A DNA stretch of 64,000 nt from Trogon surrucura (Eukaryota > Chordata > Aves > Trogoniformes > Trogonidae). The notes under the pieces were generated by a model. That model ran no database searches, was not told where the DNA came from, and saw nothing but the letters and a program-made list of their open reading frames with translations. The stretch lies in NCBI GenBank assembly GCA_020746105.1, contig JAJGST010000022.1, forward strand, positions 973,223 through 1,037,222, read 5' to 3'. This document shows positions 1 to 64,000 of this stretch, piece by piece; the first letter of the stretch is position 1; every line of letters begins with the position of its first letter. A program made the position numbers and the translations under genes.

Positions 1-65
1 AAAGGGGATCTAGTCTGATATTAATTCATTTAAATTTCACTTGGTCTTCACAGTTAAAATTTATA

Positions 66-152
66 TTCACAGAATCACAGAATTGTCAGAGCTGGAAGGG
101 ACCTCTAGAGACTGTCTAGTCCAATCCCCCTGCTAAAGCAGGTTTGATTTTG
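66..152 (-). repeat. CR1 LINE 3' tail, short fragment
   Basis: Read on the minus strand this is the last ~85 bases of a CR1 3' UTR: the CCCCCTGC and TCTAGTCCAA blocks, a GGAAGGGACCTCTAGAG block, and degenerate terminal octamers (ATTCTGTG). No coding part is left, so it is a strongly 5'-truncated copy. Confidence 0.85.
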
Positions 153-476
153 CATTTAGATGTTTAAACAGTATATACCGCAATTCAAGATGTAAAGTTA
201 TCCTGGAAAACAAATTTTAGTCCCATCTTTGATGGAATAAAAAACCAAAATAATAATTCAAACCACATATATTCTTTAAATATGATTCCAGCAAGATGTT
301 GTGTCACGGAATTACATGGAATATTTTTACAGATGCACTAGTAAGGAGATTTTGTCTAGGAAAAAAATGGAATTTGTAGAAAAGATTGAAATATATGAAG
401 AATTTACTTGCTTGTCAAAACACAGTTGGGCCTGTAAATAAAAAGGGCTCAAAAATAAGTCAACAGAGATCCAGAG
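153..476. other. AT-rich intronic sequence, nothing recognised
   Basis: No repeat, exon or long frame recognised. Composition matches the other non-repetitive stretches of this presumed GNAQ intron. Confidence 0.5.
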
Positions 477-702
477 AGCAATTGTTTTTTTGCATAATTT
501 GTATTTCTTGGGGTTTATTTTCCTCTCTCTTTATTGTGTTTTGTGTTTTTCTTACATTTTCTTTTTAATTATTAAACTGTCTTTATCTCAACCTACGAGT
601 TTTCTCACTTTTACCCTTCTGATTCTCCCCCTCATCCCACTGGGAGGGAGTAAACAAGTGGCTATGTAGTGCTTAGTTGCCAGCCAGGGTTAAACCACAA
701 CA
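477..702 (+). mobile_element. 3' part of an avian endogenous retrovirus LTR
   Basis: The segment runs from GAGCAATTGT through a T-rich stretch with a TTATTAAACTG block and a CTTTATCTCAACC block to the terminal GGTTAAACCACAACA at 688-702. The same order of blocks appears in the complete LTR at 14095-14588 on the other strand. The U3 half is missing, so this is a truncated solo LTR. The family resembles avian ERVL/ERVK-type LTRs; the subfamily cannot be named from sequence alone. Confidence 0.75.
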
Positions 703-1794
703 CTAAATTATAATATTATGATTAAATATAAAGGCATATATAAGGTGTGTGTATAATTATAATATATTTATATATATATTTATTTATACTTTATATAAAC
801 CATGTCACTAAAGTGGAGCATTATAATTATGATTGATAAGGTCTCTGGCAAAGGACATGTATGGTGCTCTGACAGTTATATCTAAGCTTCAATCAGTTTT
901 TGCTGCCATTAACAGCTGAATTTTAATTAATTGATCTATTCATCTTACTGCATATTTTAAATAATTGCACTAAGGGAACAATAAGGAACAGCATGTATAG
1001 AGGTGGCTTGCTTTAATTACTTCCCCCCCCCCCTTCAAAGAAAGGCAGATATCCTAACGGTAAGAACTCCCAGAACTACACATAATTTTCTGTTTTAATG
1101 GAACCAAACCTGAAGTAACTTGGAATTACTGTATAATCATTAGAATAATAATGCATTACAAAACAGATTATCCAATGCATTTGGAGAAATCTAAAATATA
1201 GGCAGAAAGAAAAAAATGGTAAGGTGTTTCCTTACTTCAGAAAGCAAAACTGCAAGTGGAAAAAAAATTTACAGAAATGTGTTTTCAAACCACTACATAT
1301 TCTTTATACATGGTAAGCAAGGACACATTTACTCAGAGGGAAACTAAAGACTACCATTAGTTTTGCACTCCTGCATAACTGATCAACATAGTTTGAAGAA
1401 TTTTACATAGGGAATGCAAGTAAAATGAGAAATATAAACAACATAAGGAAATTGTTCCTGTTGTCCTAGACTGTATAAAATATTATGGAGAAGTTCCATT
1501 TAAAAAATCCCATTCAAGAAGCTAAAATCTTCTGCTTCCCTGCAACCCAGTAAATAGAGTGCTCCCAATGAAATTTCTGGTTTCCAGCTTGATAATCAGC
1601 AATATTATCAGAAGAGAACAATAATTTTCAGAGAACAAGCTGTATCAAATGTTTTGAGTTTGGATGTTCTTTCATTCATGTTGAGCCTGGACCTTATGTC
1701 AATAATCTTTAAGAACGAGGACTCTTTCAAGAAAAGTGAAAGCAAGGACAGAAAAAAAAATGCAGAAAGGAGATGGCACGAAAAGAGATGCTTA
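703..1794. other. AT-rich intronic sequence, nothing recognised
   Basis: About 1.1 kb of AT-rich sequence with short A/T runs and a C homopolymer near 1022-1032. I see no element ends, splice-flanked frame or RNA gene. Confidence 0.5.
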
Positions 1795-2462
1795 AGATTC
1801 TGGAGTGCAGAAAGGTGCCTGTCTGACCTCAGTGCCGGGGAAGGTTATGGAGCAGATCATCTTGTGTGCCCCTATGTTCATTATGTTGATTGGCTCTTGC
1901 ACACTGGTGAAGGACCCTGATTTGGGGACAACACTATCACATAGCACGTACAGGACAACCAGGTGATCACGCCCAGTCAGCACAGGTTTATGAAAGGCAG
2001 ATCCTGCCTGACTAACCCAATCTCCATCTATGACCAGGTGACTCACCTAGTGGATGAGGGAAAGGCTGTGGACATTTTCTACCTGGACTTTAGTAAAGCC
2101 TTTGACACCACTTCCCACAGCATTCTCCTTCAGAAACTGGCTACTCATGGCTTGAACAGGTGTACTCTTTGCTGGGCAAAAAACTGGCTGGATGGCTGGG
2201 TCCAAAGAGTGGTGGTGACTGGAGTTAAATCCAGTTGGCAGCTGGTCACAAGTGGTGTTCCCCATGGCTCAGTACTGGAGCCAGTTCTGTTTAATATCTT
2301 TATCAGTGATCTAGATGAAAGAATCAAGTGCACCCTCAGTAAGTTTTCAGATGACACCAAGTTGGGCAGGAGTGTTGAACTGTTTGAGAGAAAGAAGGCT
2401 CTACAGAGGGACCTGGACAGGCAGGATCAATGGGACAAGGTCAATTTTATGAGGTTGTCCTG
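1795..2462 (+). pseudogene. CR1 reverse transcriptase fragment, decayed
   Basis: Frames at about 1800-1900 and 1963-2462 encode the fingers/palm part of a CR1 reverse transcriptase: the PGKVMEQ block, the [13 protein letters not shown] block, motif A ([10 protein letters not shown]), the [11 protein letters not shown] block and the catalytic FSDDTKLG box, where other copies here have FADD. The sequence stops just after [11 protein letters not shown] and lacks ORF1, the endonuclease and the C terminus. A frame break lies near 1900-1960. It belongs to the same subfamily as the split plus-strand element at 4020-4436/9942-11644. CR1 ORF2 normally carries endonuclease and RT for target-primed insertion; this remnant cannot act. 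Confidence 0.85.
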
Positions 2463-3146
2463 ATCTGAGAATACCAATATAAAAGTTTTTCTGGGGATGC
2501 TCGGAACACGAGGCAATTACAGTGGGGGGGGGGGGCAGCTGTGCCTATGGGGAGAAGAGGATGGTTCAGGTGACTCAAATAGACCAATCAAGGCATTCCT
2601 TCCCATGTGCTCAGTATAAAAGGGCCCCTAAGAAAAGCACTTGGGCTTTACTGCCTGCTGTGTTGGAAGAATTGCTGCTGGTTGTCATTTCTCTCTGTAC
2701 TGCTGGTGTTCTTGCCTCCTGGTTTTGTGCTGCAGAGCAGTGCTGTTTGTCAGGACAATCTGCCTTCCCTTGCCTCCCCAAGTGAGAGTGAAGCAGCTAT
2801 TCCAAGCCTTCCCTTTCTTTTTTTTGTGGATGGTCATCAGGACTATGAGCTCAGGTGCCTCCGTCTGCTGCCAAGTCTAGTCTGGGACTTTTCTGATTGG
2901 GGCCTAGTGGCCACCTGGAAGACGTGAATTCCATATTAATGTATTGTGTTGTATCTTTGCATATATTTACATACTTGTATATAGTGCAACATTCCTATGT
3001 AGCATAATCTAGGCGTTCCTGCTCTGGCAGGGGGATTGGACTTGATGATCTTTCGAGGTGCCTTCCAATCCCTAACATCCTGTGATCCTGTGATCTTCAC
3101 TGTTATTGTTAGCATTATTTTCTTTTTTATTAAACTGATCTAAGTT
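2463..3146 (+). mobile_element. Probable solo LTR, interrupted by a CR1 tail
   Basis: A TATA-type block (AGTATAAAAGGGCCCC, about 2614-2629) is followed by a long pyrimidine-rich stretch. After a 100-bp CR1 tail inserted at 2994-3095, a TTCACTGTTATTGTTA...ATTAAACTG block follows at 3097-3143; the same block occurs in the LTR at 52526-52972. This promoter-then-polyadenylation order is what an LTR shows. The exact 5' end is not certain and no target duplication was identified. The open frames here (for example 2607-2927) have no recognisable product. Confidence 0.5.
2994..3095 (+). repeat. CR1 3' tail of about 100 bp inserted in an LTR
   Basis: Only the last ~100 bases of a CR1 3' UTR are present (TAGCATAATCTAGGCGTTCC, then TGATGATCTTTCGAGGT, then CATCCTGTGATCCTGTGAT). 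The same block ends the young CR1s at 4437, 6954 and 37504. This is an extreme 5' truncation, which is common when CR1 reverse transcription aborts early. Confidence 0.85.
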
Positions 3147-3534
3147 TAAGGAGCAGCTGAGGGAACTGAGGTTCTTTAGCCTCAAGAAAAGGAGGATGAG
3201 AAGAGACCTTATTGCTCTCTACAACTACCTGAAAGGAGGTTCTAGTGAGGTGTCAGTTTCTTCTCCCAAGTAACAAGCAACAAAACGAGGAAACAACCTG
3301 AAGTTGCAGCAGAGGAGTTTTAGACTGGATATTAGGAAAAATTTCCTCTCCAGAAGGGTCGTTAATCACTGGAACAGGCTGCCCAGGAAGTGGTGGAGTC
3401 ACTATCCCTGGAGGTATTTAAAAGGCTTGTAAATGTGTTTAGGGATATGGTTTAATAGTGAACCTGCCATTGCCAGGATAATGGTTGGACTCTGTTAAAA
3501 GTCTTTTCCAACCTAAATGATTCTATGATATTAG
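3147..3534 (+). repeat. CR1 3' end: RT C terminus and 3' UTR
   Basis: Encodes the CR1 C-terminal region in broken frames ([38 protein letters not shown]) and ends with the 3' UTR and an ATGATTCTATGAT terminus. It lies directly downstream of the LTR at 2463-3146. It may be the far end of the element at 1795-2462 after a deletion of roughly 140 codons, or a separate truncated insertion; the sequence does not decide this. Confidence 0.8.
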
Positions 3535-4019
3535 GTGCATTTCCATTTGAATTCTTTTGAGATTCATCTGCAGTTAATGAAGGTTGTTGCATGTCCATCT
3601 CCTGCAATGTATTTGCAAATAATTCAAAATAGATTTGCTAGTCAGAGTAAGGGAACAAATCAGATAGGGTGCAGAAGAGAATTTAAAAAAGATCCAAACA
3701 AAGACAGTAATTTCAGAATAATTAAGACTGAAAAACTTTTCACTAGGTTCACCAAAACACATGAAAAGTCACATGAAATTTCCTCTTCCCCAATTGTAAT
3801 CTGACAGATGATTCTTTGGGAGGTAATGAAGTTTTCAGAAGAAATTTTGTAGTTGTATCTACATGTCTCTTCTTCTAAACAGTCTGTAAAAAATCACTAG
3901 AACTTACAGCTAGTGACTAGGTTTTTGTTTTCCATGTCCAAAAATGGACTCAAGCTACATTATGTAATCAGAATATAAGAGTTATTTTGTAAAATGGGGG
4001 GGAAAATCAACCAAAATTT
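3535..4019. other. Intronic sequence, nothing recognised
   Basis: AT-rich and without repeat hallmarks. The frame at 3535-3804 has no recognisable domain and I regard it as chance. Confidence 0.45.
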
Positions 4020-4436
4020 CTTAAGCCTTCTTTCTGTAACATGCGAGAAAACTGAGGGGTTTGGGAGTCCAGGAAGGTTGGACGCTCGTGAAGAAAGAGG
4101 TCTTGAAGGCGCAAGAGCAGGTCATCCCCGTTAGCCGTAAATCCAGCTGGAGGCATAGATGACCTGCCTGGTTTAACAGGGATCTTAGGCTGGCACTCAG
4201 GGAGAAAAAGAGGGTTTATGGCCTTTGGAAAAAAGGGCAGGCAACTCACGACGACTACAAAAATGTTGTGAGGCTATGTAGGAAAAAAATTAGACGCTCC
4301 AAAGCCCAGCTTGAAGTTCATCTGGCCTCTATGGGTAAGGATAATAAGAAAAGTTTCTATAAATATATTAACAACAACAGAAAGGTCAAGGAGAGCCTCC
4401 ATCCCCTGTTAGATGCAGGTGGATGACTAGTGACAT
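4020..4436 (+). pseudogene. CR1 ORF2 linker region, first half of a split element
   Basis: The plus strand encodes the region between endonuclease and RT: LRLALREKKRVYGLWKKGQA, then SKAQLEVHL, then [11 protein letters not shown], with a TGA where other copies read a sense codon before PAWFNRDL. It stops at the LLDAGG/MTSD position. The matching continuation ([12 protein letters not shown]) is found 5.5 kb away at 9942, so three younger CR1s were inserted into this older copy. It belongs to the 1795-2462 subfamily. Confidence 0.8.
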
Positions 4437-6574
4437 AGAATCATAGAATCATAGAATGTTAGGGATTGGAAGGGACCTCGAAAGATCATCAAGTCCAATC
4501 CCCCTGCCAGAGCAGGAACGCCTAGATTATGCTACACAGGAACGTGTCCAGGCAGGTCTTGAATGTCTCCAGAGAAGGAGACTCCACAACCTCTCTGGGC
4601 AGCCTGTTCCAGGGCTCCGTCACCCTCACTGAGAAGAAGTTTCTTCTCGAGTTTAAGTGGAACCTCTTATGTTCCAGTTTCAGCCCATTACCCCTTGTCC
4701 TATCAGTGGTTGTCACCGAGAAGAGCCTGGCTCCATCCTTGTGACACTCCCCCTTGATATATTTGTAAACATTAATGAGGTCACCCCTCAGCCTCCTCTT
4801 CTCCAAACTAAAGAGCCCCAGCTCCCTCAGCCTTTCCTCATAAGGGAGATGCTCCACTCCCTTAATCATCCTAGTTGCCCTGTGCTGGACTCTCTCCAGC
4901 ACTTCCCTGTCTTTCTTGAACTGAGGGGCCCAGAACTGGACACAGTATTCCAGATGGGGTCTCACCAGGGCAGAGTAGAGGGGAAGGAGAACCTCTCTCG
5001 ACCTACTAACCACCCCCCTTCTAATACACCCCAGGATGCCATTGGCCTTCCTGGCCACAAGGGCACACTGCTGGCTCATGGTCATCCTGCTGTCCACCAA
5101 GACTCCCAGGTCCCTTTCCCCTACACTACTCTCTAATAAGTCATTCCCCAACTTATACTGGAACCCGAGGTTGTTCCTACCCAGATGCAAGACCCTACAT
5201 TTACCCTTGTTATATTTCATTAAATTTTTCCCCGCCCAACCCTCCAGCCTGTCCAGGTCTCGCTGGATGGCAGCACAGCCTTCTGGCGTGTCAGCCACTC
5301 CTCCCAGCTTGGTGTCATCAGCAAACTTGCTGACAGTACTCTCTAGTCCCTCATCCAAGTCATCGATGAATATATTGAATAATACTGGTCCCAGTACCGA
5401 CCCTTGAGGCACTCCACTGGATACAGGTCTCCAACCAGACTCCGCCCCATTGACCACAACTCTTTGTCTTCTTCCCCTTAGCCAGTTCGCAGTCCACCTC
5501 ACTACCTGAGAGTCTAGACCACACTTCCTCAGTTTAGCAGCAAGGATGCTGTGGGAGACTGTGTCAAATGCTTTACTGAAGTCAAGGTAGACCACATCCA
5601 CCGCTCTGCCATCATCTATCCACCTTGTTATATCCTCGTAAAAGGCTATGAGGTTAGTCAAGCACGACTTCCCTTTGGTGAAGCCATGTTGACTGTCTCT
5701 AATGACCCTCTTATCCCTGATATGCCTTGAGATGGCACCAAGGATAAGTCGTTCCATCACTTTCCCAGGGATGGTGGTGAGGCTGACCGGTCTATAGTTA
5801 CCCGGGTCCTCCTTCTTGCCCTTTCTGAAGACTGGAGTGACATTTGCTTTCCTCCAGTCCTCAGGCACCTCTCCCGTCTCCCAAGACTTGGCAAAGATGA
5901 TGGAGAGTGGTCTAGCAATGACATCAGCCAGCTCCCTCAGCACCCGTGGATGCATCCCGTCTGGACCCATGGATTTATGGATATCCAGATTGCTTAATTG
6001 GTCCCTAACCCAGTCCTCATCGACTAAAGCAAACTCCTCCACTGCCCTGACTTCCTCTGGGGCCTCAGGGGAACGGGGCTCCTCAGCACAGCCTCCGGCA
6101 GAGTAGACAGAGGCAAAGAAGGCATTCAGTAACTCTGCCTTCTCTGTATCATGTGTCACCAAGGCACCCACCTCATTCATCAGTGGGCCTACATTGCCTC
6201 TGGTGGTAGTTTTATCTGCCACGTATTTGAAAAAGCTCTTCCTGTTGTCCTTGACCCCTCTCGCCAGGTTCAATTCTAGGGAGGCCTTTGCTTTCCTAGT
6301 TGCCTCCCTACATCCTCGGACAACAGCCTTATATTCTTCCCAAGTGGCCAGCCCTGCCTTCCAAGATCTGTAAATTCTCCTCTTGCCCTTGAGCTTACCC
6401 AGCAGATCCCTGTTTAGCCACGCAGGTCTCCTGGCTCCCTTCCTTGACTTCCTACGTGTCGGGATGCTCTGATCTTGAGCACGGTAGAAGCAGTCCCTGA
6501 ACGCTAACCAACTATCTCGGGCCCCTTTACGTTCAAACAGCCTTGCCCATGGGATTTTCTCTAGTAATTGCTTG
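4437..6574 (-). mobile_element. CR1 copy A, 5'-truncated, first of a three-element array
   Basis: The 3' end is at 4437 with three octamers (ATAGAATC on the plus strand) next to the split plus-strand CR1. The copy extends to 6574, where it stops in the codons for the QLLEKIPW block and meets the tail of copy C. Base by base it is nearly identical to copy B (6954-9094); differences are scattered single changes, for example TTTRGNVG against TNTRSNVG in the linker. It lacks ORF1 and most of the endonuclease. Confidence 0.9.
4522..6574 (-). pseudogene. CR1 ORF2, endonuclease C-terminal end plus complete RT (copy A)
   Basis: One unbroken minus-strand frame runs from the truncation point at 6574 to a stop at 4522; the first ATG-independent portion reads the linker ([21 protein letters not shown]). 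The RT domain is complete: [23 protein letters not shown], motif [25 protein letters not shown], catalytic FADDTKLGG, then the C-terminal [12 protein letters not shown] and [16 protein letters not shown] blocks. The reverse transcriptase half of a CR1 ORF2 is therefore open for ~680 codons. Without the endonuclease catalytic part it could not carry out normal target-primed insertion. Classed as a pseudogene because it is 5' truncated, not because of internal stops. Confidence 0.85.
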
Positions 6575-6953
6575 AATCACAGAATCACACAGAATGTTAA
6601 AGGTTGGAAGGGACCTTAAAGATCATCTAGTCCAACCCCCCTGCCAGAGCAGGATCACCTACACTAGAGCGCACAGGAACGTGTCCAGGCGGGTTTTGAA
6701 TGTCTCAAGAGAAGGAGATTCCACAACCTCCCTGGGCAGCCTGTTCCAGTGCTCAGTCACCCTCACAGTAAAAAAGTTTTTCCTCATATTTTTCTGGAAC
6801 CTCCTGTGTTCCAGCTTCCACTCATTGCCCCTTGTCCTGTCAGTGGACGCCGCTGAAAAGAGCCTGGATCCATCCTCCTGACATTCCCCCTTGACATATT
6901 TATAAACATTAATGAGGTCACCCCTCAGCCTCCTCTTCTCCAAGCTAAAGAAT
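6575..6953 (-). repeat. CR1 copy C, short 3' fragment of a second subfamily
   Basis: About 380 bases: 3' end at 6575 with ATCACAGAATCACACAGAATG-type octamers, 3' UTR (GGATCACCTACAC block) and the last ~95 codons ([39 protein letters not shown]). The RT C terminus and 3' UTR match the subfamily of the elements at 53931 and 14630 rather than copies A and B. It is wedged between A's truncated 5' end and B's 3' tail. Confidence 0.85.
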
Positions 6954-9941
6954 CATAGAATCATAGAATCATAGAATGTTAGGGATTGGAAGGGACCTCG
7001 AAAGATCATCAAGTCCAATCCCCCTGCCAGAGCAGGAATGCCTAGACTATGCCACACAGGAACGTGTCCAGGCAGGTCTTGAATGTCTCCAGAGAAGGAG
7101 ACTCCACAGCCTCTCTGGGCAGCCTGTTCCAGGGCTCCGTCACCCTCACTGAGAAGAAGTTTCTTCTCGAGTTTAAGCGGAACCTCTTATGTTCCAGTTT
7201 CAGCCCATTACCCCTTGTCCTATCAGTGGTTGTCACCGAGAAGAGCCTGGCTCCATCCTCCTGACACTCACCCTTGATATATTTGTAAACATTAATGAGG
7301 TCACCCCTCAATCTCCTCTTCTCCAAACTAAAGAGCCCCAGCTCCTTCAGTCTTTTCTCATAAGGGAGATGCTCCACTCCCTTAATCATCCTAGTTGCCC
7401 TGTGCTGGACTCTCTCCAGCACTTCCCTGTCTTTCTTGAACTGAGGGGCCCAGAACTGGACACAGTATTCCAGATGGGGTCTCACCAGGGCAGAGTAGAG
7501 GGGAAGGAGAACCTCTCTCGACCTACTAACCACCCCCCTTCTAATACACCCCAGGATGCCATTGGCCTTCCTGGCCACAAGGGCACAGTGCTGGCTCATG
7601 GTCATCCTGCTGTCCATCAAGACTCCCAGGTCCCTTTCCCCTACACTGCTCTCTAATAAGTCATTCCCCAACTTATACTGGAACCCGAGGTTGTTCCTAC
7701 CCAGATGCAAGACCCTACATTTACCCTTGTTATATTTCATTAAATTTTTCCCCGCCCAACCCTCCAGCCTGTCCAGGTCTCGCTGGATGGCAGCACAGCC
7801 TTCTGGCGTGTCAGCCACTCCTCCCAGCTTGGTGTCATCAGCAAACTTGCTGACAGTACTCTCTAGTCCCTCATCCAAGTCATCGATGAATATATTGAAT
7901 AATACTGGTCCCAGTACCGACCCTTGAGGCACTCCACTGGATACAGGTCTCCAACCAGACTCCGCCCCATTGACCACAACTCTTTGGCTTCTTCCCCTTA
8001 GCCAGTTCGCAGTCCACCTCACTACCTGAGAGTCTAGACCACACTTCCTCAGTTTAGCAGCAAGGATGCTGTGGGAGACTGTGTCAAATGCTTTACTGAA
8101 GTCAAGGTAGACCACATCCACCGCTCTGCCATCATCTATCCACCTTGTTATATCCTCGTAAAAGGCTATGAGGTTAGTCAAGCACGACTTCCCTTTGGTG
8201 AAGCCATGTTGACTGTCTCTAATGACCCTCTTATCCCTGATATGCCTTGAGATGGCACCAAGGATAAGTCGTTCCATCACTTTCCCAGGGATGGTGGTGA
8301 GGCTGACCGGTCTATAGTTACCCGGGTCCTCCTTCTTGCCCTTTCTGAAGACTGGAGTGACATTTGCTTTCCTCCAGTCCTCAGGCACCTCTCCCGTCTC
8401 CCAAGACTTGGCAAAGATGATGGAGAGTGGTCTAGCAATGACATCAGCCAGCTCCCTCAGCACCCGTGGATGCATCCCGTCTGGACCCATGGATTTATGG
8501 ATATCCAGATTGCTTAATTGGTCCCTAACCCAGTCCTCATCGACTAAAGCAAACTCCTCCACTGCCCTGACTTCCTCTGGGGCCTCAGGGGAACGGGGCT
8601 CCTCAGGACAGCCTCTGGCAGAGTAGACAGAGACAAAGAAGGCATTCAGTAACTCTGCCTTCTCTGTATCATCTGTCACCAAGCCACCCACCTCATTCAT
8701 CAGTGGGCCCACATTGCTTCTGGTGTTAGTTTTATCTGCCACGTATTTGAAAAAGCTCTTCCTGTTGTCCTTGACCCCTCTCGCCAGGTTCAATTCTAGG
8801 GAGGCCTTTGCTTTCCTAGTTGCCTCCCTACATCCTCGGACAACAGCCTTATATTCTTCCCAAGTGGCCAGCCCTGCCTTCCAAGATCTGTAAATTCTCC
8901 TCTTGCCCTTGAGCTTAGCCAGCAGATCCCTGTTTAGCCACGCAGGTCTCCTGGCTCCCTTCCTTGACTTCCTACGTGTCGGGATGCTCTGATCTTGAGC
9001 ACGGTAGAAGCAGTCCCTGAACGCTAACCAACTATCTTGGGCCCCTTTACCTTCAAACAGCCTTGCCCATGGGATTTTCTCTAGTAATTGCTTGAAAAAT
9101 CCAAAGTTTGCCTTGGCAAAGTCCAGGGTTGCAATTCTGCTTGCTATTTTGTTTCTGCTACATGAGATCCTGAACTCCACCATTTCATGGTCACTGCAGC
9201 CAAGGCAGCCCTCAACCTTTACTGCTTCAACCAGATCCTCCTTGTTAACGAGGGTGAGGTCCAGCAGTGCTCCTCTCCTAGTCGGCTCCTCCACCATTTG
9301 CATCAGAAAATTATCATCGATGCACTGGAGGAACCTCCTGGACTGTGGCTGGCTGGCTGAGTTGTCCTTCCAGCAAACATCAGGGAAGTTAAAATCCCCC
9401 ACAACAACCAGGGCCTGTGATTGTGAGACCGCTCTCAGCTGCCTGTAGAAGGCCTCATCAACTTCCTCACCCTGATCTGGTGGCCTGTAATAGACACCCA
9501 CAACAGTATCTCTCCTGCCAGCCTGCCCCTTAATTCTAACCCATACACTCTCAACTTGCTCCTCATCCATGCCTGGATGGTATTCAAGACATTGTAGTTG
9601 CTCTTTCACGTAAAGAGCGACTCCACCACCTCGCCTGGCTGGCCTGTCTTTCCTGAAAAGGACATAGCCACCCATGACCACATTCCAGTCATGTGAGCTG
9701 TCCCACCATGTCTCTGTAATTGCCACCAGATCATAATCTCCTGCCCAAACCCAGGTTTCTAGCTCCTCCTGCTTATTCCCCATGCTGCGTGCATTGGTGT
9801 ATAAGCATTTTAGGGAGCAAGCTGAGCACACTGATCTCACCCTAGGGGGATGGAAGGCCACCCGGTCCTCATAATTTCTAGAGCACTGCCCCGCTGCAAT
9901 CCCAGCTATAACCCCATCCCCCTTCATATCTAGTTTAAAGA
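6954..9941 (-). mobile_element. CR1 copy B, complete ORF2, ORF1 lost
   Basis: The 3' tail is at 6954 with three octamers. The element continues to 9941, where it ends in the last bases of ORF1 (CTTTAAACTAG just upstream of the ORF2 start); the junction with the older plus-strand CR1 shares a few bases (AAAGA). So the 5' truncation happens to fall right before ORF2. It is the same subfamily as the full-length element at 33149-37504. Confidence 0.92.
7042..9927 (-). CDS. CR1 ORF2 polyprotein, intact (endonuclease + reverse transcriptase)
   Basis: 961 codons from an ATG at 9927 to a stop at 7042 with no break. The N-terminal apurinic-type endonuclease (about residues 38-270) shows the [11 protein letters not shown] start, [22 protein letters not shown], the catalytic [10 protein letters not shown] block and the terminal [10 protein letters not shown] (SDH) motif. 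A linker (about 290-400) leads to the RT (about 480-760): [20 protein letters not shown] (motif A), [10 protein letters not shown] (motif B region), FADDTKLGG (catalytic box). The C-terminal region ends with [14 protein letters not shown]. Known role of the family: nick DNA and copy CR1 RNA from the nick. The ATG is the same start used in the copy at 34591, three bases after the ORF1 stop there. No ORF1 or 5' UTR promoter is attached, so expression would depend on a neighbouring promoter. Length is normal for CR1 ORF2. Confidence 0.93.
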
Positions 9942-11644
9942 TGAGGAAAAGGCTGAAGTGCTTAATGACTTCTTTGTCTCAGTCATTATCAACAGGGACA
10001 GTTCTATAGAGGGAATCCAACTCCCTAAGCTAGGAGACTGGGACCGGGAGCAGGAAGACTCCCCCATTCCAGCAGGAAACAATCAGTGACCTGCTGCAAC
10101 ATTTAGATGTACACAAGTCTATGGGGCCAGATGGGATGCACCCAAGAGTGCTGAAAGATCCGGCAGCAGTGATCACCAAGCCACTCTCCATCATTTATCA
10201 GCAGTCCTGGCTGACTGGAGAGATCCCATCAGACTGGAAGTCAGCTGATGTTACCCCCATATATAAGAAGGGACGGAAGGACGATCCAGGGAATTACAGG
10301 CCTGTCAGTTTAACTTTGGTCCCGGGAAAGCTGATGTTGCAGATCGTTTTGAGCTGTATTATGAGGCACATGCAGGACAACCAGGTGATCAGGCCCAGTC
10401 AGCACAGGTTCATGAAGGGCAGGTCCTGTTTGACTAATCTGATCTCCTTCTAGGACAGGGTGACCTGCTTACTGGAGGAGGGAAAGCCTGTGGATGTTGT
10501 CTACCTTGACTTTAGCAAGGCATTTGACACAGTTTCCCACAGCATTCTCCTAGAAAAGCTGGCTACCCATGGCCTGGATGGGCATATACTCGCCTGGATT
10601 AGGAACTGGCTGGATGGCCGGGTCCAAAGAGTTGTGGTGAATGGAGTTAAATCCAGCTGGCGGCCGGTCACGAGTGGTGTCCCCCAGGGCTCAGTGCTGG
10701 GACCACTCCTGTTTAACATCTTTATCAATGACCTGGATGAGGGGATAGAGTGCACCCTCAGTAAGTTTGCAGATGACACAAAACTGGGAGGAAGTGTCGA
10801 TCTGCTGGAAGGTAGAGAGGCTCTTCAGAGAGATTTGGACAGGCTGGATCACTGGGCCAAGGTCAATCCCATGAATTTCAATAAGGCCAAATGTCGGGTC
10901 CTGCACCTTGGCCACAACAACCCCCAGCAGCGCTACAGGCTTGGACAGGAGTGGCTGGAGAGCTGCCAGGCAGAGAGGGACCTGAGGGTGTGGATGGACA
11001 GCCGGCTGAACATGAGCCAGCAGTGTGCCCAGGTGGCCAAGAAGGCCAACGGCATCCTGGCTTGTATCAGGAATAGTGTGGCCAGTAGGACCAGGGAGGT
11101 GATTGTGCCCCTGTACTCAGCACTGGTGAGGCTGCACCTCGAGCACTGTGTGCAGTTCTGGGCTCCACAGTACAGGAAGGACATCGAGGTGCTGGAGAAG
11201 GTACAGAGAAGGGCAACCAGAATGATTAGGGGACTAGAGGGTAAGTCTTCTGAAGAGAGGCTTCGGTAGCTGGGACTGTTCAGCCTGGAGGAGGCTGAGG
11301 GGAGACCTTATCACTCTCTACAACTCCCTGAAATGTAGCTGTAGTGAGACGGGTGTTGGCCTCTTCTCCCTAGTGAATAGCGATAGAACAAGAGGGAACG
11401 GGTTCAAGTTGAGCCAGGGGAAGTTTAGATTGGATATTAAGAAAAAGTTCTTCACCAAAAGGGTGGTGCAACATTGGAATGAGTTGCCAAGGGAGGTGGT
11501 GGAGTCACCATCCCTGGATGTGTTTAAAAACGGCTGGATGTGGCACTTGAGGAGATGGTTTAGTGTTAGGGTGGTGTAGGGCTGTAGGTTGGACTTGATG
11601 ATCTTAAGGTCCTTTCCAACCTTGATGTTTCTGTGTTTCTAACC
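9942..11644 (+). pseudogene. CR1 RT and 3' end, second half of the split element
   Basis: Resumes the element broken at 4436 ([16 protein letters not shown]) and runs to the CR1 3' end (TGATGATCTTAAGGTCC...TGTTTCTGTGTTTCT) at about 11644. The RT is recognisable in two in-line pieces: 10121-10453 ([13 protein letters not shown] is just upstream; [27 protein letters not shown]) and 10460-11269 ([29 protein letters not shown]). They are separated by a TAG at 10452-10454. A further stop follows LRELG-equivalent codons near 11268, and the C terminus continues around 11373-11579. No longer functional. Confidence 0.88.
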
Positions 11645-12096
11645 CATTTCAAATCCTTCAGTCCCTCCTGCCTAAAAGAGTTAGGATAGGGCAATTCATT
11701 CAGAAGCACAAAAGCCCTTAAATTTTGGGCATAAAATTAAATTTCATTAGATAGGATTGTGAATGTTTTTTTCTGAAATAGTTTCCCCTTAAATTATGGT
11801 TCACATGGAGTTAACTGTGTAGGGGACCCAATGCCAGCATTATATTGTCCATAAAAGCCCCACAGAGGACTTTCTGAATTATATATAGGCCCACTGGGAA
11901 GACTCAGATGGACGAATTGGAATCAAATAGGAATCAAAAGGGAAAGGGAAATCAAAAGCCAGGCATAACTGTGAAGCATGACCTTCAGGAAGAAAAGGAA
12001 GTAGGAAGATATTTGTAGCAGTTATATGGATAAACTCCAGAATGTAGCTAATTACCACAGAGCTCACCCCACCACTCACCCCCCCGCCCCCACTAG
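11645..12096. other. Intronic sequence, nothing recognised
   Basis: About 450 bases of mixed composition ending in a C-rich run (12065-12092). No element ends or exon signals recognised. Confidence 0.45.
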
Positions 12097-12376
12097 GATC
12101 ACAGAATGTTAGGTGTTGAAAGGGACCTCTAGAAATCATCTAGTCCAGCCCCCCTGCCAGAGCAGGATCACCTACAGCAGGTCACACAGGAATGTGTCCA
12201 GGTGAGTTTTGAATGTCTCCAGAGAAGGAGACTGCACAACCTCCCTGGGCGGCCTGTTCCAGTGCTCTGTCACCCTCACAGTGAAAAAGTTTTTCCTTAT
12301 GTTTTTGAGGTACCTCTTATGCTCCACCTTGCACCCATTGCCCCTTGTCCTATGAATGGACATCACTGAGAAGATG
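12097..12376 (-). repeat. CR1 3' fragment, minus strand
   Basis: 3' end at 12097 (CACAGAATGTT on the plus strand), 3' UTR and ~65 terminal codons ([20 protein letters not shown]). It stops abruptly near 12376, where an LTR-like segment begins. Confidence 0.85.
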
Positions 12377-13186
12377 GTCTTGATCTGTCTTGTCTCTGTG
12401 TTGGGGAGTTTTTCTGCTGGAGGAGGGGGAGATGAGAAGAGAACAAAGGAATATGGTCCTTAGAAGAAAGAGGGGGAGAAGGATCCCAAAAGAGGAGAGG
12501 GAGAAAGCTGCTGGAGCAGAACCTCTCCCTGGAGCTCCATGGTGGCTGAGATGGCAGGAAGATGATTGCCTGCCAGTTGAGGGGATTGATGGCAGTGAGG
12601 ACGTCCAGGATGTGGCGTTATGTGAAGAGCCCCATGCGAGAGGGGAGAGAGAGGTGAGAGAGAGACTAAGAATCAGCGGGGGACACACCTGAAACGATCC
12701 TTGGCCCTGATGGACTCATGAGGAGGAAGAGGATTGCCTCTTGTGAGGTGGACACCACGCAGCATGAAGGAGAGACTATGAGGAGCCCTCTTTCTCAAGG
12801 AGGAGCTGCCATGGGCGATGAGTAATGGCCAGATGGACCAAATCCTCCACTCCCTTGTTCCCCCTTGCACCAATGGGGGGACGAGGTAGCTGGGAAGATG
12901 GGAGGGGTGGGGGAGGAGTGTGCTTAAGATAGGGCTGTATTTATTTATGTATTCCTCTCACTATCCTTCTTCATAAATGGTGGTGGTAAATTAAATCTAT
13001 GTTTTCTCTGATTTTTTACCTGTCATCTTAAGTGATAGATTATTACCCTCTCTGTCCTTAATCTTGAGCTTTTTTGGTTGAGTTTTTTCACTCCACAATC
13101 CTGTGGAGATGGGGTGGGGGGAGGAGTTAGCGAGTGATCTCGTGGTTCTCTGTTATCGACCCAGGCAGTCAGCTTGAACCACAACA
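12377..13186 (+). mobile_element. Probable solo LTR of an avian ERV
   Basis: Purine-rich first half, then a TTAAGATAGGGCTGTATTTATTTATG block, TCTCTCTGATTTTTTACC, and a 3' end TTGAACCACAACA at 13174-13186. This terminal block is shared with the other avian LTRs in the window. The 5' boundary is inferred from where the CR1 stops. The long frame at 12390-12692 is in repetitive purine-rich sequence and has no recognisable domain. Confidence 0.6.
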
Positions 13187-13480
13187 ATCCTGATCTTGAG
13201 TTTCTGAATCTAGCTCCCTGTACTGAGTCTGGGACTTCCCTGATGCCTGCCTGCTCTGCAGCATCAGTGGGGATTGCTATTGGGGGGGGGGAGTATGGTT
13301 TGATATTAGATTTGTATATATTTGTATATAGTTCACTATTTTTATTATTTCCTAATTATTTGTATTATTGTTTCATTAAAGCTGTTTTAATTTTCCAGTC
13401 CATAAATCTCTCTGTCTCACTTCCTTTTCCTTCCCGTCTATCAATGTTCAGTGGCTGGCCCAGCCCTAACCCTTGACATA
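13187..13480 (+). mobile_element. 3' half of an LTR of the 20065-20817 family
   Basis: From CCTGATCTTGAGTTTCTGAA to CCTAACCCTTGACATA it follows the 3' half of the complete LTR at 20065-20817 block for block (TCCAGCTCCCTGTA, ATTGTTTCATTAAAGC, CCAGTCCATAA). The 5' half is missing where the neighbouring LTR ends, so the other LTR probably replaced or interrupted it. Confidence 0.75.
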
Positions 13481-14094
13481 TCAAGAGAATATCAGTCCTC
13501 TAGAGTATGTTACATTGTACCACAATTTGAGAATTTGGAAAAAAAAGTTGCTATACGTTTTAGTGCTTATCACAATTGCTATCATCAATAAGCAATATTT
13601 TAGTCTTCCTGTACAGTAATCATTTAAGCAAATCTCCAGACTAGTTAAATAAAAGGTTGAAATAAATTTTATACTGTTCTAGTTATTATTTGTTAATCCC
13701 ACTGAAGGAAGACAATAAATCTATGCAGTTAAACATAATATATAGCACAAAGATAAACTTACTCAGTATATTATGCATAAGTAACTGTTGAACACAACAG
13801 TGAAATAAAAAAACTGCAACAGTTTTGAAAATCTAAATCAAATTGTTTGAAATGTCATATTTTTCCAAGTATAAGTTTTCCAAAACATCAGTGGAAAAAG
13901 CAATAAAAATGGGAATAAATTCCTCATTTGGATGAAACCCCTTTTAGAAGAGTAGAAAGGTTAGATAGAATCCAAGAGGTTTTTTTGATGATGGGGAGGG
14001 GAAGCCTAAAGCAATTTTACTTATGCTTTGGTAACCCAACAACTTGATAGGTCATTAAAAATCTTGCAGAACTAGAAGGTTTTTGTTTCAGCAT
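13481..14094. other. AT-rich intronic sequence, nothing recognised
   Basis: About 600 bases of AT-rich sequence without element hallmarks. Confidence 0.5.
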
Positions 14095-14588
14095 TGTCAT
14101 GGTTTAACCACAGCCAGCAATGAAACACCATGCAGCCGCTTGCTGTGAAACTTGTGGGTTGAGTATAATAATTGAAATAAAATAAAATAATAATAAAATA
14201 ATAATAGTAGTAATGAAAAGAAATATAACAAAAAGAGGGTGAAACAAAACCCAAGAAAAGTGATGCACAATGCAATTGCTCACCACCTGCTGACTGATGC
14301 CTGTCCCCCCCGCCAAACTCCCCCCGGTTTATATACTGAGCATGACATTCTATGGTATGGAATATTCCTTTTGCTAGTTTGGCTCAGCTGTCCTGGCAAT
14401 ACTCCCTCCCAGCTTCTTGTGCACCTTCTTGCTGGCAGAGCATGGGAAACTCAAAAATTTTTAACATAGGATAAGCACTACTTAGCAACATCAGTGTGTT
14501 ATCAACATTATTCTCATACTAAATCCAAAACATATCATTGTACCAGCTACTAGGAAGAAAATTAACAATCCCAGCTGAAACCAGGACA
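14095..14588 (-). mobile_element. Complete solo LTR with 5-bp target duplication
   Basis: On the minus strand it starts TGTCCTGGTTTCAGCTGGGA, has a TATATAAACC promoter box (plus-strand GGTTTATATACTG near 14326-14338), an AT-rich 3' half, and ends GGTTAAACCATGACA. It is flanked by AGCAT on both sides (14090-14094 and 14589-14593), a perfect 5-bp target duplication. Both ends and the duplication are present and there is no internal region, so this is a solo LTR left by recombination between two LTRs. 5-bp duplications fit ERVL-like elements. Confidence 0.9.
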
Positions 14589-14629
14589 AGCATTTATATA
14601 GGATATCCAAGGAAAGGTGAGAACTATAT

Positions 14630-14976
14630 TATTGGGTGACCTCATAAATGTTTATAAATATGTCAAGGGGGAGTGTCAGGAGGACGGAGCCAGGCTCTTC
14701 TCAGTCATGACCAATCACAGGACAAGAGGCAATGGATACAAGCTGGATCACAGGAGGTTCCACAAAAATATTAGAAAAACCTTTTTCCCTGTGAGGGTGA
14801 CAGAGCACTGGAACAGGCTGCCCAGGGAGGTTGTGGAGTCTCCTTCTCTGGAGACATTCAAAACCCGCCTGGACGCGTTCCTGTGTGACCTACTGTAGGT
14901 GATCCTGCTCTGGCAGGGGGGCTGGACTAGATGATCTTTTGAGGTCCCTTCCAACCCGACATTCTGTGATTCTATA
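14630..14976 (+). repeat. CR1 3' end, 5'-truncated
   Basis: Encodes the last ~90 residues in one open frame ([18 protein letters not shown], then [19 protein letters not shown]) followed by the 3' UTR (GTAGGTGATCCTGCTCTGGC) and ATTCTGTGATTCTAT at the end. Same subfamily as copy C. Confidence 0.88.
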
Positions 14977-15975
14977 ATATTTGATAATGATTCCTTTACT
15001 TTTATTATCTTTCGAGAATACTAGTAGGAATAAATAACTAGTGAACTCTACAACTGACATAGACAAACTCTACCTGTGACAAATACTGATGATGCGAGTG
15101 TGAGCACCTTTTAGATCTATTTACAAAAATAAACTTTTAAAATGCAAAAGTCTTACTGAATTTGTTAAGATAAAACTAAGTAGGGTCCTATACTGGATCA
15201 CATGATGCTGTTAAACAAGTTGTAATTATTTTGGCAGCCTCTATTCCTCTAGTATTCCTTTCCATTTTCCATGTATTTTCCATTGTTCCAAGTATTTCCT
15301 TTTTTATTCACACCCTCTGCCTCGTATCCTTCCGAGTTGCTGCCCCAATGTGTTAAACAGTTTGCGTTAGTCTCCAAATTACCTGTAAACAGTCCAACTT
15401 CCAAAAGGTGCATGCAGCTTGGTAACATGGAACAGTAGAAGTGTGTCAAGTGAAAATATCTGTAACTAGTATGTGCCTATGGTGATACATAATTGTATTA
15501 CAACAGTATACTTAATATAAGAACTTACCTTTGATTTATCACCAAATCTTAAAGAAAAAAAAAATAGAAAGTATAAAAAAACCTTATCTACCTACATACT
15601 CAAGATTGTTGTCTATAATATGTTTTTCAAATCTTTGTGTATTTGAACCTTAAAATTGAGGGGCTTTCAGCACATTCTTGAGATTACTCCAGTCTCCCAA
15701 AACTCAAACTAATCTTAAAAAACCAAAACAAACAAACCACCCCCAAACATCCTCCCAACCAACCAAAGCCCCTCCCCTCAACCTACCCTTCCAGAAAAAC
15801 ACCGAATACACTGAGGTTTTAATGATTTAATATGTTTCCTGTAATTACTAAGCCTAAGTTATCTGAGGTTAGTTCTGAATATATTGGAAATGAATGGAAC
15901 ATTGTTCGATATGTCTGTTTTCAAATTACTGAGTGCTTATTCATGTTTTGTAACATGTTAAGGCCAACATACAGG
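14977..15975. other. Intronic sequence, nothing recognised
   Basis: About 1 kb of AT-rich sequence with a C/A-rich low-complexity patch (15722-15790). No exon, RNA gene or element ends seen. Confidence 0.5.
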
Positions 15976-16259
15976 TGTACTGGGTTTATGTGGACAGGTT
16001 TCAGTAGCGGGGGGCTGTAGGAACATCTCCTGTGAGAAGCTGCTAGAAGCTTCCTCTAGGGTCAATAGAGCCAATGCCAGCCGGTTCCAAAGATGGACCT
16101 GCCATGGGCCAAGGCTGAGCCAGTCAGTGATGATAGGATAGGGCTGCCTCTGTGAAAACATATTTAAGAAACAGAGGAAAAAAGCTACTGCAACTGCAGA
16201 GAGGGAGAGGGGAGTAAAAATGCAGTTGCAAGAATAAGTATATGAACCTTTTGGAATTT

Positions 16260-17147
16260 ATCATAGAATCATAGAACGGCCTAGGTTGGAAGGGACCTTA
16301 GAGATCATCTAATCCAACCTCCCTGTCACGGGCAGGGACGCCTCTCAACTAGATCAGGCTACTCAAGGCTCTGTCCACTTGGCCTTGAACACCTCCAGGG
16401 AGGGGACAGTCACAACATCTCTGGGCAACTTATTCCAAAGTCTTGCCACCCTCGTACTGAAGAATTTCTTCCTAAAATCTAATCTAAATCTATTCTCCTT
16501 CAACTTAAACCCATTTCCCCTTGTCCTATCAGTGGACGCTCTTGTAAAAAGTCCCTCACCAGCTTTCCTGTAGGATCCCTTCAGGTATTGGAAAGCAGCT
16601 ATTAGGTCCCCCGGGAGTCTTCTCTTCTCCAGGCTGAACAATCCCAGCTCCCGCAGCCTGTCCTCGTAGCAGAGGTGCTCCAGCCCCTGGATCATCTTTG
16701 TGGACCTCCTCTGAACACACTCCAACAGTTCTATGTCCCTCTTATGGTAGGGAGTATTCGAGGTGGGGTCTCACAAGAGCAGAGTAAAGGGGGAGAATCA
16801 ACTCTCTTGACCTGCTGGCTACGCTTCTCCTGATACATCCCGGGATGCGGTTGGCCTTCTGGGCTGCATGAGTGCCCTGCTGGCTCATGTTGAGCTTCTC
16901 GTCTATCAACACCCCCAAATTCTTCTCTTCAGGGCTACTCTCAACCCACTCTGTGCCCAGTTTGTATTTGTGCCTGGAATTGGCCCGACCCAGGTGCAGG
17001 ACCTTGCATTTAGACTTGTTGAAGCTCATGCAGTTTGCACTGGCCCATTTCTCAAGCCTGTCAAGGTCCCTCTGGATGGCATCTCTTCCCTCAGGTGAGT
17101 CCACGGCACCACAAAGCTTGGTGTCATCGGCAAACTTGCTGAGGGTG
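16260..17147 (-). repeat. CR1 fragment inserted in the Tc1 left inverted repeat
   Basis: 3' end at 16260 (ATCATAGAATCATAGAACGG), 3' UTR, then the RT C-terminal half in pieces: 16363-16725 ([20 protein letters not shown]) and 16742-17104 ([20 protein letters not shown]), with FADDTKLC just above. A frame change separates the two pieces near 16735. The repeated GTTTCATGGTGTTTCATGGT at the 5' junction (17148-17167) may be a short duplication made at insertion. Confidence 0.88.
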
Positions 17148-17491
17148 TTTCATGGTGTTTCATGGTGTTCTGCATTAATTTGTCATAAAATGTGATCTAG
17201 CCATCATCTATGTCAAGAGTATTAAAAAATAGAACGTGCCTAAAATAATAACACAAAACCAATTCTGATCCTCCATGTCTTTATTGAACGCACTCGTTCA
17301 ACATTCAAAATGCCAGTGGGAAAAGTAAGTGAAACCTTGAGCTGACCTCAGAAAAGCTCATAGGAGTCAGGTTAACCTGGAGTCTTGTTAAGAAAAGGAG
17401 TTTGGAGGTGTGGGCTAGAGCTACGTTGTCTGATAAAATCCACTCAAATGTTCTGAGTTTGCTCTGCACAAGATGTATGCTTATGTGAGCC

Positions 17492-18541
17492 ATGGCTCCC
17501 CAAAAAGAGCTTTCAGAGGATCTACCATCAAGAATTGCTGATTTACATAAAGTTGGAAAGGCTTACAAAGTGATTTCAAAGACCTTAGAAATTCACCAGT
17601 CTACAGTGAGGCAAACGATCGACAAATGGAGACACTTTGGGACTGTGGCTACAAGAAGTGGACGCCCAGACAAAATGACCCCAAGAGCACAATGAAGACT
17701 CATCAAGGAGGCAAAGAAACAACCCCGAGTGACAGCCAAAGAGCTGAAGGCATCATTGGAACTGGTTCACATCTCTGTTCATGAGTCTACAGTACGTAAA
17801 CCATTGCACAAGCAGGGTGTCTGTGGCAGGACACCATGAAGGAAGCCGCTGCTTCCCCCACAGAACATTGCTGCACGGCTGAAGTTTGCAAAAGACCATA
17901 TTGACACTGCACAGTGGTAGTGGCAAAATGTTTTGTGGACTGATGAGACAAAGACTGAACTATTTGGAAAGAACACGCAGCACTACATCTGGCATAAAAA
18001 GGGCACTGCATGTCATCATGGAAACATCCCAACCGTAAAGTGTGATGGAGGAAACATCATGATTTGGGCCTGCTTTGCTGCATCAGGGCCTGGCCAGCTT
18101 GCAGTCAGCGAGGGGAAGAGGAATTCCCAAGTGTACCAAAAAATCCTTCAGGATAATGTGAGAATGTCTGTAAGTCAGCTGAAACTCTGGGGACGTTGGG
18201 TGATGCAACAGGACAATGACCCAAAACATCGGAGCAAGCCCACAACAGAACGGCTTCAGAAAAACAAAATCTGCCTTTTGGAGTGGGCAAGTCCGAGCTC
18301 AGACCTCAGCCCAGCAGAGATGCTGTGGAATGACTGGAAGAGAGCCATACACGTGAGACGCCCAAAGAATATGGCAGAGCTAAAGCAGTTCTGCCAGGAA
18401 GAACGGGCTAAAATCCCTCCTGAAGGATGTGCAGCTCTGATCCACAGCTACAGGGAGCGCCTGGCTGAGGTTATTGCTGCCAAGTGGGGGGGTCAACCCA
18501 TTACCGATTCCAAGGGTTCACTTTTTCCACTGGCATTCTGA
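17492..18541 (+). pseudogene. Tc1-family transposase, three stop codons, no frameshift
   Basis: A single 350-codon frame, interrupted only by stops at 17693 (TGA), 17837 (TGA) and 17918 (TAG). The N-terminal part has the paired helix-turn-helix DNA-binding region (KVGKAYKVISKTLEI, then STVRQTIDKWRHFGT, and a GRPDKMTPR AT-hook-like linker). The catalytic domain shows WTDET (D at codon 151), QQDNDPKH (D at 241) and PAEMLW (E at 276), giving the DD34E spacing of Tc1 transposases. Length is normal for the family (~340 aa). Known role: cut-and-paste at TA sites through binding of the inverted ends. The stops mean this copy makes no full enzyme; with the catalytic triad intact the decay looks recent relative to most bird DNA transposons (inference). 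Confidence 0.92.
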
Positions 18542-19540
18542 ATGTTGAATGAGTGTGTTCCATAAAGACCTGGAGGATCAGAATTGATTTTGTGTTATTA
18601 TTTTAGGCACATTTGTCAATACTTAGATGACAGTTAGATCACATTTTATGACAAATTAATGCAGAACACCATGAAATTCCAAAAAGGTTCACATACTTTT
18701 TCTTGCAACTGTATGCAAAGACACCAAGGGCAGTGAAGGAGGGGGAAGATGTGCTCCAGATGCTGAAGCAGAGATTCCCCTGAGCTGTGGTGAAGACCAT
18801 GGTGAGGCAGGCTGTCCCCCTGCAGTCCATGGAGGTGATTGGGATGTAGATGTCCACTTGTAGCTGGGAAGATCCCCATACTGGAGCAGATGGATGCCCA
18901 AAGGAGACTATGACCCCGTGGAAAGCCCATGCTGGAGCAGACTTCTGGCAGGACCTGTGGACCTGTGGAGAGAGGAGCCCACACCAGAGCAGGTTTGCTG
19001 GCAGGACTTGTGACCCCCGCGGGGGACTAACGCTGGAGCAGTCTGTTCCTGAAGGACTGAACCTCAAATGGAAAGGACTTATGTTGGAGAAAGTTCATGA
19101 ACAGTCTCCCATGAGAGGGACCCCATGCTGGAGAAGGGGAAGAGTGTGAAGAGTCCTCCCCCGGAGGAAGAAGGAGCAGTAGAGACAACATCTAATGAAC
19201 TGAGCACAACCTCCATTCCCTGTCCCCCTGTGCCACTGAGGGCGAGGAATTTGGAGCAAAGTTAAGCCTAAGAAGAAGGGACAGGTAAGGGGAAAGTGTT
19301 ATTTTTAAGATTTGGTTTTATTTCTCATTGCTCTTCTCTGATTTGATTGGTAAAAAAATCAATTAATTTCCCCAGGTCGAGTTTTGCCTGTGATGGCAAT
19401 GGCTGAGTGATCTTCCTGTCCTTATCTCGACCCATGAGCCCTTCATTATATTTCCTCTCCCCTGTCTGGTTAAGAAGGGGGAGTGATAGAGCAGCTGTGG
19501 TGGGCATCTGGCCTCCAGCCAGGGCCAAACCACTACAACA

Positions 19541-20064
19541 GGAAACAAGAAACTTCCTTACCTCTTAGAGCAGCACACCCATAAACTTGGAATCTTGGCA
19601 GAACAAGAGATGCTGATAGAGCTCCAGGTGCCAGAGAGGACGTTCCCGAGTGGGACAGAACACTGGATGATTTTTTGTAAAACAATTTGTCAACTATGTT
19701 TTTCAAGGAGTTCTTCCACAGACTACTTCGTGTGCATGCCATCTGGTAAGCATACTTCTATATGATTAAACACAAGACTAATGATCAAGTAAAATGGAAA
19801 CATTAGAGAGTGTTAGTAAGCCATACATTTTCCTTGACCTACATACACAGTTTGAATAAATTTACACTGTTAGGTGAATAAAAATAAAGGCCACATATAA
19901 ATGTTTTGCTTCTTGCTTTCCCATACATATTCCTTTTATTTTTGGCATTAGGAAGAATCATAGTTGAATTTCAATTTTGCTTTAGAAGTATATAGACTCT
20001 GCTGTTTACCTGCAAAGCAGTAAAAGATTAACCTTACTACCGATGTGCATACTGAACAACAATC
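19541..20064. other. Intronic sequence, nothing recognised
   Basis: About 520 bases between two LTRs. No element or exon signals recognised. Confidence 0.45.
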
Positions 20065-20817
20065 TGTCCTGATTTGAGCTAAACAGAACCAGTTCTGTTC
20101 AGTGATTTTACTTTTCAGCTCAGTCTCTTCTAAAAGGCTGCACGTTCTGCAGTCAGCAGCATGTTTTTGCAGACAGTGTGTGCTACTGGCAGTGATAACA
20201 CCTGATGTTTACAGTCACTGCCTGGGACTGGGATGCAGAAAGGCTCTTGCTTATACTTATTCCTGTAGTGACCAAGGCCACTGCTGGCTCTTGTGTGCCG
20301 CGCTGGGGGTGCTGGGTAGTAAGAGGGGGGCACAAGGAAGTAAAAGGTTGCACCTCCGGGAAGTAACAAGACAGGACAGGTGACCAACGAGAGTATTCCA
20401 TTCCATATATGTCATATTCAGTATAAAGCTGAGGGATCACGTGGGTTAAGGCCTCTTCTTCAATGGCCAGCATCCAAAGAGGACTCCATCCAATTTTCTG
20501 CCTTTGATCCTGATCCTGAGTTCCTGAATCCAGCTCCCTGTATCCAGCTCCCCTCTGCTGCTGAGCCTGGGGCTTCCCTGGTACTGCCAGCATCAGTGGG
20601 GAGTCAGGTTCAATATCTGTTTTGTGTATATATATGTATGCAGTTCATTACTTTCTTTATTAGTACTATTATTGTTTATTAAAGTTGGTTTAGTTTTCTT
20701 TTCCAGTCCATAAGTCTCTCTGTCTCATTCCCGTTCCCTTCCCATTTGGGGAGGGAGAGGGGACTAGAGAACACCTGTCAGCACTCAGTGGCCAGCCTAG
20801 CCCTAACCCTTGATACA
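20065..20817 (+). mobile_element. Complete solo LTR, second avian family
   Basis: Begins TGTCCTGATTTGAGCTAAAC and ends CCCTAACCCTTGATACA. A GGAGTCAGGTTCAATATC region and TTTATTAAAGTTGGTTTAG lie before the 3' end. The same family gives the 3' half at 13187-13480 and the 5' quarter at 39157-39352. TG/CA ends and an LTR-like size (753 bp) support a solo LTR; no exact target duplication could be assigned. Confidence 0.75.
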
Positions 20818-22404
20818 ATCAAGTAATCAGCAAGAGAACATGACAAATAAATTACTACATGTATTTCTACTTCACTGGGGGGACAATGCTATATAATGAT
20901 ATAACTATACAAAGTTTTGTTATTGTATAATATAAGCCCCAAACTCCTATGAGACTTGTAATTATACCCTTCACCCTCTTCTCCCCCCTTTTTTCAGTTC
21001 ACATTAAAAAAAGCAAGAAAATCTCCACAAAAAAAAAAAAACTAAACAAAGAAACAAGCAAACCCTAACACCAAACCAAAACACAACCAACTCACTACAT
21101 GTATGTTCATGAGGCTCAGTACAGGAGAAGCAAAAAGCCATTTAGTGCATAGGACTGATGAACTGCATAAGAAGTAATTGTCCTGATCCTTTAGACCCTA
21201 GTTTATAATTAATTATGCATTATAATTAACTAATTTTTTCTTATTATTTCTAGAACATTTATTCATAACTCCTTAAGCACTACAAATTATGCATGCTATA
21301 ATATTTGAATATATTGATATGTAATGCCATATATATTAATGTAGCTTTAAAAAAAAAACCAAAACAAATCGAACCTGAATTAGGTTCTGAGTTTATTTTC
21401 ATTGTTGCTTTTCTTATATAGCACACAGAGCTGAAGGCATTCTCTATGCTTTTAACTGGTATCATCTGAGATGTTAATTTTGTTTTTATTCCAATAGTTA
21501 AACATTTACAACCAAGTTAATATAAAATTATTTTAACACAGATAATTTAGGATTGTAATAGTTCTATCCATTTTTTCCAACATTTTTTTAACCACAGATA
21601 TTAAAAGCATTCATGTTTATGAATTCTTATGTGAATAATTTGACATCGGTTTGAGCAAGTACTCATCAACCTGATTAAGCTGACAACCAATGGACTCATC
21701 ATAATTAACACTGTCATGAATGCTCTTGGGGGAGAAAAAAAAAATAATTATGGGCCAAATCTAGTTAAATTTATACTATAAAGTTTAAAGAGTTTTTCAA
21801 ATATTTGTTCAAATTAGTTTTATGAAAATGTTTTTACCTGAGGCTTCTGCTAGAAGCAAGCCTGGAGGGACAAATGTCAAGAGGCACTCTGCCTGCAGAA
21901 TGAATACATGGCAAGAGCCATCACATTTTTAGTTACAATTTCAACTATTTTTTTGTTGAGGTAAATAATAGCAAAGTCTTTAACCATCCCATTCTAATCT
22001 GAAATGAAGGTACTGGCAGTCCAGGATGAGTAGCTAAGTACTTCTTAACCGCAAAGAATAACTCACAACAGATAATCTTCATAAAAATCAGAGACAAAGG
22101 GGTTCCTATGCAAAAAAAAGAGCTCTGGGGTAAACTATCCCTTACTGTTAACTGTGTACAACTCACACAGCAGCTGAATCAGAGACAGCTGGTTTGGGTG
22201 GTAGTGGAGTGTTGGTTTAAAAATAACCAACCAACCAACCAACTGCAAATTAAATATGTAAAAATCTAGTGATTGAGCTGAGTGTTTTTCCTAGCAATCA
22301 GCTTACTGTGCTTGCCTTGTAGATCCGACCCGATAAGTACATCCAACTGAACTGACCTGCTTGTGCACTAAAGATTACATTTGTGAGTGTACTATCTGCA
22401 TGCA
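20818..22404. other. AT-rich intronic sequence, nothing recognised
   Basis: About 1.6 kb of AT-rich sequence with A-rich low-complexity patches near 21005-21080. It looks single-copy in this window. It continues into the 243-bp segment copied to 56188. Confidence 0.5.
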
Positions 22405-22647
22405 CTATCAATAAATATTGCATACCAATGCGGAAAACACAAATGGGGTGCAGGAAAATACTGGCTAGCTGAGTCAGTCTCTTTCTATCCATGTTAGACA
22501 AATGGTGAAAATAAAAAAGAGGAATCTTCTCAGTCCGTTCGTTGCACTCCTGTTGTCCATCTATCAGGCATAAATCTATTTCTGCTTAACAGCATTCATT
22601 TGAAAGAGCTAGAAGATGATGACAAGGAGATTTTTTTTATTCCTAAC
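22405..22647. other. Single-copy flank that was copied to 56188-56430
   Basis: These 243 bases lie directly at the 3' side of the minus-strand LTR 22648-23688. Their reverse complement reappears at 56188-56430 with the same length and, by eye, only two mismatches. Because it lies outside the target duplication of this LTR (CTAAC at 22643-22647, which is the first 5 bases of the copied piece), it is host DNA and this locus is the donor. Confidence 0.88.
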
Positions 22648-23688
22648 TGTTGTGGTTTGACCCTGGCTGGCAGCCAGGTGCCCACACAGCTGCTCTCTCA
22701 CTCCCCCTTCACTGCTAGACAGGGGGAGAAAATATTTCAAAGGGTTCAGGGTTTGAGATAAGGACAGGGAGATCACTTTCATTTACCGTCCCGGGCAAAA
22801 CAGACTCGATTTTGGGGAAATTAGGTACATTTATTAAGACAACAAATCAGAGAGGAGTAGTGAGAAATAAGAAAAAGCAAACAGATCTTAAAAGAAAAAC
22901 ACCTTCCCCCTATCCCTCCCTTCTTCCTGGGCTTAACATCAATCCCGGTTTCTCCACCTCCTCCCCCCAAGGAGACAAGCTTCACATTCTCTTCTCCAAA
23001 GTGAGTCGTCCTACGAAGGGCAATTCATCACAAACTGCCCAACGTGAGACACCTCACAAGGGGCAGCCCACACCTCGTGAGTCTGAGGCGCAGTCCTTCA
23101 GGGGAAACTGCTCCAGCGTGAGTCCCCTGCAGTGTCACAAAACTCCCACCAGCCAACCTGCTCCAGCGTCGGCATTCACTCTTCCACGGGCTACAGGTTC
23201 CGGCAGCGACCTGCTCTGATGCGGGCTTCCCACGGGCTACAGCCCCTTTCAGGCATCCACCCACATGGCGTGGGGTCCTTTGCCCCACAGTGGACATCTA
23301 CACCTCGCCCATGGGCTGCAGGGGGACAACCCGCTTCACCATGGTCTTCACCACGGCCCGGGGGACTCCTTCTGCTCCGGCGCCTGGAGCTCATCCTCCC
23401 CCTCCTCCTTCTTCACTGACCTTGGTGTCTGTACAGATTCTCACTCCTCCATCTCTGTGCCAGCTGTTATAGCGCAGTTCTTTTCCCCGTTCTTAAATAT
23501 GTTTTTCCCAGAGGCATTCCTCTGCTATCACTTTACTGATAGGCTCAGCCTTGGCCAGCGGTGGGTCCCTCTTTGGAGCCGTCTGGCATTGGCTCTGTCA
23601 AGCTTGGGAAGCTTCTAGCAGCTCCTTGCAGAAGCCACCCTGCAGCTCCCCTCTTGCTGCCAAAATCCGGCCAGGCCAACCCAATACA
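22648..23688 (-). mobile_element. Solo ERV LTR, donor of the 56-kb copy
   Basis: On the minus strand it starts TGTATTGGGTTGGCCTGGCC at 23688 and ends AAACCACAACA at 22648, 1041 bp. A promoter-like AACATATTTAAGAACGG block and an AATAAATGTACC polyadenylation signal are present in that order. Flanks are CTAAC (22643-22647) and CTAAT (23689-23693), a 5-bp target duplication with one mismatch. Its 3' ~320 bases are almost identical to the LTR at 54995-56187 while the rest differs by roughly a tenth. Confidence 0.88.
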
Positions 23689-23693
23689 CTAAT

Positions 23694-26185
23694 ATATAGT
23701 CATAGGATTGTTTGAGTTGGAAAGGGATCTTAAAGATCATCTAGTTCCAACCCCCCTGCCATGGGCAAGGACACCTCTCACTAGATCAGGTTGCTCAAAG
23801 CTCCATACAACCTGGCCTTGAACATTTCCAGGGATGAGGCATCCATAATTTCTCTGGGCAACCTGTTCCAGTGTCTCACGATCCTCATAGTAAAGAACTT
23901 TTTCCTAATGCCTAATCTATAGTTACCCTGCTCTAGCTTAAAACCATTGCCCTTCATCCTATTGCTACACACCCTTGTAAACAGTCCCTCCCCAGCTTTC
24001 CTGTAGGCCCCCTTCAGGTACTGGGATGCCGATATAAGATCTCACCAGAGCCTTCTCTTCTCCAGGCTGAACAACCCCAACTCTCTCAGCCTGTCCTTAC
24101 AGAAGAGGTGTTCCAGCCCACTAATCATCTTTGTGGCCCTCCTACGGACCCAGTCCAATAGGTCCATGTCCTTCTTATGTTGGGGGCTCCAGAGCCGAGT
24201 ACAATACTCCAGGTGGGGTCCTGAGTAGAGGGGCAGAATCACCTCCCTTGACCTGCTGGCCACATTCTTGGTGCATCACAGGATGCAATTGGCTTTCTGG
24301 GCTGTGAGCACACATTGCTGGCTCATATTCAGTTTTTCATCCACTAAAACTCTCAAGTCTTTCTCTGCAGGATTGTTCTCAATCTGTTCATCGCCCAGCC
24401 TATATTTGTGCTTGGGATTGCCCGGACACAGGTGCAGGACCTTGCACTTAGCCTTGTTGAACTTAATGAGGTTGGCATGTCTAGAAGGGTCCCTTCGGAG
24501 AGCCGGCCAAGTTAACGACCATCACACCAATATGGCTACAGATCGTCCTCCCTTTATTGCTCCGGACAGCTCAATATATACAGTTAGGCAGTGTCCCCGC
24601 GCCTGCCCCTTATCAGAGTTGGTCAGTTACAGGTTTACACACGCCAGCGTTTTATTGGGTAGTGCCATTCAACTATGCAAGCAGCTCTCGCCCCCCCTTC
24701 TCCCCCCGGGGTCAGCACCTCCAGCCAAGCATCTCGCAAAGCTCTCACAAAAGAGATAAAACCTCCTCCTCCCCGTGTTCCAAGGCAGCTTCAAGGACAG
24801 AGCCTTTGTTTAGGCCTAAGCTGGGTTGTCCACATCTTTAAAGTAGTACCGCGCCTCTGCTCCACAAGAAATTCCTCTACAGGCATGGGACCACCTTCCA
24901 CTCTGGATGGCATCCCTTCCCTCCAGCATGTCGACCACATCATGCAGCTTGGTGTTGTCAGCAAACTTGCTAAGGGTGCACTTGATCCCACTGTCCATGT
25001 CACTGACAGCACCGGTAGCAGTACCAATCCCTGTAAAACACCACTTGTCACAGGTCTCTATTTCAATGTTGAGCCACTGATCACATTTCTTTGAGAGTGC
25101 CCATCTAGTCAGTTCCTTATCCACCGAGTGGTCCATCCATCACATCCATGTCTTTCCAATTTAGAGACCAGGATGTCATGAGGGACAGCGTTGAACGCTT
25201 TGCACAAGTCCAGGAAGATGACGTCACTTGCTCTTCCCTTATCCACTGATGCTGTAACACCATCATAAAAGGCCACCAAATTTGTCAGGCAGGATTTACC
25301 CTTGGTGAAGCCATGTTGGTTGCCACCAACCACCTCCTCGTTTTCTATGTGCCTTAGCAGAGTGTTCAGGAGGATTTGCTCTATAATATTGCCAGGCACT
25401 GAGGTGAGACTGACTGGCCTGTAGTTCCCCAGATCTTCCTTATCTCCCTTTTTTGAAAATGGGGTTATGTTTCCCCTTGTCCAGTCAGTGGGAACTTCGC
25501 CAGACCACCATGACTTTTCAAATATGGTGGAAAGCGGCTTTGTAGCTTTGTCTGCCAGTTCTCTCAGGACCTGCAGGTGGTTCTCATCAGGTCCCATGGA
25601 CTTGTGCACCTTCAGATTCCTTAGATGGTCTCAAACGTGATCTCCTACAGTGGGCAGCCCTTCATTCTCCCAGTCCTTGCATTTTCCTTCTGCAACTTAG
25701 ATGGTGTGGTTAGAACCCTTTCCAGTGAAGACCAAGGCAAAAAAGTCATTGAGTACCTCAGCCTTCTCCATATCCTGTGTGACCAGGTCTCCTGTTTCCT
25801 TCCAGAGAGGGCCCACATCTTCCCTAGCCTTCCTTTTGTCACTGATGTACTTGTAAAAGCTTTTCTTCTTACCCTTGATGTCCCTGACCAGATTTAATTC
25901 TATATGGGCTTTAGTTTTCCTAACCTGATCCCTGGCTGCTTGGACAACTTCTTTGTATTCTTTCCACGTTACCTGACCCCATTTCCACCCTCTGTATGCT
26001 TTCTTTTTGCAAGTTCTATGTCCAGGAGCTCCCTGTTCATCCATGCAGATCTCCTGGCATTCTTGTCCACCTTCCTCTTTGTTGGGATGTATTGCTCCTG
26101 GACTTAGAGGAGATGATCCTTGAATACTAACCAGCTTTCTTGGGTCCCTCTCCCCTCCAGGGCTTTATCCCATCATACCCTACCA
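23694..26185 (-). mobile_element. Decayed CR1 split by a 403-bp LTR
   Basis: 3' end at about 23699 and CR1 coding sequence in broken frames: C terminus 23781-24263 ([20 protein letters not shown]), LTR at 24478-24881, RT 24900-25609 ([27 protein letters not shown], a motif A changed to [11 protein letters not shown]), linker 25697-26044 ([20 protein letters not shown]). The 5' side ends at the tail of the next CR1 at 26186. Changed catalytic motifs show it is old. Confidence 0.87.
24478..24881 (-). mobile_element. Solo LTR with 4-bp target duplication (gammaretrovirus-like)
   Basis: Minus strand starts TGTAGAGGAATTTCTTGTGG and ends AAGGGACCCTTCTAGACA, 404 bp. CCCAATAAAACGCTGGCG and CTGTATATATTGAGC lie inside on the minus strand. 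GGCA flanks both sides (24474-24477; 24882-24885). 4-bp duplications are typical of gammaretroviruses. The sister copy is at 31026-31428. Confidence 0.87.
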
Positions 26186-27579
26186 ATCATAGAATCATAG
26201 AACACTTCAGGCTGGAAAAGACCCTTGGGATCATCAAGTCCAACTGTTAACCCTACACTACAAGTTCACCCCTAAACCATAGCATCCAACACCACATCTA
26301 AGCGATACTTAAACACATCCAGGGATGGCGACTCAACCACCTCCCTAGGCAGTCTGTTCCAGTGTCTGACCACTCTTTCCCTGAAGAATTTCTTCCTAAT
26401 GTCCAGTCTAAACTTGCCCTGTTGCAACTTGAACCCATTCCCCCTGGTTCTGTCCCTAATTACCTGTGAGAAGAGACCAGCACCAACCTCTCTACAATGT
26501 CCTTTCAAGTAATTGTAGAGCATGATGAGGTCCCCCCTCAGCCTCCTCTTCCTTAAACTGAACAGTCCCAGTTCTCTCAATCGCTCCTCGTAAGGTCTAT
26601 TCTCCAGGCCCTTCACCAGCTTTGTTGCCCTTTTCTACACTTGCTCCAACACCTCGATATCTCTCCTATACTGAGGCGCCCAAAACTGAACACAATACTC
26701 AAGGTGTGGCCTCACCAGTGCTGAGGACAGGGGGACAATCACCTCCCTGCTTCTGCTGGTCACACAATTTCTAATACAAGCCAGGATGCCGTTGGCCTTC
26801 TTGGCCACCTGGGCACACTGCTGGCTCACATTCAGCCGGCTGTCGATCAGAACGCCCAGGTCCTTTTCCTCCAGACAGCCTTCCAGCCACCCTTCCCCAA
26901 GCCTGTAGTGTTGCATGGGGTTGCCGTGACCAAAATGCAGGACCCTACACTTGGCTCTGTTGAAATGCCTGCAGTTGGCCTGGGCCCATCGATCCAGTCT
27001 GTCTTGGTCCCTCTGTAGAACCTTTCTACCCTCCAGCAGATCGACACTCCCTCCCTGCTTGGTGTCATCTGCAAACTTGCTGAGGGTGCACTCAATCCCC
27101 TCATCAAGATCATTGATGAAGATGTTAAACAGGAGTGGCCCCAGCACCGAGCCCTGAGGGACACCGCTCGTGACTTGCCGCCAACTGTATTTAACTCCAT
27201 TGACCACAGCTCTTTGGGCCCGGCCATCCAGTCAGAGTTTCACCCAGCAGAGTATGTGCCCATGCAAGCCATGGGCAGCCAACTTGACCATAAGGATGTT
27301 GTGGGGGGCAGTGTCAAAGACCTTGCTGAAGTCCAGGTACACTACATCGACAGCCTTTCCCTCATCCACTAAGCAGGTCACCCTGTTATAGAACGAGATT
27401 AGATTTGTCAAGCAGGATCTGCCCTTCGTGAATCCATGCTGACTGGGCCTGATGTCCCTGTTGGCTTTTAATTGTTATGTGATGGCTCTTGAGATTATTT
27501 GTTCTATCACCTTTCCCAGCACTGAGGTAAGACTGACAGGTCTGTAGTTACCAGGTGTCCTTCCCTGTTGGCTCATCTT

Positions 27580-28728
27580 TCATGACTTAGGTATAGTCAG
27601 TTCCTGCACCTTTAAAATTAATTCCTTAAAGTATGCCCAGCCTTTCTGGGCTCCCATGCCCTCCAGAACAGCCTCCCAAGGAACTCCCTTAACCATGGAC
27701 CTGAAGAGACCAAAGTCAGCCCTCCGGAAGTCCAAGGTGGCAATTCTGCTGAGCCCTCTCCTTACCTCGCCAAAAATGGAGAACTCTAGCATTACATGAT
27801 CACTTTGTCCAAGACAGCCTCTAACAGTTACCTCCCCCACAAGACCTTCTCTATTAACAAGGAGCAAGTCCAGAAGTGCACTTCCCCTCGTTGGTTCCCT
27901 CACCATCCGTGTCAGGAAGTTATCTCCCACACACTTCAGGAAGCTCCATGACTGATCCCTCTCTGCTGTATTATATTTCCAGCAGATGTCTGGGAAGTTA
28001 AAATCCCCCATGGGAACAAGGGGTAGAGTCCATGCAACTTCACCCAATTGCCTATAAAGAATCTTATCTATTTCTTCATCCTGGTTGGGTGGTCTGTAGC
28101 AGACTCCCATGATCATGTCAGTCTTATTGGCTTTTCCTTTGATTCTAACCCATAAGCTCCCAACCCTGTCATCACATTGATTAATTTCTAAGCATTCATA
28201 TCCCTCCCTAACACAGAGGGCCACCCCACCACCGCTCCTACCTCGTCTATCTCTTCTGAAAAGCTGGTACCCAACAATTGTAGTACTCCATTTGTGAGAG
28301 TCATCCCACCACGTTTCTGTTATGGCAACTACATCATAGTTCTCCATCTGCACAATGGCCTCCATTTCCTCCTGTTTGTTACCCATGTTGCGTGCATTAG
28401 TGTAGATGCACCTCAGCCGGGTCACCTTTTGGAAGGGAGAAGCCCTAATACCTTCCTGGTGATACTCAGATGTTTCCACCGTAACTGACCTCTCAACAAC
28501 CCTTGTGTTCTGCCTGCAACTTGGTGTGACATTTTGATCCTTTGCTAATTTACAAGATTGTTTGATCTTGCTACTACCACATTCCTCCCCCACAAGCACT
28601 GGCATATTGCATTCCGGCTCCTTTTCAGCGATCCTGATTTCACCCCCACTCCCTTTCATACCTAGTTTAAAGCTCTGTCTATGAGCCCTGCCACCTCCCT
28701 TCCCAAAACCCTTTTCCCTCTGTGGCAT
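27580..28728 (-). pseudogene. CR1 ORF2 endonuclease domain, open but cut before the RT
   Basis: 382 codons open. The endonuclease (about residues 105-340) is recognisable: [63 protein letters not shown]. The frame ends shortly after RRADFGLFRSMVKG because the linker and RT N terminus were deleted. An unusually long N-terminal lead (about 100 residues) is seen before the endonuclease; whether that is real coding or read-through of the ORF1-ORF2 spacer is not clear. Not functional as an element. Confidence 0.8.
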
Positions 28729-29063
28729 AGGCTATTTCTGTGTGTTTCTAACAGTCCTGGCCTCTTGTAAATCCAGCCACTGTCAAAAAACCCAAACCCC
28801 TACCAGACACACCAGCCTCGGAGCCAGGTATTAATCTGCTGATACCTCCTGCCTAATCCCTCATCTTTCCCCACAACTGGAGGAATAGAGGAGAACACGA
28901 CCTGTGCTCCTGATCCCTTGACCAGGCGCCCCAAGGTTCTGAAGTACTTCTTCATTGCCCTCGGAGTGGTTCTACTTCTTTGATTGATCTCATCACTGCC
29001 AGCCTGGACAATCAGCAATGGGTAGTAATCAGAGGGACTCACGAGACTGGGGAGTTTTTAGTA

Positions 29064-29581
29064 ATCATAGAATCATAGAATCAATTGGGTTGGAAAAGAC
29101 CTCAGAAATCATCAAGTCCAACCCTTGGTCCAAATCCAGTCCGTTTACTAGATCATGGCACTAAGTGCCATGTCCAATCTCAGTTTAAAATCCTCCAGGG
29201 ACGGTGAATCCACCACCTCCCTGGGCAGGCCATTCCAATGCCTGACCACTCTCTCTGTAAAGAATTTCTTTCTAATATCCAGCCTAAATTTCCCCTGGCA
29301 GAGCTTAAACCCGTGCCCCCTTGTCCTGTTGCTAACTGCCTGGGAGAAGAGACCAGTCCCCACCTGGCTATAACTTCCCTTCAGGTAGTTATAGAGAGTG
29401 ATGAGGTCACCTCTAAGCCTCCCCTTCTCCAGACTAAACAACCCCAGCTCCCTCAGCCTCTCCCCATAGGTCTTGTGTTCCAGTCCCTTCACCAGCCTTG
29501 TTGCTCTTCTCTGGACCCGCTCCAGCACTTCAATATCTTTCCTGAAATGAGGGGCCCAGAACTGAACACAATACTCCAGGT
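29064..29581 (-). repeat. CR1 3' end inserted in ORF1 of an older CR1
   Basis: 3' end at 29064 (two ATCATAGA octamers), open frame 29148-29528 for the C-terminal region ([40 protein letters not shown]). The older CR1's ORF1 reads GAQIRD before it and PSDYYPLLIVQAGSDE after it, which are adjacent in other copies. Confidence 0.87.
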
Positions 29582-30638
29582 GTCCCTAATCTGAGCTCCA
29601 GGGAGGCAACAGGCTTCCCTGTGGGCTGGGTCCGGGCGGCAAATGGGACCCTCTGTTCCCCTTAGGATGGAGTCACCAATGACAACTACCCTCCTTTTCT
29701 TTTTAGTTGGACTGGTCCTGATGCATGGGGCTGACTTGCTCAGCGAGGTCAGCCCTATGGCTGCACATTCATTCACCTCTTCACTTCCTTGGCTCTCCTG
29801 TTCCAGAGCCCTGTACCTGTTCTGCAGAGGCAACTGGGCAGGTGAGGGAGGTCGAGCAGGGACCCGCCTACCTCTCCGAGCCAGGACCCGTTTGCATTCT
29901 CCCCCATCTCTTTGGTCCCCTCCTTTGACCTGATGGCCAGAGGGGAGGGGATCCCCTGCTGCATGTGGAGATTGCTGTGTGTGCATCAGGGAGTGGCTCC
30001 ACCAATCTATCTCTCTTTCACACTCCCTGATGCTCCTCAGTCTCTCCACTTTTTCCTTGAGCTCTGCCACAAGGTAGAGAAGGTCGTCCAACTGACCACA
30101 CCTCCCACAGGCACTGTCAGTTGCAACCTCTGAGAGGCACAGGCTCAGGCACTCCCTGTAGCCGGCAGCCTGCACAGCTGCATACCAAGTAGGTCCTTGA
30201 AGAGTTCAAAGTTTGCTCTCCTGAAATCCAGGCTAGTGAGCTTGCTGTGCAACCTCCTACAGATCGTGGTCACTGTAGCCAAGGTTGCCCTTGAGCTTCA
30301 TGTTGCCCACCAGTCCCTCCTTGTTGGTGAGAACATGGTCCAGCACCTTCTCTCATTGGCTCCTCTGCCACTTGAAGGAGGAAATTATTATCAATGCATT
30401 CTAGGAGCCTCCTGGATTTCTGGTGCCCTGCTGTGTTCTTCCTCCAAGAGATATCGGGGTGGCTGAAGTCCCCCATGAGGACCAGGGCTTGTGAACACAA
30501 AGCCATTCCATTCTTTCTATATAGAGCCTTATCCATTTGGCCTTCCTGGTCATGTGGCCTCTAACAGACCACCACTATGAAATCACCTGCACCTGCTTTC
30601 CCTTTAATCCTGACTTGTAAGCTCTCAGTCAGCTCCTG

Positions 30639-31008
30639 CTCAGTTCAGCCTGGAGAAGAGGAGGCTGAGGAGAGACCTTATCACTCTCTACAGCTATCTG
30701 AAAGGCAGCTGTAGTGAGACAGGTGTTGGCCTCATCTCCCTAGTGAATAGCAATAGGACAAGAGGAAACGGGTTCAAGTTGTGCCAGGGGAAGTTTAGAT
30801 TGGATATTAGGAAAAACTTCTTCACCGAAAGGGTGGTGAAGCATTGGAATGGGTTGCTGAGAGAGGTGGTGGAGTCACCATCCCTGGCCGTGTTTAAAAA
30901 ATAGCTGGATGTGGCACTTGAGGAGATGGTTTAAGCGTTAGGGTGGTGTAGGGCTGTAGGTTGGACTTGATGATCTTAAAGGTCCTTTCCAACCTTTATG
31001 ATTCTATG
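30639..31008 (+). repeat. CR1 3' end, plus strand, inserted in a minus-strand CR1
   Basis: Starts within the C-terminal codons ([30 protein letters not shown], partly frame-shifted), continues to the 3' UTR GGTTGGACTTGATGATCTTA and ends ATGATTCTATGAC. Same subfamily as 9942-11644. Confidence 0.87.
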
Positions 31009-31025
31009 ACTCATCCTTCCCCAGA

Positions 31026-31428
31026 TGTGAAGAGGGTCCCTTTGGAGAGCCGGCCAAGTAACGACCATCCCACCGATACGGCTCCAAGTCGTTCTCCCTT
31101 TATTGCTCCGGACAGCTCAATATATACAGTTAAACAGTGTCCACGCGCCTGCCCCTTAACAGAGTTGGTCAGTTACAGGTTTACACACGCCAGCGTTTTA
31201 TTGGGTAGTGCCATTCAACTATGCAGGCGGCTCTTGCCCCCCCTTCTCCCCCCAGGGCCAGCACCTCCAGCCAAGCATCTCGCAAAGCTCTCACAAAACA
31301 GATAAAACCTCCTCCTCCTCATGCCCCAAGGCAGCTTCAAGGACAGAGCCTTTGTTTAGGCCTAAGCTGGGTTGTCCAAACCTTTTAAAAGGATACCGCA
31401 CTCCTGCTCCACAAGAAATTCCTCTACA
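31026..31428 (-). mobile_element. Solo LTR with 4-bp target duplication, sister of 24478-24881
   Basis: TGTAGAGGAATTTCTTGTGG on the minus strand at 31428 to GGGACCCTCTTCACA at 31026, 403 bp, flanked by CAGA (31022-31025; 31429-31432). It matches the copy at 24478 along its whole length, with scattered substitutions. Both copies sit in CR1 sequence. Confidence 0.87.
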
Positions 31429-31880
31429 CAGATGGAGCTCCATGCACTCCAGGTGGTCACTGACATAAAGGGCCACACCTCCTCCTCTTCTCCCCTGCCT
31501 GTCTTTTCTAAAGAGGTTATATCCATCCATTCCCATGCTCCAGTCATAGGACCCATCCCATCACGTCTCAGTGATGCAAATAATATTGTAGCTTAGCAGG
31601 TGTGTGTATATCTCTCAGTCCTCCTTTTTGTTTCCCATGCTATGTGCATTTGTGTAGAGGCATTTAAATTGGGCCCCCGTTGAAGCTGACTTACTGGCTC
31701 AAATTCCATTCTCCTGCACTTCAGGTGCTCTGCTATTGGCTTGTGGTCCTTCTCCAGGCCCAGGGCATCTATTATTGGCACTGCCCTCAGAGTGGTAGCA
31801 GTGGGATGGATTGATAATTGCCTCCCCCGTCAACTCTAGTTTAAAGCCCTCCTTACTAAATTGACAAGCCCCAGGAGACC

Positions 31881-33148
31881 AGGTTTCTCAAATGGAGTCG
31901 TGTGGCTGTGGCACCACTCCCATAACCATTCATTGGGTTTCCCATTTCAATTGGCCCTTTCATGCCCCTTCCCTTTGACTGGGAGATCAGTTATGTCTGA
32001 TTTCTATTCAGCTGAAAAAGTGATAGTAGAAAGTTAAAAAAGAAGTGCATTAAGAAGAGGAAGGAGAAAGGTAAGACAGGGAAAAAGGGAAATGATGTGG
32101 GAAAGCATTAACATTTATTTATTTAACATTTATTTATTACAAATTTACTATGAACACTCCTGCAATTTCCAAAATTAGGACTCATTTATGAGAATTGAAC
32201 CAGTTCCTGTAATATGCAGAGCATGTATTTCTATATTTCTGCACAGTGGCACAAGGCACTGAGCCACAAATACATGATTCTAGCATTCACTTCTACAATC
32301 ATGCAGGATTTGCAGCAACCCCAAACTAGTATGATTAACATTTTGGTACAATTAAGTTATAAAGGGAGGAAACACAGAGGTGAAAAGAGGAAGATAGACA
32401 ATTATCTTATTCAAATTTATTTGTTTAAAGTTTTATAGCTTTAAAGCAAACAACATTAATGCAAATTTATATGCTGTAGGATCCAATCCAAGATTATTAT
32501 TATTTAGGTTCTTAGCTGCCAATAAGTACATCAATTTCAACAGCCAGCATATGCTGCACTAAGTATGAAAAACAAGTAAAACAAATTAAGGCATTATTAT
32601 AGGATATTTAGATTGTATTATCCAAATTTAACAAGCATAGTCAACACTTCTGGCAAAATTGACTTTCTTGTGGCCACATCATGAATTGCTGACAGAGATA
32701 GAGATTGAAGATGGAAGGATCCCTACAGTCCACCACATATCATTTACAGAAAGAGGACCTAATTCCAAAAAGATTTTTTACCTCGTGGTAATCCAAGGCA
32801 GCATATGCTGGGCATGCTACTGCTGCTTTCCATTCATGACTCTTCACTGTAAATCAAGTGTTGGGTTATTTTAGGACCATTCACTATGAGAGTGCAAGTA
32901 TGGCAAGGAATTCAGAAGATGGGGCAGTGGATAGTGCCACAGTTCAGCACTCAGGGGAAGGGGGAGAAGAGGTCTACTTTCAAATAGTCTTTGGATAACA
33001 GCTTTGAACACTTTTCCAGCACTCTTCATTTTAAAGTCTATTATAGTAATATTTCAGTCCTACCCATTGGGCTGCTGAATAGCAAGATACTATAAAAGGA
33101 TGAAGTATAGCACAGACTAACACTCAAAATGGCAAGACTCCATCAAAG
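31881..33148. other. AT-rich intronic sequence, nothing recognised
   Basis: About 1.3 kb. The first ~120 bases may still belong to a decayed CR1 ORF1. The remainder is AT-rich without element hallmarks and ends exactly where a full-length CR1 begins. Confidence 0.45.
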
Positions 33149-33522
33149 GCTGTCGAGCCCAGCTTCAGAGCAGGTAAGACTGCACTGGGGAAGGAATCTA
33201 AGCAAAAAAAAGGCTGACAAAAAGCTCTTTTGGGGGCTTTTTTTAAGCCGGCTACAGCAACCAAACCTGAGGCCGCACCGGCAGCTCCAGGACGGACACC
33301 CGAGATAGTGTGGGCGGAGCCACCCTCAGCGGCGCGGCGATTTTAAACACGGTGATCAGCTGTTAACTGTGCCCTCAGGGTATAAGAAGCCTTGGGGAGG
33401 GCAGGGACTAGTCCCTGCTCACTGAACAAAAGAGTAAGTTTTTGTTAAAAGGCAAGTACTTAAAACGCCTGTAAACTATTCTGTGCATAGCTTTCAGAGA
33501 GTCTTGTATTGTAGAGCCAACT
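33149..33522 (+). promoter_or_regulatory. CR1 5' UTR, likely internal promoter
   Basis: GC-rich leader with a GGGCGGAGCC (GC-box-like, 33312-33321) and CpG-rich GGCGCGGCGA (33331-33340), then AGGGTATAAGAAGCC (33378-33392). LINE 5' UTRs carry their own promoter; activity here is inference. The same leader is conserved at 62934-63318. Confidence 0.65.
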
Positions 33523-34588
33523 ATGGTTGCCACCAGGTCAATGGTTGTTAGAAAAACTGTGGGCACCCAGACAGAGGCCCCACGTAAGCATGTGGGTGTT
33601 CAGGCCTCGGGCTGCAGAGAGAGCAGGAGCCTGGCACTGGCCATGGAGGGTAGTGGAAGTGACACTTGTGTGAGATGTGACCAGGTGAGCGATCTGCTTA
33701 GCCTGGTGGCTGAGCTGAAGGAGGAAGTAGAAAGGCTGAGGAGCATTAGGGAGTCAGAGAGAGACAGATCGGTGGAGTCACGTCCTGAATGGCGAGCAGC
33801 AAGCTCCACAAAGAGCTGAATATCCCCCCACCTCTGGCCATCAGGCAAAAGGGGGGGACCTAAAGGATAGGGAGGAGTGGAAGCAGGTGCCTGCCAGGAG
33901 AGGAAGGAAAATCCTTGCCCGGCCTCCCTCACCTGCCCGGTTGCCCCTGCAAAACAGGTGTGGGGCTCTAGACAATGAGAGCCAGGCAAAGGAAGAGTCA
34001 GTGGAGGGTTCACCCATAGGGCTGTCTAGGGTGAGTCACTCGGATACACGCATTAGGACTTCTTCATCTAAGAAAAAAAGGAGGGTAATTGTAATTGGAG
34101 ACTCCCTCTTGAGGGGAACAGAGGGCCTTGTCTGCCGCCCTGATCCGACCCACAGGGAAGTCTGCTGCCTCCCTGGGGCCCGAGTTAAGGATGTTAGCAA
34201 GAAGCTTCCTGGTCTGGTCAAACCCACGGACTATTACCCGCTTTTGGTTATGCAGATCAGTAATGATGAGATAGTAGAGAGATGGCCAGAAGCAATCAAA
34301 AGGGACTTTAGTGCACTGGGGCGGATGCTAGAAGGATCAGGCGCACAGGTTGTGTTTGCCTCTATTCCTTCAATTATGAGGAAAAATAGTGGTAGGTTTG
34401 ACAAAGTGCAGCAGATTAATACTTGGCTAAAGGGGTGGTGCCAGCGGTCTAGCTTTGGATTTTTTAACCATGGGGAGATCTACAGGGCACCTGATCTACT
34501 GAAACAAGCTGGGGTTCAAATGACACAAAGGGAAAAAAGGATCCTTGGTCACGAGCTGGTGGGACTCATAGAGCGTTCTTTAAACTAG
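33523..34588 (+). pseudogene. CR1 ORF1 (zinc/coiled-coil and SGNH esterase-like), one frameshift
   Basis: Starts at ATG 33523 (VATRSMVVRKTV). The N-terminal part has a short C-x2-C unit (TCVRCDQVSDL) and a coiled coil (LSLVAELKEEVERLRSIRES). A 2-base loss near 33763-33770 relative to the copy at 63319 ends the first frame at 33819. The second frame (33887-34588) carries the esterase-like domain: VIVIGDSLLRG (nucleophile block), SNDEI, SGAQVVFASIP, INTWLKGWC, ending LVGLIERSLN. The family's ORF1 is thought to bind the element RNA and aid transposition; the esterase role is known only in outline. The ORF2 ATG follows two bases after the stop. Confidence 0.85.
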
Positions 34589-34590
34589 AT

Positions 34591-37423
34591 ATGAAGGGGG
34601 ATGGGGTTATAGCTGGGATTGCAGCGGGGCAGTGCTCTAGAAATTATGAGGACCGGGTGGCCTTCCGTCCCCCTAGGGTGAGATCAGTGTGCTCAGCTTG
34701 CTCCCTAAAATGCTTATACACCAATGCACGCAGCATGGGGAATAAGCAGGAGGAGCTAGAAACCTGGGTTCGGGCAGGAGATTATGATCTGGTGGCAATT
34801 ACAGAGACATGGTGGGACAGCTCACATGACTGGAATGTGGTCATGGGTGGCTATGTCCTTTTCAGGAAAGACAGGCCAGCCAGGCGAGGTGGTGGAGTCG
34901 CTCTTTACGTGAAAGAGCAACTACAATGTCTTGAATACCATCCAGGCATGGATGAGGAGCAAGTTGAGAGTGTATGGGTTAGAATTAAGGGGCAGGCTGG
35001 CAGGAGAGATACTGTTGTGGGTGTCTATTACAGGCCACCAGATCAGGGTGAGGAAGTTGATGAGGCCTTCTACAGGCAGCTGAGAGCGGTCTCACAATCA
35101 CAGGCCCTGGTTGTTGTGGGGGATTTTAACTTCCCTGATATTTGCTGGAAGGACAACTCAGCCAGCCAGCCACAGTCCAGGAGGTTCCTCCAGTGCATCG
35201 ATGATAATTTTCTGATGCAAATGGTGGAGGAGCCAACTAGGAGAGGAGCACTGCTGGACCTCATCCTCGCTAACAAGGAGGATCTGGTTGAAGCAGTAAA
35301 GGTTGAGGGCTGCCTTGGCTGCAGTGACCATGAAATGGTGGAGTTCAGGATCTCATGTAGCAGAAACAAAATAGCAAGCAGAATTGCAACCCTGGACTTT
35401 GCCAAGGCAAACTTTGGCTTTTTCAAACAGTTACTCGAGAAAATCCCATGGGCAAGGTTGTTTGAAGGTAAAGGGGCCCAAGATAGTTGGTTAGCGTTCA
35501 GGGACTGCTTCTACCGTGCTCAAGATCAGAGCATCCCGACACGTAGGAAGTCAAGGAAGGGAGCCAGGAGACCTGCGTGGCTAAACAGGGATCTGCTGGG
35601 TAAGCTCAAGTGCAAGAGGAGAATTTACAGATCTTGGAAGGCAGGGCTGGCCACTTGGGAAGAATATAAGGCTGTTGTCTGAGGATGTAGGGAGGCAACT
35701 AGGAAAGCAAAGGCCTCCCTAGAATTGAACCTGGCGAGAGGGGTCAAGGACAACAGGAAGAGCTTTTTCAAATACGTGGCAGATAAAACTACCACCAGAG
35801 GCAATGTAGGCCCACTGATGAATGAGGTGGGTGCCTTGGTGACAGAAGATACAGAGAAGGCAGAGTTACTGAATGCCTGAGGCCCCAGAGGAAGTCAGGG
35901 CAGTGAAGGAGTTTGCTTTAGCCGATGAGGACTGGGTTAGGGACCAATTAAGCAATCTGGACATCCATAAATCCATGGGTCCAGATGGGATGCACCCACG
36001 GGTGCTGAGGGAGCTGGCTGATGTCATTGCTAGACCACTCTCCATCATCTTTGCCAAGTCTTGGGAGACGGGAGAGGTGCCTGAGGACTGGAGGGAAGCA
36101 AATGTCACTCCAGTCTTCAGAAAGGGCAAGAAGGAGGACCCGGGTAACTATAGACCGGTCAGCCTCACCTCCATCCCTGGGAAAGTGATGGAACGACTTA
36201 TCCTTGGTGCCATCTCAAGGCATATCAAGGATAAGAGGGTCATTAGAGACAGTCAACAGGGCTTCACCAAGGGGAAGTCGTGCTTGACTAACCTCATAGC
36301 CTTTTACGAGGATATAACAAGGTGGATAGATGATGGCAGAGCGGTGGATGTGGTCTACCTTGACTTCAGTAAAGCATTTGACACAGTCTCCCACAGCATC
36401 CTTGCTGCTAAACTGAGGAAGTGTGGTCTAGACTCTCGGGTAGTGAGGTGGACTGTGAACTGGCTAAGGGGAAGAAGCCAAAGAGTTTTGGTCAATGGGG
36501 CGGAGTCTGGTTGGAGGCCTGTATCCAGTGGAGTCCCTCAAGGGTCGGTACTGGGACCAGTATTATTCAATATATTCATCAATGATTTGGATGAGGGACT
36601 AGAGAGTACTGTCAGCAAGTTTGCTGATGACACCAAGCTGGGTGGAGTGGCTGACACACCAGAAGGCTGTGCTGCCATTCAGCGAGACCTGGACAGGCTG
36701 GAGAGTTGGTCGGGGAAAAATTTAATGAAATATAACAAGGGTGAGTGTAGAGTCTTGCATCTGGGTAGGAACAACCCCAGGTTCCAGTATAAGTTGGGGA
36801 ATGACTTATTAGAGAGTAGTGTAGGGGAAAGGGACCTGGGAGTCTTGGTGGACAGCAGGATGACCATGAGCCAGCACTGTGCCCTTGTGGCCAGGAAGGC
36901 CAATGGCATCCTGGGGTGTATTAGAAGGGGGGTGGTTAGTAGGTCAAGAGAGGTTCTCCTTCCCCTCTACTCTGCCCTAGTGAGACCCCATCTGGAATAT
37001 TGTGTCCAGTTCTGGGCCCCTCAGTTCAAGAAAGAGAGGGAACTGATGGAGAGAGTCCAGCACAGGGCAACTAGGATGATTAAGGGAGTGGAGCATCTCC
37101 CTTATGAGAAAAGACTGAGGGAGCTGGGGCTCTTTAGTTTGGAGAAGAGGAGGCTGAGGGGTGACCTCATTAATGTTTACAAATATATCAAGGGTGAGTG
37201 TCAAGAGGATGGAGCCAGGCTCTTCTCGGTGACAACCACTGATAGGACAAGGGGTAATGGGCTGAAACTGGAACATAAGAGGTTCCGCTTAAACTCGAGA
37301 AGAAACTTCTTCTCAGTGAGGGTGACGGAGCCCTGGAACAGGCTGCCCAGAGAGGTTGTGGAGTCTCCTTCTCTGGAGACATTCAAGACCTGCCTGGACA
37401 CGTTCCTGTGTAGCATAATCTAG
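34591..37423 (+). pseudogene. CR1 ORF2 with nonsense codon and 53-bp deletion (copy D)
   Basis: The endonuclease is open for 363 codons ([44 protein letters not shown]). It ends at a TGA (35680-35682) where copy B has CGA, a change expected from CpG decay. Near 35877, 53 bases are missing compared with copy B (between GAATGCC and TGAGGCC). The RT is then open for 516 codons (35873-37423) with [42 protein letters not shown] and the full C terminus. Both lesions are also present in the minus-strand segment at 41615-44226. Confidence 0.92.
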
Positions 37424-37504
37424 GCATTCCTGCTCTGGCAGGGGGATTGGACTTGATGATCTTTCGAGGTCCCTTCCAATCCCTAACATTCTATGATTCT
37501 ATGA

Positions 37505-39156
37505 AAACAGAAAAAATATTTTGAAGTGCACAAGCCTTTCCCTTATTCTATAATTGTTTATGCTGGGGAAAAAAATTCTGTACAGTGCAGAAAAAAATGC
37601 TTTTCTCAGTTACTAATTTTATTTATAAACTATAACAGTGCTGGCACCAATAATATGTAACAGAGAAGACTTATTCCTTCTACTCATTACATTCATCTGC
37701 TGATGCACCGAGGCATAATTAGGAGATGGAGATAAATACAGATGTCAGTTTTGGGTGTGGTATGGTTCTGGTTAAGTACATTTTATTCATCCTGTCAAAG
37801 TATCTACGAATTAGTTTTTCTGAGAGAAAATTAACTCATGGTATAAGTATGCATTACATTTTTGCTCTTCATAAGGAAAAGATGCTGTTCCTTCTTTACA
37901 CATAGCTTATAGAAGGGATGTTTTGTATTTTGTACAATACCATCAACTATAAAGCCTAAAATTATGACACTGTTTTCTGTTTGGTTCCACAGTCACTTGG
38001 CGTACATATTTTAACAAAAAAACATATTACAGTTCTCTAAAAATCTGCAGCTGGTCTAACCCTCTCTCTGCAAAATAAGTTTGAAAATAATATTAAATTC
38101 ATAAAGACTGTACTTCACAGCCATCTTAATCTCATTTTGTCCAGCTATATGAAGCTTTGTCAAAGAATGATCCCCATGTGATGAATTCCATGATCCTTAC
38201 TGCTGGAGAAACTTTCCTTAGAAGCTTATCAAGTTTCAAAAAGACTAAATTCTCAAAAGGACTATAGGGACTAAGAAAAAAGCCACAGTATAACAGTTCT
38301 TGGTTTTCCTCCTCTTATTCTCTTTAGCAAAATACAATTGTACAAGATCAGGTATGGAGAATATCCAAGGTGAAAGACCCCACCAACCTGCCCACGTCCC
38401 CCAAACCACCACACACAACCCTAACATGATCAAAGAGATCTAATCACCAAATCCAGAACAGACAAAAAAAAGGTGTTCAGTGAAAAAAAATTGAATTTAG
38501 TATCCTGCTGAGAAATAACTGTCATGTTTAAGGAATAATGACTTAATGAGATCATCTGAACACCAGAGAAACATTACCGAATACACTTATACAAGCATTA
38601 ACCCTGACCTTAAAAGTAGGTTTGACAATTCAACCTGCATCTCAACTATATCATTAGCTTTACACTGTCAAATCCCCTCCAAAGCATATTTATGCACATT
38701 TCCTCTCATTTGGATACCTTCATAGGAAAAATGTAATTTCATTCCTTTCTCAAGAAGGAAAATATACAATCCAGTTCTCATGTAGTTCAACTCAGTAATG
38801 CAGGATATGATGAAAACTTACATTAGAATGTGAAATGGCCACAGTTTGATTACATTTATGTTGAAAAGGCTTCTGTAGATGGCATATTTATGTACATTCA
38901 GACAGCTGTAACATCTGCTTGGGAAGCATTCATAAAAAGCTTTTCTCTACTGCCCATCCTAGCTAGTAGATGACAGAAATTAAAAAAAGACCTACTGGAT
39001 CACATACATTCATTCCAGCACAATTTAAGAAAGTAGTTCTCTTAATAGAACCAATCTCAATGAAGAATATTAAAAATATTGTTGTTCCAGTTTTCTTATT
39101 TGTCAGATGGGTAAAACACCACACACACTGCTGGTACCATATGGTCCTTATAGGAG
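37505..39156. other. AT-rich intronic sequence, nothing recognised
   Basis: About 1.65 kb between the full-length CR1 and an LTR fragment. No exon or element recognised. It lies in the spacer of the large inverted CR1 pair. Confidence 0.5.
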
Positions 39157-39352
39157 GCAAGTATAAGCAAGAGCCTTTCTGCATCCCAGTCCCAGGCAGT
39201 AACCGCAAACATCAGGTGTTATCACTGCTGGTAGCACACACTGTCTGCAAAAACATGCTGCTGACTCCAGAACGTGCAGCCTCTTAGAAGAGACTCGTCT
39301 GAAAAGTAAAATCACTGAACAGAACTGGTTCTGGTTAGCTCAAACCAGGACA
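39157..39352 (-). mobile_element. 5' end of an LTR of the 20065-20817 family
   Basis: Minus strand from TGTCCTGGTTTGAGCTAACC at 39352 matches the first ~195 bases of the LTR at 20065 (AGTGATTTTACTTTTCAG; GCAGACAGTGTGTGCTACC; TGCCTGGGACTGGGATGC). The rest of the LTR is absent. Confidence 0.8.
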
Positions 39353-39919
39353 AATACTCAGGAAGCTCTACAAGAAGAACACAAAAGTTGACAAGCATCC
39401 AAAAAGGGACAGATAGGCTCCTTAGAAACTACCTGAATGCTCTTTGTTCTCCCTTGCAGAGATCCCATTGTTCAAGAGACTCTTTTGCAATCCCTGAAAT
39501 GATCATTCCATAAGCATATTTGAAACAGAGAAGTACCTTCAATTTTCTTTTACAAAAATCTATTTTATACTGTCTGCCACAGTATATACATGTATTACAT
39601 GTACTAGTCAAATGTTCTTTGTATCTTTTAATTATATCTCAGTCCAATACTGTTGGCACTTACATTAGCACAGAAGTAGTTAACTTTTTCACTACAGAAA
39701 AGGGTTTAAAAAAACCCAGTCTAGTTATGAAAAGACAGGTAGATGAAAAAATGTTTTTAAAAACAGAATGAATGCTGAAGTTATTTTCTTCCCCAAATTG
39801 TTACTGCACATCTAAATTAAATGTTCCACAATCTACTTTTGAAATGTCACAACAGTTCATTCTTCCCTATGATTTTCTAATTTTAATTTGCATACTGACC
39901 GCAAGAAAATTTATGAAAT
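39353..39919. other. AT-rich intronic sequence, nothing recognised
   Basis: About 570 bases without element hallmarks. Confidence 0.45.
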
Positions 39920-40049
39920 TGTATTGGGTTTGTGTAGCAAGGTTTTGGTAGCAGGGGGACTACAGGGGTGGCTTCTGTGAGAAGCTGCTAGACATTTCCC
40001 CCATGCCCAATAGAGCCAATGTCAGCCAGCTCCAAGACAGACAGACCAC
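39920..40049 (+). mobile_element. 5' end of an ERV LTR (15976 family)
   Basis: TGTATTGGGTTTGTGTAGCA through GTGAGAAGCTGCTAGACATT and CCAATGTCAGCCAGCTCC: the first ~130 bases of the LTR family seen at 15976, 22648 and 54995. Truncated at about 40049. Confidence 0.82.
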
Positions 40050-40250
40050 CGAAAATGTTTAAAAAAGTATATAATTATTTTCTTAAAAATAAAAATATTG
40101 AATCTAGAAAAGAAACACAATTTTATCCAATTACACAGTTTTGTGAGTTATGTAAAAAAAACCCCACCCTTCAGGAGCTTAAAATTACACCATATTCTTC
40201 CTATTCCTATTCACAGTTCACATCTTGGCAGTTTTTGAAAAAGTGCATTG

Positions 40251-40925
40251 ATCATAGAATCATAGAATCACAGAATGATTTGGGTTGGAAGGGACCTCAA
40301 AAGATCATCTAGTTCCAACCCCCCTGCCATGGTCGGAACATCTCCCACTAGATCAGGTTGCTCAAGGCTCCATCCAACCTGGCCTTGAACACTTCCAGGG
40401 ATGGAGCATCCACGACTTCTCTGGGCAGCCTGTTCCAGTGCCTCACCACCCTCAGGGTAAAGAACTTCTTCCTTAGATCTAGTCTAAACCTATGCTCTTC
40501 CAGCTTCCACCCATTGCCCCTTGTCCTATCACTACAGGCCCTTGTAAAAAGTCCCTCCCCAGCCTTCTTGTAGGCCCCCTTCAGGTACTGGGAGGCCGCT
40601 ATAAGGTTTCCCCGGAGCTTTCTTTTTTTCCAGGCTGAACAAGCCCAACTCTCTCAGCCTGTCCTCACGGAAGAGGTGCTCCAGCCCTCTGACCATCTTG
40701 GTAGCCCTCCTCTGGACTCACTCCAACAGCTCCATGCCTTTCATGTGTTGGGGGCTCCAGAGCTGGATGCAGTGTTCCAGGTGGGGTCTCACCAGGGCAG
40801 AGCAGAGGAGCAGAATCACCTCCCTTGACCTGCTGGCCACACAGCTCTCAATGCAGCCCAGGACACGGTTGGCTTTCTGGGCCACAAGCACACACTGTTG
40901 GCTCATGTTGATCTTATCATCCAAC
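40251..40925 (-). repeat. CR1 3' fragment
   Basis: 3' end at 40251 with three octamers, 3' UTR (TTCCAACCCCCCTGCCATGG), and C-terminal CR1 codons in two frames (RGKPYSGLPVPEGGLQEG-type shift; 40718-40924 [20 protein letters not shown]). Oldish subfamily, like 23694 and 58865. Confidence 0.85.
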
Positions 40926-41413
40926 TAATACTACCTTTACATATATATCCAGTTCTAAAGAAATACTGGAATACTCTACAGAAAAGTTGTGTTATGTCAG
41001 AATACCTGTTAAAATACTTAGATTAGGCAGTAATCTTGTTTCTGCACAACTACAAGTTGCTAGTGTATTCTGAGTGAACTGTGCAGGTGTAAAAGCTACA
41101 TCTGTTTTGTACTCAGCAAGTTCCTGTCTTACATAATCCTTGAAGGAGCTTTGAATAATTGGTGGTACAATGTTTCTCCAATGTCAAGCCCCTAGTTCTG
41201 CAGAAAGCAGTAAGAATAAATTACTGGACAACCTCAAAAACATACATAATTGAATAAACACACTAAAGGAAACGCATGCACAAAAATTTGATTACCATTT
41301 TTTTCTAAACAAATGTAAGATGACATACCATGGCCCTATAAATGATAGTTAGACAAAACAAGTTTGCAGTCAGACTTTCCAAGGTGAAGATGGTGCGTTT
41401 CCTCTACAACATC
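40926..41413. other. Intronic sequence, nothing recognised
   Basis: About 490 bases between two CR1 elements, without recognisable features. Confidence 0.45.
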
Positions 41414-41614
41414 AGAGAATCACAGAATCACACAGAATCACAGAACATTAGGGGCTGGAAAGGACCTCAAAAGATCATCTAGTCCAGCTCCCCTGCCAGA
41501 GCAGGATCACCTACAGTAGGTCACACAGGAACACGTCCAGGTGGGTTTTGAATGTCTCCAGAGAAGGAGACTCCACAACCTCCCTGGGCAGCCTGTTCCA
41601 GTGCTCTGTCACCC

Positions 41615-44226
41615 TCGCTGAGAAGAAGTTTCTTCTCGAGTTTAAGCGGAACCTCTTATGTTCCAGTTTCAGCCCATTACCCCTTGTCCTATCAGTGGTT
41701 GTCACCGAGAAGAGCCTGGCTCCATCCTCCTGACACTCACCCTTGATATATTTGTAAACATTAATGAGGTCACCCCTCAATCTCCTCCAAACTAAAGAGC
41801 CCCAGTTCCATCAAGTCTTTTCTCATAAGGGAGATGCTCCACTCCCTTAATCATCCTAGTTGCCCTGTGCTGGACTCTCTCCAGCACTTCCCTGTCTTTC
41901 TTGAACTGAGGGGCCCAGAACTGGACACAATATTCCAGATGGGGTCTCACTAGGGCAGAGTAGAGGGGAAGGAGAACCTCTCTTGACCTACCAGCCACCC
42001 CCCTTCTAATACACCCCAGGATGCCATTGGCCTTCTTGGCCACAAGGGCACAGTGCTGGCTCATGGGCATCCTGCCGTCCACCAAGACTCCCAGGTCCCT
42101 TTCCCCTACACTGATCTCTAATAAGTCATTCCCCAACTTATACTGGAACCTGGGGTTGTTCCTACCCAGATGCAAAACTCTACACTCACCCTTGTTATAT
42201 TTCATTAAATTTTTCCCCGCTCAACTCTCCAGCCTGTCTAGGTCTCGCTGAATGGCAGCACAGCCTTCTGGTGTGTCAGCCACTCCTCCCAGCTTGGTGT
42301 CATCAGCAAACTTGCTGATAGTACTCTCTAGTCCCTCATCCAAGTCATCGATGAATATATTGAATAATACTGGTCCCAGTACCGACCCTTGAGGGACTCC
42401 ACTGGATACAGGCCTCCAACCAGACTCCGCCCCATTGACCACGACTCTTTGGCTTCTTCCCCTTAGCCAGTTCACAGTCCACCTCACTACCCGAGAGTCT
42501 AGACCACACTTCCTCAGTTTAGCAGCAAGGATGCTGTGGGAGACTGTGTCAAATGCTTTACTGAAGTCAAGGTAGACCACATCCACCGCTCTGCCATCAT
42601 CCATCCACCTTGTTATATCCTCGTAAAAGGCTATGAGGTTAGTCAAGCACGACTTCCCCTTGGTGAAGCCCTGTTGACTGTCTCTAATGACCCTCTTATC
42701 CTTGATATGCCTTGAGATGGCACCAAGGATAAGTCGTTCCATCACTTTCCCAGGGATGGAGGTGAGGCTGACCGGTCTATAGTTACCCGGGTCCTCCTTC
42801 TTGCCCTTTTTGAAGACTGGAGTGACATTTGCTTCCCTCCAGTCCTCAGGCACCTCTCCCGTCTCCCAAGACTTGGCAAAGATGATGGAGAGTGGTCTAG
42901 CAATGACATCAGCCAGCTCCCTCAGCACCCGTGGATGCATCCCATCTGGACCCATGGATTTATGGATGTCCAGATTGCTTAATTGGTCCCTAACCCAGTC
43001 CTCATCGGCTAAAGCAAACTCCTCCACTGCCCTGACTTCCTCTGGGGCCTCAGGCATTCAGTAACTCTGCCTTCTCTGTATCTTCTGTCACCAAGGCACC
43101 CACCTCATTCATCAGTGGGCCTACATTGCCTCTGGTGGTAGTTTTATCTGCCACGTATTTGAAAAAGCTCTTCCTGTTGTCCTTGACCCCTCTTGCCAGG
43201 TTCAATTCTAGGGAGGCCTTTGCTTTCCTAGTTGCCTCCCTACATCCTCAGACAACAGCCTTATATTCTTCCCAAGTGGCCAGCCCTGCCTTCCAAGATC
43301 TGTAAATTCTCCTCTTGCACTTGAGCTTACCCAGCAGATCCCTGTTGAGCCACGCAGGTCTCCTGGCTCCCTTCCTTGACTTCCTACATGGCGGGATGCT
43401 CTGATCTTGAGCACGGTAGAAGCAGTCCCTGAACGCTAACCAACTATCTTGGGCCCCTTTACCTTCAAACAACCTTGCCCATGGGATTTTCTCGAGTAAC
43501 TGTTTGAAAAAGCCCAAGTTTGCCTTGGCAAAGTCCAGGGTTGCAATTCTGCTTGCTATTTTGTTTCTGCTACATGAGATCCTGAACTCCACCATTTCAT
43601 GGTCACTGCAGCCAAGGCAGCCCTCAACCTTTACTGCTTCAACCAGATCCTCCTTGTTAGCGAGGATGAGGTCCAGCAGTGCTCCTCTCCTAGTTGGCTC
43701 CTCCACCATTTGCATCAGAAAATTATCATCGATGCACTGGAGGAACCTCCTGGACTGTGGCTGGCTGGCTGAGTTGTCCTTCCAGCAAATATCAGGGAAG
43801 TTAAAATCCCCCACAACAACCAGGGCCTGTGATTGTGAGATCACTCTCAGCTGCCTGTAGAAGGCCTCATCAACTTCCTCACCCTGATCTGGTGGCCTGT
43901 AATAGACACCCACAACAGTATCTCTCCTGCCAGCCTGCCCCTTAATTCTAACCCATACACTCTCAACTTGCTCCTCATCCATACCTGGATGGTATTCAAG
44001 ACATTGTAGTTGCTCTTTCACGTAAAGAGCGACTCCACCACCTCGCCTGGCTGGCCTGTCTTTCCTGAAAAGGACATAGCCACCCATGACCACATTCCAG
44101 TCATGTGAGCTGTCCCACCATGTCTCTGTAATTGCCACCAGATCATAATCTCCTGCCCGAACCCAGGTTTCTAGCTCCTCCTGCTTATTCCCCATGCTGC
44201 GTGCATTGGTGTATAAGCATTTCAGG
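41615..44226 (-). other. D-type CR1 block inside the L-type CR1
   Basis: Upstream of the L-type tail the sequence changes between 41606 and 41626 from L-type (CCAGTGCTCTGTCACCCTC) to D-type (GAGAAGAAGTTTCTTCTCGA) at the homologous position and in frame. It then follows copy D back to the endonuclease start ([14 protein letters not shown]), including D's TGA (43248-43250) and D's 53-bp deletion (near 43055). At 44226-44232 it meets L-type RT sequence (RPVSLTS) across a shared CTCCCT. Scattered differences from D show it is not a perfect copy (for example, K keeps the common AGGGAAGTGCTGGAG where D has a change). Confidence 0.88.
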
Positions 44227-45542
44227 GAGGTGAGGCTGACCGGTCTGTAGTTACCCGGGTCCTCCTTCCTGCCCTTCTTATAGACTGGAGTGACATTCGC
44301 TTTCCTCCAGTCTTCAGGCACCTCTCCTGTTACCCACGACTTACCAAAGATGATGGAGAGTGGCCTAGCAATGACTCCCGCCAGCTCCCTCAGCACCCAT
44401 GGGTGCATCCCATCAGGGCCCATGGATTTATGGATGTTTAAATGTTCAAATTGATCCTTAACACAGTCCTCATCAATCAGGGCAAACTCCTCTTTTATCC
44501 TGACTTCCTCTGGGGTCTCAGGGTACTGAGGCTCCTGAGGACAGTCTCCAACAGTGTAGACAGAGGCAAAGAAGGCATTCAGCAACTCTGCCTTCTTTCT
44601 GTCCTCTGTCTCCAGGGCACCCACCTCATTCACCACAGGGCCCACATTGCCTCTAGTGTTAGTTTTGTCGGCAATGTATTTGAAGAAGCCCTTTCTGTTG
44701 TCCTTGACCTCCCTTGCAAGGTTGAATTCCAAGGAGGCCTTAGCTTTTCTAATTGCCTCCCTACACTCCCTGACAGCTGCCCTGTACTCCACCCAAGTGG
44801 CCAGCCCCTCCTTCCACAATTTATATACCCTCCCCTTCCACCTGAGTCTGCCCAGCAGATCCCTGGTTAACCATGCAGGTCTCCTGGATCTCTTTATTGA
44901 TTTCCTACCTGATGGGATGCACTGATCCTGAGCCTGGAAGAAGTGGTCCTTGAATGCCAACCAACTCTCTTGGGCCCCTTTACCTTTCAGCTCCCTGTCC
45001 CAAGGGGTTTCCCCTAGCAATTGCTTGAAGAGGCCAAAGTTGGCCCTTCTGAAGTCCAGAGTTGTGATCCTGCTTGGTATTCTGTTTTTACCGCACAAGA
45101 TCCTGAACTCCACTATCTCATGGTCGCTGCAGCCAAGATTACCCTCAACCTTCACTGCTTCAACCAGACCTTCCTTGTTGGTGAACACAAGGTCCAGTAG
45201 CGCTCCTCTCCTGGTTGGCTCATCCACCATTTGCATCAAAAAGTTATCATCGATGCACTGTAGGAACCCCCTGGATTGAGGATGGCTGGCTGTGTGGGCC
45301 TTCCAGCAAACATCTGGGTAGTTGAAATCCCCCATGAGAACCAGGGCCTGGGATTGAGAGGCTGCTGTCAGCTGCCTGTAAAAGGCCTCATCAGCTTCCT
45401 TCTCCTGATCAGGTGGTCTGTAATAGACACCCACCACAGTATCACCCATGCTAGCCTGCCCCTTCATTCTCACCCACAAACTCTCTACTTGCTCCTCATC
45501 TGCCCCTGGATGGATCTCAATACACTCCAGTTGCTCACTCAC
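43248..45542 (-). pseudogene. Chimeric CR1 ORF2 frame with two endonuclease domains
   Basis: One open frame of 764 codons. Residues 1-~170 are an L-type endonuclease lacking its first ~80 residues (GDFNYPDVCW, LGCSDHEIVEF); ~170-440 are the L-type linker and start of RT ([27 protein letters not shown]). Then, with no frame break, a complete D-type endonuclease begins ([47 protein letters not shown]) and the frame ends at the D-type TGA after EEYKAVV. The catalytic FADD box is not in this frame. The frame is a by-product of the mosaic structure; there is no sign that it is a selected fusion gene. Confidence 0.85.
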
Positions 45543-45859
45543 GTAAAGAGCAACTCCCCCACCTCACCTTGTTGGCCTGTCTTTCCTAAAAAGAACAGAG
45601 CCATCAAGGCCCACATTCCAGTTATGTGAGCTGTCCCACCACGTCTCTGTAATTGCAATGAGATCATAGTTCTCCAGCTGCACATAGACTTCTAATTCTC
45701 CCTGCTTATTCCCCATGCTTCTTGCATTGGTATACAGACACTTAAGAGATTTAATGGAGCATCTCTTACCATTGCTTGTGCCTTTTACACCTAACCCTGG
45801 GATACTTCCCCCTGGCTCATGTGTAGTGCGTCAGGTTTTATCCCCTTCCTCCTTCCAAC

Positions 45860-46564
45860 CTAGTTTAAAGCCCTATCTATTAATCCCGCCAACTCTCCAG
45901 CAAGTATTCTCCTCCCTCTCTGAGACAGCTCTACAGAATCTATATCTCTCATACCCGGTAAATCATAAACTTCCCTGTAATCATAATACCCAAAACATTG
46001 CTGGTGGCACCAGTCTTTGAGCCATGCATTAACTGCATGTACTTTTCTGTTCCTTTCACTATTCCTGTCACCTACTGAAGGGATAGATGAGAAAACTACC
46101 TGTGCCCCTGATCCTTTGATCACCTGGCCTAGTGACTTAAAAGTCCTTTTTAATTCTCTTTTTACTTCTATGACTGATCTCATCACTGCCAGCCTGGACA
46201 ACCAACAATGGGTAATAATCAGTGGGACTCACCAGACTGGGAAGTTTTTTAGTCATGTCCCTAATCCGAGCTCCAGGGAGGCAACAGGCTTCCCTGTGGG
46301 CTGGGTCTGGGTGGCAAATGGGACCCTCTGTTCCCCTTAGGATGGAGTCACCAATGACAACTACCCTCCTTTTCTTTTTAGTTGGACTGGTCCTGATGCA
46401 TGGGGCTGACTTACTCAGCGAAGTCAACCCTATGGCTGCACATTCATTCACCTCTTCACTTCCTTGGCTCTCCTGTTCCAGAGCCCTGTACCTGTTCTGC
46501 AGAGGCAACTGGGCAGGTGAGGGAGGCCGGGCAGGGACCCGCCTACCTCTCCGAGCCAGGACCC
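45860..46564 (-). pseudogene. CR1 ORF1 C-terminal part (L-type), frameshifted
   Basis: SGNH esterase-like domain in two overlapping frames: upstream frame with RRVVVIGDSILRG and DYYPLLVVQAGSDEI, downstream frame with SGAQVVFSSIPSV and VNAWLKDWC, ending LAGLIDRALN. The frame changes near 46150. At 46564 the sequence is cut by the LTR insertion (ACCC duplicated). Confidence 0.85.
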
Positions 46565-46910
46565 TGAAGCCGTGGAAGAACCGTAGTTTTAATTGGTATG
46601 TAAAAGACTCAATATGCTGGGGCAAACAGAATCAGTGGGACAGTGGGACAATGGAGGTGTGAGATAAAGTATTCCACAAGGGGAGCTTTTCCCGGAACCT
46701 TTTCCTCAAGGACAGGATGCCCTTATCTTCAAAGATAGAACGAGATATGCAGAACCAGCCTAGGAGTTAACTGAATGGAGCTCATCAACAGGACACCTCG
46801 ATGAGGACTACAATGACGACCACCTGATGACCACCGAAAGACTATTATGCATGCAGGAGTGGGCGGCAACATGTTAATGAGTTCTCCGAAGTTGCATGAA
46901 TATGTATGTC

Positions 46911-47353
46911 TGTGGATACCCTACATTTTAGTTAGCTGTGCTGGCAGCACTGCGTTGCAGAGTTAAGACTTTCGTCCTTGAGCTCTTTCCTAAACAAGTG
47001 CATAACTCTTGCTTCCTAATTATGAAAAGAGACCCTGACCAGCCAAGTACAGCTCATGTTGAGAGCTTGCCCGTGAGAATGAACAGATAAGGTGCTTCTT
47101 GTACACCAGATGCGCATGGGAGTGAACGGGAGAGTATGATCAAAACAGACCTGGGAAAATCTGTTTTCCCTGTGTGATAACAGAGTGATTGAAGGAATAC
47201 ATGAGCTAATAACAACCCTGGCTGTATAGTCTGATCTCTTGTTTGTAACCCAAAAATAGTGCTTCGTGCTAGTAGGTATAAATACGTGTGCCTGCTTGCA
47301 ATAAAGTGAATTCCGTTTTCCACCATCTCGGAGTTCGTGCGTGCTTCTCAACA
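46911..47353 (+). repeat. 5' LTR of the provirus
   Basis: TGTGGATACC...CTTCTCAACA, 443 bp. TATAAATA at 47277-47284 and AATAAA at 47300-47305 put the transcription start and R region at the far 3' side, so R/U5 is short. Confidence 0.93.
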
Positions 47354-47355
47354 AA

Positions 47356-47374
47356 TGGCAGCCCGAATCGGGAC
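47356..47374 (+). promoter_or_regulatory. Primer-binding site, lysine-tRNA-like
   Basis: TGGCAGCCCGAATCGGGAC starts two bases after the 5' LTR. It resembles the lysine-type sites of betaretroviruses and lentiviruses (TGGCGCCCGAACAGGGAC) with a few changes; the exact tRNA is inference. Confidence 0.7.
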
Positions 47375-47490
47375 TTCATCATATCCAAGAGAAGTACCCC
47401 CCAGTGAGCCGAACGGGGTGATGAATTAACTGACGCGTCCATCCTCGCCCTTCAGGAAACAGGTACGAGGACCGCGGCCGGGGGACAAAA

Positions 47491-49038
47491 ATGGGGCAAA
47501 ACGCAACACGATCGCAACAACTTCATCATGATGTACTGATGTGCATTGCAAAGGAACGCGGTTATAAGATTAGCTCACAGAAAGTGACTCTGTTACTTTT
47601 ATGGATTGGTCGTAATTGCCCCTGGTATCCTGAAACAGGATCTTATGAAATTAAGGATTGGAAACGTGTAGGCGAAGAGCTAACTAAAGCACAACATGCT
47701 GGTCATGACAGTTCGCCTGATAATATAGAGACATGGAAAGCGTTGTTTGCGGCGTTGCGCTCACTGAAACCACGCGCTGCTGATGCTAGTTCTGAGAGCA
47801 GCGTGGCGAGCACTGCGGGCTCTGTTGCTACAGACCTCACTAATGATTTAATTGACTTAGCACCTATGCGGCAGACAGAGACTGCAAGTCAAACGAATTG
47901 TGTAAACCTTTTGTCTTCTCAAACTGAAACGGCGGTACAGACTAGCCAGATTAATCTCACAAGTTTGCAAGAAGGATTGATGAGTGGCTATGAGGGAATT
48001 GCGCTGAGAACTGGGGATCCGGAGGAGGACGACAGTTCCTTTGATGTTGGTCCTGACGACCCCGAGACAGAACCCAACCTTTATCCTCCGCTCACGCCGA
48101 ATAGAGCCATGGTGGCATCTGCACCTACTGCTCAGGACGTTTTTTCGGGACTTTCGAAAAAGGGAAAGGGACTGTCAAAATCTGGCTCGCAGCTGTGTCA
48201 AAATAAGGGTCAGATGAACTCTCTTATTCCACTCAATTATCAACCCCCACCCTATGCACCCCCTCCCTTATCTTCTCCACAGGTTTGTCCAGCACCGTCT
48301 TCTATTACTAGGGTTCAGATTTCCCTGACGGATATTTTAACTGATCGTGATGAGCATGGTTCCCTTAACACTGACTTTTTTCCTGAGGTAGTTAAAGCTA
48401 TGCCAGTAGTCATGCATACGTGGCCGGATGGGACTCAGGCACCAGACCGTCAACAGATTTCTTATAGCATGTTGAAAGAGTTGCGGCGTACAGTTGCTGA
48501 ATCGGGTATTCAATCATCCTATGCTGAAAATTTAATAGAGACAATGAAAGAGGCTTTTCTTATGGTTCCTCATGATTGGAAGGTGATATTTAAGTTGATT
48601 TTAACACCCAGCCAATATACCATTTGGTATGTAGAATACAGGGAATTATGTATGTCCCGTACTACAGTAGCTCAAAATAATAATGCTCCAATTAACCCGG
48701 ATCAACTGTTGGGGGAGGGTCAGTTTGCGAATCCACAGCTTCAAGCTCATCTTACTACAGAACTTTTACAGCTCGCTGCTCAATTAGCAACAAAAGCTTT
48801 TAAAAAGATTCCTGACATGAAAAAATCAAGCAAACCTTTTGGCACTATCAGACAAGCTAACCATGAACCCTACCTTCAATTTATTGATAAATTACAAGGA
48901 GCTATCGAAAGACAGGTAGATGTACCAGCGGCAGCAGATGCATTATTACTGCAGCTTGCTGTGGAGAATGCTAACGCGGACTGTAAAAGAATTCTGGAGA
49001 TGCTGAGATCCACTAACAAAACAGCTACTGTTCTGTAA
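47491..49038 (+). CDS. gag: Gag, truncated before nucleocapsid
   Basis: 515 codons open. MGQNAT at the start fits N-myristoylation. The matrix region (about residues 1-100) contains GRNCPWYPETGSY. A PPPYAPPP late-domain motif lies at about 250-257. The capsid (about 275-500) includes WPDGTQAPD and a major homology region at about 454-475 (QANHEPYLQFIDKLQGAIER). The frame ends with ...STNKTATVL, within a few codons of where RNase H sequence begins, so the deletion removed all zinc knuckles. Known role: virion assembly at the membrane. Capsid and matrix order match betaretroviral Gag; without nucleocapsid it could not package RNA normally. Not restored or joined here. Confidence 0.9.
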   Translation: MGQNATRSQQLHHDVLMCIAKERGYKISSQKVTLLLLWIGRNCPWYPETGSYEIKDWKRVGEELTKAQHAGHDSSPDNIETWKALFAALRSLKPRAADASSESSVASTAGSVATDLTNDLIDLAPMRQTETASQTNCVNLLSSQTETAVQTSQINLTSLQEGLMSGYEGIALRTGDPEEDDSSFDVGPDDPETEPNLYPPLTPNRAMVASAPTAQDVFSGLSKKGKGLSKSGSQLCQNKGQMNSLIPLNYQPPPYAPPPLSSPQVCPAPSSITRVQISLTDILTDRDEHGSLNTDFFPEVVKAMPVVMHTWPDGTQAPDRQQISYSMLKELRRTVAESGIQSSYAENLIETMKEAFLMVPHDWKVIFKLILTPSQYTIWYVEYRELCMSRTTVAQNNNAPINPDQLLGEGQFANPQLQAHLTTELLQLAAQLATKAFKKIPDMKKSSKPFGTIRQANHEPYLQFIDKLQGAIERQVDVPAAADALLLQLAVENANADCKRILEMLRSTNKTATVL

Positions 49039-49039
49039 A

Positions 49040-50140
49040 TATTGTTGCTGATTCACATTATGTGTATGGCCTTTTGTGTAGAATTGTGTTTGCCTTTTTA
49101 AAACATGTTTCTAATCGTGTTCTTTTTATGTTGTTTCAGAAATTATGCTTACTTTGTAGTAATCGGATACACCAATACTTTGTGACACATATTCGTTCTC
49201 ATTCTAATCTGCCTGGCCCGTTAGTCGAAGGTAATGCTCGGGCTGATTCTTTGGCTGCTATGGCTGCTGTTCCTGATGTATTAGGACAGGCTAGACTTTC
49301 GCATGGTTTTTATCATCAAAATAGCAAGGCTTTATCCAAACAGTTTAACATAACATCTCGACAAGCTCAAGATGTTATTTTGTCATGTCCAGATTGTCAA
49401 GCGATCATGCCACTGAACTCTAATATAACAGCAGTCCCTCGTGGTCTTGCTCCCAATGACGTATGGCAAATGGATGTTACACATATAGTTGAATTTGGTA
49501 AACTGAAATATGTGCATGTTACTGTAGATACCTTCTCATCTTTTATTGTTGCCACAGCGCACAGTGGTGAAAAGTTTAGAGATGTTCGACTGCATTTGCT
49601 ACGTGCTATTGCCACATTAGGAGTGCCATCACAGATAAAACGGATAATGGTCCAGCTTATGTTTCTAACAATTTTAAAGTATTTTTACAGGAATGGGGAA
49701 TATCTCATGGGATGGGGATACCTTATTCACCAACGGGACAGAGCATTGTGGAAAGAGCACATCTCACGCTGAAAAGAATGTTACAGAAACAGAAAAGCAC
49801 TGTTGTCGGAATGTCTCCACATGAGAAGTTGTCTAATGCAACGTATGTGTTAAATTTTCTGAATATATCCAGTTTTGATATGTTAACTCCTCATCTGAGA
49901 TCTCAGAAAGAAAAACAGAAAGACTTGCCAAAGCCTAATGTACTGTATAAGGACATTCATACTAATGAATGGAAAGGTCCGGTACCTCTGTTGACGTGGG
50001 GAAGAGGTTACGGCTGTGTTTCTTTATCCACAGGACCTTATTGGCTGCCAGTGAAACGAATTAAGCCGTTTAATGACCATGATTTGGTTCCTATCCCGCA
50101 TGATGTGGCTGTGCAGCATCCTGTTACTTCAGTAGCGTAG
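49040..50140 (+). pseudogene. pol: pol remnant: end of RNase H plus integrase, one frame break
   Basis: First frame (49040-49770): RNase H end (ADSHYVYG; GNARADSLA) and integrase N terminus with zinc-binding His and Cys residues (HGFYHQNSKAL; SCPDCQ at about 49386-49400) and the first catalytic Asp (WQMDVTH, about 49466-49486). A single-base loss in an A run near 49637 shifts the frame before the second catalytic Asp; the rest, including the catalytic Glu (SIVERAH) and the GPY/F-type C-terminal block (LLTWGRGYGC, YWLPVKRI), continues in the other frame to a stop at 50138-50140. Protease and nearly all reverse transcriptase are absent. Betaretroviral type judged from the integrase tail. Confidence 0.88.
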
Positions 50141-50942
50141 CAGCAACACGACCGTGCACTGGGCCTGCCTGTTGAATCCCTTTGTTTCGCCCAGTGACAT
50201 GATGGGACTCTGAGGTACCGATTACCAACGATGACATGGATTGGACTGGGAGAAGATGGTTACGGCTGATGGCAGAGCAATTATGGGAAGATGTAACTGT
50301 TTTCAATGTTACCCGTTGTTCTGATATGTATTCTCCTTGTGTGACTAACAATGAAGCTTATATTGGTTGTATAAGACTGTCTAATCAAAACCACATAATA
50401 GGTGTTAAGGTTTATGGTACTAACCAGCAGAGTGATCTTTCTTTAGCTAAAAGCAAGACGGGGAAACTAGCTGCCTTTTGCTTTGTTAGAAGTGTGTGAT
50501 TAAGGATCAAATTGATAGGGAGACTCCCTTGCATTCTTCCTTCAGCCCTGGCCAAGCTGTGAGAAGAATTCAACGGAGCAAATAACACCAGATGTTCCCG
50601 CACTCAATGTTATGTAAGGTTGTTTATTTAATAGTATAAATGCTGGACCCTCTTGCAGCGACTTCAGAAACCTCACCTACGAGTGGACGCACTGCGTAGG
50701 ATTTCCCAATTGTCGGGAGGGTTCTCCAGAAACGTCGCTGCAACAGGGGCTCCCCAGCACTGCGGGTCTGGATGATTTAGGGATTTGTGTTTAATAGAAT
50801 TTGTTGTTGTGGGAAGTGTTTTGTTTTGTTCTTTATCATTATAGTCAACGATCTCACCTGAAGTGCTGCCCAAGGGGTCCGAAGAACTGAAAAATACATC
50901 TTATGACTTTGATGGTGATCCAAAAAACAAAAAAGGGGGAAT
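50141..50942 (+). other. Provirus 3' region: env mostly deleted, polypurine tract
   Basis: A frame at 50236-50499 (87 codons; MDWTGRRWLRLMAEQLWEDV then VTNNEAYIGCIRLS) may be a leftover env leader or surface fragment, but I cannot confirm it. No transmembrane anchor or fusion-peptide-like stretch is seen in the remaining ~440 bases. The polypurine tract AAAAAAGGGGGA (50929-50940) ends two bases before the 3' LTR. Confidence 0.65.
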
Positions 50943-51385
50943 TGTGGATACCCTACATTTTAGTTAGCTGTGCTGGCAGCACTGCGTTGCAGAGTTAAGA
51001 CTTTCGTCCTTGAGCTCTTTCCTAAACAAGTGCATAACTCTTGCTTCCTAATTATGAAAAGAGACCCTGACCAGCCAAGTACAGCTCATGTTGAGAGCTT
51101 GCCCGTGAGAATGAACAGATAAGGTGCTTCTTGTACACCAGATGCGCATGGGAGTGAACGGGAGAGTATGATCAAAACAGACCTGGGAAAATCTGTTTTC
51201 CCTGTGTGATAACAGAGTGATTGAAGGAATACATGAGCTAATAACAACCCTGGCTGTATAGTCTGATCTCTTGTTTGTAACCCAAAAATAGTGCTTCGTG
51301 CTAGTAGGTATAAATACGTGTGCCTGCTTGCAATAAAGTGAATTCCGTTTTCCACCATCTCGGAGTTCGTGCGTGCTTCTCAACA
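50943..51385 (+). repeat. 3' LTR of the provirus
   Basis: 443 bp, identical by eye to the 5' LTR; TATAAATA at 51309-51316 and AATAAA at 51332-51337. Confidence 0.93.
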
Positions 51386-51542
51386 TATGTCTAAACTGTA
51401 TAAAAGCTGTACGTTTGGCCTTTCTCGGGGCACACACTAGACGGAGCTATCCTCTGTGTGTCCTGCGCAGCAATAAAGAATACCTGCTTAATAGACATCA
51501 GGGCTATTAAGTTCTGATTTCAGCTTTTCACGGCATCAACCC

Positions 51543-52098
51543 GTTTCCATTCCCCCCCATCTCTTTGGTCCCCTCCTTTGACCTGATAGCCAGAGGGGTA
51601 GGGATTCCCTGTTGCATGTGGAGATGGCTGTGTGTGCATCAGGGAGTGGCTCCACCAATCTATCTCTCTTTCACACTCCCTGATGCTCCTCAGCCTCTCC
51701 ACTTCTTCTTTTAGCTCTACCACAAGATGGAGGAGATCATCCAACTGACCGCACCTCACACAGGCACTGTCAGTTGCAGCCTCTGGGAGGCACAGGCTCA
51801 GGCACTCCCTGCAGCTGGCAGCCTGCACAGCTGCATCCTTGTGCTGGAGCACTGTTTGGGTCCCCACACTCCTTCTCGTGGTGGCTTTCTGTCTGGTGGC
51901 AACTATGATGGGAAAAAAAGAAGAAAAAAAAAGGAAAAGAAAATGACACCCCCCCAAAAAAAAAAAAAAAAAAGACCAATAACCACTCCTTTCACCTCTT
52001 CTGCCCAGGGTCTGCAATCCTCGCCCTCCCTGAGCCACCAGTAACACCCCCCTGTGCCCGCGGATCACCAGCGTCCGACAGGTCCTCCCCTCCCCCAC
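51543..52098 (-). pseudogene. CR1 ORF1 N-terminal part (L-type), start codon changed
   Basis: Encodes VATRQKATTRRSVGTQT, a C-x2-C unit (CVRCGQLDD) and the coiled coil (LVVELKEEVERLRSIRE), then ends at the LTR insertion. The position of the usual ATG (MVATR in D and M) reads ATA (near 51910), and an upstream ATG at 52098 is in frame. Whether that ATG was used, or the start was simply lost, cannot be told from the sequence. Confidence 0.82.
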
Positions 52099-52345
52099 AC
52101 TCGCTCCGCTCTCAAGAGTCAGCCGCTCTGGCCGCTTTTGAGTTTCGCGGGCTGCCGGCTTCCTCCTCGCCTACATCACTCGCTCCCGCCTCGCGAGATT
52201 CCCTCTCAGTTCCGGGTCCCGCTCTCTCTTCTCAGCTTCACCGTCCCCGGCAAAGCCCCCTCTCGCCTCAATCCGCCCAGAAACCAGAGAAACAACCGCT
52301 CTTACTGCTGCCGCTGTCCACGCAGTCCGGAGGAGTCAGCCCAAT
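52040..52345 (-). promoter_or_regulatory. GC- and CpG-rich 5' UTR of the L-type CR1
   Basis: About 300 bases far richer in C+G and CpG than anything around it (for example CGCCTCGCGAGA, GCGGGCTGCCGG). It lies just upstream of ORF1 on the minus strand, where a CR1 internal promoter is expected. The leader differs from the D-type leader at 33149. Confidence 0.6.
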
Positions 52346-52525
52346 GATTAGCTAACACTGAGTTTTATATTTATGTCTACAGTATCCTATGTTTGGCATA
52401 TATATTCCATAATCACTGTCCTACTCTTCAAAATTAATAATGCATGCATGAACTTAAATGTGATTAATTAATTGAATTTTGGGGACTTGCAGCTGTTCTA
52501 AAATGTGAACTTATAAGTAAATTTG

Positions 52526-52972
52526 TGTACTGGGTTCAGCTGGGATAGGGTTAATTTTAAATGGGGGGGGGGGGGGGCTAGTCGGGAATTGCTGAACCAA
52601 ACTAGTCGCTAGCCAAAGGGATATTTGATACTATCAAGACATCATACTCGGGGTATATAGAGGGAGCTGGCCAGTCCGTGGTCTCTCTCTTTCTGGTTCT
52701 CAGTCCAGGCGCGTCACTGGGTTCCGGGTGGTGAGATCCGCGTTACATGTTACTCACGTTATATCTGGTTAAACATTACTGTTATTTCACTGTTATTGTT
52801 ACCATTTATGTTCACCATTAAAACAAACTGTTTTTATCTCAACCCCACGAGGCTCTGCCTGCGGCTCCTTTCGGCCTCTTCCCCTCACTCTCAGTAGGGG
52901 GGAGCGAGCGAGGGAGCGACCACGTGGTTCCTTTGTTTCTTTCCCACCGGTCACTCGGCTCGAACCACGACA
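52526..52972 (+). mobile_element. Complete solo LTR with 5-bp target duplication
   Basis: TGTACTGGGTTCAGCTGGGA...CTCGAACCACGACA, 447 bp, flanked by ATTTG (52521-52525; 52973-52977). TATA-like GGGGTATATAGAGGGAG (52650-52666) and CCATTAAAACAAACTG before the 3' end. The G run at 52563-52577 is a homopolymer inside the LTR. Confidence 0.9.
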
Positions 52973-53930
52973 ATTTGTGGAATTGAAAACTTAATCTCCT
53001 CATTTCACATAGATGAAATTACCTATAATTTTACTGGGAATGTGAAAAATGTTTGCTTGTATATTTATACTTAGTTTTAGGAAAGACATTCTCATCTCTT
53101 TGAGTGACCCTGCTAACCTAGCTTATCTCTAATATACAGTCATTTTTCCTACACTTGGGAAAAAGTAAATCTAAAAGTCACTTCTGTTGGGATAAATTAT
53201 GAAATAATAAAGCAGAATATAAGAGATAGAAACAAGTAATTTACAAATTTATTGGAGCAATACACACAAATGCAAAAATCTCTGCTCTAACCAAAAGGTA
53301 AACAAATTATAGAAGTAAGAAAAATGGTAGGAGGATGTAAGGATATAAGCTACTGCATTGATAAAAAGACAGTTTTAAAAAAACTTTGCTTCAAATATAA
53401 TGAAAAATGAAAACAGCAGAGAGTAGGACAATATGATAAGGTCACAGGTAAATAGATAAAAAGTTTATAAGGTCAAATGTAAAAAGACTGGAGAAAGGCC
53501 ACCTAGGCATGAGAGTAGCAAATGACTAATACAAGGAGACAGTTAAAAAGAAAAACAGTTGTGTAGAAACTGAGATCTATTTAGCATTGTGGAAGTCCTT
53601 GTAGAAGCTCATTCTTTATGAAACACTGAGGAAGAAATTGTTCATGGCTTTATTGAAGCCCCTAAAGCTCTTTGATGAACATTCTCGTGGGAGCAAAACT
53701 AAAGCTATTGGGGAGCCATTTTTTTACCTTGTGTCAAACACAGCTCCTGAAAAAAAAAAAGTTTTCTTTAATTTCTTTATCTGAATAGATGTTAATTGTT
53801 TATGATACTTGAGATCTTACTACAGTCTCTTCCATGTTGGCTGGCTCTTTTAGGTAGTCTATTCCTTATGAAAAAAAAATTGCATCAGGAGCTTCACAGT
53901 ATTAGAAGCCTTTAACTGCCTGCAAAATTT
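52973..53930. other. AT-rich intronic sequence, nothing recognised
   Basis: About 960 bases of AT-rich sequence with A runs near 53750; no element or exon recognised. Confidence 0.5.
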
Positions 53931-54994
53931 CACAGAATCACAGAACATTAGGGGCTGGAAGTGACCTCAAAAGATCATCTAGTCCAGCCCCCCTGCCAGA
54001 GCAGGATCACCTACAGCAGGTCACACAGGAAGGCGTCCAGGCGGGTTTTGAATGTCTCCAGAGAAGGAGATTGCACAACCTCCCTGGGCAGCCTGTGCCA
54101 GTGCTCTGTCACCCTCACAGGGAAAAAGTTTTTCCTAATGGTTTTGTGGAACCTCCTATGTTCCAGCTTGAACCCATTGCCCCTTGTCCTGTCATTGGAC
54201 ATTGCTGAAAAGAGCCTGGCTTCGTCCTCCTGACACTCCCTCTTGATATATTTATAAACATAAATGAGGTCACCCCTCAGCCTCCTCTTCTCCAAGCTAA
54301 AGAGATCCAGCTCCTTCAGCCTTTCCTCATAAAGGAGATGTTCCACTCCCTTCATCCCGTTCTACTCCCTGTGGCTCTGCGCTGGACTCTCTCAAGCAGT
54401 TCCCTGTCTCTCTTGAGCTGAGGGGCCCAGGACTGGACACAATATTCCAGATGCGGCCTCACCAGGGCAGAGCAGAGGGGCAGGAGGACCTCTTTCGACC
54501 TACTTGCTACTCCCCTTCTAACACACCCCAGGATGCCATTGGCCTTCTTGCTGAAATCCAGACAGACCACACCCACTGCACGGCCACCATCCATCCACCT
54601 GGTTATGTCTGCAGAAAAGGGTCTCAGGTTGGTCAAACATGACTTCCCCTTGGCAAAGCCATGCTGACTGCTCCTAATAACCTTCTTATCCTTGATATGC
54701 CCAGAGACAGCGCCGGGGATAAACTGTTCCATCACCTTTCCAGGGATGGAGGTGAGGCTGACCAGTCTGTAGTTACCTGGGTCCTTCTTCTTGCCCTTTT
54801 TGAAGACTGGAGTGACATTCGCTTTCCTCCAGTCTTCAGGCACCTCACCTGTTACCCACGACTTACCAAAGATGATGGAGAGTGGCCTAGCAATGACTCC
54901 CGCCAGCTCCCTCAGCACCCGTGGGTGCATCCCATCAGGGCCCATGGATTTATGAATGTTTAAGTGTTCAAACTGATCCTTAACCCAGTCCTCC

Positions 54995-56494
54995 TGTATT
55001 GGGTTGGTCTGGCCAGATTTTAGCGGCAGGGGGGGAGCTGCAGGGTGGCTTCTTCAAGAAGCTGCTAGAAGCTCCCCGAGTTTGATAGAACCAATGCCAG
55101 CCAGCTCCAAAGAGGGACCCGCCGCTGGCCAAGGCTGAGCCTATCAGTAAAGTGATAGGAGAGGAACGCCCCTGTGAAAAACATATTTAAGAACAGGGAC
55201 AAAGAACTGCACCTTAACAGCTGGCAGAGAGATGGAGGAGTGAGAATCTGTGCAGACACCAAGGTCAGTGAAGAAGGAGGGGGAGGAGGATGAGCTCCAG
55301 GCACCAGATCAGAAAGAGTCTCCCCGGGTCCGTGGTGAAGACCACGGTGAAGCAGGTTGTCCCACTGCAGCCCATGGGCAAGGTGCAGATGTCCACCGTG
55401 AGGATCACCGCGTAGATGTCCACCGTGTAGAGGATTCCATGCCGTGTGGGTGGATGCCTGAAGGGGACTGTAGCCCGTGGGAAGCCCGCATCAGAGCAAG
55501 TCACTGCCGGAACCTGTAGCCCGTGGAAGAGAGAAATGCCCACGCTGGAGCAGGTTGGCTGGTGGGACTTTTGGGACGCTGCTGGGGACTCACGCTGGAG
55601 CAGTTTCCCCTGAAGGACTGCACCTCAGACTCACGAGGGGTGGGCTGCCCCTCGTGAGGTGTCTCACGTCGGGCAGTTTGTGATGAATTGCCCTTCGTGA
55701 GACGACTCACGCGGAAAAGAGAGCATGAAGCTTGTCTCCCGTGAGAGGGACCCCACAATGGCCTGGGGAAGAGTGAAGAATCCTCCTCCAGAGTGAAGAA
55801 GCAGTAGTGGAACTGACGTTGGATGAACTGACTGTAACCCCCATTCCCTGTCCCCCTGCGCCGCTCGGGAGGAGGAGGTGGAGAAACCGGGATTGATGTT
55901 AAGCCCAGGAAGAAGGGAGGGATAGGGGGAAGGTGTTTTTCTTTTAAGATCTGTTTGCTTTTTCTTATTTCTCACTACTCCTCTCTGATTTGTTGTCTCA
56001 ATAAATGTAATTAATTTCCCCAAAATCGAGTCTGTTTTGCCCGGGACGGTAAATGAAAGTGATCTCCCTGTCCTTATCTCAAACCCTGAACCCTTGGAAA
56101 TATTTTCTCCCCCTTTCTAGCAATGAAGGGGGAGTGAGAGAGCAGCTGTGTGGGCACCTGGCTGCCAGCCAGGGTCAAACCACAACAGTTAGGAATACAA
56201 AAAATCTCCTTGTCATCATCTTCTAGCTCTTTCAAATGAATGCTGTTAAGCAGAAATAGATTTATGCCTGATAGATGGACAACAGGAGTGCAACGAACGG
56301 ACTGAGAAGATTCCTCTTTTTTATTTTCACCATTTGTCTAACATGGATAGAAAGAGATTGACTCAGCTAGCCAGTATTTTCCTGCACCCCATTTGTGTTT
56401 TCCGCATTGGTATGCAATATTTATTGATAGTGAAGGGGGAGTGAGAGAGCGGCTGTGTGGGTTCATTGCTGCCGGCCAGTGTCAAACCATGACA
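54995..56494 (+). mobile_element. Composite LTR insertion carrying host DNA
   Basis: A full LTR (54995-56187, TGTATTGGGTTGG...CCACAACA), then 243 bases copied from 22405-22647, then the last ~64 bases of an LTR again (56431-56494, AAGGGGGAGTGAGAGAGCGG...CCATGACA). The whole unit is bounded by CCTCC (54990-54994; 56495-56499) and interrupts CR1 codons that are adjacent in the copy at 44470. The terminal LTR piece differs from the full LTR by several bases, so it is not a duplicate of it. Confidence 0.9.
56188..56430 (+). other. Host-derived 243 bp inside the LTR insertion
   Basis: Reverse complement of 22405-22647 with two mismatches by eye (near 56197 and 56297). It joins the LTR tail at 56430/56431, where GATAGTGAAG in the insertion overlaps the LTR's own TGAAGGGGG and the donor's GATAGTG, giving 2-3 bases of microhomology. 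Confidence 0.9.
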
Positions 56495-57789
56495 CCTCCT
56501 CAACCAGGGCAAACTCCTCCTTTATCCTGACTTCCTCTGGGGCCTCAGGGGACTGAGGCTCCTGAGGACAGTCTCCAACAGTGTAGACAGAGGCAAAGAA
56601 GGCATTCAGCAACTCTGCCTTCTTTCTGTCCTCTGTCTCCAGGACACCCATCTCATTCACCAGAGGGCCTACATTGCCTCTAGTGTTAGTTTTGTCAGCA
56701 ATGTATTTGAAGAAGCCCTTTCTGTTGTCCTTGACCTCCCTTGCAAGGTTGAATTCCAAGGAGGCCTTAGCTTTTCTAATTGCCTCCCTACATTCTCTGA
56801 CCACAGTCCTATACTCCACCCAAGTGGCCAGCCCTTCCTTCCACAATTTATATACCCTCCCCTTCCACCTGAGTCTGCCCAGCAGATCCCTGGTTAACCA
56901 TGTAGGTCTCCTGGATCTCTTTATTGATTTCCTACCTGATGGGATGCACTGATCCTGAGCCTGGAAGAAGTGGTCCTTGAATGCCAACCAACTCTCTTGG
57001 GCCCCTTTACCTTCCAGTTCCCTGTCCCAAGGGGTTTCCCCCAGCAATTGCTTGAAGAGGCCAAAGTTGGCCCTGCTGAAGTCCAGGGTTGCGATCCTGC
57101 TTGGGATTCTGTTTTTACTGCACAGGATCCTGAACTCCACCATCTCATGGTCGCTGCAGCCAAGGCTGCATCCTCAGCCTTCACTGCTTCAACCAGACCT
57201 TCCTTGTTGATGAACACAAGGTCCAGCAGCACTCCTCTCCTGGTCAGCTCATTCACCGTTTGTATCAAGAAGTTATCATCGATGCACTGGAGGAACCCCC
57301 TGGACTGAGGATGGCTGGCTGTGTGGGACTTCCAGCAAATATCTGGGGAGTTGAAATCACCCATGAGAACCAGGGCCTGGGATTGAGAGGCTGCTGTCAG
57401 CTGCCTGTAAAAGGCCTCATCAGCTTCCTTCTCCTGATCAGGTGGTCTGTAGTAGACACCCACCACAGTATCACCCATGCTAGCCTGCCCCTTCATTCTC
57501 ACCCACAAACTCTCTACTTGCTCCTCATCTGCCCCTGGACAGATCTCGATACATTCCAGTTGCTCTCTCATGTAAATTTCTATGTAGTGGGTCAGTTTTC
57601 TTTATGTTTTTTGTCTGGGGGAAGACATCTGAGAGAACTAGGATATGTCAAATACTAACATGACTAATATCCCTTTCTTCTGAAACCTTTTCTCCAATCT
57701 ATGTTTGTTCAACATTAAATTTCACTGAAGAGATCCAAAACATTTAATACTCCAAATTGTTTACTTGAGATGAGAATTTATGTAATTTG

Positions 57790-58790
57790 ACTCCATACCT
57801 GATCCTGATGGAGACCACCAGAGCGTGAAGGCACCCCCTTGATATGCCTGGCTCCTGGCTCCCCCATTGCATGGGAATAGCAATGGCAATCCATTGCCTC
57901 TTGACAGGCCAAAACTCCCTACACCTGCTCCTGCTTTCCCTACTGTGTGGGAGTAGGAATGGCAATCCATTGCCTCCTGATAACCCAAAACTTCCTGTAC
58001 TTTGTATTTGGGGTGTTTTTCCACCAGCACCCCCAAATATGACAATAACATGGGCATGCGCGATTGGTGGGAAACACCAGAATATTTTGCAACCAAAGAG
58101 GAGCTAGTATGGAAAAGTACCTGACAAAAGTCAGTTATCTTGGACCCTATAAATTGCAATTCTAAGAGAGACGCTTTGAGCTCTCCTTGATTGTAGCGTG
58201 CTGTGACCAGCAACTCCCCTGAGTTAGAATGCCTCTCAGGTACCAAACTCCGGAGGCCATCTTCTGACAGAAGGCAAATCATTGCATATCATCCTCCTCC
58301 AATCTCAACTATTGCCCATTGGTGAATGTCAATGATGCATTGTGAGTCTTGGCTCTAAACTCAAGAAGAAGGAAATTTTAACTGTAGGCTAGCCTCTCCA
58401 TCCACCTCTTTACTTATTAATGTCTTTAAATGCATATTTGCTCTCCCAAGTGTGGATGTTCATAGCGTGGATTTGATTGTCTAGACACATCTATTTTGAT
58501 AGCCATATATTCCATATTTATGCATGCATACATATATATAAAAACATATATCCTTTGATTGAATTACCTTGTAGTAATTTAGTGTGAATCTTGTAATCTA
58601 AAGAATCTGTAATTAAGGCACTATAACCCATTTTATCAAATTGTTTTTTAAATCTCTAAATTGATTAATGATTAAGTGCTGCTAAAATTTAACTCTCTTA
58701 TATAGCTCATTTCTTATCTAACCCGTATCATTAATAAATTTTGAATAATCATTAGCTTCAACCTTTGCCAATTCATCCTTCCTGCGACAA
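57790..58790 (+). mobile_element. Candidate LTR of an unassigned family
   Basis: Plus strand has a CCCTATAAATTG box (58146-58157) followed by GAGAGACGCTTTGAGCTCTC and, further on, AATAAATTTTG (58733-58743) before CTTCCTGCGACA. That is LTR order, but I could not fix the ends or a target duplication. Two imperfect copies of CAATCCATTGCCTC lie at 57888 and 57964. No protein domain in the frames here. Confidence 0.4.
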
Positions 58791-58864
58791 CCACTGTTTG
58801 AAACTTACAGCAAATTTCTTGGTCTACAATAAGATGTGATTTTATGTTTTAAGTCACTATATTT

Positions 58865-59397
58865 TCATAGAATCATAGAATGCATTGGATTGGAAGGGAC
58901 CTTTAGAGGTTATTTAGTCCAACCCCCCTGCAGTGAGCAGCCCCATCAAGCCTGATCTTGAATGTCTCCAGGGATGGAGCCTCCACCACCTCTCTGGGCA
59001 ACTTGTACCAGTGTTTCATCACCCTCATGGTAAAGAACTTCTTCCTAATGTCTAATCTAAATCTACCCTGCTCTAGTGTAAAACCATTGCCCCTCGTCCT
59101 ACTGCTACATGCCCTTGTAAACAGTCCCTCCCCAGCTTTCCTGTAGGTTTCCTTCAGGTACTGGAAGGCTGCTATAAGGTCTCCCCAGAGCCTTCTCTTC
59201 TCCAGGCAGAACAGCCCCAACTCTCTCAACCTGTCCTCATAGCAGAGGTGCTCCAGCCCTCTGATCATTTTTGTGGCCCTCCTCTGGACCCGCTCCAACA
59301 GCTCCACATCCTTCTTGTGTTGAGGACTCCACAGCTGGATGAAGTACTTTGGGTGATGTCTCACCAGAGCAGAGCAGAGGGGCAGAATCACCTCTCA
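58865..59397 (-). repeat. CR1 3' fragment
   Basis: 3' end at 58865 (CATAGAATCATAGAATGC), 3' UTR, and an open C-terminal frame 58903-59391 ([23 protein letters not shown]; [20 protein letters not shown]). Truncated on the 5' side at about 59397. Confidence 0.87.
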
Positions 59398-62933
<3,536 letters not shown>

Positions 62934-64000
62934 GCTGTCGAGACCAGCTTCAGAGCAAGTAAGACTGCACTGGGGAAGGAATCTAAGCAAAAAAAAAGGC
63001 TGACAAAAAGCTCTTTTGGGGGCTTTTTTTAAGCCGGCTACAGCAACCAAACCTGAGGCCGCACCGGCAGCTCCAGGACGGACACCCGAGATAGCGTGGG
63101 CGGAGCCACCCTCAGCGGCGCGGCGATTTTAAACACGGTAATCAGCTGTTAACTGTGCCCTCGGGGTATAAGAAGCCTTGGGGAGGGCGGGGACTAGTCC
63201 CTGTTCACTGAATAAAAGGTTTGAAAGGGTAAGTCTTTGTTAAAAGGCAAGTACTTAAAAGAGTTGTAAACTATTCCGTACACAGCTTTCTGAGAGTCTT
63301 TGGATTGTAGAGCCAACTATGGTTGCCACCAGATCAATGGTTGTTACAAAAACTGTGGTCACCCAAACAGAGGCCCCATGTAAGCATGTGGGTGTTCAGG
63401 CCTCGGGCTGCAGAGAGGGCAGGAGCCTGGCACTGGCCATGGAGGGTAGTGGAGACGATGCCTGTGTCCGATGTGACCAGGTGAATGATCTGCTTAGCCT
63501 GGTGGCTGAGCTGAAGGAGGAATTTGAAAGGCTGAGGAGCATTAGGGAGTCAGAGAGAGAGATAGATTGGTGGAGTCACGTCTTGAATGGCAAGCAGCAA
63601 GCTCCATAAACAGCAGAATATCCCCCCACCTCTGGCCATCAGGCAAAAGAGGGGGACCTAAAGGATAGGGAGGAGTGGAAGCAGGTGCCTGCCAGGAGAG
63701 GAAGGAAAATCCTTGCCCGGCCTCCCTCACCTGCCTGGTTGCCCCTGCTTTTGGTTATGCAGATTGCTAATGATGAGATAGTAGAGAGATGGCCAGAAGC
63801 AATCAAAAGGGACTTTAGGGCACTGGGGCGGATGCTAGAAGGATCAGGCGCACAGGTTGTGTTTGCCTCTATTCCTTCAATTATGAGGAAAAATAGTGGT
63901 AGGTTTGACAAAGTGCAGCAGATTAATACTTGGCTAAAGGGGTGGTGCCAGCGGTCTAGCTTTGGATTTTTTAACCATGGGGAGATCTACAGGGCACCTG
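62934..64000 (+). mobile_element. Full-length-start CR1 (copy M), runs off the window
   Basis: Begins GCTGTCGAGACCAGCTTCAG, the same first base as copy D, with the same CpG-rich leader (62934-63318). ORF1 starts at ATG 63319 and is open for 96 codons with CVRCDQVNDL and LSLVAELKEEFERLRS, then meets a TAA (63607-63609) where D has a sense codon. At about 63749 ~290 bases are missing compared with D: the RLPLQ codons jump to LLVMQI, removing the VIVIGDSLLRG esterase block. The remainder of ORF1 (GAQVVFASIPSIM; INTWLKGWC) continues to the end of the window. Confidence 0.92.

Follow-up and report, generated by a model that had tools for sequence, protein, structure and literature searches.

A solo LTR of Trogon surrucura holding a patch of a neighbouring LTR and its host flank, probably copied in by ectopic break repair

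The locus described here raises the question of how a solo LTR came to hold 245 bp of host DNA that also lies beside a second LTR of the same family, about 33 kb distant. Both LTRs, called A (donor) and B (recipient) below, are located in a window of 64 kb, the whole stretch of DNA that was analysed; the labels CR1, LTR, U5 and R are those which we take to apply to the elements. The first-pass annotation had listed B as an LTR insertion carrying host DNA and had offered two routes, retroviral transduction and ectopic repair. The block structure of B was read from a self-comparison of the window and from a base-level alignment of B with the donor region in reverse complement.

Solo LTR B occupies positions 54995–56494 and is embedded in a CR1. 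It opens with TGTATTGGGT at 54995, and a first LTR end (...CCACAACA) is reached within it at 56187. Exact-edge comparison on the forward strand placed a perfect target-site duplication around the whole mosaic, with CCTCC as left copy at 54990–54994 and as right copy at 56495–56499. The arrangement reported earlier (an LTR, inserted bases and a terminal LTR piece inside one perfect duplication in a CR1) was thereby confirmed. A CR1 at 44226–45547 (forward strand) runs uninterrupted across the insertion point and differs from the host CR1 in 68 of 1322 columns; by its alignment it is the empty-site paralogue of the insertion site of B.

Several other repeats were observed in the window. A CR1 stretch of 2.1 kb at 4434–9096 has a second direct copy 2520 bp further on, 98.7% identical to it, which is likely to have arisen by tandem duplication in place, and 34577–37504 is an inverted copy about 96% identical to 6961–9941. 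An insert of about 5 kb (46565–51538) splits a CR1 and has ACCC at both edges, possibly the 4-base target duplication of a further mobile element. One CR1 pair about 17–22 kb apart (29583–30182 versus 46256–46564 and 51539–51836) is 84–100% alike per 50-base bin, whereas similarity in the bins to the left of 29062 is 54–90%. This could mark another local conversion tract, or a mosaic of subfamilies.

Donor LTR A lies on the reverse strand at 22648–23688. Its duplication (22643–22647 and 23689–23693) is imperfect, ATTAG and GTTAG agreeing at four of five bases, and the chance of at least four is about 1.6%. Both A and B have the TG...CA ends, the target duplication and the absence of internal sequence of solo LTRs. 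The donor flank, at 22403–22647 on the reverse strand, was delimited by the self-comparison and the base-level alignment. None of its 231 15-mers was found outside the two copies within the 64-kb window. On the flank side of A, the 10 frames scanned of the 15 listed gave no Pfam match at E values up to 1, and no sequence resembling a primer-binding site was seen by eye 3' of the LTR; Rfam gave no matches in the window at gathering thresholds. A reading of the 245 bp as internal sequence of an endogenous retrovirus was rejected on the lack of domains in these 10 of 15 frames, the lack of a primer-binding-site-like sequence by eye and the four-of-five duplication of A. The first-pass annotation had called the flank host DNA because it lies outside a 5-bp duplication. 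That duplication proved imperfect. The host origin stands, given the same lack of a Pfam domain in the 10 of 15 frames and of a primer-binding-site-like sequence, and the four-of-five duplication that was copied along in B.

Alignment of the donor region with the region of B, suggested earlier as a check, confirmed A as the donor and extended the copied tract to 562 bp (55871–56432). In reverse orientation, the tract is 98.6% identical to the end of the LTR of A plus 245 bp of its flank, the two copies differing at 8 of 562 sites. It spans the last 317 bp of the LTR of A (55871–56187, forward strand, 6/317 sites different), the junction of LTR and host DNA, and the flank (56188–56432, forward strand), which begins with the GTTAG of A and differs at 2 of 245 sites from the reverse complement of 22403–22647. 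The inserted bases had been given as 243 bp equal, with two mismatches, to the reverse complement of the DNA beside the solo LTR at 22648–23688; origin and mismatches were upheld, with a length of 245 bp. What had been overlooked is that the near-identity to A does not begin at the LTR end: it already starts at 55871, within the LTR and 317 bp before that end. Left of the tract, the own part of B (54995–55870, forward strand) differs from A in 69 of 716 aligned columns (to 55760), and the terminal part of 62 bp (56433–56494, forward strand) differs at 9 of 62. LTR B is a B-A-B mosaic, in which about 251 bp of its own LTR (counted on A) were replaced and 562 bp now stand in their place.

The step in identity is abrupt. 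When one change point was fitted to the LTR by itself, it fell at 55871, with a log-likelihood gain of 12.7 that was reached by none of 2000 permutations; its 2-unit support interval is wide (55726–55895) and contains a gap of 124 bp discussed below. Within the LTR, divergence from A is 9.6% before the step and 1.9% after it (Fisher p 1.6e-6). Between the LTR portion of the tract and its flank portion, divergence does not differ (p 0.48); these comparisons split the tract 319/243, the exact edges giving 317/245. Such an abrupt step towards a named donor inside the LTR, with the recipient's own sequence on either side (69/716 and 9/62), is as expected for ectopic LTR gene conversion.

The end of the LTR of A and the GTTAG both lie inside the middle block, which points to A as integrated, or to an RNA from it, as the most likely template. 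Copying most likely ran from A to B, because the flank is unbroken in A, continuing beyond 22403, and interrupted in B, where it ends at AGTG and LTR sequence follows, and because A is bounded by ATTAG and GTTAG. The opposite direction was judged unlikely: the duplication of A would then be a coincidence, and the flank stops at LTR sequence in B and continues in A.

The left edge of the tract falls beside a deletion in the donor. In a three-way alignment, about 124 bp of LTR at 55740–55863 (forward strand) are missing from A. The segment ends a few bases before the copied tract begins; within A, the deletion point is at 22965–22971. The third sequence is another LTR of the family, C (18719–19559, forward strand), which is 70–75% alike and served as outgroup. 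Since B has the segment and C has most of it, the bases were most likely lost by A. A heteroduplex unable to cross so large a heterology would leave a tract edge beside the deletion. A template-switching polymerase would have no special reason to stop there, unless the deletion came later, and the coincidence of edges means little if the deletion is younger than the patch. LTR C itself appears fragmented over 15976–19559, with CR1-like sequence at about 16260–17142 between its first two pieces, and at 39920–40035 the match to the A/B/C family is limited to its initial 116 bp, ending inside the LTR.

At the right edge, comparison of the exit sequences (TTGATAGTG in the flank of A, AGCAGTGAAGG in the LTR of A and TTGATAGTGAAGG in B) showed four bases, AGTG, common to the flank and the LTR of A and placed at 56429–56432 of the forward strand. 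The converted copy inside B reads AATG at the corresponding place, and outgroup C agrees with the AATG form at the deciding site. The lost LTR sequence of B may therefore have read AATG, which leaves two shared bases, or four if it read AGTG. Among 20,000 random pairings, at least four shared bases occurred in 2.1% and at least two in 17%. This uncertainty leaves the odds of the main models unchanged, as both make use of the microhomology. Copying for 245 bp past the LTR end of A and an exit with two to four shared bases fit the pattern of non-canonical termination of homologous recombination, for which one-sided invasion is a related name.

Sequence divergence was examined for the timing of these events. 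The 8 differences in 562 sites of the tract correspond to about 0.7% per lineage; of the six in its LTR part, C agrees with B at three, with A at one and with neither at two. The host CR1 carries 34 private changes in 1322 columns (2.6%), against 32 in its paralogue at 44226 and two unpolarised, so that the age of the insertion of B is at most about 2.6% per lineage. In the left block, 11 CpG losses were counted in B, 11 in A and 12 common to both, and none of the seven CpGs of the tract has changed. Polarisation of the left-block differences with C and a fragment D (block to 55871) placed 24 changes on the side of B and 27 on that of A, with 20 left undecided. These counts suit an older B that was patched recently, but they are weak as a clock: the share of B in the LTR differences exceeds the cap set by the host CR1, so part of its divergence predates insertion, and B may be little older than the patch.

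The mosaic and its edges, the few bases shared where the tract ends, and a target duplication that is still intact are observed; from them we infer a break, a repair pathway and an order of events. It is fairly likely that the patch in B represents a break repaired from A, about 33 kb away. A and B would both have been resident as solo LTRs when a break arose within the last third of B. The left end of B would have invaded A through LTR homology, with the heteroduplex stopped at the 124-bp deletion of A, producing a left edge near 55871. Copying would then have passed the LTR end and the target duplication of A into 245 bp of host DNA. As the second end would have had no homology there, the new strand would have been joined to the LTR remnant of B within AGTG by microhomology end joining, with about 251 bp of the LTR of B lost. 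LTR B is thus probably a resident LTR that was patched later, rather than an insertion arriving with host DNA. The headline of the first-pass annotation holds for host DNA from about 33 kb away, but its arrival together with the LTR is improbable. Of the two routes offered there, repair is favoured in a corrected form, in which 317 bp of donor LTR were copied and about 251 bp of recipient LTR replaced.

Repair is favoured because it accounts in one event for the mosaic, for entry by homology and exit by microhomology, for the roughly 251 bp lost, for the closeness of the donor and for an edge that falls at the heterology. In a genome that we take to be about 1 Gb, the chance of a donor so close would be of the order of 1e-4 under free integration, an argument biased by the fact that the donors visible in the first pass were those inside the window. 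The even CpG losses in the left part and their absence from the tract, as if both LTRs had long been resident before the patch, add weakly to it. Repair is weakened by an exit microhomology of perhaps only two bases, by the wide support interval of the step and by the difference of about 10% between A and B, which would hinder strand invasion. For pure DNA repair, the distance of 33 kb is a further point against: as outlined in PMC11226609, 19 of 34 unique-donor conversions in flies had donors more than 10 kb away or on another arm, a class (>10 kb) read there as enriched for RNA-level events.

The rival that survives best is retroviral transduction, which we regard as unlikely. Read-through RNA of A would have been packaged together with a B-type genome, and reverse transcriptase would have switched templates: minus-strand strong-stop synthesis would have copied the U5 end of B, switched in AGTG to the flank of A, continued through the U5 and part of the R of A and returned to B. 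The provirus formed would carry the patched U5 in both LTRs and would then collapse to a solo LTR; no second patched LTR was found in the 64-kb window. Both tract edges lie downstream of a TATA-like motif at 55184 and thus possibly in R-U5, and the whole mosaic sits inside one perfect target duplication, as the repair model predicts likewise. Oncogene capture is said in PMC515179 to rely on chimeric retroviral-host transcripts, but is also termed extremely rare there. Transduction would moreover require that transcription pass the AATAAA at 56000, that templates be switched twice, once at the deletion of A, and that a solo LTR then form; it would also require a chance integration within 33 kb of the donor, and co-packaging of RNAs about 10% different. 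That a retrovirus-like element took 245 bp of host DNA into its U5, when strong-stop synthesis switched to a read-through RNA from a solo LTR nearby, is rather improbable; if true, it would have yielded an LTR variant that places host sequence at either end of each provirus formed later.

Quite doubtful is conversion at the RNA level, in which transcription through A would have supplied a cDNA that then filled a break in the resident B. The donor falls in the fly class beyond 10 kb that is read as RNA-enriched (PMC11226609), and templated patches with microhomology are reported for humans in PMC5110952; against this, the tract ends at AGTG without a poly(A) run and its donor lies within the same 64 kb. 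A false join of two loci in the assembly is very improbable, for although the window is rich in near-identical CR1 copies, the two copies of the tract are not identical (8 of 562 sites), neither the LTR ends nor the target duplication show damage, the overlap at the exit is at most four bases, and the window contains no runs of N.

If repair from A is the correct reading, solo LTRs can spread adjoining host DNA with no transposition involved, and an LTR flanked by a target duplication need not have arrived with all of its present contents. Conversion tracts that end inside a repeat make donor and ending hard to read. Here the overrun carries the integration junction of A as a tag, by which the donor, the likely direction, the entry region, the exit and the loss can be read at or near the level of single bases.

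Both halves of the repair reading, LTR gene conversion and recombination endings of this kind, have been published. LTR conversion as such is ordinary, as potential converted regions are reported for 25% of LTR pairs in plants in PMC7251063. On the human Y chromosome, LTR-to-LTR conversion leaves ‘a complex patchwork’ and intra-chromosomal events are the commoner ones (PMC4921805). The case described here is similar in that one LTR was overwritten by another, within a chromosome as favoured there, and a patchwork was left; it differs in the overrun of 245 bp past the LTR end, whereas the maximum tracts outlined for the human Y measure 14 to 450 bp and have LTR donors. Among the matches listed, titles and abstract openings contained no natural LTR conversion overrunning into the host flank of its donor, and absence there is no proof.

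With retroviral transduction as sketched in PMC515179, the locus shares host DNA from downstream of an LTR that now lies inside an LTR-bounded unit, but this DNA is found within a single LTR near its donor and not within a provirus. Templated sequence insertions of class 2, as presented in PMC5110952, are likewise patches from elsewhere with an intact donor and microhomology at the junction; unlike in these, one edge in B lies inside aligned LTR homology and is not an end-joining junction. In mouse ES cells, non-canonical termination of homologous recombination combines homologous entry with microhomology exit, according to PMC5104497. The patch in B resembles it in the homologous entry, in copying that goes past homology and in a second end joined by microhomology. 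The mouse events followed induced breaks, used sister chromatids and left kilobase tracts, whereas LTR B holds a natural relic, a short tract between LTRs that are 10% different.
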